A stretch of 64,000 nt of DNA from Hericium rajendrae (Eukaryota > Basidiomycota > Agaricomycetes > Russulales > Hericiaceae). Of this stretch, positions 1 through 64,000 are shown in pieces. The notes under the pieces are model-generated. The model did not search any database, was not told where the DNA came from, and worked only from the letters and a program-made list of their open reading frames with translations. Location of the stretch: positions 1-64,000 of the forward strand of contig JAVRDV010000017.1 in assembly GCA_033439255.1 (NCBI GenBank), in the 5' to 3' direction. A program made the translations under genes and the position numbers. Position 1 is the first letter of the stretch. Each line of letters begins with the position of its first letter.

Positions 1-1111
1 TTTTGTTCTGTAGTATACTTGATTGTAGTAACTGTTTTGAATATAATGATTTTGACTTTATATTTTTCGTACCTGATTGACTTGAGATAATGATATTAGT
101 ATTCATATCTCACTTACTGTAGGGGTCATAGGGACCATAGGGACCATAGAAAGCCAGTGAATTTATATAGCAGCTATAGCTGCCCCTTAGAAATATATAG
201 CACTATATAATGTCTAACTACTGCTATATAGGCCATGATAGGCCTCATAGCCTTTTATAGTTGAGAAAGATAGCTACATAGATGATGATAGACGTCATAG
301 CATTATGATAGGACATATAAATGAACACTAGACTATATAAAATTTTAATTTCTCAGATGATATCTTAGCCTTTGCAGATACTAATGAGCTCATTTATTAC
401 TCAAAATTCAACAATTGAGACTCAATAGATCCTGAAGCATGCAAAATAGCAAGAAATTTGTATGCAAGATAAGCAATGACTAAAAAGTCTTGATGGTTGT
501 CCTGCTTTGTATATTAGAGGAGACTGCTTGTTATCTTTTTAGTAACTAAAAAATTATCAACACAGTAAATATGAGAATGTCTATATATTAAGAATAGTAT
601 ATATAGACTATAAGGAATAAAATTAAACAGAACAATATAAACACATTGATAGCAAGCAAATATCACATGTCATAATCAGCAAGAATATAGTGACTCAAAA
701 CATTTTGCTACATTTTGAAATTGAAGTTCTTACAGTCACCTTGCTTCTCCTACTAGTAACAAGTATGAGAATGTCTATCAGATTGATTTTACTGCTGAAT
801 GTGTCCTGCAATGCAAACTATCAGTGCTCTTCAGAGTGTTTTTTATATTCTTGAAATAAATGTACTTAAAAAAACACTAGATCAGTTTATATAAAACTGA
901 AATTACAGAATATGGATGACTCACATGTTGATTTTTTTGACCATCTTAGCATCTCTTAAGCACTAATAACCAATATCACTTACTCTTTACTTTACTATAT
1001 ATTTTATGTTTTCAAGGCATTCTGTAAATAAATAGTAAAAAGAAATAGTAAAAACCATTTATACACAGTAAATAAACAAAATAGTTGGAGCCTTAGTAGT
1101 AAAACTTATAT
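1..1111. other. AT-rich gene-free edge with ATAG/CTAT-rich cluster
   Basis: No convincing coding sequence was seen. Positions about 118-345 are packed with short self-complementary words of the kind ATAGC/GCTAT (for example the word GCAGCTATAGCTGC near 172). A similar texture recurs at about 48.0-48.25 kb and 63.7-63.96 kb, so this is probably part of a dispersed repeat or of transposon ends. The rest is AT-rich with no recognisable element. Confidence 0.5.
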
Positions 1112-2130
1112 TTGTCTACAAAAACTATGTACAAAGTATCTATGCTACTGGAGGGCATGGATGGCAGGCAAACAATGGTCTACAAGGCTGCGCAGGTCAT
1201 ACGGGGCCAGACACAAGCATGCACGCAATTGGTGCATGCGAGCATGCATGCGGGGCATGGCAGTGGCACGCGACTCGTACGTGGCCACGCACACACATGC
1301 AGGGTGGAACGGGGTGGGTTTATGGTGTGGGGGTTGTTCAGCTCTTGGGCCGTGCACGCATGGTTGCGGGTTGGCGGCCATGCATGCACAGGGAGCGCTG
1401 CTCGGGTCTGCCTATGTGCTGCGACCGTAGGAGTCACTGATGCGCGTGACCGTTCGTGACTGCACGCACAGCGTGCGTGCGTGCCCAGTCTGTGGCCGTA
1501 CGTGGCCGGCAGGAGCACCCTGCGCCTGCTCGCACAGTGCGTGTGTGCTGGTGTGGTTGTATGTAGCGCCGGCTGCCACGGGACCGTGCATGATGCAGTG
1601 GGTCTGCACATGGGCGGTGCGAGGCATCAAAGGTGTGGACGAGGCACAGGGGGCGTAGACGAGATGCAGAGCCCACGTGCAAGGCACTGCACTGCCGAGG
1701 CCGTGCGCGAAGCGTCAGGTTGCCCGAGTTCGTGCACAAGGCGTCGGGCTCTCACGGGCCCGTGCACTACGTGGGAAGCACATGTACAGGCAGTGCAGCG
1801 CGAAACGTGCGTATGCGAAGTGCGGGGATGCGTGGGCAGGGCCTGTACGCGAAGCACTGGGTCACCGGGGCCCGTGCGCGATGCGACGGACTTGCGCGCG
1901 AGGCGTGGTATCCTTGCGAGAGGTGCGGCGGGTGGGCGCAAGCCATCAGGCAGTCGCGGGCCCATGCGCGATGTGCATGCTTGCATGTTTGTGCTGGCGT
2001 GCCCGTCCCGGGGTGTGGCCAACCGGGTGCACTCGTTGCAGCGAGGCGCGAGGCGCTGGTGACATGGCGGTGAGGCGGCGAGGCAGCGACGGAGGAGGAG
2101 GGAGGGAAAAACAGATCGAGAGTACATTCA
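1112..2130. repeat. GC-rich degenerate minisatellite-like block
   Basis: A sharply bounded GC-rich island in AT-rich surroundings. It is built from degenerate copies of words such as GGGCCCGTGC, GCGCGATGC and GTGCACGAAGC, which open all reading frames without producing a plausible protein. Long open frames on both strands here are composition artefacts. Similar GC-rich islands occur at 6.7-7.15, 19.75-20.2, 46.7-47.9, 54.3-56.3 and 62.5-63.7 kb. The next 260 bases (to about 2390) hold nothing I can name. Confidence 0.55.
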
Positions 2131-2395
2131 AGTGATACTCTCAATGTTAGCATGTAAAAGAGAGAAGATAAGTATTTTGTACTCACCTTGGATATCCTCC
2201 AATACCCTCCGTGTCCAGCTTATGCCCTCCGACGCTTGGTTCGAACGAGCTGGAGAGGGATGAAAGGGAGCAGATGGGAAGGAGGACAGTGGTGGTGATC
2301 GAGACAGCGACATGTTGAAATTGCCTGGTGGCCTGTCTCGCAGGTGCGCGGCAGTTGCCGGAGTATGTTCAGTCACTTAGTGCATTGAGGTAATG

Positions 2396-3930
2396 CCAGG
2401 CGAGCTTGACAAAGTGCCATTGTTGAATGGTCATCCCGCGCCGGCCCGTCGGTCACAATGTAGCAGTTACTCAATGACAGGCCTGCTCCCCTTATGTACC
2501 AATAAGTCATTGTCTGGCCTCTGGTCATTTAATCTGTAGTGTCCATTTATCATTGACTGGCCTGGTTCACTATGTACCAATGGGTCATTGTCTGGCCCAC
2601 TGGATGTGGTGGGAGGTCATTGGCTGGCCCGTACTCATGAAGTATCTACTATCCATTTCCCATTGACGGGCCTGTAGTATATACCAATGCATCATTGACG
2701 GGCCGGTTCTCTTACAATACCGCTGTACATTCATCATTCACCGGCCTGTCCTCTGACGTCCATTGGATCATTGACCGGCCCATTCCATCCCGCGGGTTGT
2801 CAATTGCTCAGCCCGTCTTCCAACGTCCATTGGGTCATTGACAGGCCCATCCTCTCATATCATCACTGTTCATTCATCATTCACCGGCCCGTCCTCCAAC
2901 GTCCATTGGGTCATTGACAGGCCCATTCCATCCCGCGGGTTGTCAATTGCTCGGCCCGTCTTCCAACATCCATTGGGTCATTGGCCGGCCGGTCCTCTTA
3001 CAATACCGCTGTACATTCATCATTGACTGGCCCGTCCTCCAACGTCCATTGGGTCATTGACAGGCCCATCCTCTCATATCACCACTGTTCATTCATCATT
3101 CACCGGCCCGTCCTCCAACGTCCATTGGGTCATTGACAGGCCCATTCCATCCCGCGGGTTGTCAATTGCTCGGCCTGTCTTCCAACATCCATTGGGTCAT
3201 TGGCCGGCCAGTCCTCTTACAATACCGCTGTACATTCATCATTCACCGGCCCGTCCTCCAACATCCATTGGGTCATTGACCGGCCCATCCTCTCACAATT
3301 TCTACTATCAATTCCCCATTGACGGGCCTGCAGTATATACAAATGGGTCATTGATGGGCCCGTCCTCTTAGAATATACCATTGTACATTCATCATTGACC
3401 GGCCCACTCGATCCCGCGGCATCACAATTGCTCGGCCCGTCCTGTACCGTCCATCGGGTCATTGACGGGCCCGTCCTCTCACAATAACACTGTACATTGG
3501 GTCATTGGCCGGCCCGTCCTTGTACAATGTCTCCTGTACATTCATCATTGACGGGCCCGTCCTCCACCATCCAATGGGTCATTGGCTGGCCTGTCCTCCT
3601 ACCATTTTTACCATTTATTCATCATTGACGGGCCCGTCCTCTACCGTCCATTGGATCATTAACGGGCCGGTTCTCTCACAATGTCTACTGTACATTCATC
3701 ATTCACCGGCCTGTCCTCTGACGTTCATTGGGTCATTGACAGGCCCATTCCATCCTGCGGGTTGTCAATTGCTCGGCCCGTCCTCCAACGTCCATTGGAT
3801 CATTGACCAGCCCATCCTCTCATAACACCACTGTTCATTCATCATTCACCGGCCCGTCCTCCAACGTCCATTGGGTCATTGACAGGCCAGTTCTCTTATA
3901 ATACCACAGTGCACGCTCGTTACTGGGGTG
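2396..3930. repeat. Satellite array of 'CATTGACCGGCCC' units with about 219-bp higher-order period
   Basis: About 1.5 kb consist of variants of a short unit built around CATTGACCGGCCCGTCCTC and GTCCATTGGGTCATTGAC. Neighbouring segments repeat almost exactly with a period near 219 bp (compare 2838-3026 with 3057-3245), so there is a higher-order structure above the short unit. The peptides predicted from it are repetitive and not biological. A shorter copy of the same family lies at 20945-21235. Confidence 0.9.
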
Positions 3931-4039
3931 AAGGTGGGTGATACCGTGTTAATATATTCCATGAGATACAATGGAATTGCATGAATTTTGGAACCTAATG
4001 AGACAAGTGCGACATCATGGAAACATAAATTAGAACGCA

Positions 4040-4275
4040 GCAGGCTGCTCCTGGTCCGTGGGTAAGGCAGGGACAACCCACCTAGCCGCGGGTAAGGCAG
4101 GGACAACCCCACCTGCTGCGGGTAAGGCAGGGACAGCCCACCTGCCGCGGGTAAGGCAGGGACAACCCCACTTGCCGTGGGTAAGGCAGGGACAACCCAC
4201 TTGCCGTGGGTAAGGCAGGGACAACCCCACCTGCTGCGGGTAAGGCAGGGACAGCTAAGGCAGGGACAACCCACC
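4040..4275. repeat. 30-bp minisatellite (GGGTAAGGCAGGGACAAC)
   Basis: About seven tandem copies of a near 30-bp unit beginning GGGTAAGGCAGGGACAAC and varying in the CCACCTGCYGC part. The array sits directly beside a piece of the RPS3 gene. The same pairing (this minisatellite plus RPS3 pieces) recurs at 20555-20640, which suggests the two were duplicated together. Confidence 0.9.
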
Positions 4276-4289
4276 TCCTGCAGGTAATC

Positions 4290-4412
4290 AGCCGCCGCCG
4301 GTGATTGATATATCCTGTGAGATACAATGGAATCTAATGAGACAAGTGCGACATGATGGAAACATACCGGCTGACTGGAGTGGATCATGAAGCCGTCGGT
4401 GCACCAGACCTT
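4290..4412 (-). pseudogene. RPS3 (uS3) gene fragment, exon end plus intron
   Basis: Read on the minus strand this starts with the end of an exon giving the peptide [10 protein letters not shown], characteristic of 40S ribosomal protein uS3, and runs through a typical intron that starts GTATGTTTCC and ends near 4316 with CTCACAG. A second, slightly diverged copy of the intron lies at about 3955-4027, on the other side of the minisatellite. Retention of the intron shows that genomic DNA, not mRNA, was copied. It is far too short to function. Confidence 0.75.
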
Positions 4413-4668
4413 GTAGATAGGTTATTAACTATACTGACAATACTCGGAGCATGGGTTACAAACCACCCGGTAACCTATATAGGGTAAATGTGCTATGATA
4501 CCGGCCCGGAAAGCGTTCGAGCACGCTGTTCAATATGTTTTTCTTGGAGAAACATATCCCTTTAGGGTAATTTCTCCGATATCGTGCCTGGCGGGCGTTC
4601 TGGCTCGTTGGGGGGGTTCGGGCATGCCTCGGGGACACTCCCTGGTATGTTTCTCCGTGAAAAACGGG

Positions 4669-5755
4669 GACTAACAAAACGCGACACAGACACACTCGTG
4701 CCTGACCAGCCACAACACCCCCGTCGGCGACACAGTCGACCATCTGCGACACAGTCGACCATCTCGACACAGTCCCCACATCAGCGACACAGTCGCCTGG
4801 GGGGTCGGTCGGGCAGAATCGGACGCGAATGCCTGCCGCCGGTGATGACAGTGACAGGATTACAGCAGTAATATCATGCGTACGCAATGGCAAGTTATTC
4901 ATAACTTCGTATTAGCAGAATTTTACAAGTCATCCTAGGACTTGGAATGTAATAATTCTAGATCAAGTCGTGTACATTGGTCTGTTCTTACATCAGCCAG
5001 CTTCATTCTCAAGAATTTTGGTTTTGTAGTTACAGAATAATTCACGAAAATCTAGATATACAGATTATAAATGTAGCAAAGTGGTCGGGCCATTCTCCAA
5101 GTGGTGCGGGGTGACAGGATACATGGTAGGGCAGACAGTATATTCTTCATCTGTGCATTAAAGGTGACGAGCACAATGGCAGGCTCAAACTCACAGGGTG
5201 ATGGCATCTCCGATATTGGCATATGCATTGGCATCAGCAAGAATGCGAGACGTACCATGCATGGGCAGAAGATGGTGGGCACGGAGGGGCGGGATGCAGT
5301 GTTGGGTGGAAGACCGGTCTCACACGAGTGGTGTGATACATACACGATGAGCTGCACGTCGAGCACAATATTCAGCCTTGTACGACCTGTCCAACAAAGA
5401 GAGGAACTCACCATCACCCGGCTGCGGTCTACGAGCAAGCGGCGCCTCCCGGGAGCGTCTGTCATTCCCGCTGGGCATCGTGTGCGACGTGGACGTGGTG
5501 GTGGTGGTAGTGGTGGTGTGGAAATCGGGAGGGAGCGAGGGAATGCGCGATGCTGTCGCATCGCACGCGTTATTGACGCGTTATTTGGTGATCACACCGC
5601 CCGATACATCCCGAGCCGTCCCGAAACGAACAAGCGACTGTGTCGCTGATGTGCGGACTGTATCGCAGATGGTCGACTGTGTCGCTTGACGAGTGTGTTG
5701 TGGCTGGTCAGGCACGAGTGTGTCTGTGTCGCGTTTCGTTGGTCCTCGTGAAAAA
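4669..5755. mobile_element. Putative non-autonomous element with about 125-bp inverted ends
   Basis: The segment 4669-4795 (starting GGGGACTAACAAAACGCGAC) reappears in reverse complement at about 5630-5755, ending GCGTTTCGTTGGTCC. Both arms contain short CGACACAGTCG repeats. The 830 bases between them have long open frames on both strands (for example 5101-5649 plus and 5052-5561 minus) but nothing I recognise. The pair looks like a MITE or foldback element. No target duplication was identified because both sides are buried in the 112-bp repeat described next. Confidence 0.55.
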
Positions 5756-6226
5756 CATATCCCTTTAGGGTAATTTCTCCGATATCGTGCCTGGCGGGCA
5801 TTCTGGCTCGTTGGGGGGGTTCGGGCATGCCTCGGGGACATGCTCTGATATGTTTCTCCACGAAAAACATATCCCTTTATGGTAATCCCTTTGATATCGT
5901 GCCTGGCGGACGTTCTGGCTCATTGGGGGGGGTTCGGGCATGCCTCGGGGACATGCTCTGATATGTTTCTCCACGAAAAACATATCCCTTTATGGTAATC
6001 CCTTTGATATCGTGCCTGGCGGGCGTTCTGGCTCATTGGGGGGGTTCGGGCATGCCTCGGGGACACTCTCTGATATGTTTCTCCACGAAAAACATATCCC
6101 TTTATGGTAATCCCTTTGATATCGTGCCTGGCGGGCGTTCTGGCTCATTGGGGGGGGTTCGGGCATGCCTCGGGGACACTCTCTGATATGTTTCTCCACG
6201 AAAAACATATCCCTTTATGGTAACCA
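5751..6226. repeat. 112-bp tandem repeat with self-complementary ends
   Basis: Four full copies start at 5751, 5863, 5976 and 6088, with a partial one at 6201. Each begins AAAAACATATCCCTTTA and ends GATATGTTTCTCCACG, so AAACATATC and GATATGTTT can pair and each unit can fold back. A related single copy lies at about 4540-4668, left of the inverted-end element. No protein is expected. Confidence 0.9.
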
Positions 6227-6699
6227 TCCGTGGGTAAGTCGACTTAGGCGTTTTCGAGATTTTCGTAAGTCATTCACCTTGTCCACAGCAAGGTCTTTTA
6301 GACATATCCAGGTGGAAGTTATGACTTGAATTTGCAAAGTAATTACTTTAACATGGATCTACGCTGGAATCAACCACGGATGTGGAGATAACGAGTAATG
6401 AAAGTGTAACGAGTAATGAAAGCCTACGACAGCAAAGCCAACGCTGCGAAATCAGAACTGAACAAATGCGAAAAGACGAGACAAGTGCAATGCAAACGTG
6501 ATCAGAAAGCGTGTATGAGCGACGCGAACAAAAACCGCTGCCGCCACCTGCCAGCAGGATAAAGCGGGCGACGTGAAACTGGGATAGCTGGCGCAGTTGT
6601 CCACAGCCATACGCATGCAATAACCGGTGGGCTTGGCCCAGCACATGCGAGCGGAGCCATATGAATGCGTGCATGGGCATGCGTGCACTCGGGGCGAGG

Positions 6700-7150
6700 T
6701 GAGTGACGAAGGATGGCAGCTGTCGAGGCGGTGGACAAAATGGCGCGGGGACTGGAGGCCGTCAAGGCCGTGGGCGAGATGGCGCGGGGGCTGTCGAGGC
6801 CGTGGGCAACGTGGCGCGGGGAATGCAGACGCGAGCGATCGCGCACTTGCGGTAGGGGAGCATTGAAGGCACGTGGGGGGGTAGCGTGTCTCGGCGGGCG
6901 GTCCAGCACACGCGTCTCGTGCAGGCGGTTGAGCACACGCTGAAGGAGGGCCGTCGTGTGCGAGGTGGTTGAGGGCACGTGGGCGGCGTAGCGTGTCTCG
7001 GCGGACGGTCGAGCACACGCATCTCGCGCAGGCCGTTGAGCACACGCCGTAGGAAGGCCGACAAATGCGTGCGCGAGGTGGTTGAGGGTATGCGGGCGAC
7101 GTAGCGTGCGTCGCGCACAGGGTCGCGCACACGCCGTAGGACGGCGGACG
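6700..7150. repeat. GC-rich degenerate tandem repeats
   Basis: At 6715-6830 a unit of about 35 bp containing GAGGCCGTGGGCGAGATGGCGCGG is repeated about three times. At 6870-7140 a unit of about 113 bp containing AGCGTGTCTCGGCGG and GAGCACACGC is repeated about twice. Long minus-strand open frames across it are arginine/alanine/proline-rich shadows. Between 6230 and 6700 nothing was recognised. At 7200-7430 there is a plausible intron on the plus strand (GTAAGTACAAG to TTTGCAG) but no assignable gene. Confidence 0.65.
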
Positions 7151-7533
7151 CTGCGGCCACGCGGGTGTTGGTGAAGTTGAGGACGGCGAGTGGCCGTGGG
7201 AGGTTGCCGCGCGTGTCTATCAAAGCAGCTGGTAAGTACAAGTGTTCACCGCGATATCGATGTACTGACTTACTTATGAGTCCGTCCCCTGCCCTTTGCA
7301 GCATTGACCACCGGCGTCGTCAACGCTGGCGGTAAGAGGCAGCCTGTGACTCGTGAGGTCTGGCCGAAGTCTCAGGACATCGGCGTTCGCCGGTTCTGTG
7401 GCTGAAAACAGCTCCGATTCAAATTCTCGGCCAATACCGGCCTCATGCAATGCAATTAAACATAAGTCGAAGTCGAGGAGATCACAGGTGTGGTAACTAG
7501 TCTACGGAACGGCACGACGGACAGAATACGGAA

Positions 7534-10500
7534 TCAAGAAAGGGAAATGCTGCATATGGTGGGCGAAGCAAGCATAAACGATGGGGCAAAGGTGGCTTCA
7601 AGAAAAAATACCTCATTTTCTGGGCTGAGAGTCAGTACGTACATGGATAGACCAGCTGGGTGCACGTACCTCTTCTGCCTCTTTGCTGGCCTGGCTTCAG
7701 CTTCAGGCTGCGAGGCCAATCCAGATCGACGGCGCCCAGAAGCGATAGGGCCAAGCAAAAGGACTTCGAGCACGGAGGTGACATCCGCCACAGCATCCTC
7801 CCAAGACTTCTCATCTTCGACCTCTTCAGACTCCCTGATTGCCATGCCCCAGAACGCCAAGGCAGCCACGACGCTCAGAAGGCCATTCTGCCCAGTAACA
7901 TCAACCTTCTCCCAAGAAAGGTCCCGCGTAGGTGGTTTCAGCGCCGTCGAGTCTTTTCAAGGCGAGCGGGGGTTGAAGCGCACGCCACCAGACCCAGAAT
8001 GCCTGCGCCATGGTGTCTGTGTCGCCGATGTCGTATGTGCGCCATGCCCTGGCCCACTGGATCCACTCAGCTACCACGGCAGGGCGACCCTTGGCATCGA
8101 GCCGTGGTCTGCCGTCCCCAGGCTGTTTTGCTCTAGACATCAGCATGGAGCTCAAAGAAGAAAGGCACCAAGGCTCACCGAAAATCCACGATTCTCCTCA
8201 TGCTTGAAAAATGCCACTAGCAGCAAGCGCCAGCCGTCGCCAAAGTCCAGCCCCAGCAGAAACTTCAGGGAGCTGGAGAAGAGCACCGGCCATGAAGACG
8301 TGTCGAGGCCATTGAGGTCTACGCGCGAAATATCGTCGCGAAGGGCTTGCAAGGCAGGCAAGGACGCGGACGGTGCCTTCGAGGCAGTCAAGCCGTGCGT
8401 TTCGGACGCCGGCGTGGGAGGGCGCCCAGGAGGCGGAGACGGGGTGGGGGAGGGCAGAGGCGGGGTGGGGCGTGGCGAAGTCGAACGCGCCTGACGCGGA
8501 CGGGCGGTCGCCGTGTCCGTCGCAGGCGTCTCCATCACAGCACCGTTTGCTGGCCTGATCGTCGTCGGCGCGCCCTTTGCGGATGAGGCCGGGGTGGTGT
8601 CCTTCGCGGGCGAGGCCATGGCTGACGCGTCCTTCGCGGGCGAGGCCATGGCTGACGCGTCCTTCGTAGGCGGGACAGTGGCCGACGGGGCCGTGGCGGG
8701 CGGGCGCGGGCGGGGCTGTGGCGGGCGGGGCCGTGGCGGGCGTATCCTTTGCGCGCGTGTCCTCGGCGGGCGGGGCCGTGGCGGGCGCGTCCTTCGCGCG
8801 CGCGTCCTCGGCGGGCGGGGCCGTGGCGGGCGTGTCCTTCGCGGGCGAGGCCATGGCTGACGCGTCCTTCGTGGGCGGGACCGTGGCGGACGGGGCCTCT
8901 GCGTACGAGGCCGTGGCGGATGGGGCCGTCATAGGCGTTTCCACCAACGCAGATGCAGTAGACCTCGTGCTACCACGAGAGCGGGCAGAGTTGCGGGGAC
9001 TAAATGCAGCCAAAGACAGCGGGACTGTCGGCGGCACTGCAAAGCGACTAAACATAGAGCCAGCAAGTGGAGGAGATGTGTTACCTGGCGAAGGAGGGGG
9101 GGATGGGGAAACAGGCGCAAAGGGACCCACCCCCCCCTCTTGAACTGGAGGGGACTGGGGGCGCGGGGACCTTGTAGTTGGCGTTGACAACGTTGATGGA
9201 CGAGGCACTGGTGTGAGAAGCGCTTCCGCGCCTTCTTGACTTGATTTGTCAGGCGCCTGCGTGGCGTTTGGCGCGCTTGCTGCAATCCGGCGCATTGCAA
9301 ATTCAAAACAACGAAGTAAGTAGACATCCTGGCCATAGAGAAGACCTAGCACTCACGCAAAGCTGCACGCGAGAACTTTCTAAACGACGAAGCAGCCGTG
9401 TTGTAGCCCACCTTGTCAAAGTGCGGCCATATCTCGTCGACCAAACCGCGCTTGTATCCTGCATGGACACTCCAAGGCAAGTCAACTCCTTGCAAAGTGG
9501 AAGGCGAAGGTGAGTCACCCATACCTCATAACGTCGATCTCGCCTTCATTTTCTTCATAACCACCCCCCATCATAATAGTCACCACCGTCCCGAGCCGCT
9601 CCGCGATTAGTTCTGCGATCGGCTGCAAGAACTCGTACGACGATCTCAAGGCCCTATAGGTACGTCAGCGCGCGGTTTCCGAGAAGGTGGGCAGCACCAC
9701 TCACAAGCGTTGGTCCTCGGGCACCACAGGAGCGTCGACACGCCGGTTGTAATCATCCATCGCCGCTGCGTGTCGTTCCTCCGCGATCCTTCTGATGGAG
9801 GCCTTGAACTCTGGGTCCTCGGCTTCCCATTTCTGTCGCGCGAATTCCGCTCTGAAGTTAATGTCTCGGTTCGACTTCTCTGGATCGGCGGTGTCAGCAT
9901 TCAGGCCGAGCTCTGCAGCCCTCACCTTCCACCCTTCCTTCAGCTTCTCTTGCCAGAACAAAGACATATATGTCTGCCAATCGGTTTTCTTCTTCGGCGG
10001 CTTCACAAGTTGGCGAATGAGCACGGAGAACGAATCGGCACGGACACCGACAGAAGGCGCGGGAGAATTGGAGGGGTTGAATGTCGATGTCGACGTGGAC
10101 GCCAGCATCGACGACACCGCGGAAGCCGCAGACGCGGCGGGCGCGGTGGTTGTCAACTTCCTCTCCTCGTGCTGGTAAAAGCGCTTGATTTTCTATCGAC
10201 AGGTGAGCATTGCATCTCAAGCTGTCAAGAAATATACTCACATCCCGTACGTCTTTATATATCCCCTCCTTCCTCGCTCTCTCCTCCATCGACTCGCCTT
10301 CGTGATCGCTAGGATTGTCGAGGTCAGAGTCGGGCGGGTCGGCGAGGTCCTCGGGGAGGATATCGTTCAGCACGGCGTCATAGCCGTACTTTCGTATCAT
10401 GAGCCGAGTGATGCGCGTGTAGAAGGCGTTCGCCCCGTCTTTGTCCTTCGCCACCTTACGATATTCGGAGCGGCGCGCTGAGAGAAATTGAAGACGAGGT

Positions 10501-10598
10501 CCTTGTGCCCATGCTGGGCGCCCAGGCGGTCTCTTCACACGTTTGGGAGGTTTGTTCATCTGGTAGAGTGTGCTGTCGTGAGAGACGTGTGATCCCAA
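7534..10598 (-). pseudogene. Decayed Agaricomycete-expanded protein of unknown function (WWRALQP / GQNGLLSVVA family)
   Basis: A multi-exon minus-strand gene. The first exon (from 10598) encodes a basic N-terminus with GRPAWAQG and a KYGYDA segment. The next encodes KIKRFYQHEERKL and a charged domain (KTDWQTYMSLFWQEKLKEGW). A long Ala/Pro/Ser repeat-rich linker follows at 8.4-9.3 kb, and then the conserved C-terminal motifs AVVAEWIQWAR, FWVWWRALQP and DVTGQNGLLSVVAALAFWG. A clean intron lies at 8123-8178. From memory this order of motifs marks a large Agaricomycete family of unknown function. Between WWRALQP and GQNGLLS the frame changes and a TGA (7957-7959) interrupts it, and the linker also changes frame, so the copy is probably dead. 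Confidence 0.6.
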
Positions 10599-10785
10599 TG
10601 GTCCGAAGGGTCTGTTGACGGGTTAAAACCCCCTGGGTGGTCCTCATATGCTTATGCCCCACAAGTTTGGTGCAGGCAGGCCTTGGTCTCTGGCTCGCTT
10701 ATGTCTGGATCCAATGTTTCATACTGAATAAATATCGGCTACATTTTTAGAGAGGTACAACCAGGGGTTGCTAAGCCTATACATT

Positions 10786-12076
10786 CTAAGCTACTGGTAG
10801 CTGGTGTGAGAAGCCATCTTCTCCGGTTGGAGATCCCCATGCAACCCAGAGCCGACGATTATATTCAGAGATGGCTGCGAAATAGTCAGGAAATCCAATG
10901 ATACGGCCACCATCTTTCTCGCCAGCCGTTTCCTCATTTGCATCATCCCTGTCCGGTATTGAGTGAGCAGCTACCGATACTGAAAGTTGGCAGGAATTCA
11001 TACCAAAACAAATAAACTCCAGGCTTTGAGCCATTAAAGACAACCCAGCAGTATTCCGGGCGTCGATCTCTGAGCGCGGTTGTAAAGTAATGTGGCGGCC
11101 TGTATTTGCATAAGTCGCCAGAAACGGAGCGCCCGTGAGGCCAATTTGAAACACGTACGGAAGGCCCTGGGCGCGAAGTGCCTCTGATTGAAAGCGTTGC
11201 CGAGTCCCGTCAGGGTGGTAGATCCACACCGCCCGTGCATCCATTGCCTTCTTCCATAGCTCGACTGCGGCAGGACGGCCGGCAACCGATTTGTACACGG
11301 TTCGACGCGGGTTGTCTGAAGTGTTAAGGGCATCGTCCAGGGCGTCGTGCCTCAAAGGAGTTCAGTACAGCAACCCGCTGAAAGCCGTCAAAACCTCACT
11401 TGTTAGAATATATTCCAGGTATTGGTCCAACCAGAACAACCCAGTATGTCCGATGAGCGCGCTCTGTGGAAACAATGAGCGCGGAGCAGGCAAAACGGGA
11501 AAGAGGCTCACCATCAGGATCATAGTCGTCGCCAAGTGGGAAAAACCCATCCCCAGATGCGCCGTCGGCTGTGCGTATGACATCGACGTCAGGATCAGGG
11601 CCTACATTTCGCATCGGGCCACCCTCTCTGCCTAGCGCTGGCGAGTGGCTCCGCTCCCCACTTTCGTCGACACCGGCGCGGTCGTCGTGCTCACGCCGTG
11701 GAACGCGAACGTGGCTGGTATCCGTGCTCGGGCCATGGGGGCAACGGGCCTGGTTTGTGGAGACATGTCTGAATGAGGTTAGGTGACGGGTGCCGGCCGG
11801 CTGCACTGAGGCGTCCTCAAAGCGAACTCTGCGGGATCGAAATGGAAACGAATCGGCTGTTTGGATAGCAGCACCCTCTTGGAGTGGAACGCCGTCGTTA
11901 CCATGGACACCGGTGCACCTGCACTGCTGCGCCTGGACAGGGCGTTCCACACCTGCGTCTCCTGCGTGACGCTCAGCCGTGCCTTGTCTACTCCAGCTGT
12001 AGGTCACGGTCAGGCTATCAGCGGTTTTGACGAGCGCGGCTATGTCGCCAGAGATGGTGAAAGAAAGGGACGACAT
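10786..12076 (-). CDS. Hypothetical protein with RNase H1 N-terminal-like domain
   Basis: The start at 12076 opens MSSLSFTISGDIAAL. A poorly conserved, charged region follows. After a small intron (minus-strand donor GTGAGCC, acceptor TTCCACAG, near 11.5 kb) comes YWVVLVGPIPGIYSNK. A second intron of about 49 nt leads to DALDDALNTSDNPRRTVYKS and AAVELWKKAMDARAV. The pattern (YWVV..G..PGIY, then a helix and a basic RRTVYKS strand) resembles the small RNA/DNA-hybrid binding domain at the N-terminus of fungal RNase H1. No RNase H catalytic domain follows. The C-terminal part (10786-11220) is of unknown nature. Function is not established. Confidence 0.45.
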
Positions 12077-13600
12077 TCGGGGAGAAAGCGAACTATGGGG
12101 AAAGGAGCAGCGTACCGAACCAGCCCCTTCAAATTGACAGCAGTTCCAACGGCGTCTGCTCGCTTAGCCTTCCGATCGCGGCGCAGACAGCGCCTCGTGC
12201 GCACTATGCCCTACCTGTGGTTATGTCCAAGCGAATGCATGACAGATGGCTGAAGGCGAGATACGCGCACCTTCGAGAAGCCCTTCAACGTAACGTAGTT
12301 ATTTCTCGATCCCCGTAGATAGCTCCAGCGAAATGAGATGGGATGGTTGCGTGCATCATAGGACACAGTTATGCAAACGGAGGACACTTGCTGCGTCAGA
12401 AACATCAGCCATGATACAGGCAGCGCATAACTGCTTCGCAGACTCACTATGCTTAGGAGGTCGACTTGCATCAAATTCACTGACGTTATTTGAGATGAAA
12501 CCAGGATAAAAAGAAAGAGTTAGCCGGATCGAAGTGGATGAGTGCACGTTGAAAGCGTACCGGCCGTTCATCGCATCTACCCCATCCACGCAGATCAGGC
12601 GGTATGCTGCCGCACGTACGATATTCCCCAGTTTGAGTTTGACATTTAGTCAACAGCTCTGGGCTAGATGGCGTATTATGATAGCGAAAGGGAGTCGGAA
12701 AACAGTGAATCGAGACGGAAGCTGCAGAATGTCCAGGCATAATATTGTAACGCTGCAAGTTTTGGAATCGGGACATCCGCGACGTCGCGTCCCGCTTCCA
12801 GACAAAGCTTGATTCCACCTTGTGAAGATGCAGATGTCTTTTTAGTCTTAAGCAGGCTGAAGACGATATTTATTATCAGTCGATCTTCGCGTATGAGGCT
12901 AAACGTCCCCTTGAAAGTATCACAGATGTAAGCCAAACGACTGCTCAAGTTCGGCAATTAGAGCGATGCATTACGACGCCGTTTTCTGGAGGCCAACGGG
13001 CTCACGCGTTTCACGAAGCGTATGTTAAATTACATCGACCACGAAGGGCGCAATCACGCGTTTGGAACTTGGAAGCACGGCCAAGCGTGTGCTATGCGAA
13101 TCAACGTGAATTTGTGCTGTGTGACTGAGATTAATCACGACGCGACAGCTCCACTGATGCGCGCGCCGCGCTCCTTCCTTCGCTGCAACCGTCTGATACT
13201 TAGACGAGACTACGCGCTTTCCTCTCTCCCCATCCCTCGCCCCTCATTCTCCCCTTACGCCATCGTCTCGACCGTCCTCTATCTGCCCGGCACAATGCCC
13301 TTGAGGTGTGTGATTTTTTCTGCGACATATCCCTCCCCTTTTCTGCCTTTTTCCCTTCGCGTTCACCCGTTGGAACCCCCCCTCGCCGTCCGTATGGAGT
13401 CGACCCCGGCACCGACGCGACGCACGAGGGACATGGAGAGGCCCGGGCTCATTTTCATTTTTCGCCGTGATATTGCACGTCGCCAGGCCTGCCTGTCCGT
13501 AAGGAGTCGACCCCGGCACTGACGCGACACGGCGCTGGCGACGCGTCTTTTTCGCGTTTTTCAACCCCATTTCTCCCTTAGCTACGTGCTGCGCCATAGG
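12077..13600. other. Spacer upstream of the TET/JBP gene, with a small internal duplication
   Basis: Between the minus-strand gene and the plus-strand dioxygenase no protein could be assigned; open frames on both strands are short and unlike known families. At 13386-13433 and 13490-13530 the words GGAGTCGACCCCGGCAC and GACGCGAC occur twice about 105 bp apart, a local duplication. The region probably contains the promoters of the two divergent genes and perhaps 5' untranslated exons of the dioxygenase gene (a potential acceptor TTGCCTTGCAG lies at about 13661-13671). Confidence 0.4.
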
Positions 13601-13657
13601 ATATGTTTCAATTGTCCATATACCTCTTTCTGACGCGCTATTCCTTTCCCCTTTGCC

Positions 13658-15631
13658 TTGCAGCACCTGAGCGCAACATGTCGAGGGTGGTGGGTTCTAT
13701 TCTGTCCCTCGCCGCCCTTCCAGCTATTGATTCAAGCACAGACCCGGTCCAAGCGCGTCTTCTCTCCATACGATGCCTTGCTCCAAGCCCCTGCCACGTT
13801 CGACTTCGACGCAATCATCGCCGACGCGCTCACGGATCAACGGGGGACTGGGGATGATGGGGCCCGCCCTGCTGCCGACCAAACTGCAAAAGCAAAAGCC
13901 GCGCCCATCCAGCCCGCCGTTCCCGGGCCCTCCTGTTCCCCAGGCGGCCACACCGCTCCCCATACAATGCACGCCAGCCCCGCTTCATCACATGAAGAGG
14001 AGCGGGACACACCGCCCCTCCTCATTGTGGTCCCACGAACCCCGCCGCGTCGCCGCCTTCCCTTTCCCGCGTTCGACGGGCCACTCACACCTGTCGGCGG
14101 CAGTCCGGCTGGCGTGTTCTCCAAGCCCCTGCAGGTGCCGCTCCAATTCCCTGCACGCGCCGGGGCGTTCGCGGGGGCCTCTACCACACATCCCCCATCA
14201 AATCCACCCTCCCCACTGCGCAAGGTATTTCCCAAGTCATGCGCAGCTGCTCGAAAAGCACCGCTTCCCTCGAAGGCCGGCGGGTCCTCTAGCGGCGAGT
14301 CAACGGACCAAGGATCGGGAAGGCAATGCCACCAGCGCCAGAAGCGAAAGGCCAAGCGAGACGCGGCGGCGAAAGGGGCTGCGAAGGGCTATGCCCTGCG
14401 CCGTTCCGTGCTGAAAAAGCATGCGATGCCCTACGCCGTCGACATTGGCGGCGATGCCGAGGACCTGCCGCATTGCGAAGGGGCTTGGCTTGGCAACTCG
14501 CACACGAAGTTAGGGGAGGTAGACATGTCCTTGCAGAGCCTGAAGGCGCGCGGGTTCCGGTATTTTGCCTGGGATGGAAGGTGGGTATGCTGATGCCCTC
14601 TCATATGTCCTCGCCTGACGCTTTGGCCATAGGCGAAGGGTCTTGATTATCGACAGGCGGGCTCGAATTGTGGCCTCCCTTGCTGGGAGGCCTAACGACC
14701 CGAGGTGGGATCAGGCATGTGGGCGAGTTGTGCATGCGATGGACATTGCCAATGGGGAGATGGTGCTGCACGGAGAAACTTCAGCAGAGAAAAACCGCCG
14801 GGGCCGCTACGGCTTCGTGAGTACCGGGGTATCTTTCGGCCGTGGCCAGACGGTGCGTTCTCCCCTTGATAAGCTCGAAACACGTTCGCTCATGCTTTTC
14901 TCAGCGCCCAAAGAACTTGCGAGAGGATTCAAAGCGAAACCAAGGTGCTTTGCAGCGCCTGCTTGCCAACCCGGACCTGCACCGCATGTCAAAATTTATG
15001 TCTGGTACGCCCTTCATCGTCGTCGCATCGCCCTTTGCCCTTCTGACTGGGCTTAGCCACGTTTGGGCTGGGTGCACCCAAGCTGTACAACCACTACTAC
15101 GAGACCCTTGAGGCCATCATCAAGCGGCAGCCCGAGCTTCAAGTGCCCTTCGGGAGCCCCGTCTATGCAGCGTGCTCATTCAATTTTGGGCCACATGTTT
15201 CATGTGCAATGCACTTGGACTCGTCAAACCTTCCGTACGGCTGGTGCTCAATTTTAGCCTTGGGAAACTTCAACCCGGACCGCAGTGCCATGCTTGTGCT
15301 CGCGAAGCTCGGCCTCGTCATTCGCTATCCCCCCGGTTCCGTCGTGCACATTCCCTCAGGGAGCGTGCCACACGGCAACACCCCACTCCACCCTGAAGAC
15401 TCGCGGAGCTCGTTCACGCAGTACAGCGCTGGGGCCTTGTTCCGCTATGTTGACTACGGGTTTCGTCACGAGCATGAGGTCATAGAGCAGGATCCTGCTG
15501 AGTGGGAGAGAATTTTGAGGGAGCGACCTGGGCGCTGGTCTCATTGCATGGGGTTTTTTTCACATCGTGACGAGCTGGAAAAAGACATAGAAAATGTATT
15601 TACAGATGTCGGCGCTTCACCTACGAAATAA
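13658..15631 (+). CDS. TET/JBP-type 2-oxoglutarate/Fe(II) dioxygenase (5-methylcytosine oxidase family)
   Basis: Four exons (13658-14580, 14633-14852, 14905-15004, 15057-15631), separated by three introns of 52 nt each, join in frame to 605 codons. The N-terminal 200 residues are Pro/Ser-rich and probably disordered, ending in a basic run. Then come the conserved parts of the Agaricomycete TET/JBP family: LIIDRRARIVASLAGRP, FVSTGVSFGRGQ, and the double-stranded beta-helix core. Iron ligands are HLD (His at 15212, Asp at 15218) and the His of VPHGN (15371). The 2-oxoglutarate-binding Arg is in ALFRYVDYG (15443). LGNFNPDR and VIRYPPGSVVHIPSG match the family core. Relatives oxidise 5-methylcytosine in DNA, in the nucleus. 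It lies 238 bp upstream of a KDZ transposase gene on the same strand. The exact start codon is uncertain; the catalytic part looks whole. Confidence 0.88.
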
Positions 15632-15868
15632 ACATGCGCCTTGCGGCAGGCGTCTGCGACCGCGCGAGTCACGTTACTTTCACGACGCGTCTTTGTTGAT
15701 CATTGCGTCTTTGCGGAACGCGTCTTTGTTGAGGGCCTACAGAGTGTGTGGGCCGTGAGACCACCTCTCTTGTTCCTGTGCCGCTCGAGCCGCTTCGTCC
15801 CGCGGGCCTCCTCCCCTCGTCGCCTCCTCTACGTCCCGTCCATTTCCACCCTCACTTTCAGTCTTGAC

Positions 15869-18800
15869 ATGTCAAGCTCGCGTTCGAAATCCAATTCAAA
15901 GAAACGAGTCGCTCCCAAGGGTTTTTTTGAGCAAACCGAAAAGGCTCAGGCGCGCTCTATCGTCCTCACGGCTTCGAAGGACGGCAGGCGCATAGTCGCT
16001 GAGAAGACACTTGTGAAGCCGACACCAGCTCCCCTCATACCGGCCGCCTCCGCTCTTGACGACGCGGCTGCACCTACGACGCCAGATTACGAGGGTATTC
16101 AGCACGACGCCTTCGACGATATTGAAGATGTGGATCAAGCCTACGATAATCCTGTGGTCGACGCTGATGAAGATGGCATCATACAAGTTTCCGCGGATGA
16201 TGTCCCGGCACGTCGTTATGAAAATTCCGTAAGTGTTTATAAACCTTGTGTACTGAGATCCATTCTGATGTTTTCTGCAGGATTTCCCTCTGAAGGCGTG
16301 GAGGCCCTTTATGGATGAATATTTGGACGAGCTGTTGCGGTTGGAGGGTCGAGGGCAGGATTCCGGGTCCACCATGTGCGCTCGCTGCCAATCCGACGCA
16401 TCGACGCCATGCATACGTTGTCACAGTTGCTTTGGGGGGCGGTTAATTTGTGAGCAGTGCGCAGCGGATTGCCACAGATACCATCCGCTGCACGATATCA
16501 AGGTCCGTATCTTGCAGCTTTTTTTTTTCCACGTCACTGACGCCGGATGTCAGAAATGGGAGGGCGGGTTTTTTACACGCGTATCCCTCGCATCACTCGG
16601 CATGCGCATTCAATTAGGACACCCAGTGGGCGAGGTCTGCGGCCTTCGGCAGCCTGTTGAAAAGACGTTCACGGTGATACACACCAACGGCATCCATCGC
16701 GTGAACGTCGACTTCTGCGGGTGCTCCGCCAATGCAGGGGTCCACCCCCGGAAACAGTTGCTTCGCCGCCGCTGGTGGCCGGCAACCTTGCTCGAGCCTC
16801 AGACGTGCGCGACGTTTGAGGTTCTGGAGCTTTTCCACCTGCTGTCTCTTCAGGGAAAGACGAACGCGTACGACTTCTATAAAACCTTGGAGCTTGTAAC
16901 GGATAATGTGAACCCGTCAAATCTTCCGGTTTGTCTTATTATCCTCGGTCTGGCCCATGTGCTGATATTGGATCAGAATCGCCTTGCAAGTTTCACGCTG
17001 ATGGCCCGCCAGTGGCGCGTCATGAAGGCTTTCAAGCACGGGGGCCGAGGCCACGAGCACAGCGGGGTTGGCGGGACGGCCAAGGACGAGCTTGCCCTGA
17101 TGTGCCCGGCCTGTCCGCATCCCGGCATCAATCTGCCAAGCGACTGGGAGAGCGACCCTGATGCCAGGTGCGCATACTGCTCCCTTGAATGCATTCGCGC
17201 TGACCGCATCTCAGATGGCTTTATCGCCGTTGCTTGGCCATCGATGCCAACTTCCGCTTGAAGAACCGGCTGCGATCTTCAAATGAGCGGGACCCCGGTT
17301 TGCTCACAGGATATGCATACTTCGTTCCGGACGAGAGCTACGAGGAGCACATCATGGAACATGTGGATGAGGCCGAGGTGCGTTCCCGTTTGCCGTGTGC
17401 CGGCGTTGGGCGGCCTTGCTTAAGGGCCTTGGTTTAGATCAGCACCTGCGCAGGGTTTGCCGCGATTGCAAATGCCAACAACAAGAAGACGAAGGGGCTT
17501 CGGACGACGGGGGTGGGCGGCGTTTTTGACTCGCGACATGGGTTTTGGATGGCAAACGGGCTGGGTGACTTGCAGCGGGGCGAAAGGTGGGTCTCAGTTG
17601 CTCTTGCTATTCGAGCTTAGCTCACCACAGGCCTAGATACTGCAACATGGACTTCGTGTTCTTTAGCATCGTGGCGCTGATCCTAAACGTTGCGTTCCTC
17701 ATCTCCTACGACATCGCTTGCCAGTGGTCAAGGAAGTTTTTTGAACGCATGGCCGCCCTCCCTCCTTTCCTTCAAAAGTCTATTCCTAAAGAAAGCATCG
17801 ACTTCGCCGTGCCAAAATTCCACTTGCCCGCCCATGAAGACAAATGCCAGGCGCCGTATAGTCTTCATTACAAATACGGTGCAGGGCAGACGGACGGTGA
17901 GGCCCCAGAGCGCAACTGGGCGAACACGAACGGCGCAGCTGCAAGTACAAAAGAGATGGGGCCTGGAGGAAGGCACGACACCTTAGATGACCACTGTGGG
18001 CATGCAAATTGGTGGCGAACGGTTCAGCTTGGTGGGTCCAAGCTCTTCTCGATCAGTCGGTTTTGCGCTGACACATCGATGCGCTTTGGCTAGGGCCGCA
18101 GCTTCAACGGCGCCTGAAGGTCGCCATAGCGGAGGCCGGTGAACAGCAGGAGATATTCGAAGGCTACACCGCCGCGCTTGAGGAAATGCATGGTGACCAA
18201 ATTGCACAATGGAGGGAATCTGTCGAACAATGGGAGTTAAACCGCGCGGGTACCAACCCTTATGTGTGCTCGCAGGACAGTGAGTTTCCCAGCCCCTCTG
18301 AATGCTCATATATTGATCTGCAATAAAGAGGCATTGCTCGCGGAGATCAAGGAGCGTATCGATCGACATATGAATGGGGCAGGAAGCAGCCGTGCTAGCG
18401 AGGAATCGCAGCCAGGTGCGGGCGCTTTCTTGACGTTGGGACTGAAGATTGAAGGCATGCAGTAAGCGGCTGTTTGCCTACACCTAGTCTAATGGCTAAC
18501 CGCTTTGAAGGGCAAACCTCCGCAAGCCTGCAGGTGATGCAGACGAAACGCGGCGCCAAGAGGCCCGCAACACCCTCCTCAAGCTGATCCGACGCTTTCG
18601 ATCTGAGCAAGAGATCCACATGCCGCGCGTGTCCCGTCTTATGGAGCCCGACGAGGACGGCCGAGCAAACTCAACACGCCTTCCTGAGGACATCAAGCTG
18701 TATCTACCCTCTGGACTTTCGATCGCCACGCGACCCGAGCATTGTGAACCAGCTCTATCACAGCTGGAGGCCGATTTGCGGTACGCTAGCGCACTGGAGG

Positions 18801-19611
18801 CCCTCGACGAGCTTCGCAGGCAGCTCCGAGTTCGCACCTGGATGACTAGGTTCAAGATAAACAACATCACCGGCCAGGGACCGAACACCAGAGCGCGTTC
18901 CCTTCAAGCTGCGATTGACCGCCGTGTCAATAAGGCGGCAGCAAGCTATACTCGCGCTCGTGAAGCCTACCGTCGGCTTGTCGGACCAGGTGATTGGGAG
19001 GAGAAGCTCCGCGAGTTGAAGGATGAAGACAAGCGGGGCCTTGGCGAGCGAGTTTTGAAGAACCGGGAGGCTATGGAGGAGAACCATGTCAGGGAGATTG
19101 CGGGGATGCCGGAGGTTGTTGTGCCAGGAGAAAGGACTGGCGAAAGCAGGCATAAGCTTTCGTGGATCTGGCATTCGATGTCGGAAGGCAGCATTGGGGA
19201 TGAGGTGCTGAACGAAGGTGAGCCGGGATCCCTGGGTGCCTACATGCCATGCTAATTATGCATGTAGATTTTCGTATTGAGTGGCTTAAGGCCAGGGCAC
19301 GAGCAGTTCGCTGGCGAGAGGAGGTCCAGCTGTTGTCCTCGGAGATATCGTGCGCCATACGGTTCTTCATTTGGAAAGCAGGCTGGTGGGTTCAAAAAGC
19401 AAATCGGTGCAAGAATATGCCATCCGACAACTCAATTTCCACAAGGCGTCCTGATGCAGAGCTGTGGGAAGGGCTGGTGTCATATGCCATCCGCCACGCT
19501 ACGATGTATGATGGCCTCGCATCGTCGATTCGAAGCCTCACCAGCGAGGTTCAAGAGCAAGCACTGAAGTTTTTGGGGAGGTCTAACACCGCCAGCCCCC
19601 GCATAGCTTAG
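15869..19611 (+). CDS. KDZ transposase, apparently complete (copy 1)
   Basis: Eleven exons (15869-16228, 16281-16502, 16554-16928, 16977-17167, 17215-17377, 17438-17586, 17637-18031, 18094-18279, 18329-18461, 18511-19217, 19268-19611) join in frame to 1074 codons with no interruption. Order: basic N-terminus (SRSKSNSKKRVAPKGF); CxC2-type cysteine cluster (CARCQ, CIRCHSC, CEQCAADCHRYHPLHDI); HTNGIHRVNVDFCGC; LLRRRWWPATLLEPQTC; a zinc-like CPACPHPGINLP; then the RNase H-like core with AIDANFRLK (Asp at 17243), SYDIACQW (Asp at 17710), FHLPAHEDKC and TDGEAPERNW (17893). The C-terminal third is helical and charged. This is the standard layout of KDZ transposases. No inverted ends were identified. 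Introns are 47-62 nt. Intact coding sequence suggests recent activity. Confidence 0.92.
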
Positions 19612-19739
19612 TTTTCACATGTATCTGGATCCTGCATGGATTTTTTGGACATGGCATGGTGTGGAAAGGCACGGTGTGATGGCAAGCTGGAGGCTCAACA
19701 AGGTACGCCTTCGACTTTGGCTTTGGCTCGGCCCTCCTC

Positions 19740-20235
19740 CCCTCTCCACTCCCATGAGCCGTCATGCAGCTGATACATCCCCTACGTACCCCGCCCCGCC
19801 TCCCCCGCCGCCCTCACTTCTAGCGCTGCCCGTGCTGCTTGCCCATACCTCGCCGCTTGCCCGTTCCCACCCGCACCCCTGCTACCCATCTATGCCCGTG
19901 GCTGCCTCTCTGCACCGCCCACCCACAATTCCTGCCCATGCTGCCTATGCTATCGCCGTCGCTGCTGCTCGAGCTGCCCCGTTCCTGAGCCGCCTGCATG
20001 CACCCGAGCTGCCCGTTGCTGCTCATGGCGCCCCTGCTGTGCTGCCTGTATCACCCACACAGCTCATGTTACACCACCCACGCAGCCCGCAACACACCGT
20101 CCATGCCGCCTGCACTGCGCTGTACCTGCAGCCTGCGATACACCGCCCATGCTACCCATGCTGCACCGCCCCTGCAGCCCGTGCATCCAGCACCTCCTGC
20201 ACTGTGCTCACTGCCCATGCTGCCTGCCCCTAATG
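19740..20235. repeat. GC-rich CTGCCC/CACCGCCC low-complexity block
   Basis: Downstream of the KDZ stop codon, about 500 bases are dominated by variants of CTGCCCATGCTGC and GCACCGCCCAC, giving Pro/His/Ala-rich open frames in several frames. No protein is supported. A T-rich tract follows at about 20311-20335, and 20340-20445 holds nothing recognisable. Confidence 0.55.
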
Positions 20236-20445
20236 CTTCTCCTATCCCTATCCCTGTATTTACATGTACAATACACAATTTTGCAGCCCAAAAAGCGGCC
20301 CAGGCAGTAGGTTTTTTATTTTTATTTTTTTCCGAATTTATTAAGGAGGGTTTTAAACCCATTTAATGGCCTTTTAAGTTGCCGGCTGGTTTGTAACCCG
20401 TCCTCCGGGTATTGTCGGTAGAGTTAAAAAACAACGTACATGGAC

Positions 20446-20551
20446 GCCTCGTCGGTGAACTTCATCGACTTGGCACGGGCAGCACAAAGCTTGCCGGAAA
20501 CAACGACTTCGCAACCCTTGGCACCGGACTCCATAACGAAGCGGAGCACAC
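20446..20551 (-). pseudogene. RPS3 (uS3) exon fragment, copy A
   Basis: The minus strand encodes [20 protein letters not shown] followed by [13 protein letters not shown], almost identical to the KH-domain-adjacent part of eukaryotic ribosomal protein uS3. Only about 35 residues are present. It ends where the 30-bp minisatellite begins (20555). It is a captured piece of a host ribosomal gene, not a functional gene. Confidence 0.85.
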
Positions 20552-20554
20552 AGC

Positions 20555-20640
20555 AGGGACAACCCCACCTGCCGTGGGTAAGGCAGGGACAACCCCACCT
20601 GCCGTGGGTAAGGCAGGGACAACCAACTTGCCGTGGGTAA
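20555..20640. repeat. 30-bp minisatellite, second locus
   Basis: Three tandem copies of GGGACAACCCCACCTGCCGTGGGTAAGGCA-type units, the same family as the array at 4040-4275. It is sandwiched between two RPS3 exon fragments. Confidence 0.85.
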
Positions 20641-20654
20641 TCAGCCGCTGCCGG

Positions 20655-20851
20655 TGATTGATATATCCTGTGAGATACAATGGAATCTAATGAGACAAGT
20701 GCGACATGATGGAAACATACCGGCTGACCGGAGTGGATCATGAAGCCGTCGGTGAACTTCACCGACTTGGCACGGGCAGCACAAAGCTTGCCGGAAACAA
20801 CGACTTCGCAACCCTTGGCACCGGACTCCATAACGAAGCGGAGCACACCGT
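20655..20851 (-). pseudogene. RPS3 (uS3) exon fragment with intron, copy B
   Basis: The minus strand repeats the uS3 peptide of copy A ([17 protein letters not shown]) and continues further: [19 protein letters not shown], then an intron starting GTATGTTTCC and ending CTCACAG, as at 4316-4370. The presence of both exon and intron shows capture of genomic DNA. The 90 bases after it (20852-20944) are unassigned. Confidence 0.85.
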
Positions 20852-20944
20852 AGCATGCACTGCAAGAGGCTCAGATGCTGAACACAACACCCAAATCGAT
20901 TGAAGCATGCACCGACGGATGGCGAGGCCACTAATGAGCTTGTA

Positions 20945-21235
20945 TAACATATACCCCCACACGCCGGTTCTCTTATAATACCACGGTTCATTCATCATTG
21001 ACCGGCCCATCCTCTTATGTCCAATGGATCATTGGCTGGCCCATTCGATCCCACGGGTTTTCAGTTGCTCGGCTGGTCCCCTACCGTCCATTGGGTCATT
21101 AATGGGACCATCCTCTTAACAATTTCTACTGGTCATTGGGTCATTGGCCGGCCGGTCCTCTTACAATACCACTGTATATTCATCATTCACCGGTCCATCC
21201 TCTGACATCCATTGGGTCATCACCATGCCGCGGGA
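20945..21235. repeat. Short copy of the CATTGACCGGCCC satellite
   Basis: Units such as CATCATTGACCGGCCCATCC and GGTCATTGGCCGGCCGGTCC match the 2.4-3.9 kb array, in the same orientation. Together with the RPS3 pieces and minisatellite just before it, this repeats the composition of the 2.4-4.4 kb block but in a different order. 21236-21416 is AT-rich and unassigned. Confidence 0.85.
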
Positions 21236-21470
21236 TCAATTGCAGCGTGATGCCGTGGGATCAATCACAGTGGGGGGTTTCACTGCAGACAAAATTAGTC
21301 ATTCAAAATATAAACCAGCCGTATGGTATATAACATATACCCGCACATGTGTGCATTGCATAAAACACTAACTTTAACAATCACAACTGGTATCACGCAG
21401 GTGCCTGAATTGTCATGTGGTAGGGTTTCGCGGCGAGGTCTACACTTCATCTCCATCCATCACTTTCCAT

Positions 21471-22268
21471 ATGTCAACGAGTCCCTCACCAGACCCCCTT
21501 GAAGAGTTCCGCACCCGCGATATGCAGGAACGAAAACGTCGGGTGGAAAAGTCTCTTGCTGCACTACAGGCATCGGAAGTCGGTGACACTAACCTGAATG
21601 TGAAGCAATGGGTACAGCAATCCATCTTCGCAAAGCCATGTCAATGTGCTAATCACACTATCACCATCGTTTTAGGTAGTACTTGCCAGAGATTTTGGCT
21701 TGGTTCAACTGATAGCATCCAATGTTCCGATGAAGTCCAACAATCTATTTATCATCGCTTCATAGAAGATATGGATCGTTCATGGCATCCTCTCATTCCT
21801 GAATCCACCTCAACCATGACTGCTCGTGCAGCTCGTGCACACACATCCCACGGCATTGTTAGCCCAGGACTCACCCACGGCATGCCACCATTGACCGATA
21901 CACTCCCACGGTATAACGCCGCCCTCTTCTCGAGAGTGAGTTGAAATGTTTCTTGCCAGATCATACACACTAAATTCTCAAATCTACCAAATATCTAGAA
22001 TGGTTACTATACTGTACCTGGCTCTGCACCTCCTGCAGATCTTTTCGAGGAAACAAACAAAAGTTTTTTGGAGGCTTTGAACGAGTCAGAAACAGCCCAA
22101 CAGGAAGCGCGCGGTATGCTGCAGAGGGCGTTGGCTGCCGAGGATACCAAGGTGAAGCAGTGGAATAGCGAAATAGGGGTGGCGATGAAGGGTAATCATA
22201 GTACACGTGGTGCCAATGCAGAGGACGTCACCGATGGCAATGATACAGATGAACGTACAAATTCATAG
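21471..22268 (+). CDS. Hypothetical protein, two exons
   Basis: The start MSTSPSPDPLEEF is chosen as the first Met after which codon use looks protein-like. Exon 1 (21471-21935) and exon 2 (21999-22268) join in frame across an intron with donor GTGAGTTG and acceptor ATATCTAG, giving 244 codons. Features: an acidic/basic N-terminal helix (RTRDMQERKRRVEKSLAAL), a middle segment with IYHRFIEDMDRSWHPLIPES, and a C-terminal coiled-coil-like helix (FLEALNESETAQQEARGML). No domain was recognised. It lies downstream of copy 2 of the KDZ gene and converges with it. Confidence 0.5.
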
Positions 22269-22423
22269 ACCTTTTGTTCTTTAGCCTAAAGCGTTATCCA
22301 AATCTGGCAGTAGTATTCCACAGTCCGATGATCTGATCAATGCCCCTTTCGGTATTTTGTCCACACTTCCGCACCCTCTGTCATCTTGTTCTATTTGACC
22401 AAGTTCGCTGGAAAACAAGCCAA

Positions 22424-23397
22424 ATGCAGAGCCATCCTAGCAACGACGGTTCAGACCAGGATATCAATCCATTGACGGACCAAACCCGCGGCTCAGGTGT
22501 GTGCAGAATTGTCGAGATCCTGGCATTGCTAATCAGTAGTGTAGACAGTAGCTGGCCGACCCTAGACGAATATGGATATGATGAGGAGGAGTGGGATGGA
22601 CCCCCTCCCCTAAATCCAGAAGACACGGACTTTCCCCAAGCACCTCCGCATTGCCTCGCACAACAGCTCCTCAACGAGTCTGCTTGGCGCATTCGTGATG
22701 CCATCCTATGGCTGAAAGACAAGGTGGATTACCCAGATTATGATATTATGAAGGATCAGATCTATGCCGGCATAAAGGCAGAATTGGCAAGTGGTGATTG
22801 ATCTGATTGGATTCTGATTGATGCTGAACCCGACTAGGATGCTGCGGGTTTCATCATCGGGTGGGCAGCCTTCCACTGCGAACCCCTCCTAGTCCACGAC
22901 TATTTAAGGAATGCGTACAACACATTCCACATATGCACCAAGGCATACGAGGCCCATAAGACCCCTGTTTCTGTGTCTCATATACCCTTTCAAAGGGGTA
23001 AGACTACCCTGACCAGAATTTACATGCCATTGTGGTGGATGGAACGTGGGGGGGAGTGGCTTTCAAAGAAGCAAGTGAATACCCAGGCAACAGCACTGGA
23101 TAAGGCTTTCTGAAAGGGAGGGGTTTCGATACCGCCAAACGTTCTGGACCATCTCATCGTCGCCATCCAGCTGGCTGTGACAGAGGTGAGCCACGACCAA
23201 TGCTGCTGGACTCTACTTACTTCTGTATTCATACAGATTTGACGCAATGACCCCATGGTGCAGAACATCGACAGTGCAATTACCCTGACCAAGAACATGA
23301 TAACCGGTCTGAAATCAAGGCAGGGTGAAGACGATCAGATGGCAATGGAGATGGGGGCCCTGCTCAAATGGGCCAACATAAGCAAAGCGTATCATGG
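22424..23397 (+). pseudogene. Hypothetical gene, probably decayed, with a GC-AG intron
   Basis: The start MQSHPSNDGSDQDINPL opens a 121-codon exon containing DEYGYDEEEWDGPPPLNPED and an alpha-helical tail (WRIRDAILWLKDKVDYPDYD). An intron at 22787-22837 with a GC donor (TTG|GCAAGT) and acceptor CGACTAG restores an in-frame exon DAAGFIIGWAAFHCEPLLVH. Further downstream, stretches such as GVSIPPNVLDHLIVAIQLA and SAITLTKNMITGLKSRQGED look like later exons, but a TGA near 23111 and another break interrupt them. Function unknown. Confidence 0.4.
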
Positions 23398-23449
23398 TAT
23401 CGAAAACATGGCGGGCAGCTCTGGGGATATATGTGACAAGTGAATATGA

Positions 23450-23545
23450 TAGGCAGTGGGATACAGTGCCACGGGGCATGGGATACAGTGCCGCGGGACA
23501 TGGGATACAGTGCCGCGGGACGTGGTACCATGCAGTAGGATATGC
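23450..23545. repeat. 24-bp minisatellite
   Basis: Three to four copies of GGGATACAGTGCCGCGGGACAT, some degenerate. It separates the convergent hypothetical genes and the C-terminal end of KDZ copy 2. The CCGCGG-rich words GCCGCGGGA and CCGCGGC are also scattered through 23.4-29.5 kb. Confidence 0.75.
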
Positions 23546-23653
23546 TGCTGTGAGATTTAATGCCGCGGAATCGCATCAAGGACATAAGTACTGCCTTAGT
23601 GACAAATGTATGCATTGATTTGGACCCAACTCGAACTCAATAACCTGAATATA

Positions 23654-26600
23654 TTACATGCCAAACTGCGATGGAGGATCGTCGCCTCTAGCAAGAGCAA
23701 ATGCAGCTTCTGCGGTGGTTGCGAATTCTGCCCACATTGCACTCTGATGGGCTGCATATGCCAAGTGACCCAGTTTCCCCTTCCTGTCAGCCCATATCTT
23801 CCTAGCATTCCAGGCTGCTCCACGTGTCCTGAACCCGCGGACAGTCCACTCCATTTCAAATGGAAGCACTACCATTTGCTCCTCCCAGCGATGCAACCGA
23901 GCACGGGCGCGGAGCCATTGGACACAATGGACTGTAAGACAAGGATGAACAATTGGACATGCAAGAATGATTTTGGCTCACAATCTGCCAGCCATGTAGC
24001 CTCAGCGGAGTCCCCTTTCACATCTACACTCCAGAACCATGGCAGATTTGCATTCCGCAGCCCCCTTGCCGCGGGATCCAATACCGCGGTATGGACCTTG
24101 AGCTGTGCCCTCTCCAGCAGCTGAAGTCGTTTCAGGACCAATGACTTGACTTTCAATGTAACTAATGCCTCTCTTGCCTTCCGATATATGCGGGCCTGCT
24201 GTTGTACTGTGTTTTCGATGGACATGACATCTGCCCAGGCTCGGGTTTTGCCGCGTTGACTGCCAGCATTGCGGACGTCATGTCTGAAAACAAACACCTT
24301 ATGTCCCAATGCTAGACGAAGGCTCTGCAAAGCATCATTTGCTTGGCCCTCCCTCAACTCGGCCTCCTTGGCAACAAGCGAGCGCATCTCCGGCAACGCG
24401 CGCAACTCGTCGTCCAGGCAGGATGGGATTGACAGGGCGACCCTCTCCACTGGGACATACACATTTGTGCCGTCTGCTGCAGCATTCCCTGGAGCATGTT
24501 GCTGTTCCGGCTGCTCGATATCCTCGCCATCTTCACCTACAAGGTCGAAGTCTTCCCCTTCATTTTCAGACAATGGGATGCCACCACCTGTGACATCTGT
24601 ATCCTGTGGGAGATAGTCGCCTGCCGCCCTCTCAAATGTCGAAACCCTGGCCTGGAGACGACGTCTGCGGTCTGCTAGATCATTTTTCTGCTCCGCGGTA
24701 AGGTTTTTTCCCAACTTGCACAGATGTGCTAGGATAGATAGCCTGCCAGTTCCATTAAAAGAATGAAATGCTGAATGAATAAGGCATTCTTTGGCAAGAC
24801 TTACTGAGTTTCCTGAATGCGAAGTCCTAGAGTAATCCATGCCGTGGCACCTTGCCCCTTTTCCTTCTTTCGCTCTCGCTCATTCAATTTGGATAGGATC
24901 TCTGCTCTTGAAGGGGCTGTGTATCCCGCGGAAATCAACCCCTTGCCGCGGGAACACGTCGTACCAAGTTATGCGCACCTGTTTTGATTACTGTGTCATA
25001 TATCGGGACCATGACTTCAGGCTTATCGCTGCGCTTATCCTGCGCACGCTGCTCTGCTTTGAGCCACGTGTCCCTATTCTCAGCCCCGACTGTTGCGTCG
25101 ATATTTTCGAACCCAAGACGTGCCTCCGCAATGCCTGCCTTGCCCTCTTTATACTTGCAGGTAAGGTACGATACTGTGCACCATGATCAGGATCAATGAT
25201 TATTGCTCGGGAGTGAATGAACCCACCCATCCCTGTCATCTTTTTCCAATTTGAGTCATTCATATGGTCGTCCAGGACCTCTCGGCGATGAGAAGTCGTC
25301 ATACCAGACGTACTGCGAGAAATCTCGTTCAGTGGTGCCCAGAGTGTTTCGACGACTTCCCCATCAAACTGTCTGGCTCCAATGATGTAGTTTGGTGAGA
25401 ACGACGGGATGCAAGTATCCTTGTGTCCGTGGACATGGAACAGCCCAATCGCCTTCTTCATTTCCTTCAAACTCATTGGAAGGTTGAGATATGGACTTCT
25501 CTCTACTCGCTCATTGAAATGCTTCCACCATTGACAAATGACGTCATAGTATTTCAAGATGATTTCTATCCCTTCAGTATTGTGGTTGATGGCCTGCACA
25601 TGGAGTAGTCCATGTTCATTTGTCTGGTTGAGGGGGGTGCATGAGCCATGCTGCGGGATAGCGATATGGAACCTGCGGGACGCACCTTTCGCCTTTTTGA
25701 AAGTCAACAACAGAATGGGGATAGTAAGCACCATGGCCACAGGCGGTAGCACCGATTCCGGTGTTTTCAATGTTGTGACGATCCGAGTTGACACAGTTTA
25801 CAGCGCGGTGCTCATTGCAGGTGGAGCGCTAAAACATGGTCAAGCAACCTTGACCCACGGCAATGCTGAACCACCCTACCTTGGTGACCTCCAAAGCAAC
25901 TTTAAGATGTTCCTGATACTCTTTCCTTCCCACCATGAATCCGGTGCCATCACTGAGCTGGACATCATTCTCTGGCTTTCGCATCTTCACCCCAGTCAAG
26001 TCAAAATTGCCATCCATGACAAATGTTCTTAAGAAAATCCACCTGACGAGGTATGAATCTGAGAGGAATATTCTTGAGGTGACATGCAGCTTACTTCCGT
26101 GGATCTAATTCCTTCCAATTGTCCGGCAAGTTGAACCCTGGCTGAGGGCATGCTGCACAAAACAGCGCAAATGCACCCGCGGCATCTGGCTTGTCCAAGT
26201 CCGTATGGCCAGCCCCAAACCATTTTCTCAACTTCATATCACGCCATTCTCTCTCTACTCTGAGAAGCTCTCTGTACCGATTCTGGAGGAATATCTGATC
26301 AAAGAAATTTCCCTCTGATTACAAGAAAGTATGTATCTCACCGGTACACTGGCCGGAAATGCACTGCTCGTGAGCCGACGCAGTTTCGCATAGAAATGCC
26401 AGGCTGTGGTCTTGCATTCTAAATTATCCAGTCGGAAGTCATCCAAAACATGAAACGTGAATGCAGATTGTGGTGCATTGAAGGAGGCTGGGAAGAAGCC
26501 CATCCGAAACAGCTGCTTTGCTGGTGCCTCTGCATCTGGACACTGACACCATACGACTGGCAGCTGATGGACTCCGTTCGAATCGATCAAGCAGAGAATG

Positions 26601-27390
26601 GGATTGCCTTCATTATCCATGTCCTGCTTGCAGACTGAATCTGTCTGGAAGTGCAGTGTGTTGTCTTCGTTACTCTGGTTCGTCTGATCATCCTCCGCAT
26701 CATCGTCCTCATCCTCAACCCGGACTCCATCTCCCTTCCAGCTTCCCACGGCATGTGGACATGCTTCTCCACCGTGACCAAGGTGGACCCGAACACCAGC
26801 TAGACGCAGCCATGAAGGTGCAAAAAATTCGCCAGTCCACTTTTCAACGCGATGGAGTGGAAGTGCCAGATGGCGCCGTGCGTAGCATGCTGTGCATTCA
26901 AAGGGTCGGCCCACACAATCTCCACATTTCCACAGACCTGGGCGTTCCTTGCATGAGATGCACTTGCCATCCGCAGGCCGACATTCATGCTCCAACAGGA
27001 TATGGAGATAATCCTGACGCTCATCAAGCCATTCCCGTAGGAAGTCATGCTGGCCCTATTGTAAAGCCAGTCATGCCGCCGCACTACGTGACTCGATGCC
27101 AATTCAATACTTACCTTCCTTAATGTATTTGCAAGGGGTACACGATTGGGATCCACATCCGGTATGGTGTCCTCTTTCGGGCCCTCTCCAGATTGCTGAC
27201 TGGATGCGCCACACAGTGGTGTGCTCCTGGCCCGGCGGGCCGGGTTGCTGGGATTCACATTACGGATTGGAATCGCAACTTGGCGATATCCGCGGGACGT
27301 CTCCTTGAGCACTAGTGCCACTCGAGCCGGTTGACTTGGATTGCCAAATTCCTTGCGACGAACCCTGGTAGTACTCTTTCTGGTTACCAT
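23654..27390 (-). pseudogene. KDZ transposase, damaged (copy 2)
   Basis: A multi-exon gene from ATG at 27390 (MVTRKSTTRVRRKEF; exon 1 27115-27390) to the stop at 23654. Order: basic N-terminus; GQHDFLREWLDERQDYLHIL; CxC2 cluster (CRPADGKCISC, WKCGDCVGRPFECTACYARR) in exon 26342-27055; SNGVHQLPVVWCQC; FALFCAACPQPGFNLP; catalytic core with TFVMDGNFDL (Asp 26012-26014), YYDVICQWW (25543-25545), GLFHVHGHKDTC and ARQFDGEVVETLW; and a long C-terminal helical part ending in LRARARLHRWEEQM. The motif style differs from copy 1, so it belongs to another KDZ subgroup. One base appears missing near 25.6 kb, between NMDYSMC and AINHNTEG. Otherwise the exons join well. A TET/JBP gene lies only about 90 bp upstream, same strand. 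Confidence 0.82.
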
Positions 27391-27482
27391 GAGATTGGGT
27401 GAAGATGACTGTAGAATACAAGAACACGGCAAACCTGCTCGACGAGAACATGTGTAAATTTGATCGATGGTATTCGTAACTC

Positions 27483-28943
27483 TTATCGATGGCAATTATC
27501 ACCATCTTCATCAGCTAGACCATCTCTATCCTGCAGCAATAAATCCGAATACTCCCACAGGTTCATCCAGCCTGGAGAAATAACCTTTGCCCATTCGTGA
27601 ACATTGTCTCTCAAAAACCATGCATAGCAGATACGCTCTCCGCGGAATGGGCCCACAGCATGGTTCAGGGACTTCCCTGCCACGGCTATGACTGTGCGCC
27701 TGGGGTAGTTCAGGGTCCAATTCAAACCAGGAAGGTTGAATCGGGCCCCGGAGTAGTCTCCAATGGTACACAAGATGTCGTAGCCTCCAGTCAGGCCTTG
27801 GCTATCTCTGTGTGATGGGGTGATGCGATTTGATATGATGGAGACTCCGTTGAATACCGAACTCCATCGATGTGCAACTGAAGCCAAGTGTTCATCTTCC
27901 CTCTGTACGCCAATCATGGAAGCCGCGGCACGGTAAAGGTCTGGGTTGACCACTGCTAGAATTGCACTGATAAGAGCCGCGGATTCCGCAATATCTCGGA
28001 GCCATTTGAATGGTTTCGCTGTCATTTTGTTGCGACGTTTTGGGTTCAAATTTGCTGACACCGTCCAATCATCACCTGGCATCTGTACATACGTCAGAAC
28101 GTAGCCTACGTATACGCATATATCCACTGCACATACATCATGACCCTGTGCAAACCATCCTGGAGAGAGGGTGACCGTGCCAGGTGAGAAGCGATGGGTT
28201 GCCGCGGGATCAATGAAGAGCCCAGCATACTCACGCCATGTTGCCTGGCTGGCGCTGGTAGCAACTTTGAAGTGTTCATTGAGGTGCTCTGTAGCCTCTA
28301 GCATCTTCCTCTGCATGTGGAAATCATAAAAATATTGCATATCACAACTGAAACTAGGCATACTTCATGCTCCTCTGACAACAAGTCAGGCAAGTACCAC
28401 AAGAAGGCCTGTTCCCCGATATCGACCCCGACGCAAGGATTGGTCTGCACTGGGCGGTCAGATAGAGGCGGATAGCGCTTCAAGAATGCAGGGTGTTCTC
28501 AGTCCTCCTCCGCTCTGCGTAGCAAGCCATGTCCCAATGTACTTGTACTGCCAAGCACGTCAATCAGATGCCGCGGTACGATGCCGTAAACATACCTCTG
28601 GTTTCCGCGGCATCTGCCAGTTTGTGGGCAATGAAGTCCAACTCGATCAGAACATGGAGAGGTAGTATTGCAGGCCTTCGTACATCGCTAATGCTCGATC
28701 CCGCGGCTCCCCTCTGTGCCAGAACATTTGCAAAGCAGGCAGAAAGATAGTCTGCCATTTCAACCTCATATGGGCATGCAACCGCTCTGGAATAAGGGAT
28801 GGGCAGGAGAGGTGACATGGCAGGGGCAGGCAGGGTGACAGCAACGACACAGGTTCTATTGATGGTGCGTTCATTAATGATTGCTTATGTTTGGTTCCTA
28901 CGCGGCTATTGCTGGGCGTAGATACATCGTGCTGCCTTGCCAT
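27483..28943 (-). CDS. TET/JBP-type 2-oxoglutarate/Fe(II) dioxygenase, HRD subclass
   Basis: Minus-strand gene. The first Met (28943, MARQHDVSTPS) is a guess. An exon encodes EVEMADYLSACFANVL and VLIELDFIAHKLADAAETR. The next encodes CVGVDIGEQAFLWYLPDLLS. The last (28322-27483) encodes ATWREYAGLFIDPAATHRF, SPGTVTLSPGWFAQGHD, an in-frame intron, and the catalytic core. Iron ligands: ITPSHRDSQ (His 27810-27812, Asp 27804-27806) and KSLNHAV (His 27660-27662). The 2OG-binding Arg is in GERICYAWFLRDNVH (27633-27635). These motifs match a large Agaricomycete dioxygenase family related to TET/JBP and distinct from the gene at 13.7 kb. Expected role: oxidation of modified bases in nuclear DNA; substrate not shown. 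With the downstream acceptor near 28.5 kb no stop interrupts the frame. Confidence 0.8.
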
Positions 28944-29384
28944 CTTTAAATTCATTTTTTGGGGCGGAATGTGTTTTTGTGGGTTTCTTATCACCGCATC
29001 TATTGCTGAGGCATCGAAGCTGTGTTATGCTTTGTATGTAATCATCAAATGGCTGCTGGCACCACTCCGCGGCAGGGACAGCCCTTGCTGCATAGTGCAG
29101 TGTCGCTGGACTGCATGACTGACGATGTCTCTTGCTCATCGACATTTCAGAGACAAGAATATAAATAGTTTGCTGTGTGCTGTAGATTGAGACCGTTGCC
29201 TACTACCTGACTGTTGGCCACTGCAACGTCTTGCTGTGCCCCAGACTTACGATAGCTTCACGCTAACCGACCGGGTGATTTAATACCGACGGCATTCGCT
29301 TGGGTAAGTGCTACGTGGTCCTCTCAACAAGTCAACCTACACCCTTACCCTCCCACATCCTCATTCCTACCTCCATCTGACAAA
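28944..29384. other. Intergenic, no gene seen
   Basis: This is the divergent space between the minus-strand dioxygenase and the plus-strand small gene at 29385, and probably holds both promoters. A stretch at 29.0-29.15 kb has short open frames with no family resemblance. No repeat unit was recognised. Confidence 0.4.
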
Positions 29385-29937
29385 ATGGCACCTCGCGGAC
29401 CTTCCAAGGGCAAGATGAACAGCAAGAAGCCCAAGTCAACTGCGCCGCGGGACGTTCCCCCTCCCAAGGGTATCGATCCTAAGACCCTTTCGCTCCCGGA
29501 CAGATACAAGAAGGTCATCAAGGCATATGTCGAAGAGTTCCGGGATGGCGATAAGCAGGCACGACAGATAGTCATCAACAATGCCATGAATTCAATGAGG
29601 GATAAGTATCCGAAGGAGTTCAAGGACTGGAAGGAAGACAGGTTTCTTGTGAAGCGGGTAAGCGTGCACCACATCATGTCATTCCTTCCATATTTAATCC
29701 TTGTACCAGGCAGTCGCTCAGTGGTTCAACAACAATGGTAGAAAAAAGGAGACAGGCCCCGACCATCACTTCGTCAGCAAGTACAACAAGTGGCTGGTCG
29801 CAGCGCAAGTTAGAAAAGCAGACTTGGACGCATTCATAGCACACCATGCTCCTGACGTTAACCTCTTTTCGAATTGGCAACAATTACTGTCTGCGTTCCT
29901 CAAAGAACATGTGGATGCAGATGAGGAGCCGATGTAA
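29385..29937 (+). CDS. Small basic protein with WFNNNGRKK motif, two exons
   Basis: Exons 29385-29657 and 29710-29937 join in frame to 166 codons (donor GTAAGCG, acceptor TTGTACCAG). The N-terminus is very basic (MAPRGPSKGKMNSKKPKS). A helical region follows (DRYKKVIKAYVEEF, SMRDKYPKEFKDWKEDRF), then RAVAQWFNNNGRKK across the splice junction. The end is acidic. The arrangement (helix, then a WF-N-basic motif) resembles the N-terminal module of several expanded Agaricomycete families and could bind DNA, but this is inference. The gene appears whole. It is followed immediately by the AGTC-rich array. Confidence 0.6.
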
Positions 29938-29954
29938 TAGAATTTGCTTAAGAT

Positions 29955-30545
29955 CCTTGACTATGTAGTCACTGTTTAGCTTAAATATCTGCACGGCTGA
30001 ATGTAGTCAACAGTATAGTCAATTTTTTAGTCACATAGATTAGTCGTACAATCTACTAGGATGTCTGGTATCATAGCAGTGTGACGGTATAGTAAACAGT
30101 CGGTGAAGCAGTCAGTCTGATAACAAGTCACCGAAATAGTCACTGTATATAGTCAAGAATATAGTGCTGTACAGTAGGTATGACTGCTTGCAAATAGTCA
30201 ATCAACTAGTCACCATCCGTAGTCACGGAACGAGTCGCCTACCTTGTGTAGCCGGTTCACTTAGTCGCAATGGGTGTGGACCTAAATGACCAGTGGCTTT
30301 CCAGCTATAGTCACTTTTGAGTAGTCGATAACAACAGTCAATACACAAACAAAGTACTCCTACCAAAGACAGTCATACCAACCAGTCGCATATAGATAGT
30401 CATATCAACAAGTCGGTGTGAAGCAGTCATGCCAATTAGCTACAGCGAAGCAGTCATGTTTACAAGCCAAACTGAAATAGTCATTCCAACGAGTCGACAT
30501 GGACTAGTCATGCCAATTGCGAACTAGTCAAATCCAATGAAGCAA
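29955..30545 (+). repeat. Strand-biased AGTC array (left)
   Basis: About 29 copies of AGTC, mostly TAGTCA, CAGTCA or AAGTCG, occur on the plus strand within 600 bp, spaced irregularly by about 10-30 bp; roughly two or three would be expected by chance. The reverse complement GACT is rare. The array codes for nothing. A matching array in the same orientation lies at 45000-45385. Repeated short motifs of this kind are typical of subterminal transposase-binding regions, but no element end was identified. Confidence 0.8.
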
Positions 30546-30652
30546 TAACACGACTATGTGGTCGCTATTTGTCGCTGCATATGAGCATCAGACCTACAGC
30601 TGGACCATCATCAGCAACATACGAAGTTCTGAAAAAGCTAAACTCACCTAGT

Positions 30653-31883
30653 CTAGTCAGAGTCCGACTCGATCTCAATCACGTCCGAAACCTGCTGGTA
30701 AGCTGGCTTGGATATGACCCGCCTTTTCCCTCTCGCACTCGAACACCCTTCTTCGAAGTCATCCTCACGAGTGCGCTTAAGGCGTTGTTGAGAACCGCTC
30801 GCAACTGGCTGTCGATCGAGTGCCTCTATGACCTTTGATCTTCTTTGACCTTCGTGAACCACAGCGGTCGAACGTTCTCGTCCAAGATCGTTCGATCCCA
30901 GGACATCACGAAGTCTGGCACGGAAGTCTTCAGCATGCACATCTAGGTCTCGTCCCACAGAGACCTTGTGAAAGCGCCAGATAAACGGGACATCAGGAAC
31001 GATGGGTTCCCATCGACAGTCTTTGACAACACAGGAATCCCATGAGCACTGAACAGGATCGAAGATGTCGATGATGTTGGTGGGCTTGATGTCGAACAAC
31101 CTAGACAAGACAGGGATGTGATAGAGAATATTGAATGTTTCAGCTTTCGGCCACGATAGTCGCTTCAAGATCGGAGAATGATCATCCTGCAGGACAAAGA
31201 TCAACTTCAACCCTATGCCACCTTGAGAAGAGCAACTCACCTGTGCGAAGAATACACTCAGGATACCTTCTTTCCCTTCATCACGTTTATCTTGCCCCTC
31301 GCGATCGCCAACGTACACCGTCGGAGACGATGGAATCATCCACTGCGGATCGAGTATATTACGGCGCAGAGGAGGCTCAGTTATTGCCCCGTGATGGGCC
31401 ACCGAAAGACTCTGTCGCTCTTCTGCGTGCCCTGGAGGCGAAGAATTCCAGCCATTTCTCACCTGTGGCAATGCTGGCCGTCCACCTCCCCCCACGTCTT
31501 CCAGAACCACGGGGCTTCCCCAAATGCTCGCGCTTCGCAATCGCTGCACCCTCCTTCGACAAACTAGCTTGCTCTGCTCATGCACGGCGAAAACGCTCAA
31601 CAAGTGCCAACTTTTCTGGAGAGAGTTGGTCAGTTATCGCATTCCATCCTGTCGCACAGGTCTCCCGTTCACGGCACTGAAAAGGCTGGTCAGCGGTATT
31701 GCGATCAAAGTATAGGTCGTGACGTACGATGTAGTACCAACGCCCGACGTTGGCATTTTCAGTCTGGTACTGTAGGCCCGACGCTCGAAGTCCATGGTCA
31801 CAGACAACATGAATAGGCTGGGGGCAAGGCCCTGCTAGCTTCTCCACAAATGCTTTGAGCTCAGGATCTGCTTTGGGCGACAT
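30653..31883 (-). CDS. Hypothetical protein with GRF-zinc-finger-like start
   Basis: The start at 31883 (MSPKADPELKAFVEKLAG) leads into VVCDHGLRASGLQYQTENAN and GRWYYI, recalling the first half of a GRF zinc finger (C-x-HG ... N-x-GR-x-YY). The reading frame continues through a TGA at 31578-31580 (CGA in a repaired reading would be Arg) into KEGAAIAKREHLGKP. Downstream exons encode VYVGDREGQDKRDEGK and, after an intron (GTGAGTTGC to TTGTCCTGCAG), DDHSPILKRLSWPKAETFN and PVLSRLFDIKPTNIIDIFDP. It ends in a basic tail with RKRRVISKPA and an acidic SDVIEIESDSD stop. Exon borders in the middle are unclear. Probably a member of an Agaricomycete unknown family; it may be inactive. Confidence 0.45.
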
Positions 31884-32243
31884 GGATGGCAGAGGGGTAG
31901 GAGGAGAATGGGAGCAAAAGGGTATCGACCGGAGGAAGAGACATTGCTATATATTCGCCAGACAATAAATGACCAAAGTGTCGTCAGCAAGGCCACATAC
32001 CTCGAACAATAGCTTGGGCCCATTCACTTCGCCCCGCAGCCACAATTGATCTCTCCACCACCCATTGCCACTCAGTCAAAGCGAGAATTACAGCCGCAAT
32101 CGACCTCCCCACCACTCATAACCACCCGGTCAAGGCGAGAACTATTGTTCATTGTACGATACGAGAAGAAGCAACCAATTTCTACAATCTAGTACAATAT
32201 CCCACGCAGAATATTACTATGACAATTTGTCTCATCCAGCGAA

Positions 32244-34554
32244 CTATCTCCGGGAACCCCTGGTCCCTGCTGCTTTCTTACGTTTGGACTCCGGCTCATT
32301 CTTCTTTGTTGTCACCTTCGTGTTCGTTTTCTTCGTCGCGTTCACTTTCTTCGTCGTGATCGCTGTCTTCGCACATTTGGACACCGGGGGTTGGTCTTCA
32401 GTATCAGGTGCCTTCCGCTTCCTGAAATTTAAGAGATAATAAGAACATACATCCAAGATAATGAAAGGAAATGAACTGACCTGAGTCGCGAAGAAAGTGG
32501 AGCCTCTGTGCTCGATTCGGCAAGCGTAGAGTGAGCTTGGATACGTCCTGAGCGGCGCCGTTCACCGTCAACACCAGCTGATTGGCGTTTAGAGCGGCGT
32601 GAGGCTGTCGCTCCCTTATGAACGTCGCCGCTCTTGGAAGAGCGCAGCTGCTTCTTGAGCTGCGGTGGGATATGGGCTTGGGAAGTAGGGCCATGACCAA
32701 TACGCGCACTCGAGGCCTCATCTTTGTCCTCCTCCCCATCATCACTCCCCTCGTCCTCATGGTCTCCCTTGTCGCCGTCCTCGGCCTCGGCCTCCGCACC
32801 GTGGTTCTCATCATCCTCGACCTCAGAGTTCTCCTCGTCTCTGTCTTCGGCCTCGGCCTCGTTCTCAAAGTCAAGATGTGCTCTGCCATCGACTCTCCCC
32901 TGGCTCTCACCGTGTCCCGCGCCCTCGGCAATCAAATCACTTGCTTGTCCAATACGGTCGCCTTCATCATCCGACACGTCCGCGATGCGACGAGCGTGCA
33001 ACGAAACCTGCGTGATGGGGAAGGCTGCACATCCGATTCATCATCGGAACCTTGGGACGCGTCTGCAAGATGGCGGGGAAAAGGGAGGCGTGGACGGGTC
33101 ATCGTAGATGTTCGAGATTCTCGCAAGGCAGACTGAATGGCTTTCCCCTTCCCCTTGCTTCGCCTGGGAGTCACGAATTCCTGTGTCTGAGAACGAACGG
33201 GTGTACTGAACGTGGGATGGGCTTCTAGGGTAGCAGGGGCATCCTTGCTAGGCGAGAGGGTCTGTGAACGTGCCCTAGAGGCCACGGGTGAAGGGAAAAT
33301 GTCCTCCAAGTAGGTTTTGAATGTGTCGGAGAGGAGGACATCGGGAGATTGAAGCGCATCGACAAGGGGGGTAAGAATCGACCCATCAGGTCCGAAGGCA
33401 TCGCTATCAGAAGGACGTCAACGCAAAGATGGGTGTGGCATATCAGAGTACCCACACAGTCATTTGCAATATTCCCTGGTCATTTCGATACCCTACAACA
33501 GAGCACATCACCACATTGCACTGCTCAGTCCAGGCTCGGCCGTAGTGTCGAATGGTGCTATTCAAGTTTCGTAGTTGTCTACGATTGAGCGAGAAATCAG
33601 TAAAGTCACAGCGGACACGGATGTAGCAACCTACTCGATACGTTCGAGATCTGATTGGGAGACGCCTTCGCGCTCCGCCGCAAGAATTTGGGCTGCCTTC
33701 TTCTCCTTCTTCCTTTCATGAAACTCCACCTTCGCGGTGGCGGCACGATCTTTCCATAGCTTGAGAGTGTCCGGGTCTTTGAGCATCTCAGTGAGCTCTT
33801 CGTTGATACGAGCTTGAGCGCTCTTTCCATCCTTAGGACCTTCTTGACGAATCGCCGCCAAACGTTCTTGAACCTGGGGGTCTTTCTGCATGAGGTCTCG
33901 CGCGCTAGGAGCGCGATTGTTGCCAAGATCCGCCGCCTTGAGGGCGAGAGGCTTTGGTTTGGAAGATCTGGCGGAACTGTTGTTCTTGCCTTCCAAAATG
34001 CCCTTGACGTGGTTGGAGAGCCATTTCCGAATACGCTGGAGGGACGTGAGGATGGAATGCGAACACAGATAACCAGAACTTACGGAATCAATTTCTCCCA
34101 TGCGCTCCTGCACCTCTTCGTCGTTTTCCAGAGTCCCATCCTTTTTTCCTCATGGGTTGGCAGGAAACTCAGAGCGGAAGTCTTTGATCAACTCCTTCTT
34201 CCACTTCACAAGCTCGCTGTTCTGTTTGGCGGTTGCATGGCCTTCAACAACTCGTTCGCAGAGCCAAGCGTATTCCTCGGGCGTTGTCCACCGCTCATTC
34301 GGCATGAGTGTCAAGGTCGTTGGAGGGATGCACTGGAGGTTTAGAGTGTACGTTCGTTAGACAGAAGGGACGGACGGAGAGAGTTTAACACTTACCGACA
34401 GGACAGCACTTTTATTCCTCGACACTTGATTGAAAGATATGCCACTTGTGGCCGTGGCACCAGAGGAGAATAGACTCGCAGAGCGCGCTGCCACATAGCT
34501 GGATGAATGGAGAGAGGATCTCGATAGCATCGAATGGTCAAAGCTCGACCTCAA
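32244..34554 (-). CDS. Agaricomycete-expanded unknown protein (TTPEE...RKWLSNH family)
   Basis: Exon 1 (34397-34554) encodes MRSSFDHSMLSRSSLHSS. After an intron (34333-34396) comes TLMPNERWTTPEEYAWLCER and WKKELIKDFRSEFPANP, a TGA at 34150-34152, then LENDEEVQERMGEIDS. The next exon opens RIRKWLSNHVKGILEGKNN and holds a long charged helix. A short exon has HYGRAWTEQCNVVMCSVVGY, and the next GSILTPLVDALQSPDVLLSD and TFKTYLEDIFP. The C-terminus is a long acidic/basic disordered tail ending in basic RKRK-type runs. The order (TPE helix, RxxW-x-NH, LxP-DVLLS-TF) marks a large Agaricomycete family of unknown function that I associate with repeat-rich regions. Only the single TGA argues against a working gene. 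Confidence 0.6.
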
Positions 34555-34639
34555 CCAAAGCTAAGTCTACACCGCCAAGCAAACGCTACGACCAGGGCGC
34601 AAAGCATAGCAGCGACCATCTAAGATGCTGAGACAGTAG

Positions 34640-35025
34640 GCCATGCACAAGACCCTGATGACACACCTCTGGACGCACTATGCGTGAAGTCGATCGGTGC
34701 GCCATCGCATGGTTAGAGGCCGATAGGAGGCGGTAAGGTGATGTGGTGTACCAAGATGTATGTGTAGCATGGGATGCCCATCGTGAGGTCCTGACGATGC
34801 ACCTCTCGATGCACTGCGCGTGGAGTCGATTGGTACGCCGCCGTGACAAGGCTATGAATGATAATCCTAGGCAATGGGGCAAATGGGGTGTACCAAGATG
34901 TATGTGTAGCATGGGATGCCCATCGTGAGGTCCTGACGATGCACCTCTCGACGCACTGCACGTGGAGTCGATTGGTACGCCGCCGTGACAAGGCTATGCA
35001 TAATAATCCTGGCAAATGGGAAAGC
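34640..35025. repeat. 140-bp tandem repeat, about 2.5 copies
   Basis: Two near-identical copies of a unit containing GGTGTACCAAGATGTATGTG and GTGGAGTCGATTGGTACGCC start at about 34743 and 34885, preceded by a more diverged partial copy from about 34640. Open frames on both strands repeat with the same period and are not genes. Confidence 0.85.
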
Positions 35026-35654
35026 AGAAGCCGCGCTTCCGCAGGATGTAATGGATCAAGGAAGGATAAAAAGTATTGGGTATCTCACCATGCTGTAGTC
35101 CTTGCCTCTCGCCATTATAATCACTGTACGGAGTCTATTCACTCTTGCGCGACCGCACAAATGAGGATGGTGGGACATGCGGTAAGAAAATGGCAAACGA
35201 GACAATAAGGTGGGGAGGACATACCTACGCTGGATGAGCGATGATCTATATCTTAAGTCTCGATAGAGGGTAAAGAACTCAAGGAAAATTGTGAACGCAT
35301 ATCCGGATAGGATCTGATAGCTGTAGGACACGGGAAAATCGCAGGAGCAAGTTGAAGTTGCGTCGCAAGAAGCGCCTGGTTTAGCGCTGATTACCTCCGA
35401 TGGATTATGTCACCACCAAGCACATCAGCAACGAAGTTCGCCGCTGTCCTGCGGGCGATTTTCATAGTCACAGCGCTCAGACTCTCCTCAATTTCTTTTC
35501 CACTCTAGTTGAGCTCGGTTCTTTCTTTCTCACCGTACTCATTTCCTGCAATCGTTTCATCGAAATCTGTGAGTAATCACTTAGCTCTTCAAGATTCGTT
35601 TACTCTAGCCTTCAGGCCTTCCCATCCCACAACCCCCCCTACATCGCCTTCTAT

Positions 35655-35835
35655 CGGGTGCTGTGTGTACGGAACGAGCTTCACGCATTGTGCGCTCAGA
35701 CTGTGCATACTCTACCCGCACTTCTCAGTCCTCCAACTTGCCTTCTATTGGGTGCAAAATATAAGGAACGAGCTTCACGCGTTGTGCGCTCAGATCTTGT
35801 ACACTCCCCCGACTCTCTTCTCTACAAGTTTCCAA
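35655..35835. repeat. 105-bp tandem duplication
   Basis: The words GGAACGAGCTTCACGC and TTGTGCGCTCAGA occur twice about 105 bp apart (35669 and 35764). It lies just upstream of the gene at 35963 and may belong to its 5' region. 35026-35650 holds no recognised gene. Confidence 0.7.
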
Positions 35836-35962
35836 CCTCAGATACTTCAATACACGTAGTGAGCATGAAGGTTTAGATTCACACCCACGTTACTCATTAC
35901 TGCAATCATTATTTCAGCCTCGTCATGGCCAGTGTCCGACGGCATTTCGACATGTCGTATAC

Positions 35963-37912
35963 GTGTTGGGCTCTTGGATGGGGGCAACAGGAGATGTTGT
36001 GGCAGCACACACAACCTATATCCCTCAATTGCCGGATGACGAGAAGGCCTTGGTTCGTGGTGATGGCTTATGGGGCCCGCACGATTGGGCCTGCTTTCCA
36101 CAGCAATTCGACCCTCGCTTTCCCTACCTAGCTTGGATTCGTTTACCTACCAGTCAGAACTCCACTTCAATTCTGTATCGTCTGCCCACACGCTCTGATG
36201 TGTGTCCCCATCCTATTTTCACCTCGCGCCTTGTGCTGTCGCCGAAGTGGGTCGATGCCTTACGTGAGGAACGAGATAGTCTTCTAGCCAGAGCACAGGA
36301 ATGTTTTTCTCGGATGGTCGATCTCCCTGCATTTCGACACGTAGCTTACCCGTCCACTGCGCCTCGCCGCATCGTCTCAGCCTTGATACGGCTCAAGGAT
36401 GCTCCATGCTTTTGGCGGGACGTCGTGGAGGTAGTTCGAGGAATTCAGCGGCACTTGCTTGAACTCCAAGCGTTCTGCGACTGGTTTAGGTGCATTTCTT
36501 CGGAGTTACCTACAACAGCACCCGTTCCCACTCGCGGCAGCATTACTACGGACCCTGAAGTGTATCGGATGCTCGAGTTCAATCGGATAACTGTATATCT
36601 TCGCCTCCCTGTCTCGCACTACCACCCACTCGCGTCTTGTGATCAAAAAGGTCTACTTCACTTGGTAGACTGGTGCAACTTCGTTGGTGCCGACTTCAAG
36701 GAATGGCGCGATCAGGGAGTACAGGCCGGATTCGTACAAGAACACACCAAAGAGCTCTGGTATTATCCGCCCTCACCAGCTACCCACACTGTCTTCGAGC
36801 GAGCAGCGCGCGGCTATGCCCCACGTCGTGATGTTCAACATCTCACGCAGACAGCTTTGGGGATGCAAATGCGCCGAGAGCAAGATCGTAAGTGATACTC
36901 GTCTTCGCATATATCTGTTTCTTACGAGAGGATATTAGTTGCCCACGAGCGCAATGTGATCAATGCGTCGAAGCCCAAACACACTCATAGCAGCAGACGT
37001 GTTCAAAATGCGGTCACTCCTCCGGAATGGGTACCCAAGGCCATTGCAACCTGGCATGAGTCCGTTGCTAACACCGCCCCCATTTTCACGGACAAGAACC
37101 TTTCCCGTGGCTGGCCGTACCATCTGCCTCCAATTCATCTTTTCTGGGGTCCAGCCGAAGAGAAGGCACGAGAGACGTTTTTTTATCATTGGCACTGTTT
37201 GGCACGATGTTGGGACTGGCGGCATGTCCTCCACCGCGACCTTGCTTTTACGCCGTCCGAATGGCGCTCACTTCTAGGCGATGCACACTGGAAGCGTCAA
37301 TGGCCGAAGGATCGGCAATACAAACCAGACAACTTTTGGGCTCACGGTTCCGAGTTTTTCTTCGGGTCTTTGTCCTCGGGCATTGTGACTATGGGGATCA
37401 TCAATCGTCCGCTTTCTTGTGGCTGCAAAGCCAGTCCTCGTGTATCTTACGATCCGGCCAACCGCGCAATCATCCTCTACAAGCTCAACATGGCGCATAT
37501 CTATTGGGAGTTCGAGCATCACGACGAGCTTCAAATCTCAGCGGAAGATTGGGACGAAGATCGGCGTAGCAGACGGGCAGAGCAACGGAGGAAGGTTTGG
37601 CCACATGGTCCGAACTACGGCGACATCCAGATTGGCTATGAATATGGCTGTCAAAAACAGGATTGGCGGGATAGGATGCCATGGTTCGAAGACCTCAGGA
37701 AGATCATGTCATCGTGGAAAGGATTTCCCGGCATTCTGAATTTCTCTTTTATCTGTTTGCAGCGTAATGACTACATAGATCGTGAGTTGAGATTGATAAC
37801 GTTCTATCAAGATTCTTTCATTTCCACGCACGGTATTCTACCTTCCTTGCCCATGCAGAGAGTAGTCGAATGCCCTCCGACATGTGTGCACAAAACTCTG
37901 TACCTTTGTTAG
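35963..37912 (+). CDS. Agaricomycete-type unknown protein, same-strand partner of KDZ copy 3
   Basis: Exons 35963-36887 and 36939-37912 join in frame (intron GTAAGTGATAC to GGATATTAG) to about 632 codons. The upstream ATG at 35925 is in another frame, so a further 5' exon is possible, and an additional intron near the 3' end (about 37.75-37.86 kb) is likely. Recognisable stretches: LWGPHDWACFPQQFDPRFPY, LHLVDWCNFVGADFKEWRDQ, AHERNVINASKPKHTHSSRR, SRGWPYHLPPIHLFWGP and ARCWDWRHVLHRDL. Trp-rich, no transmembrane segment, no known catalytic motif. It looks like a member of a lineage-specific family. Its position 194 bp upstream of a KDZ gene parallels that of the TET/JBP genes in the other pairs. 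Confidence 0.6.
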
Positions 37913-38105
37913 AGCTGTTTATCTACATTGTTCGCTTTGTTGCCCCTTTTTGACTCTTTCAACAAAGCTGTTTGACGCGTTCATTGTCATTAGTGCCAAA
38001 ACGCGTTCCTGACTGCTTTGTCCGAGTTGTCACTGCTCATAGCCCAAGTGATGCCTGCATTCATGCTTCCCTCCTACTGGTCACTCCTTCCATACCTACT
38101 TCACC

Positions 38106-41100
38106 ATGGGCAAGAAACGCAAAGTCGTGGAGCCGCTACCTACTCCTACTACTCTCTCGACTGGGATCTTAGTTGGCGGCATCGATGCAAATGGGTCAAC
38201 AAGAATTCATCGTTTCCATGAAGAGCCGAGCCCTAAGAAGAAACGTGTCCTAGAAGTGCCACCGTCGTTGGCTAATGAACAAGACCAAGACAGTTCGATG
38301 GGGATGGTAGAGGACGACTTTATTCCGACGCCGGGGCAGAAGTCTGCAAGTGGCACGGTGCGTATCTTGCTTTGTCTTTCTGGCGACTGGCGCTAACCAT
38401 TAAACAGAAATCTATGAGTGAGGCGACAGACGAATTCCTCAACGACTGGGCACAAAAGTACCTGGAGATTCTTCACAGTCGATACCACCATGCCAACGCC
38501 GGGAAGATATGCTCCAAATGCCTAGGCGAAGACGCGCTCTATCGATGCACGGAGTGTTTTCACGCACATATGTTCTGCTCGAAATGCATTGTTGAAGCCC
38601 ATCGCCAAGACCCTTTCCACGTTATCGAGCGTTGGTCGGGTTCGTACTTCGAGAAGGCTACGCTCAGTAGTCTCGACTTAGTGATCTACCTGGGTCACAA
38701 CGGTCATCGATGTAGCTCTTCTAGACGAGCTCTGGTGGAGATCGTGTGTGTTCATACTACTGGCATCCAGAATTGCAAGTTCGAATTCTGTGGCTGCAAC
38801 CATCTGGACACGTATGAGCCTGTCGAGCGGCCCTGTCAACTTCTACGGGCTGGCCTTTGGCCCGCTTCCTTCAAACATCCTCGCACTGTCTTTACACTCC
38901 ATCTCCTTCGTCATTTCCACCATCTCTCTGTACGGGCAAAAGTCACTGCGTACGATTTCTCTGCTGTTTTGCAGCGCCTGACGAATAATGCCTTCAAGGG
39001 GATGTTCCGGTATGCTGCCTTGCCATTTACTGCGTGCATTACTAACACTGTAACAGGACCGTTATAGGCAACTTTTATGCGCTTCTCGGTATTTTGATTT
39101 CCTTCAAACGTTGAAGTGGCATGGTCGCAACGCGACTGAGCCGCTTGAACCCGGCTGTCTAGTGCCGATGTGTCCAAGTTGCCCATTGATAGGCATCAAT
39201 ATGGACCCGGATTGGGAGAAAGCTCCCGCAGATTCCATGTAAGTTCTCATCGTCTGTAGAGCAATCTCGATAATCTACAACACTTCCAGGTATCTACATG
39301 CGCTTCGTTATGCAAAGGACGGTAACTTCTCAAGCAGCCTGCATGACAAGCCCATGGACCACAATGACCGCCCTTTAACACATGGTGCCGCCTTTTTTGC
39401 CAATGAAACTGATTATCAAAACTGGCTCGAGCAGTGCCCCCAGAATGCGAAGGCTGAGGTACGTCATGATGTCATTGTTTCCGGGAATAGTCGTTAACCT
39501 GACGGGAGCCAGACGTCGACGTGTAGTTCCTTCAAAGCCTTGACCAATCAGTATTCGGGCAAGATCGTATCAGGAATCTTGGCGCTTGCATGTGCACGAT
39601 CTGGTATGATCATGGCAAATGGGGTGGTTGATCTCCCGAAAGGCGAGCGGTGAGTGTCATTCTTGACGCGTGCAAGCAGAGTAGCTTACTATCTGGAACA
39701 TAAGGTACTGCAGCGTAGACTTTGCGAAAGTCTCCGCAACGCGCCGATTTGTTTTACTCCTCCTTTGGTATGAATACTACGACATTGTGTGTCAGTACAT
39801 GATCAACTTTGACAAACGCATGATGGATTTCCCTGGTGCTCCAGTATTTCCGAAGACTCATCATCTGATTGGTTCGTATCATCTACCGGGTCACATTAAA
39901 CCCGAATGCAAGACAAAACACAATGGTCACTTCGTCCCCGGGACGGGCCATACAGATGGCGAGGACCTGGAATGCCTTTGGTCGGTCCAGAATTCGATTG
40001 CGAGAAGCACGCGGGAGATGGGAGCTGGGCATCGACATGATTCGTTGAACGGGCATATGTCTGACTATAATATGCAGAAAGTATTCAAAGAAGGCAAGTT
40101 CTGACGACACTTTCATTCCACGCAAGGCATTGCTAACTGCTGTTTTACCCTCTCAGCATCCCTACTTGCAAAACGTTTCAAGCGAGTGCATGCAAGGCTT
40201 GATACAGACCAAGCAAAGCTAGAGGACATGGAAACCTCACTGACGGAACGTGACGCCCCGTTGCAAGACTGGCATGAGCAGGAGCAAGACTGGTTGCAAA
40301 AAGTCAACGATCCATATTGGAAGCGAGAAGATATCACAAACCCGTACGAGCCCGCGGAGGACAAAGGTACTGTCCGTACTGCTTAGCCATGAAGAAAAGT
40401 ACTCATATCTCCTAGCGCCAACACAAAAGCAAGCCTTGGCAGAGCTCAACAGGGAGAACGAGCGACATCGCGCCGCGAATGGAATTACCATTGAGCCCAG
40501 TCACCGTTTAGGGCGGATGGTGAAGTTTGCAATGGATATCGAACAGAAGCAGTGAGTGCGTGCTACATTGTATATTGCCATCTAAAATTGTAACTCCACT
40601 CAACAGACGAAGGATTCATACGCAACTTCAAGAGTACGAAGCGAACAAATCAGACGCGATCTATAACGAGCTCGAACTTCTACGCCAACGATTAGCTGAA
40701 GACGTAGAAGAGTGGGAGGCTCTATATACAGACTCTCTAGGTCTCATTGTCGAGGAGCTGGAAACACTTCGAAGTTTTGCTTCCATCGCGTGGCCTCCAA
40801 TGCCATCGGTACAGCGCTGTAACCCCGAGGACGTCTCCCTACCAGTTCCGTCACAGCATCCCCCACCCGTTCGTCACTGCGCACAATTTGCTAAGGCGAT
40901 AAGGACAGAGCTGCTACTCCGTGAAGGTCATGCAAATGATCTTATTCGAGATATAAAGAAAAGTTCCGCTATGCGCAGTTTTCTCTGGCGATCAACTAAA
41001 GATACTACAGGCCAAAACAGCAAGACTCGTAATGGTCAAATTTTATCTACCGCCTCATCCAGACTCGAAGCTCTTCGACAAGAATATGAACGCACTCAAT

Positions 41101-41692
41101 CAATACTGATCGTCCTCGGCTCTGACAGTCACAACTATAAGCCACTTCGTCCAGAGGACTGCTACGCGCCGACCGTGTATCACGGTGCTCGTGCGAAGAG
41201 TAGGAAAAAGGGAAAGGACCAAGCGAGTGAAGGATCATGGATTTGGCAAATGGGCTCCTATCGTAGTTCCTCAACAGATGCAGCTGCTGACGAGTGGCTG
41301 AGAGAATGTGAGTAGCAATTGGAAGTCGTGTTGAATTGATACTAACATAAGCTTTTTGAAGATGAAAGAGTCAATTGGTTCAGACAACGCGCTGCAGTCG
41401 CGCGATCAAAAGAGCAGAAGAATCTGCTCGAAGTGGAGATGCGACGAACACAGCGGACGTTCCGTAGTTGGTACCGCCAGTGGAAAGCGAAAGCAGACGT
41501 TCTGCTTGCCAGTAGTGATCCGGTCGACAAGGGGCAAGGAAGTTATGCTACAAAGTATGTCTATTAAAGGTAGCAATATCCTGATGCTAACAGAATTTTG
41601 ACAGGCAAGCGAACATGTGGAAGGGGCTATTCCATGAGGCGCGATTGCTCTTTCCAGAGGAGCAAAGGCGATCGTTTGACGGCGACGATTGA
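38106..41692 (+). CDS. KDZ transposase, nearly complete (copy 3)
   Basis: Start MGKKRKVVEPLPTPTTL. Exons: 38106-38357, 38408-39009, 39068-39238, 39290-39459, 39513-39649, 39705-40093, 40157-40366, 40416-40551, 40607-41307, 41362-41554, 41605-41692. CxC2 cluster: CSKCLGEDALYRCTECFHAH and CSKCIVEAHRQDPFHVI. Then TTGIQNCKFEFCGC, LLRAGLWPASFKHPRTVF, CPSCPLIGINMDPDWE, and the core RYAKDGNFSSSLHDKPMD, YEYYDIVCQYMINFDKR, GSYHLPGHIKPEC and GHTDGEDLECLWSVQN, all expected acidic residues present. One base too many occurs in an A5 run at about 39418-39422, shifting the frame between ETDYQ and LEQCPQNAKAE; this may be real or an assembly error. One intron (40094-40156) has a GC donor. About 1015 residues if read through. 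Confidence 0.87.
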
Positions 41693-42002
41693 CATTTTAT
41701 GTAGTTGACTATGTAGCCCTGCGAAACGCGACTTTATAGGTTTCCAGCATGCTATTGATGCACACAGATCCCTTGTCTGCTTTGAACATCCTACGTACAC
41801 TCCATCCTCGCGTCTGTTCATCACGTTCTTGTGGCCGCTCGTTGCATTCTCGCGGCGGCTTGTCGTGTTCTCGGGGCTGCTCATTGCATTCTTGCGGCTG
41901 CTTGTCGCATTCTCGCGTCTGCCCATCGCGTTGTCGTGTCTGCCCATCGCGTCCTACACCTCACTGGCACATCTTCCTATTACAACTTCACCCTACTACC
42001 TC

Positions 42003-42579
42003 ATGCCCTCCCTCAACCTCACTCTCCACGCGGTCGTTGCATCCTTAGCAGCCCTGACCCGCAGCATAGCACGTTGCGGCATCCACGACGAAGACAATGA
42101 GCGCATCCAACAAGTCGTACAAGACGGAGAGGATGGGATTAGCAGGATTACAATCCCAATGATAGTGTGAGTACAACCATCGTTGTTTTCTGATGGCTCT
42201 GACGGCAATCCTGCCTAGTGTTACACCACCAGATGCCGACCCTACCATGTGCTTCGAACGCGCGATGGCACGAGCCAATGCTCCGCCGTCACGAATTCCG
42301 ATCCCAAGCGGTGGGTTGACATCGGCAAGGAGGGTACGACAAGTCTTACAGGAAGTGTTTGATGGGATGGAACGCGTAGTTGCTGAAGCGGTCGTGCTTG
42401 CGGAGGAGTGGGCGGAAGAGGCAGTCGCCGAATTCCACGATACACTGGCAATCATGCAAGAGCAGGAGGTCATTCAGCAGGAAATGATTGTGAGCACAAT
42501 CGCCGGTATGGTAGAGTCGATGCGTGATAGTCCGGATGGTTCGGAGGAGGGCGAGGACGGGGCTGCTGCGAGTGCATGA
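42003..42579 (+). CDS. Small acidic helical protein downstream of KDZ copy 3
   Basis: Exons 42003-42166 and 42219-42579 join in frame to 174 codons (donor GTGAGTAC, acceptor CTGCCTAG). The protein starts MPSLNLTLHAVVASLAALTR and has an acidic amphipathic helix (VAEAVVLAEEWAEEAVAEFH) and an acidic Ala-rich C-terminus. No domain was recognised; it could be coiled coil. It lies 310 bp after the transposase stop on the same strand, so it may be part of the same mobile unit. 41693-42002 contains short repeats of the type GCATTCTCGCGGCTGCTTGTC. Confidence 0.5.
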
Positions 42580-42779
42580 AGGCGAAGGGAATGGTGAATG
42601 TTCTTGGTATTTTCTTGTTGCTCTATTGCTGTGATGTAGGATAATGGCCGGTCGTGGTGCACAGTTTTGGCATCAGCGCCATATATAAGGACGCCCTGAC
42701 TTGCCGCTTCCCTGCATCCCCCCCTCTGTGTGTCACGCACCCGTTCACGATCCCATGCACACCTCTGCTCTGTCCGCCA

Positions 42780-44092
42780 GAGAACCCCGCCATGCTCTAC
42801 AGCCTGTTGCTGCTCTACGGCCTGTTGCTGCTCTACGGCCTGTTGCTGCCCAATCGCCACCCACCGCCAACATACCGACCCTGAACCCCAAGACGTTCAA
42901 CAAGCAACCTGCCTACTGTTTCTCACTCGCCTTGCGGTCTATCGTTAAGTCGGCATTCGAGGGAACGAGGCCATCCGCGCTTGCATTATACAGGTTGGCA
43001 CGCTGGAAGTTGTCGGTTGCATTCTTGAGGCGACCGAGACCGATGGTATGCAAACCACAGACGTCGTCGCACAATTGGAGAGCTGTCGGCATTGTTTCTG
43101 ATGCCGGTTCTGCAACGGCGAACGCTTCTCTTGAACTTAATTCTGATGCACACATTATCATCAATAGTGATCAAGAGGTTGGTGGGGACGGCGTGGGCAT
43201 AGAGGATGGCATCGTTGCTCTGGACACCAATGACGATTTCGCGATGGGTGCTCCTCCTGGGGCACCGGGTGCGATCGAGCCTACGCGGACTGTTCGGGAC
43301 AGTGGAACCATGCAACGTGCTCGCAACACCACTGATGTCACGCCGCGGGCTGTCACTGTTGGCTTGCTCTTCGCAGCCGACACTGGAATGACACCTCGCG
43401 GGCAGGATAGTGATGATGCCCAGGAAGCTACCCCCATGCGACCAAACGCGCCCATTCAGCGAAACCTTCCCCTTCCCAACGTTCGTCCTGGTGTTCCTGG
43501 TGTTGATGCCAATGCCGCCAACACCGTACGCGCTATTGCTCCTGGCCATGGCCACCATCACCATCGCGACTCGGATACTGGGCCATATCGTGATGAGGAC
43601 GTCCTTGTCAGCTTACAGCTGCTTGCGTACCTCAGTAAATATCCTCATGTTCGACAGGCTTTTTATAAGCCACGCCCAAGCTTCCATCCAGCAACTGACG
43701 CTCTGCATAGTTCTGGGATTCAGCGAAGCAGTGGTGGTACAATCGGATCATCTTCGACTGGTAGTACTGGATCTTCCCGCACACCTGGGAAGGAGGCTTC
43801 CGGAGCTGGATTCTTCAAAGCGTTCGGGCGTGGTAAGGAGAAGGAGAAGGAGCGGATACCATTTGTGCCTCCCACACCCACGCCTGCAGCGCCTAATCCA
43901 CTACGTCAGACCAACGTGTTTTCATTAGTGGAACGGTTCACCTTCCGGCCTAGCTCCTCCGAAAGTGATCTGCCCAATCCTCCACCGACGCTTCCGTCAG
44001 ACATTCAGTACTGGGCAGGAGTTATCATGCGCAACGCTTGTCGAAAGGATGATAGCAGAGGCGGGATTCAGCAATGTGCCACCAGTGGGTAA
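42780..44092 (+). pseudogene. Truncated Mub1/SamB-like gene, MYND finger missing
   Basis: Three separate stretches match the Mub1/SamB family: VGIRGNEAIRACIIQVGTLE with EVVGCILEA (about 42950-43040), DEDVLVSLQLLAYLSKYPHV with RQAFY (about 43600-43670), and NVFSLVERFTFRPSSSES with IQYWAGVIMRNACRKD (43910-44060). They lie in different frames with a stop in the first, and the gene ends at GGIQQCA, just where the MYND zinc finger should begin. In yeast Mub1 partners Ubr2 in ubiquitination, and SamB affects polarity in filamentous fungi. Here it is a dead fragment of a normal housekeeping-type gene, and its loss of the 3' half coincides with the start of repeat DNA. Confidence 0.75.
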
Positions 44093-44189
44093 TGTTCATT
44101 CCGTCTTATTGCATGGGTGAGGGGATGGATTGTATTTACAGTGCTTTGTGATCGGTAGGAATCATACCCACGAGGGAGCGTGCCTCGCC

Positions 44190-44541
44190 GGCATATCTTC
44201 AGCAGCCCACCCACATCCTCGCTTTCCAGCGGCGAGACGCACCCCGGGTACGACGTCATTTCGAACAGCGTCAGCGGCAGCTCTGACACAGACTGCGAGG
44301 CGTGGATCACGGTGCCCGTGCCGAACGGTTTCTCTGCGGTTTCGCACCCACTGGGCATGGCCACGATGATGCGTGCGAGCTCAGCGACGTGGTCGACGGG
44401 AATCTGCGCGTGTACGACACGGCAAACGTGTGCATCGTCGACACGAGCATGTTGCCGATGCAGGTGAGCACGCACCTGCAGAGCACACTATACGGCATCG
44501 CGGAGAAGGCCGTGGACATCATCAAGGCCGCGCAGAACTAG
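44190..44541 (+). pseudogene. C-terminal fragment of a GMC oxidoreductase
   Basis: The fragment encodes DVISNSVSGSSDTDCEAWI and SAVSHPLGMATM in one frame, then VVDGNLRVYDTANVCIVDTS and MLPMQVSTHLQSTLYGIAEK in another, ending IIKAAQN-stop. This is the C-terminal substrate-binding/FAD domain signature of glucose-methanol-choline oxidoreductases (aryl-alcohol oxidase or alcohol oxidase like), with the active-site His positions in SHPLG and THLQS. A frameshift near 44.36 kb and lack of the FAD-binding N-terminus show it is a relic. It follows the Mub1 relic closely, so both may be remains of an older gene-containing segment. Confidence 0.75.
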
Positions 44542-44579
44542 TGCGTGACTGCATGCTTGCCAAGACCCCCCGATAATGG

Positions 44580-44999
44580 ACATTCTTGGACTCGTTTCAG
44601 ATACGGACATTCGCTTGGTTTACAGTATAGCTTATTTTCGCAGCACCACCGCCCTCGCTCCATGCACCCCACCATGGACTCAATCCAGAGTGTCTGCTTT
44701 CTGTACTTTGTGTGCGCAACGGACTCTAGCTTATACCTTTGAACAGTTGACACATATGGGCTTACAATACCATATTATCCACCCGACCCATCGATGTGCC
44801 GTCCATACTCTGCGATGCTAACTTCTAACGGACAGGTCCTACAGATCTCGTGCCCCAGTCATTCTGTTGTCTCGACTCTGTGGTGCGTACCCCGTCTGCA
44901 TGCTCCCCATATCTTATCCAGCAGATAAACGCACGCACTCGTCGGAGACAGGTCATACAGATATGGGGATCCTAGTTCTGCATCGTGTTCGTGTCTGAT
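44580..44999. other. No gene seen
   Basis: Mixed-composition sequence between the GMC relic and the right AGTC array. Short open frames only; no repeat unit or family was recognised. Confidence 0.4.
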
Positions 45000-45385
45000 G
45001 CTGCCATGCTCACGCAACGTAGTCATGCAATCTAGTTGTTGTTATAGTCGTTTGATCTAGTCATTTGTACAAGTCATTGTACGTAGTCATTTAGTCACTC
45101 ATATAAGTCGTGGGATGTAGTCATTATGATAGCTCCTAGTATGTAGTCATTGCTTCAAGCATCTAGTCACAAAATCATATAGTCATTAAATGTAGTTGGA
45201 TTCTCACTCAAGCAGTCAGTGCGGAAAACTAGTCATTGAAAATAGTCACATTGTTATGAAACTTTTGTTGCTAATCTAGTCTACATAGATGAAATGAACA
45301 ATCATATATTTTAGTCATCAAAAACTAGCCTGCAAATTTGCTTAAGGCAGCTCTGATTAGGGGGTGACTAGCTAGTCATCTTGCT
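45000..45385 (+). repeat. Strand-biased AGTC array (right)
   Basis: About 17 copies of AGTC, usually TAGTCA, occur on the plus strand in about 370 bp, again with few GACT. The texture is like 29955-30545 and the orientation is the same. The two arrays bracket 14.5 kb that contains KDZ copy 3 and its neighbours. Confidence 0.75.
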
Positions 45386-45527
45386 TAAGCCAATTCTGTT
45401 GCTACCCCACCTTCGCTGTCAACGAGTGTGTGATCCTGAGTGCATGATCACTAGTCTGCTTTGCAAACATGTCAGTAAGTTTGAGTTGCTTTTTCTCTGC
45501 GAGCTCATGCTTTGTTGTCTCCTCAGC

Positions 45528-46050
45528 TTATTTTGTGCACTTTACGCATGCACGCCTGCCAACATGCATGTTGAAGGCATGCATCGACATTCTCTCCCTG
45601 AGTTCAACTACTTTTCTGCAGGTATGGCATGTCTTGCAGTGAATGGAGACCATTTTATTGCTGCTGCGCAGACGAACCTGCCAGAAGACCCTGTCAGCAT
45701 CAGTATCTTGCTCTCCAAGCAAGATGAGGCCTGATTTGGACTCCGGTACATTGGTGTCCATGCTGTTTGAGGAAAGATCTGCTGGGTGAACAAGATCGTG
45801 AGTTTCTCCATCTGTCTCAGCATCTGATGTGCTCATTGGGTCAGCATCACTCATGTTCGATGATTCCTCATCCAGCTCATAATGCCCGGATGCGGTATCT
45901 TCGTCCCATCCATTGGCTTCCTCGGACATACCGTATACATAGTCTGACTGTTCGGTATCGACCATATACGAGTTGCATGCTAGGAATGTGTTGCTGTACA
46001 TTGCACGAGATTTCTGGGTATGCTTGTTCATGCACACTGTTGGTAACAAT
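45528..46050 (-). CDS. Hypothetical Ser/Asp/Glu-rich protein with C-terminal Cys/His cluster
   Basis: The minus-strand frame encodes an acidic region (EEANGWDEDTASGHYELDEE, SNMSDADPMSTSDAETDGET) and ends with SIHCKTCHTCRKVV, MHAFNMHVGRR and ACVKCTK, a possible metal-binding cluster of Cys and His. Composition and codon pattern look protein-like, but no family was recognised and the 5' end is unclear (a Met at 46079 opens the frame). It may be an accessory gene of a repeat. 46051-46660 is otherwise unassigned. Confidence 0.35.
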
Positions 46051-46679
46051 GACAACTTAATTACTGGGTCAGGCCCCAATACCCGCTCGAAAGGGGATAC
46101 TTTTGCTATGGTGGCAGTGAAGGCTTAGTCCTCCAACATCGTGTGCTTGCAGCTTGTACCTAGATTGACGAGCAGGCGCAAGCATGAGTGTGAGCATCAG
46201 CATCGTGAATTCTCGACCTAACGATGGGGCCAGCTTTGCAGCAGAGCCCGTCACCTGCACACGAGCCCTTGAATCTGCTCAACCTCGAATGTAAATATCT
46301 TCCCCATCGGCATGTACAAAGGCATGAAATTTTGTGCACACACAGATTGACATCGAAACTATCTGATTATGAAGTCAGATTCTACTTCTCATTGGGTTCA
46401 AGCTGACAGTATCCAATTTGTTGTGAGGACAGGCAATTTCACTCATATTTTTCTCAAATTGACCGGAAATATGTGGAAATTCTGTTGTAAGGCAAAGTTG
46501 CACCTTTTTTAACTTGTTATGTACAAAATTCAGGATCTGGCATTATGGGGGGGACCACCCCCCCTCTCCCCAGGCATCATGTTTGATAAATATTAATTTG
46601 GAGCCTCTTGGATGTGAGTCATTAAAAATATATCCTTCCATTTTAATGTACTAATCACAAGAGTACCACTCATCGATGA

Positions 46680-47900
46680 GTGGTACTCTCATTTTTCTTG
46701 TTCCCAACCCGCACCCTCCCCCTCCGACATGCTGCCACCCCACTCTCGTGCACTATCCGCACCCATTTCCCTGTCCACCACCCCATCGACAACACCTGCA
46801 GCCTGGCTGCAGCCCACATGCAGCCTGTGCATGACCCCGCCCATCCTGTCCATGACATGGGCAGCCAGCCCACAACATCTGCAGTCTGTCAATGAGATGG
46901 GCAGCTGTGGATGACACATAACCAGTGAACAACATGGCCAGCCCATGGACAACACCAGCCCATCAACAGCACGGCAGCTCATCAACAGCACGGCAGTCCA
47001 TCGACGACATGGGGAGCCCGTAGCTGACACACAGCCTGCAATTCATCGACAGGCAGCCCAGCGATGACGTGAGGAGCCTGTTGACAACACGGAGAGCCTG
47101 TCAATAACACAGACAGCACATCAACAATGTGAGGAGTCTGTAAATGATGTGGGGAGTCCATAGCCAACACGCAGCCCACGAATCATTGACGGGTAGTCCA
47201 GCGATGACAGGGGAGCCCAGCGACGACGGTGGAAGCTCGTTGATGACACAGGAAGCGTGCGGGGGCATGCACCATGCACACACACACACCATTTGCATGT
47301 GGTCAATGATTTGTGTGCATGGGCCATACCTCTCATGACCATTGTGCACAGCCCGTGCCCTTCCCACACCCATCATGCATCCGTGCAGCCTCCTTGCCCT
47401 TCGCCCCACATCCATGCCCTCAACACCACGTCCCCACCCTCAATGCTGCATCTGCATCCTCAATGCGTGTTTGCACCCTCAATGCGTGTCTGCACCCTCA
47501 ATGTGTGTCTGCACCCTCAATGTCATGTCTGTGCACTCTGCACTGCATCCGCTGTCTGCACCCTCACCACTGCCTCCATGTTCTCACCGCTTCAGCCATG
47601 CTGTCTTGCCTCCGTGCTGTCTGTACCATGCCTATGCCCTTAACGCCGTGTCCGCTCAACACTGTGTCTGCTCTCAATGTCACATCTGTGCCCTCAATGC
47701 TGCATCTGCACCCTCAATGCCACATCTGCACCCTCCACACCACATCCACCATGTCTGCGCACTCAATGCTGTATCCGCACTGCTGCCTCTGCACCCTCAA
47801 CACCATGTCTGCACCCTCAACACCGTGTCCCCCATTGTGCAGGCTGCTGAGTCAGCTCACACCTGTCTGCAATACCCCACACATGAGTATATCCTGTGCC
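46680..47900. repeat. GC-rich minisatellite island
   Basis: At 46790-47260 a degenerate unit with CATCGACAACACGGCAGCC-type words recurs. At 47430-47830 units such as CACCCTCAATGCTGCATCTG and CACCCTCAATGCGTGTCTG recur every 20-30 bp. All long open frames on both strands are Cys/His/Pro-rich artefacts. The island is bordered abruptly by AT-rich DNA at about 47.94 kb. Confidence 0.75.
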
Positions 47901-47999
47901 TGTGCCCTGTAGCTAGTACATCTTGTAGCTACATTGACAATATAAATAAATTTACCTTGATAATCATGCTTGTTGTCCTCTAATCTGAATTGTAGAAGA

Positions 48000-48260
48000 T
48001 TTGACCTTGATGTCTCAAATGTCTAGCTGAGTAGCCATAGGACATATAGCTTTCATAGCATACCTATAAGATTATGTAGTAACTATAGCTATCCCTCATG
48101 ACTACATAGAGCTATATACTTTGTACTTACTGCTATGGAGACTATGATAGTCATTATAGCTCTATGTAGGTGAAGAAAGGGCTACATAGACTATATAGCC
48201 CTATCATAGACCACATAAACTGTTACTGAGCTATGTAGGATTCCCATTTTCCTGATGCTA
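48000..48260. repeat. ATAGC/CTAT-rich palindromic cluster
   Basis: Words such as CTATAGCT, CATATAGC and CTACATAG are dense here, as at 118-345 and 63700-63960. Similar phrases (for example GCTACATAGA followed by ATAGACC/ACGTCATAG) occur in the first and this cluster. They may be ends of one repeat family. 48261-48440 is AT-rich and unassigned. Confidence 0.5.
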
Positions 48261-48439
48261 TCTCAATGATCAAAGGGCTATGGTGTTGCAAATTATACTA
48301 TTAGATAGCAGAAGATAATATGGTTCCAGCAAGCCTTTATATATCATGATTGGTACAGTATTGACAGAGCTATAAATAAATTAGTCTGTTATATTATAAA
48401 GAACATACTGTAGTCTGAAGTTTTGAGTTCTCTACAGAC

Positions 48440-49170
48440 TCAGGAGTCAGACCTATGTACAATAACTGGAAAGCATTCAATCAGTAGATTTTGGTGCATT
48501 TTAGAACAAGTAAATCAGTTAAGAACTGAGGGACTTACCTTAAGGTCAGGATCTTGGGGAAGGAGATCTCAATTTTAAGTTTTGAATTTTGAGTTCTTGA
48601 TGGCCTAAGGCCTACTATGTAGCATGGCTGAAAAGAGATTAGTTAGTACATTCTCATACAATTTATAATGAGTAAACTGGTGAAGGTCTGAGAGACTCAC
48701 CTCAAGGTCAGAATCTTAAGGGGAAAATCTCAATTTTGAGTTTTGATTTTTGAGTTCTGGATGGCCTGAGGCCTATATAACATACCTGGCAAGTGTTTAC
48801 TTAGTACATCTCAATGCAATTTAGAACAAGTAAATCAGTGAAGATCTGAGAGACTCACCTTAAGGTCAAGATTCTGAGGAAGTTCTGGATGGCCTGGGGC
48901 CTATGTAGAATGCCTGAAAAGTGATTAATTAGTAAATTCCAATGCAATTTAGAATAAGTGAATCGGTAAAGAATTGAGCCACTTACATCAAAATCAAGGT
49001 TCTGAGAAAAAGATCTCAATTTTGAGTTTTGATTTTCGAGTTCTGAGCAGAATGGGACCTATGTAGAATGTCTGAAAAGTGATTAATGAGTACATTGCAA
49101 TGCATTTTAGAACAAGTGAATCAGTGAAGAAATGAGAGACTTACCTTATGATTTATTCTACCACCTTATT
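48440..49170. repeat. 165-bp tandem repeats, about 4.5 copies
   Basis: Copies of a unit with TTTAGAACAAGTAAATCAGT, GAGAGACTTACCTTAAGGTC, CAATTTTGAGTTTTGATTTT and GATGGCCTGAGGCCTATGTA repeat with a period near 165 bp. The third copy has an internal deletion. The same unit, in inverted orientation, makes up the left inverted end at 49.65-50.1 kb, and in this orientation the right end at 58.86-59.75 kb. Confidence 0.9.
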
Positions 49171-50399
49171 AAACACTTGATTATTTTATATCTTGTCAAA
49201 TAGACAAGCTATTATGGCACATGAAGCACCATTCAAAAGCAGTCATTAGTCTGATTCTAACAAGTCCTTGCTTACTTTTATTCATACAATATTGACAAAG
49301 CTACAAGAGAATTAGTCTGCTACATCATCATAGACAGATACATACAAGGAAGTGACTACCACAGCCATCAGGTGAACACCTCATGCTACAACTCACTGCA
49401 GATGGAACATGGGTATGTCCAGTACAATCTTGCAATCATATGGTCAGACATTGATTGCAATACCATACTCAAGAAAAGGACTGAAGGCAGAGAGTGCAAT
49501 TTGAACCAATGCTGAGATGATATAAGCTAAGCACAGCCACCAGATCTTTAATGGCTGTTACAGGTTTGTAGTTAGTCACATGATCAATTCTCAATCTAGA
49601 ACTAAAATGTATCAGGCTATTTACATGCTTCTCAACCATACTACTACATAGACTTCAGTCTGTCCAAAACTTGAAAATAAGACTCAAATTTAAGATCTTC
49701 TCCTCAGAATCTTGACCTTGAGATAAGTCTCTCAATTCTTCACCAATTTACTTGTTCTAAAATGTGCTGAGCTGTACTAATTAATTACTTTTCAGCCATG
49801 CTATATAGGCTCTAGTCCATTCAGAACTCAAAAATCAAGGCTGAAAATTGAAATCTCTCCTCCTAGATCTTGACCTTGAGGTGAGTTTCTCATTTCTTCA
49901 CTGATTTACTTGTTCTTAATTGTGTTACAATGTACTAATTACACACTTTCTAGTCATGCTATATATATCTAAATCTGTCTACAATTCAAAGACCAAGACT
50001 TAAAATTCAGATCTTTCCCTAGCATCTTACAAGACCTTGAGATAAGTCTATCAGTTCTTTACTGACTTACTTGTTTTTAAATTTGTTGAACTCTACTTAT
50101 TGGACAATTTGTATCTAGTGTCATTATAGACTATTTGCTATAGATTTTATAGACATTTATAATTAATCTGATTGGTGAGACTTAACTTATTTATGCACTA
50201 TTATTACAGCCATTTGCATATATGATGGCACTTCCATGATAGGGAAGTTCTGAGAGCACATTCAAGAATTTCTTAATTTAACACCATAAGCTTTCATCAT
50301 GTCTGCTGCTAGCTAGTAGTACATCCCTTGTACATCTCTGTTGTCTTTGCTATATCATACCCTTGTACACACCTGTATTGAACATGCCTTTCAGACAGA

Positions 50400-51462
50400 T
50401 CAGCTCCAATGTTAAGATGGCTGCAATAGAGCTTTATTATCATGATCTCCTTCTGCTCAACACAATCCTCGAATGTGTCAGCTTCTCTCTGTGCACATTC
50501 TGTTGGGTCAAGAAGCTCTATGATGAGACAGGCTTTGTTCCTAAACCTCAATGCCTTACTCATAGATGACCACACTATCTTCAGCACAGTGATCTCAAAT
50601 ACCTTCTGGAGCTTGTCTTGCACTGACCCTCCTAGTTTCTGGATGAGCTCGAGCACTTGCTCTCAACAAACAGGCTGATCTCTGTACACTTCTCAATGAT
50701 TCATTGTGAACTCAAGTGCCAAGGAATCTCTTCAAAGAAGCTCAAACACATCACTCAGGAACAAAATGATGATGTTCACACTGAATATGTTCACAGAATG
50801 GCCCAGTACAGCCCTGAAGAGTTGGGCTTCCTTGATGAAGTCTCCAAGGATGAAAGGACAGTTCAGCATCATTATGACAGGTCAAGGAAAGGCCAGAGAG
50901 CTACAATGAAGGGGGTCTTTGTTCGTGGCCTGTGACTCTCTGCTGAAGGTCTGCTCACCATCAATGGTATGAGTGCTTTGCACATTGTTGAAGGATTCAT
51001 GACACGTGATAAGTACCTTCACTTTCTTGAGCACACAGTTGTAAGTGCCTCACTTCTTTTCATGTTGTACTCCTTTTTTACATACCTTCTCTGCCATCAG
51101 ATGCCATTATGCTCTCCATACCCTGGTCCTCTCAGTGTGCTTGTGATGGATAATGCTCAGATACACCATGACAAAGAGATCATGGAGTTGGCAGGCCAGT
51201 TTGGTATGTTCAATTCTAGTATCCCTGTGAATATGAGCTTATATTATTTTTAGGTGTTCATATTGTCTATCTTTCACCATACTCTTCTGATCTCAATCTG
51301 ATCGAGGAGGCCTTTTTGAAGGTAAAGCATTTTATCTGATAAAATGAAAACTACTTCACAGGTGCCAGTAATGGCAGTATTATATATGATATGTATGAGG
51401 CTATGAATTGTGTTATGGCAAGTGATGCAAAGAGCTACATTTTTCATTCTGGTTACTTGTAG
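50400..51462 (+). pseudogene. Tc1/mariner (DDE_3-type) transposase, decayed
   Basis: A helix-turn-helix part is visible as WVKKLYDETGFVPKPQ, LDELEHLLSTNRLISVHFS and GISSKKLKHI. The catalytic part has LGFLDEVSKDERT (first Asp about 50833), GPLSVLVMDNAQIHHDKE (second Asp about 51149) and YSSDLNLIEEAFLK (Glu about 51304), so the DDE triad remains. Two small introns fit: GTAAGTGCC to CTGCCATCAG after LEHTV, and GTATGTTC to ATTTTTAG after GQFG. The tail is IIYDMYEAMNCVMASDA and HSGYL-stop. Stops and frame changes occur in the N-terminal part and after VKHFI. Enzymes of this type cut and paste at TA dinucleotides. It is too damaged to be active, but it could once have moved the nearby TA-flanked MITE. 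Confidence 0.8.
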
Positions 51463-51559
51463 TACACCCAATTGACTGAATAATACATAACAAGAGCATG
51501 ATACAGGTTCAAGTTGATAATGATAGCTACAAACTGCGAGAAGCAATAGGCTTTAACTT

Positions 51560-52975
51560 CTAGGCATTACCGGCAGTGGTCCATTTTGAAACAGCCTCTC
51601 GCATCTCAGCTATAGCACTAGGCTTGAATCTGATGTCACACAAGTCCTTCAGTGTGATATGGTGGAATATGTGAGCCAGTATAGTCATTCTCTGTAAGAA
51701 GGGCTATAATGCTGTGAGGAAGTGCATACTGCTGGCAAAATTCAACGACAGTCATCTGACAACCTGGTATGAAGTTCTCCACAAGAAGCATTGGCTCAAC
51801 AGAAGGAGGTTGAACTGCCATGCCTTGGCACATACCAGCAAGGCCAAGGATCTCTGGTGGAATGTTGAATTGGATGTTGATGACCGGTGCCACTAATGCA
51901 GCTGCAGGTATTGGTCCAGGTGGTGCAAGGTTCTCCTTTGTAGCAGATGCTAGTGCACAATGTCATAGTTCAGTCGACATGCCAAGAACCTCATCTGGAA
52001 GAGCATCAAAAAGCTTGTGGTTCAGAGGCTTGTTCATCAATGTGGTATTGTTCTTGAGCTAGTCCATACAAAAGAGGAGTATGTGTTAAGAGATATGTTG
52101 TGAGCACTTACAAGGGCTGCAGCCTATACATCAAGGTGAGATTGACCAAGGGCGAGGTGGCTTCTGGCATCTGCAGGATTTACAAAGCAGTGGCCTGGTG
52201 TGTGATAGCCATTCTTGTGACACGTCCAGTGATTTTGAAGTGCAATTATCCTCTGACATATCAGCTTGTTCCTAAGATCAAGATTGGTGGCATGAGATAT
52301 CTGTATTCATGGTAGTTCATTGAGCAAGATAGATATTTTATGGGTACATGACTTACCTTTGACTTTGCCATCTTGGCACCACTCTTTTTCTTCCATACTG
52401 GCTCCTTGTTGGTATTGCTATCTGAATCCATACCATGCTTCTTCTTCATGCGAGATCTTGCATCGTCAGCACTCTCGTCAGCTGAGACTTCATCATATAC
52501 CTTCTTCTGCATCTATAAAACTATTATCCATCAATAAACTGACTATATGCACATATAGCTTACCTTCTTGACTTTGTGCACAACCTGCACAGCTTGAAGG
52601 CTAATCGGTGTGTTGCTGCAACTTATAGAGGCATACTCTACCATGTTTTGGTAATCTTCTTCAGTAGCAACTGAAAGCATACAAGCAGAAACACAAGAGA
52701 TGGTAAATGAGAAGGTGTAGTCATTAAAGCTAGTGTCAGACTTCAAGAATGCAGAGATCTTCTGTAAAAGCTTGGCTTGAAAGTCACCAAACTTGCCGGT
52801 ATTGAGAAATTTGATGTATGTGCCTTGTCCATTCTGTTTTGGCTTGCCGTTCTTGGCTTCAGATACAGTAATGAAGGCTATGTTGCATGTGAGCTCCTTG
52901 GACTCAGTTGAGACTGATTCTTCGAAGCTACGTAGTTGATGTCAGTAGAACAATGGAGCTATGTACTTACTTTTC
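51560..52975 (-). pseudogene. Decayed unknown gene typical of Agaricomycete repeats
   Basis: Minus-strand exons with good splice sites: an exon with STESKELTCNIAFITVSEAK, YIKFLNTGKFGDFQAKLLQK and CMLSVATEEDYQNMVEYASI (52565-52929); MQKKVYDEVSADESADDARS and MKKKHGMDSDSNTNKEPVWK (52356-52512); an exon with LRNKLICQRIIALQNHWTCH, GHCFVNPADARSHLALGQSH and a TAG where TGG (Trp) would be expected (52135-52137); and a last part with PPGPIPAAALVAPVINIQFN, LTENDYTGSH, then a frame change before HHITLKDLCDIRF. The C-x-H ... C-[WF]-V-[DN]-P ... LWA type pattern occurs in proteins I associate with Agaricomycete repeats. Function unknown. It opposes the transposase gene tail to tail. Confidence 0.55.
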
Positions 52976-53340
52976 TTCTTAGCTTGCTTTTCTTGGACAC
53001 TCAGTAGACGGAAAAGTCAACTGTAGAGGTGCAGGGCTGCCCTCTATATCAGTGCTGATGGTATTTGTTCGGTTGACAGATTTAGCAAGAATAACAGAGG
53101 TATTAGAAAATATAGTAGATAACAAGTGGATAAACACCAAGTCCTTGTCATCTGATGGGAGCTCAATGATCTCAGTGGCTATGATGTTGGTGGTGGACAA
53201 GATGCATGAAAGAGAACACCACAACTTGTCTACTAACAGAAGGCACATTGTTTCTGATTAGAAAATTCTTGAACACGCTCCCAGAGCTTTCCTGTCATAA
53301 GAGTATCATCATATATGCAAATGACTGTAAATATAACTAA

Positions 53341-53968
53341 CAATTAAAACAAAATTGTCTTGCTATGCAAAGCATTGGCTCTCTTCTCCCAAGTGAAAAA
53401 GAGCAAAAAGCAAGTTTGCATATTTATGCACCTTTATAAAATATACTAACTAACAATGAAAAAGGAATCATATTGCCATATGATGCATCAGTCCACTTCC
53501 CCCAAGTATGAGTTTATGATGTATTTTTATTGAATTATTCATGCTTACCTTCACTAAAACAAGCTTCATCAGTGTTAGATCCTCTTACAGTTTCTTACAC
53601 TCAGCCTCTATCAAATCTACTGTTTCATCTACCAATTCTCTATTATCATCTTTCTCATCCACCCCTCTATTGCCAAGAACATCAAGCATGGTCTGCAACT
53701 CATTCTCATTGATACCATCTGCAAGTTCTGTCAGCTTATGTTCAGCTGCACTCAAGAGTCAAGGCTTCTACAGCCTTGTTCTTTGGTAAGTTGAACTGCT
53801 TTAGTAAACTCTTGGCTATCAGATTGATGATATGCACAAAGCAGTGCATATAGTTTCATCTGAGAAATTAAAATTTTATATAGTCTAGTGTTCATTTATA
53901 TATCTCATTATAGCACTTGGGGGAAGAGGGCCGATGCTCTGCATGGCAATACAATTCTTTTTGAATTG
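53341..53968. mobile_element. MITE with 55-bp inverted ends
   Basis: The left end 53341-53395 (CAATTAAAACAAAATTGTCT ... CTCTTCTCCCAAGTG) matches the reverse complement of 53914-53968 (CAATTCAAAAAGAATTGTAT ... CTCTTCCCCCAAGTG) at about 80 percent. Sequences like the inner end recur at 53465-53510, 58370-58490 and 58740-58790, so this family is present several times. The interior has short open frames and no transposase. 52976-53340 is AT-rich with an open minus-strand frame of doubtful value. Confidence 0.7.
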
Positions 53969-54084
53969 TTATAAGTTTGTAGTGTTATTTTCACAAAATT
54001 AATAAGATAGCAGAGAATTGAATATACTAATATTGTAATGTTGCAAAGATCTCAAAGTATATTGTTTTACACTTATCTCTTATT

Positions 54085-54255
54085 TTTTAGGGACCGACAC
54101 GAGTCAGAGTCACCTGTGGGTCAACACGGGTATACCCGCGAAATTGACCCGCAGGTATCTGACCCGCAGATCCGGATCACCCGGTGGCTGATACCCGTCC
54201 GGATCCAGGTCAAGGCCTTTCGAAATTTCACTGACCCGTGAGTTACCTGCGAGTT
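54085..54255. repeat. ACCCGCGGGT-type repeat, left copy
   Basis: Dense words such as GACCCGCAGGTA, TACCCGCG, CCGGATCACCCGGTGGCTGA and GGATCCAGGTCA. A direct copy with the same phrases lies at 56385-56560. The two flank the GC-rich block 54.3-56.3 kb like direct repeats of an insertion, although each could also be an independent simple repeat. Confidence 0.7.
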
Positions 54256-54344
54256 ACCCGCCACCCACATTGTTTTTCAAGTCTAATGTACATATGTGAT
54301 ATTTACTTAATGTTATCTACTTGTATACCATGTTATCGCCCGCG

Positions 54345-54505
54345 CCGCTGCACAGAGGCGGCCGAGGAGATGATGTCCTTGTCAAGGACGTCGAGTCCTC
54401 GCAGGCTTTGGTGAGCTCGCTCTCAATCTTCTTCTGGTAGGCCTTCGACTGCTCCTTCCGCTCGATCGAAGACACGATCCTCCATGACACGCAGCGGGTG
54501 CCGAT
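54345..54505 (-). pseudogene. 14-3-3 protein gene fragment
   Basis: The minus strand encodes VIGTRCVSWRIVSSIERKEQ followed by SKAYQKKIESELTKACED, then in another frame VLDKDIIS. This is the third and fourth helix region of 14-3-3 proteins (canonical VIGxRRxSWRIVSSIEQKE...). Only about 50 residues are present and the frame breaks before the end, so it is a relic of an exon. It sits inside a GC-rich block within AT-rich transposon DNA, pointing to capture or to an old gene destroyed by insertions. Confidence 0.8.
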
Positions 54506-56384
54506 GACTCAACGGTGAGCTCCTGGTCAGGCGGGGCAGTGTGTGCCGTGTTCTTGAGTATCTGTGGAGATGGCATGGGGCGTCAGACTGCTGCGTATGC
54601 AGAGACACATAAGACGCACCTTCGTAGTGCTCATCCTGCTCAGCGAGGTTCCGCGGGACTCGAGCATGCAAAATTGCACGGTGTAGCAGTGAGGCTCGAC
54701 AATGCATCACTGCTGACGATACGCCGGCATCTGCATGCTTATAAGTTATGGGGCTGTGATTGGGAGATAGACACCTTACGCGCGTGAGCGCAGGTCATAG
54801 GAAATGAGTGAGGGCCGGAGTGCAGTTGACGGGCGCTGTATATGTTGTCGAGCACGCGGATGATGAGGAAAAGCACGCAGGGCGCGCGAATGAAGTGTCG
54901 AGGGAGAGTGTAGGGAACAATGGGCTTCTGATGAGAGTTGAGACCTAGTCTCGCTGGAGTTGAGTGGAATGTAGAGCAGAGCGGAGTCTCGCTCGATAAC
55001 GAGCGAGACGTTCCGAGCGAAACTGTATATTAATGCATTATACCAGAATGAAGACTTTTTTTACTCACCTTAGCCCCTCTGACTTCCTCTGACCTTCGAG
55101 CTGAACAGAAAAAATGACGCAAGGAAGGGAGATGCGAGTGAAGGATAGAGAGGGAGTGAATGAGAGACTGGAAGTGAGCAGCCAACTCGAACAAGGCACG
55201 TTCGTCGTTCGGCTTCAGAGCTTCAGCCACCGCGCGAGTCTACAATTTTCGAGACTCCACAAATCGAATCAAATCGCGGTAAATCCAGAAAAAACGCAGC
55301 GTGCATATCTAGTTGTTTGCAATACAACGGATGAGATAATACCAGCAATTACTGCACGGTACGTTTGCGGACAGTCAAGTTAAGCTAGTGAAGTCTAATA
55401 CCTACCCAGCCCTCTTATGACACGTGTCACCATGTCACTATCCGGGTTAAACCGCCTCTGCACCTCCGCGACCTTCGCCCTCAGCGCGTTACAGCGTGCT
55501 TCACGGCTGCAGGCTATTCAGCCGCTGCTCACTTACATCTCCCGTAGTACCGTGCGACCTTGCACGTATGCTCAACGTCTCACTCCCCGCCGCTCACGCT
55601 CGTGCCTGCGCACAGCTTCAAAACCCCGCGCCCAACCTGCGCATCTCCACGCGTGCCAGCCACGTCGCCCGCCCTTCCCTGCACCTAGCCACATCACGCA
55701 TGCCCTTGCGCAGCCCACTGCCCTTCACCATCGTACGAACCCTCTGCACCTCGCTCATGGCCTTGCGTGCACCTTCAACGCATCCTGGCACGCGCGTGCC
55801 AGAATTCTCCCCGCGCCCCGCCCGGTCCATCGTCAGGCTCTATTGGTGAGCTTTGACTCATATATATTGCTTTTTTGTACTAATCCCGAGAGTGTCGCTC
55901 GTACAACGAATGACACTCCACGTTCCTGCGCTTGTCATCTCCACCGCCAGTACGCTCTGCCCTCGCATCCCCGTCTGCGCTTTGCGTCCACGCCCCTCAC
56001 TTTCACCGCCACGCTCGCGCCCCATGCATCGATGCCGGCGTGGCCCTGCCATGTATGTGCCCCGCGCTCCACCCGGCGTTGCGCGTCGACACCACACACG
56101 TACTTCACACATTGATGTCCGTCTCGTCTCCATCGACATATGCTGCCCGTCCCCACATGCGGTGCGCCCCATGTATTGTGCCCATGCCCGTGCCGGCACA
56201 CGGTAAGGAGAACATGGAACCACTGCCGAGCCAGGAGCGTGAGCGCGGGCATGACGAGTCTTGAGATAAAGACTGTAGGATCATTATTGTACAACGTAGC
56301 ACCTTTATTACAGTATGTACTATACTACAAATACTAAAAAGTTATAAATCATAGAACTGCAATACCACGAAGTTACATATTGTT
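54506..56384. other. GC-rich insert without recognisable genes
   Basis: GC-rich, Arg/Pro/Ala-rich open frames on both strands (for example 55417-56115 plus, 55858-56294 minus), with no family match and no consistent codon signal. Parts are built from degenerate repeats of CGCGCCCATGC type. Possible remains of a host segment, with the 14-3-3 piece at its left edge. Confidence 0.45.
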
Positions 56385-56560
56385 TATTGACCCGCGAGTA
56401 ACTCGCTATTGCACAGGTACCTGACCCGCGGCTCCGGATCACCCGGTGGCTGAAACCCGCATGGATCCAGGTCAGACCTCATGTTGGGTCAAATACCCGC
56501 GGGTTCGGATCCGGATCACCCGCGAGTGCACTCGTGTCGAACCCTATTATTTTTAAACTT
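56385..56560. repeat. ACCCGCGGGT-type repeat, right copy
   Basis: Same phrases as 54085-54255 in the same orientation: CCGGATCACCCGGTGGCTGA, GGATCCAGGTCA, TACCCGCGGGT. It ends abruptly at AT-rich DNA. Confidence 0.7.
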
Positions 56561-56602
56561 TGTTACCAACAAGAGTTGAACTGATGACAAAATAATGGTC
56601 AT

Positions 56603-56638
56603 GTGCAACAGCGAGCCTGGTCAGGCTTGCTGTTGCAC
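56603..56638. repeat. Tight hairpin, 17-bp arms, 2-base loop
   Basis: GTGCAACAGCGAGCCTG is followed after GT by CAGGCTTGCTGTTGCAC, complementary except for one position. Such an almost perfect hairpin in AT-rich DNA could be a foldback remnant, a cruciform or a transcript hairpin. Confidence 0.75.
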
Positions 56639-56969
56639 GTGACTTTTCAAAAATTGTGTTTGAACATTTATGAAGTACATGAGTGTAGCCTTTGAAAGTC
56701 TGTCAACTGTTGTATATTGCCTAGATTGATTTTATTTTTGCCTTCTAGGGGTCTCAATCAGTAATTTGGCCATATCTCTATCAATTCTCTAGCCATGAAC
56801 ATAAACTCAACTGTTTTGGAATAGTACTATGAATGACCATATTGTCATGATTTTTACTTATTTTATACACCACTCAGTATGTGCCTATTCTCAGATGATT
56901 TGATGATTTGCCCCTAGACTTGAATGATTTTTTCGATTTTTTTCTGCTTATAAATTGCTTATGTAATCC

Positions 56970-57045
56970 ACAGCATGGGCGAAATGACATCTTCATGATG
57001 TCATGAGATGGGAAGACATCATTTTGCCTATGCTGCAGATTGTGT
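56970..57045. repeat. Second hairpin, about 24-bp arms
   Basis: CAGCATGGGCGAAATGACATC and, after a 25-base middle that itself contains CATGATGTCATG, the complement GAAGACATCATTTTGCCTATG. Pairing is imperfect, with three or four mismatches. Downstream 57046-58360 is AT-rich, with no gene recognised. Confidence 0.6.
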
Positions 57046-59752
57046 AAAATCTCAGAAAACTTCAAAAATGGTCAAATAGGAGATTCTATGATGATTTGCA
57101 TATATCTCCTTATGTACTGAGGAGATTATCAGTTCCTTGATTGCATCAGAAAGATCTCAATGATAGCTTTCCGACGATACTAGGTACATTACAATTGGAT
57201 GAGTCAATAAAAAGATATGGCCTTAACAAGTTGGCCCCTACCTCTAACACCAACCCTTCAGTAATTGTCACCATGGTTTCTCAATACATATCTGATCTTC
57301 TTGTACAATAAGTAGTATTTTGATCATGTGACTAGCACCACACATTGCTCCGCTATGATGCAATCACTATGGTCTCCTCCTCAAAGATATCTTTGAAGTG
57401 ATTTCTTATATCTCAGTCATTTCTGGACCTATTCTTATGAAAAAAAAAATATTCTGAGGAGGTAAAATTTATATCATCATACACCATAATAACTTATGTC
57501 AAGAAAAAGGTGTAAACTTTACTATAAAATACATTGATCCATTATCTTGTAATAAGTTTGTACTTTTTCATACTGAGAACTTCTAGTCCTAATATAACCA
57601 GCATTGACTTACATATTATAGTTTAACAATGATTCAATTAGATTTAAAAAAGACTGAATATCTCTAAGAAATATCCAAAATTATAAGAATGACAATTGGC
57701 AGAATCAAACTTATAATGTTACTTTATATAAGAAATTAGTTAGAGTAAATGATTTCAAGGAATCATAATGAGATATAAATGTTATGTATGATGATTATGA
57801 ACAGTGACAGTGAGATATGTTGATTGTAAGATGAAATAAAAGAATTCAAGGTTGAACTGAAATTGAACCTGCAAACTCGTCAGATTGTTGACTTGTGATT
57901 ATATAAGCCAACTGTCAAATGGGGATGATTATCACTTTGGTGTCGTTTTCGACAAAAAAAGTCAGTATAAAGTAAATGATTCTAAAGAATCATAATTAGA
58001 AAAAACCTTCCCTCTAATTAGATGTTAATTCATGCTAATTGCTCAAGTCAATAATCCTGCTATCTTACTTATTATCTTACCATTATATAGATAAATAGAA
58101 GTATAATGATAATTAATGAAGCAGTTTTATAAACACATCAGTCTATACTATTTGATTAATTAGCAGTATTATCAGTCTATTAGACATAATTAGATGATAA
58201 TCAGATCTGATTAACATTAGTTAATCTTCAAAGATATTGATAACTACTAATGGCTAGACATCAGACAGCTTACATCACATAGTATGGCCCTCTGGGTATC
58301 ACCTGGTCTCATCTTTGTGTGAGAAAGTTGAAAAAATACAATTAAAGAAATTATCATTTGCATAATATTTTAACTTGGGAAAAGTGGACTGATGCTTCAC
58401 ACAGCAAAACAATTCCTTTTATTTTTTTCTCTATAAAGGTGTATAGATAAATAAACTTGCTTCTTGCTCCTTTGCATAATGTAAATTATTAAATTCTGAT
58501 AGCATATTGTCAAACTCACACTGCCTATCAATGCATCAGCAAAATGCAAAATTTCTGATTTTGATTTGAAATTCTCTGAATCTGCCTTTCAGACCATTTC
58601 AGACCATTAAATTATCAGGCAAGTCTTGTTTTTCTCAGAAATAGTGTATATTCAGATAAAAAAGACATGAATAAGATAACTTCAAATGCTCTCAGAGCAG
58701 TCAGAAATTTTACCTTTTGCTGATGTGGTTGCTCTATTATAAGACTTGATAAAAGAGAGCTGATGCTTCTCATAGCAAGATTTTTTTTTCATTGTTAGTT
58801 ATATTTAATAACAGTATATAGATAAGTAAAGCTATAATAACACTAGATACAAATTGTCCAATAAGTAGAGTTCAACAAATTTGAAAACAAGTAAATCAGT
58901 AAAGAACTGATAGACTTACCTCAAGATCTTGCAAAATGCTAGGAGAATATCTGAATTTTAAGTCTTGATCTTTGAATTGTAAACAGATTTGGATATACTG
59001 TATCATTTGAAATAGTTTGTCAGTCACAGTCATAGGACCTCTCTGACAAAATAAAATCTGACCTGTATCACAGATCACAACCTGACCTGATGAAACAGTT
59101 TTTTGTATGACTAAAATCTGAAAATTTGACTAGGCTAATTTGACTTTGAAAGTAGCTGAAATTATATATTTTTTGCTCATAAAGAGATCATTTTCTCATT
59201 TTGGGTGCACACACTGATGAATACAGCTCTTGAGGCCCAAACACACACCTAGCATATCTCCAATGAAAGATCTTTACTAATAAAATTTTGCTTATGTCAC
59301 AGTAACTGTATTTACCTGACAAATTTGAGATTTTGTTGGGCTCATCACAGTCACAAGCAGGTGACAAATCATTTCAAATAATACAGTATATAGCATGGCT
59401 AGAAAGTGTATAATTAGTACATTTGAATGCAATTTTAAACAAAGACTTATCTCAAGATCAAGATTTAGAAGGAGAGATTTCAATTTTCAGTCTTGATTTT
59501 TGAGTTATAGATGGACTGGAGCCTATATAACATGGCTGAAAAGTAATTAATTAGTACAGTCCTACACATTTTAGAATAAGTAAATTGGTAAAAAATTGAG
59601 AGACTTATCTCAAGGTTAAGATTATAAGGAAAAGATCTTATATTTGAGTCTTATTTTCAAGTTTTGAACAGACTGAAGTCTATGTAGTAGTATGGCTGAA
59701 AAGCATGTAAATAGTCTGATGCATTTTAGTTCTAGATTGAGAATTGATCATA

Positions 59753-60612
59753 TAGTGAAGTGCAAAAAGAATGCACATCTCTCTATCATAGTCCGTCTCA
59801 TATTTCTCAATGTTCTGCTTAGAAATCATGCTTTAAATGATTCTACAATTATCCTCTACATGTCTTCTATCATACTCAATAAGAGTTGAAAACAAACTAC
59901 AGAAAAATGCATGCTACAAAAGTGTGCAAAGTTGGTCAATTTGGATAACAAATTGTGATTTTTGTTCTTCAATAAGAAAACAATGACTTGCTCTAAAAAT
60001 ATTTGAGAACACTTTTGAAGATCCTAAGAGTACATAATAATCATTTAAAGTTAATGTACTTAACTCAACTATTAGCTCAACTGTCTGCAATTTCTTCTAC
60101 AAAGTGATTACTTTTTTCCAAACAGTGCTATCTTCTACACAAAATATTATGAATCAATCTTTTACATGTTGTAGATGTCAAGTCAAGCCTAATATTGCAT
60201 TTTTTTAGCATAAGCATTATATTGTGGCATATCAGTCAATGTTAGTTCTTATACAAAATAACAAAATAACCACTTTGTAGAAGTTACTGCTGAAGATCAA
60301 CCTTAGTAAAATAACTTCAAACAATTATTCTGTGCTTTTAGGATCTCCAAAAGTGTTCTCAAATATTTTCAGAGCAAGTCATTGTTTTCTCATTGAAGAA
60401 CAAAAATCACAATTTGTCATCCAAATTGACCAACTTTGCACACTTTTGTAGCATGCATTTTTCTGTAGTTTGTTTTCAACTCTTATTGAGTATGATAGAA
60501 AACATGTAGAGGATAATTGTAGAATCATTTAAAGCATGATTTCTAAGCAAAACATTGAGAAATATGAGACAGACTATGATGGAGAAATGTGCATTCTTTT
60601 TGCACTTCACTG
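59753..60612. mobile_element. 860-bp MITE with about 280-bp inverted ends and TA target duplication
   Basis: The left part 59753-60035 (YAGTGAAGTGCAAAAAGAAT ... CTAAAAATATTTGAGAACAC) is matched in reverse complement by 60335-60612 with very few differences. It is flanked by TA on both sides (59751-59752, 60613-60614). The related arm at about 49.58 kb shows the uninterrupted sequence (GAATTGATCA joined to TGAC), i.e. the empty site. Ends starting CAGTGAAGTG and a TA duplication fit Tc1/mariner-type mobilisation. No coding capacity. High identity of the arms suggests a younger insertion than its host repeat. Confidence 0.88.
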
Positions 60613-60755
60613 TATGACTGACTGCAAATCTTTAATGGTCATGAAAGGTCTATTGGCTGTGCTTAGCTTATATCATCTCAGCATTGGTTCAAGTTGTGCT
60701 CTCTGCCTTCAGTCCTTTTCTTTAGTATGGTACTGTACTTTTATGACCAACTGTT

Positions 60756-61420
60756 CAGTCAAATTTAGCATGACACAACCATAGCTAGAGTGTTTATCAG
60801 AGTAATAGTTCAAATGCTTATCATGATGCATGACTATTGTTCAGAGTGAAGTAAGGCATGTGGCATGGCATCCACATTTGATCTGTCTACCATGATAATT
60901 ATTTAGCTCAGTCCATTGCCACTACATCAAAAACCCTACAAACTATCTTATTGTGTCATATAAAATCTGATTGAAATCTGAAGAAACTGGTAGCAACATT
61001 CAGATTCATCAGATAGTCAGACATCTAAGACTGGTGTCATCTATCGGAAATAATCAGAAATAACTTATAAGATTTTAGATTTATAAGAACAATCAGATAC
61101 ATCAGATACAGCAGAAAGTTTGTAGGGTTCCTGATGTACCGAGATTATCAAGATCCTTTGAGCTCAGAATCTGTAGAATTTTGCTAAACTTATGCCTCAA
61201 GTCTTTGGTCGTTATATTGAACATCTCCTAAATGATGTGCCTTGCTGAAAAGAGAATGTTCTCACATGCATTGAGTGAAAAACAAAGTCAGATGAGCATT
61301 TGACATGGAGTGATATCCTGGTAAGACCTTTGATTCAGTGTTGATGCTTATCATCCTTCTGCTTACTATTTGTCTCTGTAGCATTTATACCCAAATATCA
61401 TTGAAGCAATTGTGAAGCAA
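60756..61420. other. AT-rich, no gene seen
   Basis: No open frame of interest and no repeat unit recognised. It lies between the right inverted end of the large element and the KDZ fragment. Confidence 0.4.
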
Positions 61421-61429
61421 CTCACCTTG

Positions 61430-62340
61430 TTTCATCAAGCATAGCAGTGTCGCGAGCAGATAACAGTGCCGATGCCTGTGACTGCAAACTGCTTCTGCGT
61501 TGCCACATTGGCATGGTCGATTGTGGAATGGTTTGAGTCACAGTGTTTCAACTGCATGCCCAATCAGAATCGATGCACAAAAACATGTTAATGCAACGTT
61601 GCTTACCTCATGCTCTGCTTTGTAGTCAGCTAGATATTGTTGATAATTTTTTCTTCGACAAAATATGCCCAACCTGAGGCCAACTCGGTTTGCTTGTCTT
61701 TCTTCTTCTTAAGCTTGAGTTTAAAGTTGGCATCCACAGTGAGCAGCAAGCAGTACATCCATCTATTTCGAGTATTAGTTATGTCCATCCATAAACGAAT
61801 GAAAAACTGACCCACTTTATCAAATCGGGTGCATTCTCCCATCCTTCGGGAAGATTTCGCCCGGGTTGAGGACAGCGGGGACACTCCACTATGAGTTCAC
61901 CCGGGCTTGTCCCTTTCATGCCCGTCTCGTCATGTCCTCGACCAGCTCTCTTTGCCATCAGCAGTAGTTGATACATGCACATCGCTCGCAAGAATTCCTT
62001 GTAGTGGTTCTGAACAGCTATCAATGGAAAGAAAAGGGGAGGAGATGGAAGAACACTGACCACAGGCATATACAAACCAGTGCCATCATTGATGGCTGCG
62101 ATCCCATGGTGGAAGTCGTAGGCATTGATCTTGCCCTGCAGTGTAAGTTGTGGAAGAGTCATAAAGCTGATAATGTGATGACCGTCTGGGGCTGATCAAC
62201 GGTAGTGGGAAACCATCATGCACGGAGAAGCTGCACGATTGGGAGCGACGAGCTGAGGATCTCACAGCTGCAGTAGTTGATTGCGACTTTGTGAAATCCT
62301 GTAACATCCATGACCACCAGACCCTGTACATCAGTTGCAA
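61430..62340 (-). pseudogene. KDZ transposase fragment (copy 4)
   Basis: Minus-strand pieces: VMDVTGFHKVAINYCSC and LPIVQLLRA, WFPTTVDQPQTVITLSAL, LTLQGKINAYDFHHGIAAIN, AGRGHDETGMKGTSPGELIV, CPRCPQPGRNLPEGWENAPD, TVDANFKLK with ELASGWAYFVEEK, and LKHCDSNHSTIDHANVATQK with FAVTGIGTVICSRH. These cover the middle of a KDZ protein including the first catalytic Asp, but both ends are missing. Two TGA codons (62216-62218, 62159-62161) stand where CGA would fit. It is of a third subgroup, unlike copies 1 and 3, and clearly dead. Confidence 0.8.
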
Positions 62341-62529
62341 CCTATACCAGTAGTAATAGGAGGGAGGGTTCCAATTGTACCAGTCACAGTATAAGCAGTA
62401 TTTTCAGGTGAAATGGAATGTTTGAAATCACCAATGTTTTGCATAAAATATGTTTTACATAAAAAAACATATGCAGAATACAGCCACAAAAACACATTAT
62501 ATTCCAAAAAAACATATCGGCCGAGATCT

Positions 62530-63680
62530 TAAGGATCTCAGCCTGTTCCACTACCTACGCACTCGCCGGCACTTTCCTGTGCACCATTCGCCGGCGCTTC
62601 CTCTCGTGCTTGCTGGTGCTTCCTCTTGTGCTCGCCGGCACTTTCCCTCACGCTCGCCAGTGCTTCCCCGTGCACCACTCGCTGGCGCTTCCTCTCGTGC
62701 TCGCCGGAACTTCCTCTTGCGCTCGTCGGCACTTCCTCTCGCACTCGCCGGTGCCTCCCCTTGTGCTCACCGGTGCCTTCCCTCGCGCTTGCCGGTGCCT
62801 CCCCTTGCGCTCGCCGGTGCCTCCCCTCGTGCTTGCTGGTGCCTCCCCTTGCGTCACTGGTGTCTCCCCTCGCATCACCAGCATCTCCCCTCGTGCTCGC
62901 GGCACCTTCTCTCGTTTCGCCTGCACCTTCTCTTATGCCAAATTCCTGCCTGCCGTTCCTGCTCCTGCCCCGCGGTCATGTACACGCTGCATGCACGTTG
63001 CACATGCTGTGCACCGCACGCCCGCTGCAGAGCGTGCGCGCCGTGGTCCGGTCGGCACAGGCAGTACGCACCCTTGCCATCCACTGTGCTCACTGTGCAT
63101 CTGCCATGCCCTACCGATGGCTCCCCGCGTGTGGTGTAGGTGGGCAAAATTCACGCGAAGGGGGCCAGGGTGCGGCGCTAGGGAGTGGGTACGGCGCTGG
63201 AACGCTCGGGGCTGAAGCGCACGTGCTCAGGCTGAAGCGTGCTGGCTTAGGGCAGAGAGGTGCTGGCGTGGGGTTGGGACATGCGGGCATGGGGCTGGGA
63301 TGCGCGGGTGTGGGGCCGAAGCGTGTGGGTGTGGGCGCGAGCTTGGGGCTGAGACACCGCTCGGGGCTGGAAACGCACACGCTCGGGACTGAAGCATGCA
63401 GGGCTGGGGCGCAGAGGTGCGGTCGTGGGATTGGGGCTGAAACGTGGGGACTGGAGCTGAAGTGCAGGACTGGGGCTGAAAAACACGGGACTGGGGCTGG
63501 GACGCACGGGCTGGGGAATGAAGCACGTGGGCACAGGCATGGGTTCGGGGCTGAGACACATGGGACCAGGATTGGGACACGCACGACTGGGATTGGGACA
63601 CGCAGGGTGAGGATTGAGACACAGGCGCTGGGATGGGATGCGAGCATGGGGCTGGGAGGGACAGTGCATCTGGAAAAAGT
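62530..63680. repeat. GC-rich minisatellite island at the right side
   Basis: At 62560-62900 a unit of about 30 bp (CTCGCCGGCACTTCCTCTCG, CTTGCCGGTGCCTCCCCTTG) repeats about ten times. At 63200-63660 another unit (GGGGCTGGGACGCACGGG and variants with CTGAAGC) repeats about every 20-35 bp. Long open frames through it on both strands are repeat artefacts. Confidence 0.85.
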
Positions 63681-63689
63681 GTCCACACT

Positions 63690-64000
63690 ACTTTAGCCTA
63701 CAGTAGAAAATATGGTCTACAGTAGCTATAATAGATCATATATTTTCTGTAGCATCTGTTGATAGGTGGGTCTCTATTACAACTACAGGTAGCCATCTGT
63801 AGCCATCTGTAGTGATCGATAGCAGTCTGTAGATGGTATATCTACTATAGCTTATGTTAGCTACTGTAGCTTATGTTAGCCACTGTAGCTTATGCTAGCT
63901 ACTGGAGTGCTATATTGCAGTATGTGAGATTCAGTATAATATATAATCCACAATAGTCCCTCATATCACCTCTCCAACAATATATCATGCAAAACATTTT
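63690..64000. repeat. GTAGC/ATAGC-rich cluster at the right edge
   Basis: Words such as CTACAGTAGCTATAATAG, TGTAGCCATCTGTAGCCATC, TATGTTAGCTACTGTAGC and its near copies are dense. It resembles the clusters at 118-345 and 48.0-48.25 kb and may continue past the window. Confidence 0.55.

Follow-up and report, generated by a model that had tools for sequence, protein, structure and literature searches.

A gene for a TET/JBP-like dioxygenase and a gene for a KDZ transposase lie side by side near one end of a contig of the mushroom Hericium rajendrae, and the question raised by this locus is whether the two genes belong to one mobile unit and of what use the dioxygenase could be to such a unit. 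A sequence-only reading of this DNA had suggested one mobile unit that carries its own DNA demethylation enzyme and had seen in it a candidate for an active, self-derepressing transposon. We analysed the first 64 kb (hereafter the window) of the 488-kb contig C17 within the genome of 46.8 Mb and 19 contigs. The explanation that we favor, and consider somewhat better than evenly balanced, is that the locus is a KDZ DNA transposon of 16,049 bp with three genes, namely for a transposase, a TET/JBP-like dioxygenase and an uncharacterised protein, and that the dioxygenase demethylates DNA and thereby aids transposition. The following features were found:

4402..20450, strand +: whole transposon, 16,049 bp, ends identical in three copies
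4395..4401, unstranded: left target-site duplication GTCGGTG, second copy at 20451-20457
20451..20457, unstranded: right target-site duplication GTCGGTG, repeat of 4395..4401
4402..4477, strand +: left terminal inverted repeat, starts CACCAG
20375..20450, strand -: right terminal inverted repeat, terminates in ...GACGCCTC
4534..6223, unstranded: repeat-rich left end with many overlapping BLAST pieces, length varies among copies
9704..10559, strand -: third gene, uncharacterised protein, two exon-like pieces, divergent from the dioxygenase
13678..15631, strand +: predicted TET/JBP-like dioxygenase, 580 codons, 5 exons
13678-13686, 13742-14580, 14633-14852, 14905-15004 and 15057-15631, strand +: exons of the dioxygenase
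15212-15229, strand +: HxDxxN, dioxygenase active site, Cys at +9
15869..19611, strand +: KDZ transposase with CxC2 domain, 11 exons, 1074 codons, predicted splice model

Positions 12000-20700 of the window, searched as DNA against the entire genome, led to two further copies, 99% alike over 8.45 kb, at C8:2450522-2465947 (+) and C8:2476213-2491176 (-), which face each other at a distance of ~10 kb. The three copies share common ends, and each of the three insertions has its own target duplication of 7 bp, namely GTCGGTG on both sides in the window (7/7), ACGAGCC/GCGAGCC (6/7) and CGAGGCC twice (7/7) on C8. The terminal inverted repeats are imperfect, as 57 of 76 bp match ungapped when position 4402 is paired with 20450, and the match falls to 25/76 when the pairing is shifted by one base. 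Similar right ends (76%) are present in two relatives, C4:3010404 and C7:3077215, whose ends also close in GACGCCTC with unlike sequence beyond, and thus all five ends finish in base C. An 8-bp duplication that includes the C before all three was ruled out, since neither the ends of these two relatives nor the register in which the inverted repeats pair agree with it. Since the C4 and C7 ends and the ungapped match of the inverted repeats agree, we assign a duplication of 7 bp and an element of 16,049 bp.

In addition, the empty site is still present. When the window flanks are fused across a single copy of the duplication, they match both C1 and C18 over 400 of 400 bases, ungapped and at 99%, and compared to the empty site on C1 the insertion is 16,056 bp long, which is 16,049 plus 7. 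Three stretches of C1 (C1:4188-4587, 8357-12458 and 20859-25360) follow each other in the order and on the strand found in the window, and across the insertion their offset rises from 14 to 16,070-16,143; C18 has the same order as the window with ~5 kb extra between the first two stretches. Six comparisons of the DNA that borders the three copies, over 1.5 to 2.9 kb on the outer side, revealed no similarity between the places. These data also bear on the possibility that a segmental or subtelomeric duplication has spread the pair with the genes as mere passengers and without any transposition. The location of the window at a contig end, the matching stretches on C1 and C18 and the several solo dioxygenase copies near contig ends are in line with such a duplication. 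On the contrary, exact common ends at three places, target duplications that differ from place to place, inverted repeats, dissimilar flanks and a matching C1 stretch that is short by exactly 16,056 bp are at odds with it. We regard this explanation as ruled out by the target duplications, the unlike flanks and the empty site, and give it hardly any credence.

Thus, the element is a DNA transposon with defined ends, target duplications and empty sites. The proposal of one mobile unit is strongly supported by three insertions with target duplications, by clean empty sites and by the co-divergence of the proteins described below. The pair does lie inside the unit; the unit, on the other hand, is larger than the pair, with defined ends, a length of 16 kb and a further, minus-strand gene. 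The corresponding sites on C1 and C18 are most simply read as showing that the insertion in the window is younger than the spread of the surrounding block, although exchange between chromosome ends could blur this order. Of the proposed activity, only recent insertion is supported, namely by these two places without insertion. Beyond window position 6240, that is with the repeat-rich left end excluded, the window copy differs from the two C8 copies at 108 and 107 of 14,201 columns and the C8 copies differ from each other at 55; over all aligned columns, left end included, the identities among the three copies are 97.8, 98.7 and 99.6%.

The insertion target is a repeat array near a second TET-KDZ element, and hence one TET-carrying transposon has inserted in the surroundings of another. 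This second pair (window 24500-28600, minus strand) is of the AG type (HRDSQG.....D), and its family has nine genomic copies of ~3.8 kb or more with 98-100% identity, the window's own included. The reverse nesting is found on C14, where apparently one dioxygenase of the focal type (C14:1151067-1151630 and C14:1182505-1182907, minus strand) is split by ~31 kb holding a copy of this second family and repeats. Between the two facing C8 copies there is a different dioxygenase-KDZ pair with a dioxygenase of the focal type (C8:2469548-2472469, plus strand).

Both genes of the focal pair are neighbors on the plus strand, as had been described, with 237 bp between them instead of the 238 bp given before. 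The transposase model runs from an ATG at 15869 to a stop that ends at 19611, has 10 introns, all GT-AG, and reproduces exactly the in-frame count of 1074 codons. Its product matches the KDZ profile PF18758 over positions 1-217 of 217 (E 1.1e-63, 215.3 bits, cut-off 26.6) and the CxC2 profile PF18803 with E 2.1e-43. Only the window copy has an uninterrupted transposase frame, since the C8 copies carry two and one single-base deletions; the dioxygenase is open in all three copies (608-codon model) and the transposase in one of three. A stronger retention of the dioxygenase was considered and rejected, because the chance that three deletions all fall into the transposase is ~0.26, computed from coding lengths of 1827 bases for the dioxygenase and 3225 bases for the transposase.

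The dioxygenase gene holds up as well, and its start does not: the 605-codon reading from 13658 opens with TTG instead of ATG, and the ATG at 13678 is the better one. More likely, judging from the splice signals, an exon starts at 13742 after a CAG acceptor and is preceded by a tiny first exon with the ATG (13678-13686). A degenerate pattern for this CAG|TRS junction is present in four of 14 sequences examined, the window included, and is missed in ten. Relatives of ~50% identity share the intron positions of the catalytic part, to judge from tblastn pieces that end near query residues 52, 125 and 157-160. A start at 13295 (608 codons) has been superseded by the 580-codon model; this earlier model was used for the comparison of open frames among the copies, and its catalytic part is identical to that of the 580-codon model.

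The third gene belongs to the element. Its relatives amount to 25 matches in 15 merged loci, and ten of these 15 loci have a focal-type dioxygenase within 9 kb in divergent orientation (7/12 outside the three copies), compared to a random expectation of ~4% for placement within 15 kb in any orientation. Two of the loci (C3:3272017 and C7:2273207) are less than 7 kb from, and divergent from, a KDZ gene without a focal dioxygenase so arranged, C6:3015208 is 11 kb from such a KDZ locus, and C6:3019353 and C9:1228959 fit neither arrangement. Neither piece of the third gene has a Pfam match at E up to 1.

What kind of enzyme the dioxygenase might be is less evident from profiles. It matches PF12851 (Tet_JBP) with E 0.004 and 16.8 bits, below the curated cut-off of 34.9, and of 38 relatives, 23 reach this profile with E values of 1 or below, the best being 1.1e-4; such low scores still allow membership of the TET/JBP superfamily. 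Sequence searches against solved structures gave no match, to E 1 with the single sequence and to E 10 with the profile. In structure comparison Foldseek placed CcTET first and VIA placed NgTET and CcTET first, but the model has a pLDDT of 68.7, the TM-scores are low and other 2OG oxygenases follow closely; a first AlphaFold model from an 18-row alignment (pLDDT 59.3) was set aside. The HxD...H...R motif, said before to be intact, is present and conserved: HxD..H and the Arg are invariant across 18 aligned members, and among 38 aligned members both His residues are invariant and Asp and Arg are kept in at least 90%.

Likewise, Asn and Cys at the places of CcTET residues 331 and 337 are invariant across the 38 members. 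Thus, the protein is not of the AG type, which would have Gly or Ser at 331 and Asp at 337, and with HxD instead of HxE it is not of the PE type; in this genome, four members of the PF12851 type do show G or S together with D. The corresponding residue of human TET2 is also Asn (HxDxxN), and for this reason the Asn is compatible with 5-methylcytosine (5mC) as substrate. No relatives were confirmed in viral contigs. We infer from sequence that the dioxygenase is a divergent member of the TET/JBP-like enzymes which probably acts on methylcytosine. The earlier proposal of a DNA demethylation enzyme of the element's own is thereby upheld as far as a TET/JBP-like gene is concerned; the pocket residues differ from those of the tested fungal enzyme, and activity on 5mC is a prediction. 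Alternatively, the dioxygenase could serve the transposon without cytosine demethylation, by acting on 6mA, thymine, RNA or protein or by protecting DNA in transposition. The best fold and profile matches are TETs and the Asn of HxDxxN would suit 5mC, and we hold such a role to be unlikely, albeit the most serious of the alternatives.

It is conceivable, and we put it forward tentatively as something short of an even chance, that these proteins form a fourth, unclassified transposon-borne type of TET/JBP enzyme (HxDxxN, Cys for Asp337), long kept together with KDZ and the third gene and missed below the Tet_JBP cut-off, maybe with another substrate or another stop of oxidation than the AG type on sister transposons. 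If this is true, its 57 loci beside the 46 PF12851 loci would more than double the TET-like count of the genome. Given this divergent type, counts of fungal TET genes based on PF12851 can be too low.

The arrangement of the pair is not restricted to the three copies. A KDZ gene within 6 kb is found at 36 of the 46 PF12851 loci, in all 36 cases downstream on the same strand, and at 25 of the 57 loci of the focal type, 24 of them on the same strand with the dioxygenase 5′ of KDZ; in 22 of these 24 pairs 889-1382 bp lie between the detected domains. Seen from the transposase, 137 KDZ loci have upstream a PF12851-type gene in 36, the focal type in 26 and neither in 75 cases, in an approximate list composed of all CxC2 matches and 28 hand-picked KDZ matches (150 of 223 candidates scored). 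The protein distances of dioxygenase and transposase correlate with r 0.97 (permutation p 5e-5, nine pairs of 24). The fixed arrangement and this co-divergence argue that dioxygenase and transposase have long travelled together. In the focal family the two genes do not always move separately, which would have spoken against the unit.

A strict bond between dioxygenase and KDZ is weakened by the 32 of 57 loci without a listed KDZ gene within 6 kb. Several of these solo genes lie close to the end of a contig, and some are almost the same as one another, for example the five at C11:77064, C11:2255451, C19:177515, C10:2290973 and C9:21532, at least three of which are <25 kb from a contig end. A Plavaka match within 9 kb was found for one of the 32. 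Separately, six weak Tet_JBP matches below the cut-off (C2:33965, C2:3866436, C4:348987, C4:1122998, C9:549710 and C14:67218), each ~7.0-7.7 kb from a Plavaka transposase match, apparently are TET-carrying Plavaka elements. The excess of solo copies over those near KDZ (32 vs 25) and the position of several near contig ends would suit a dioxygenase that is a neutral or host-beneficial passenger with no effect on the transposon. Against this stand the order, strand and spacing with KDZ, which are fixed over deep divergence, the co-divergence of the proteins and the invariant catalytic residues.

Concerning methylation, 79 of 88 polarised C-to-T/G-to-A changes among the three copies are in CpG, compared to 2290 of 8056 unchanged C/G sites, and 109 of 135 variable columns are of the CpG type when unpolarised. 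As deamination of methylated CpG leaves such an excess of CpG-to-TpG changes, the copies are probably methylated. The share is 37/42 in the PF12851-type TET-carrying family, from 5 of its 9 copies, and 36/38 in a KDZ family without TET, from 4 of the 13 copies that match over 3.4 kb or more. The latter family (window 37000-41500, plus strand) has neither dioxygenase type upstream and 13 genomic matches of 3.4 kb or more; its first 0.9 kb has relatives on C2, C3 and C7 without the transposase part among the listed matches. The share of other changes is somewhat higher in the TET-carrying families (Fisher p 0.04 for the focal, 0.24 for the PF12851-type and 0.07 pooled, unpolarised), which points weakly in the direction of sparing, with a single TET-less family for comparison and age and composition unmatched. 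The CpG observed/expected ratio is ~1.0 in the gene part and left arm of the element and 0.99 in the TET-less family. Protection from methylation in cis was discarded as an explanation, as families with and without TET are not clearly told apart by the proportion of changes that fall in CpG.

The claim of self-derepression is therefore not borne out: the CpG-to-TpG footprint is present in all three copies and is alike in the TET-less KDZ family. Because the latter decays alike, self-derepression is plausible only, and we consider it the likeliest purpose of the dioxygenase. The similar decay would also agree with a passenger, a view that we regard as rather improbable in the light of the evidence given above.

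Returning to the demethylating transposon that we prefer, the transposase would act at the inverted repeats and move the whole unit. The dioxygenase would oxidise methylcytosine in the DNA of the element and probably at other sites too, and the transposase gene could then be expressed long enough to move the element before the host re-methylates the copy. Host methylation does seem to reach the element, to judge from the CpG decay in each of the three copies, and the enzyme would therefore at best give windows of expression and not a lasting escape from silencing. We thus have a fully bounded TET-carrying transposon whose empty site is still present elsewhere in the genome, and KDZ families with the AG-type TET, with the divergent type or with neither coexist in this genome, which makes self-derepression by TET directly testable by methylation mapping.

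How does this element compare to known systems? An earlier account of TET-carrying KDZ elements is reportedly that of Iyer et al. from 2014. TET-carrying KDZ transposons are already known (Kojima 2025, PMC12730594), and the association in mushrooms assumed from the outset is borne out by that study, which also states that the function of transposon-borne TETs is not experimentally validated. In Laccaria, another report gives detectable expression for only 4 of 46 TET genes (PMC8889193). The focal element is a KDZ transposon of known kind; its dioxygenase subtype, its third gene and the combination of a 7-bp duplication with inverted repeats were not found described in the surveyed portions of the literature.

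According to PMC12730594, TET-carrying Kyakuja elements of Agaricomycetes likewise unite KDZ and TET/JBP in one unit, with 7-bp duplications and a 5′-CA start. Two Laccaria families of Kyakuja are described with CA..TG ends and no inverted repeats, whereas the focal element shares the 7-bp duplication and has CA..TC ends and imperfect 76-bp inverted repeats; moreover, the Kyakuja dioxygenase is of the AG type and the focal one is without both AG residues. With the TET-carrying Zisupton elements of the same paper the focal element has in common the KDZ group, inverted repeats and a TET/JBP gene. Zisupton is described as making 8-bp duplications and has AG- or PE-type TET genes; here the duplication is 7 bp, with the final C common to the five ends. 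The PE-type enzymes of that paper are likewise very far from classical TETs, were found by structure comparison and occur on several kinds of transposon, and their hallmark is HxE, in contrast to HxD in the focal dioxygenase. A PU type, marked by a residue pattern of its own, is distinguished there too. CcTET of Coprinopsis cinerea, the best Foldseek match among solved structures, shares 19-22% identity over 101-118 alignment columns and has Gly331 and Asp337 (PMC12730594) where the focal dioxygenase has Asn and Cys. Finally, the VANC proteins of Arabidopsis VANDAL transposons (PMC10398659) are likewise a transposon-encoded means of counter-silencing; VANC are sequence-specific anti-silencing proteins, whereas the element described here carries a predicted dioxygenase.
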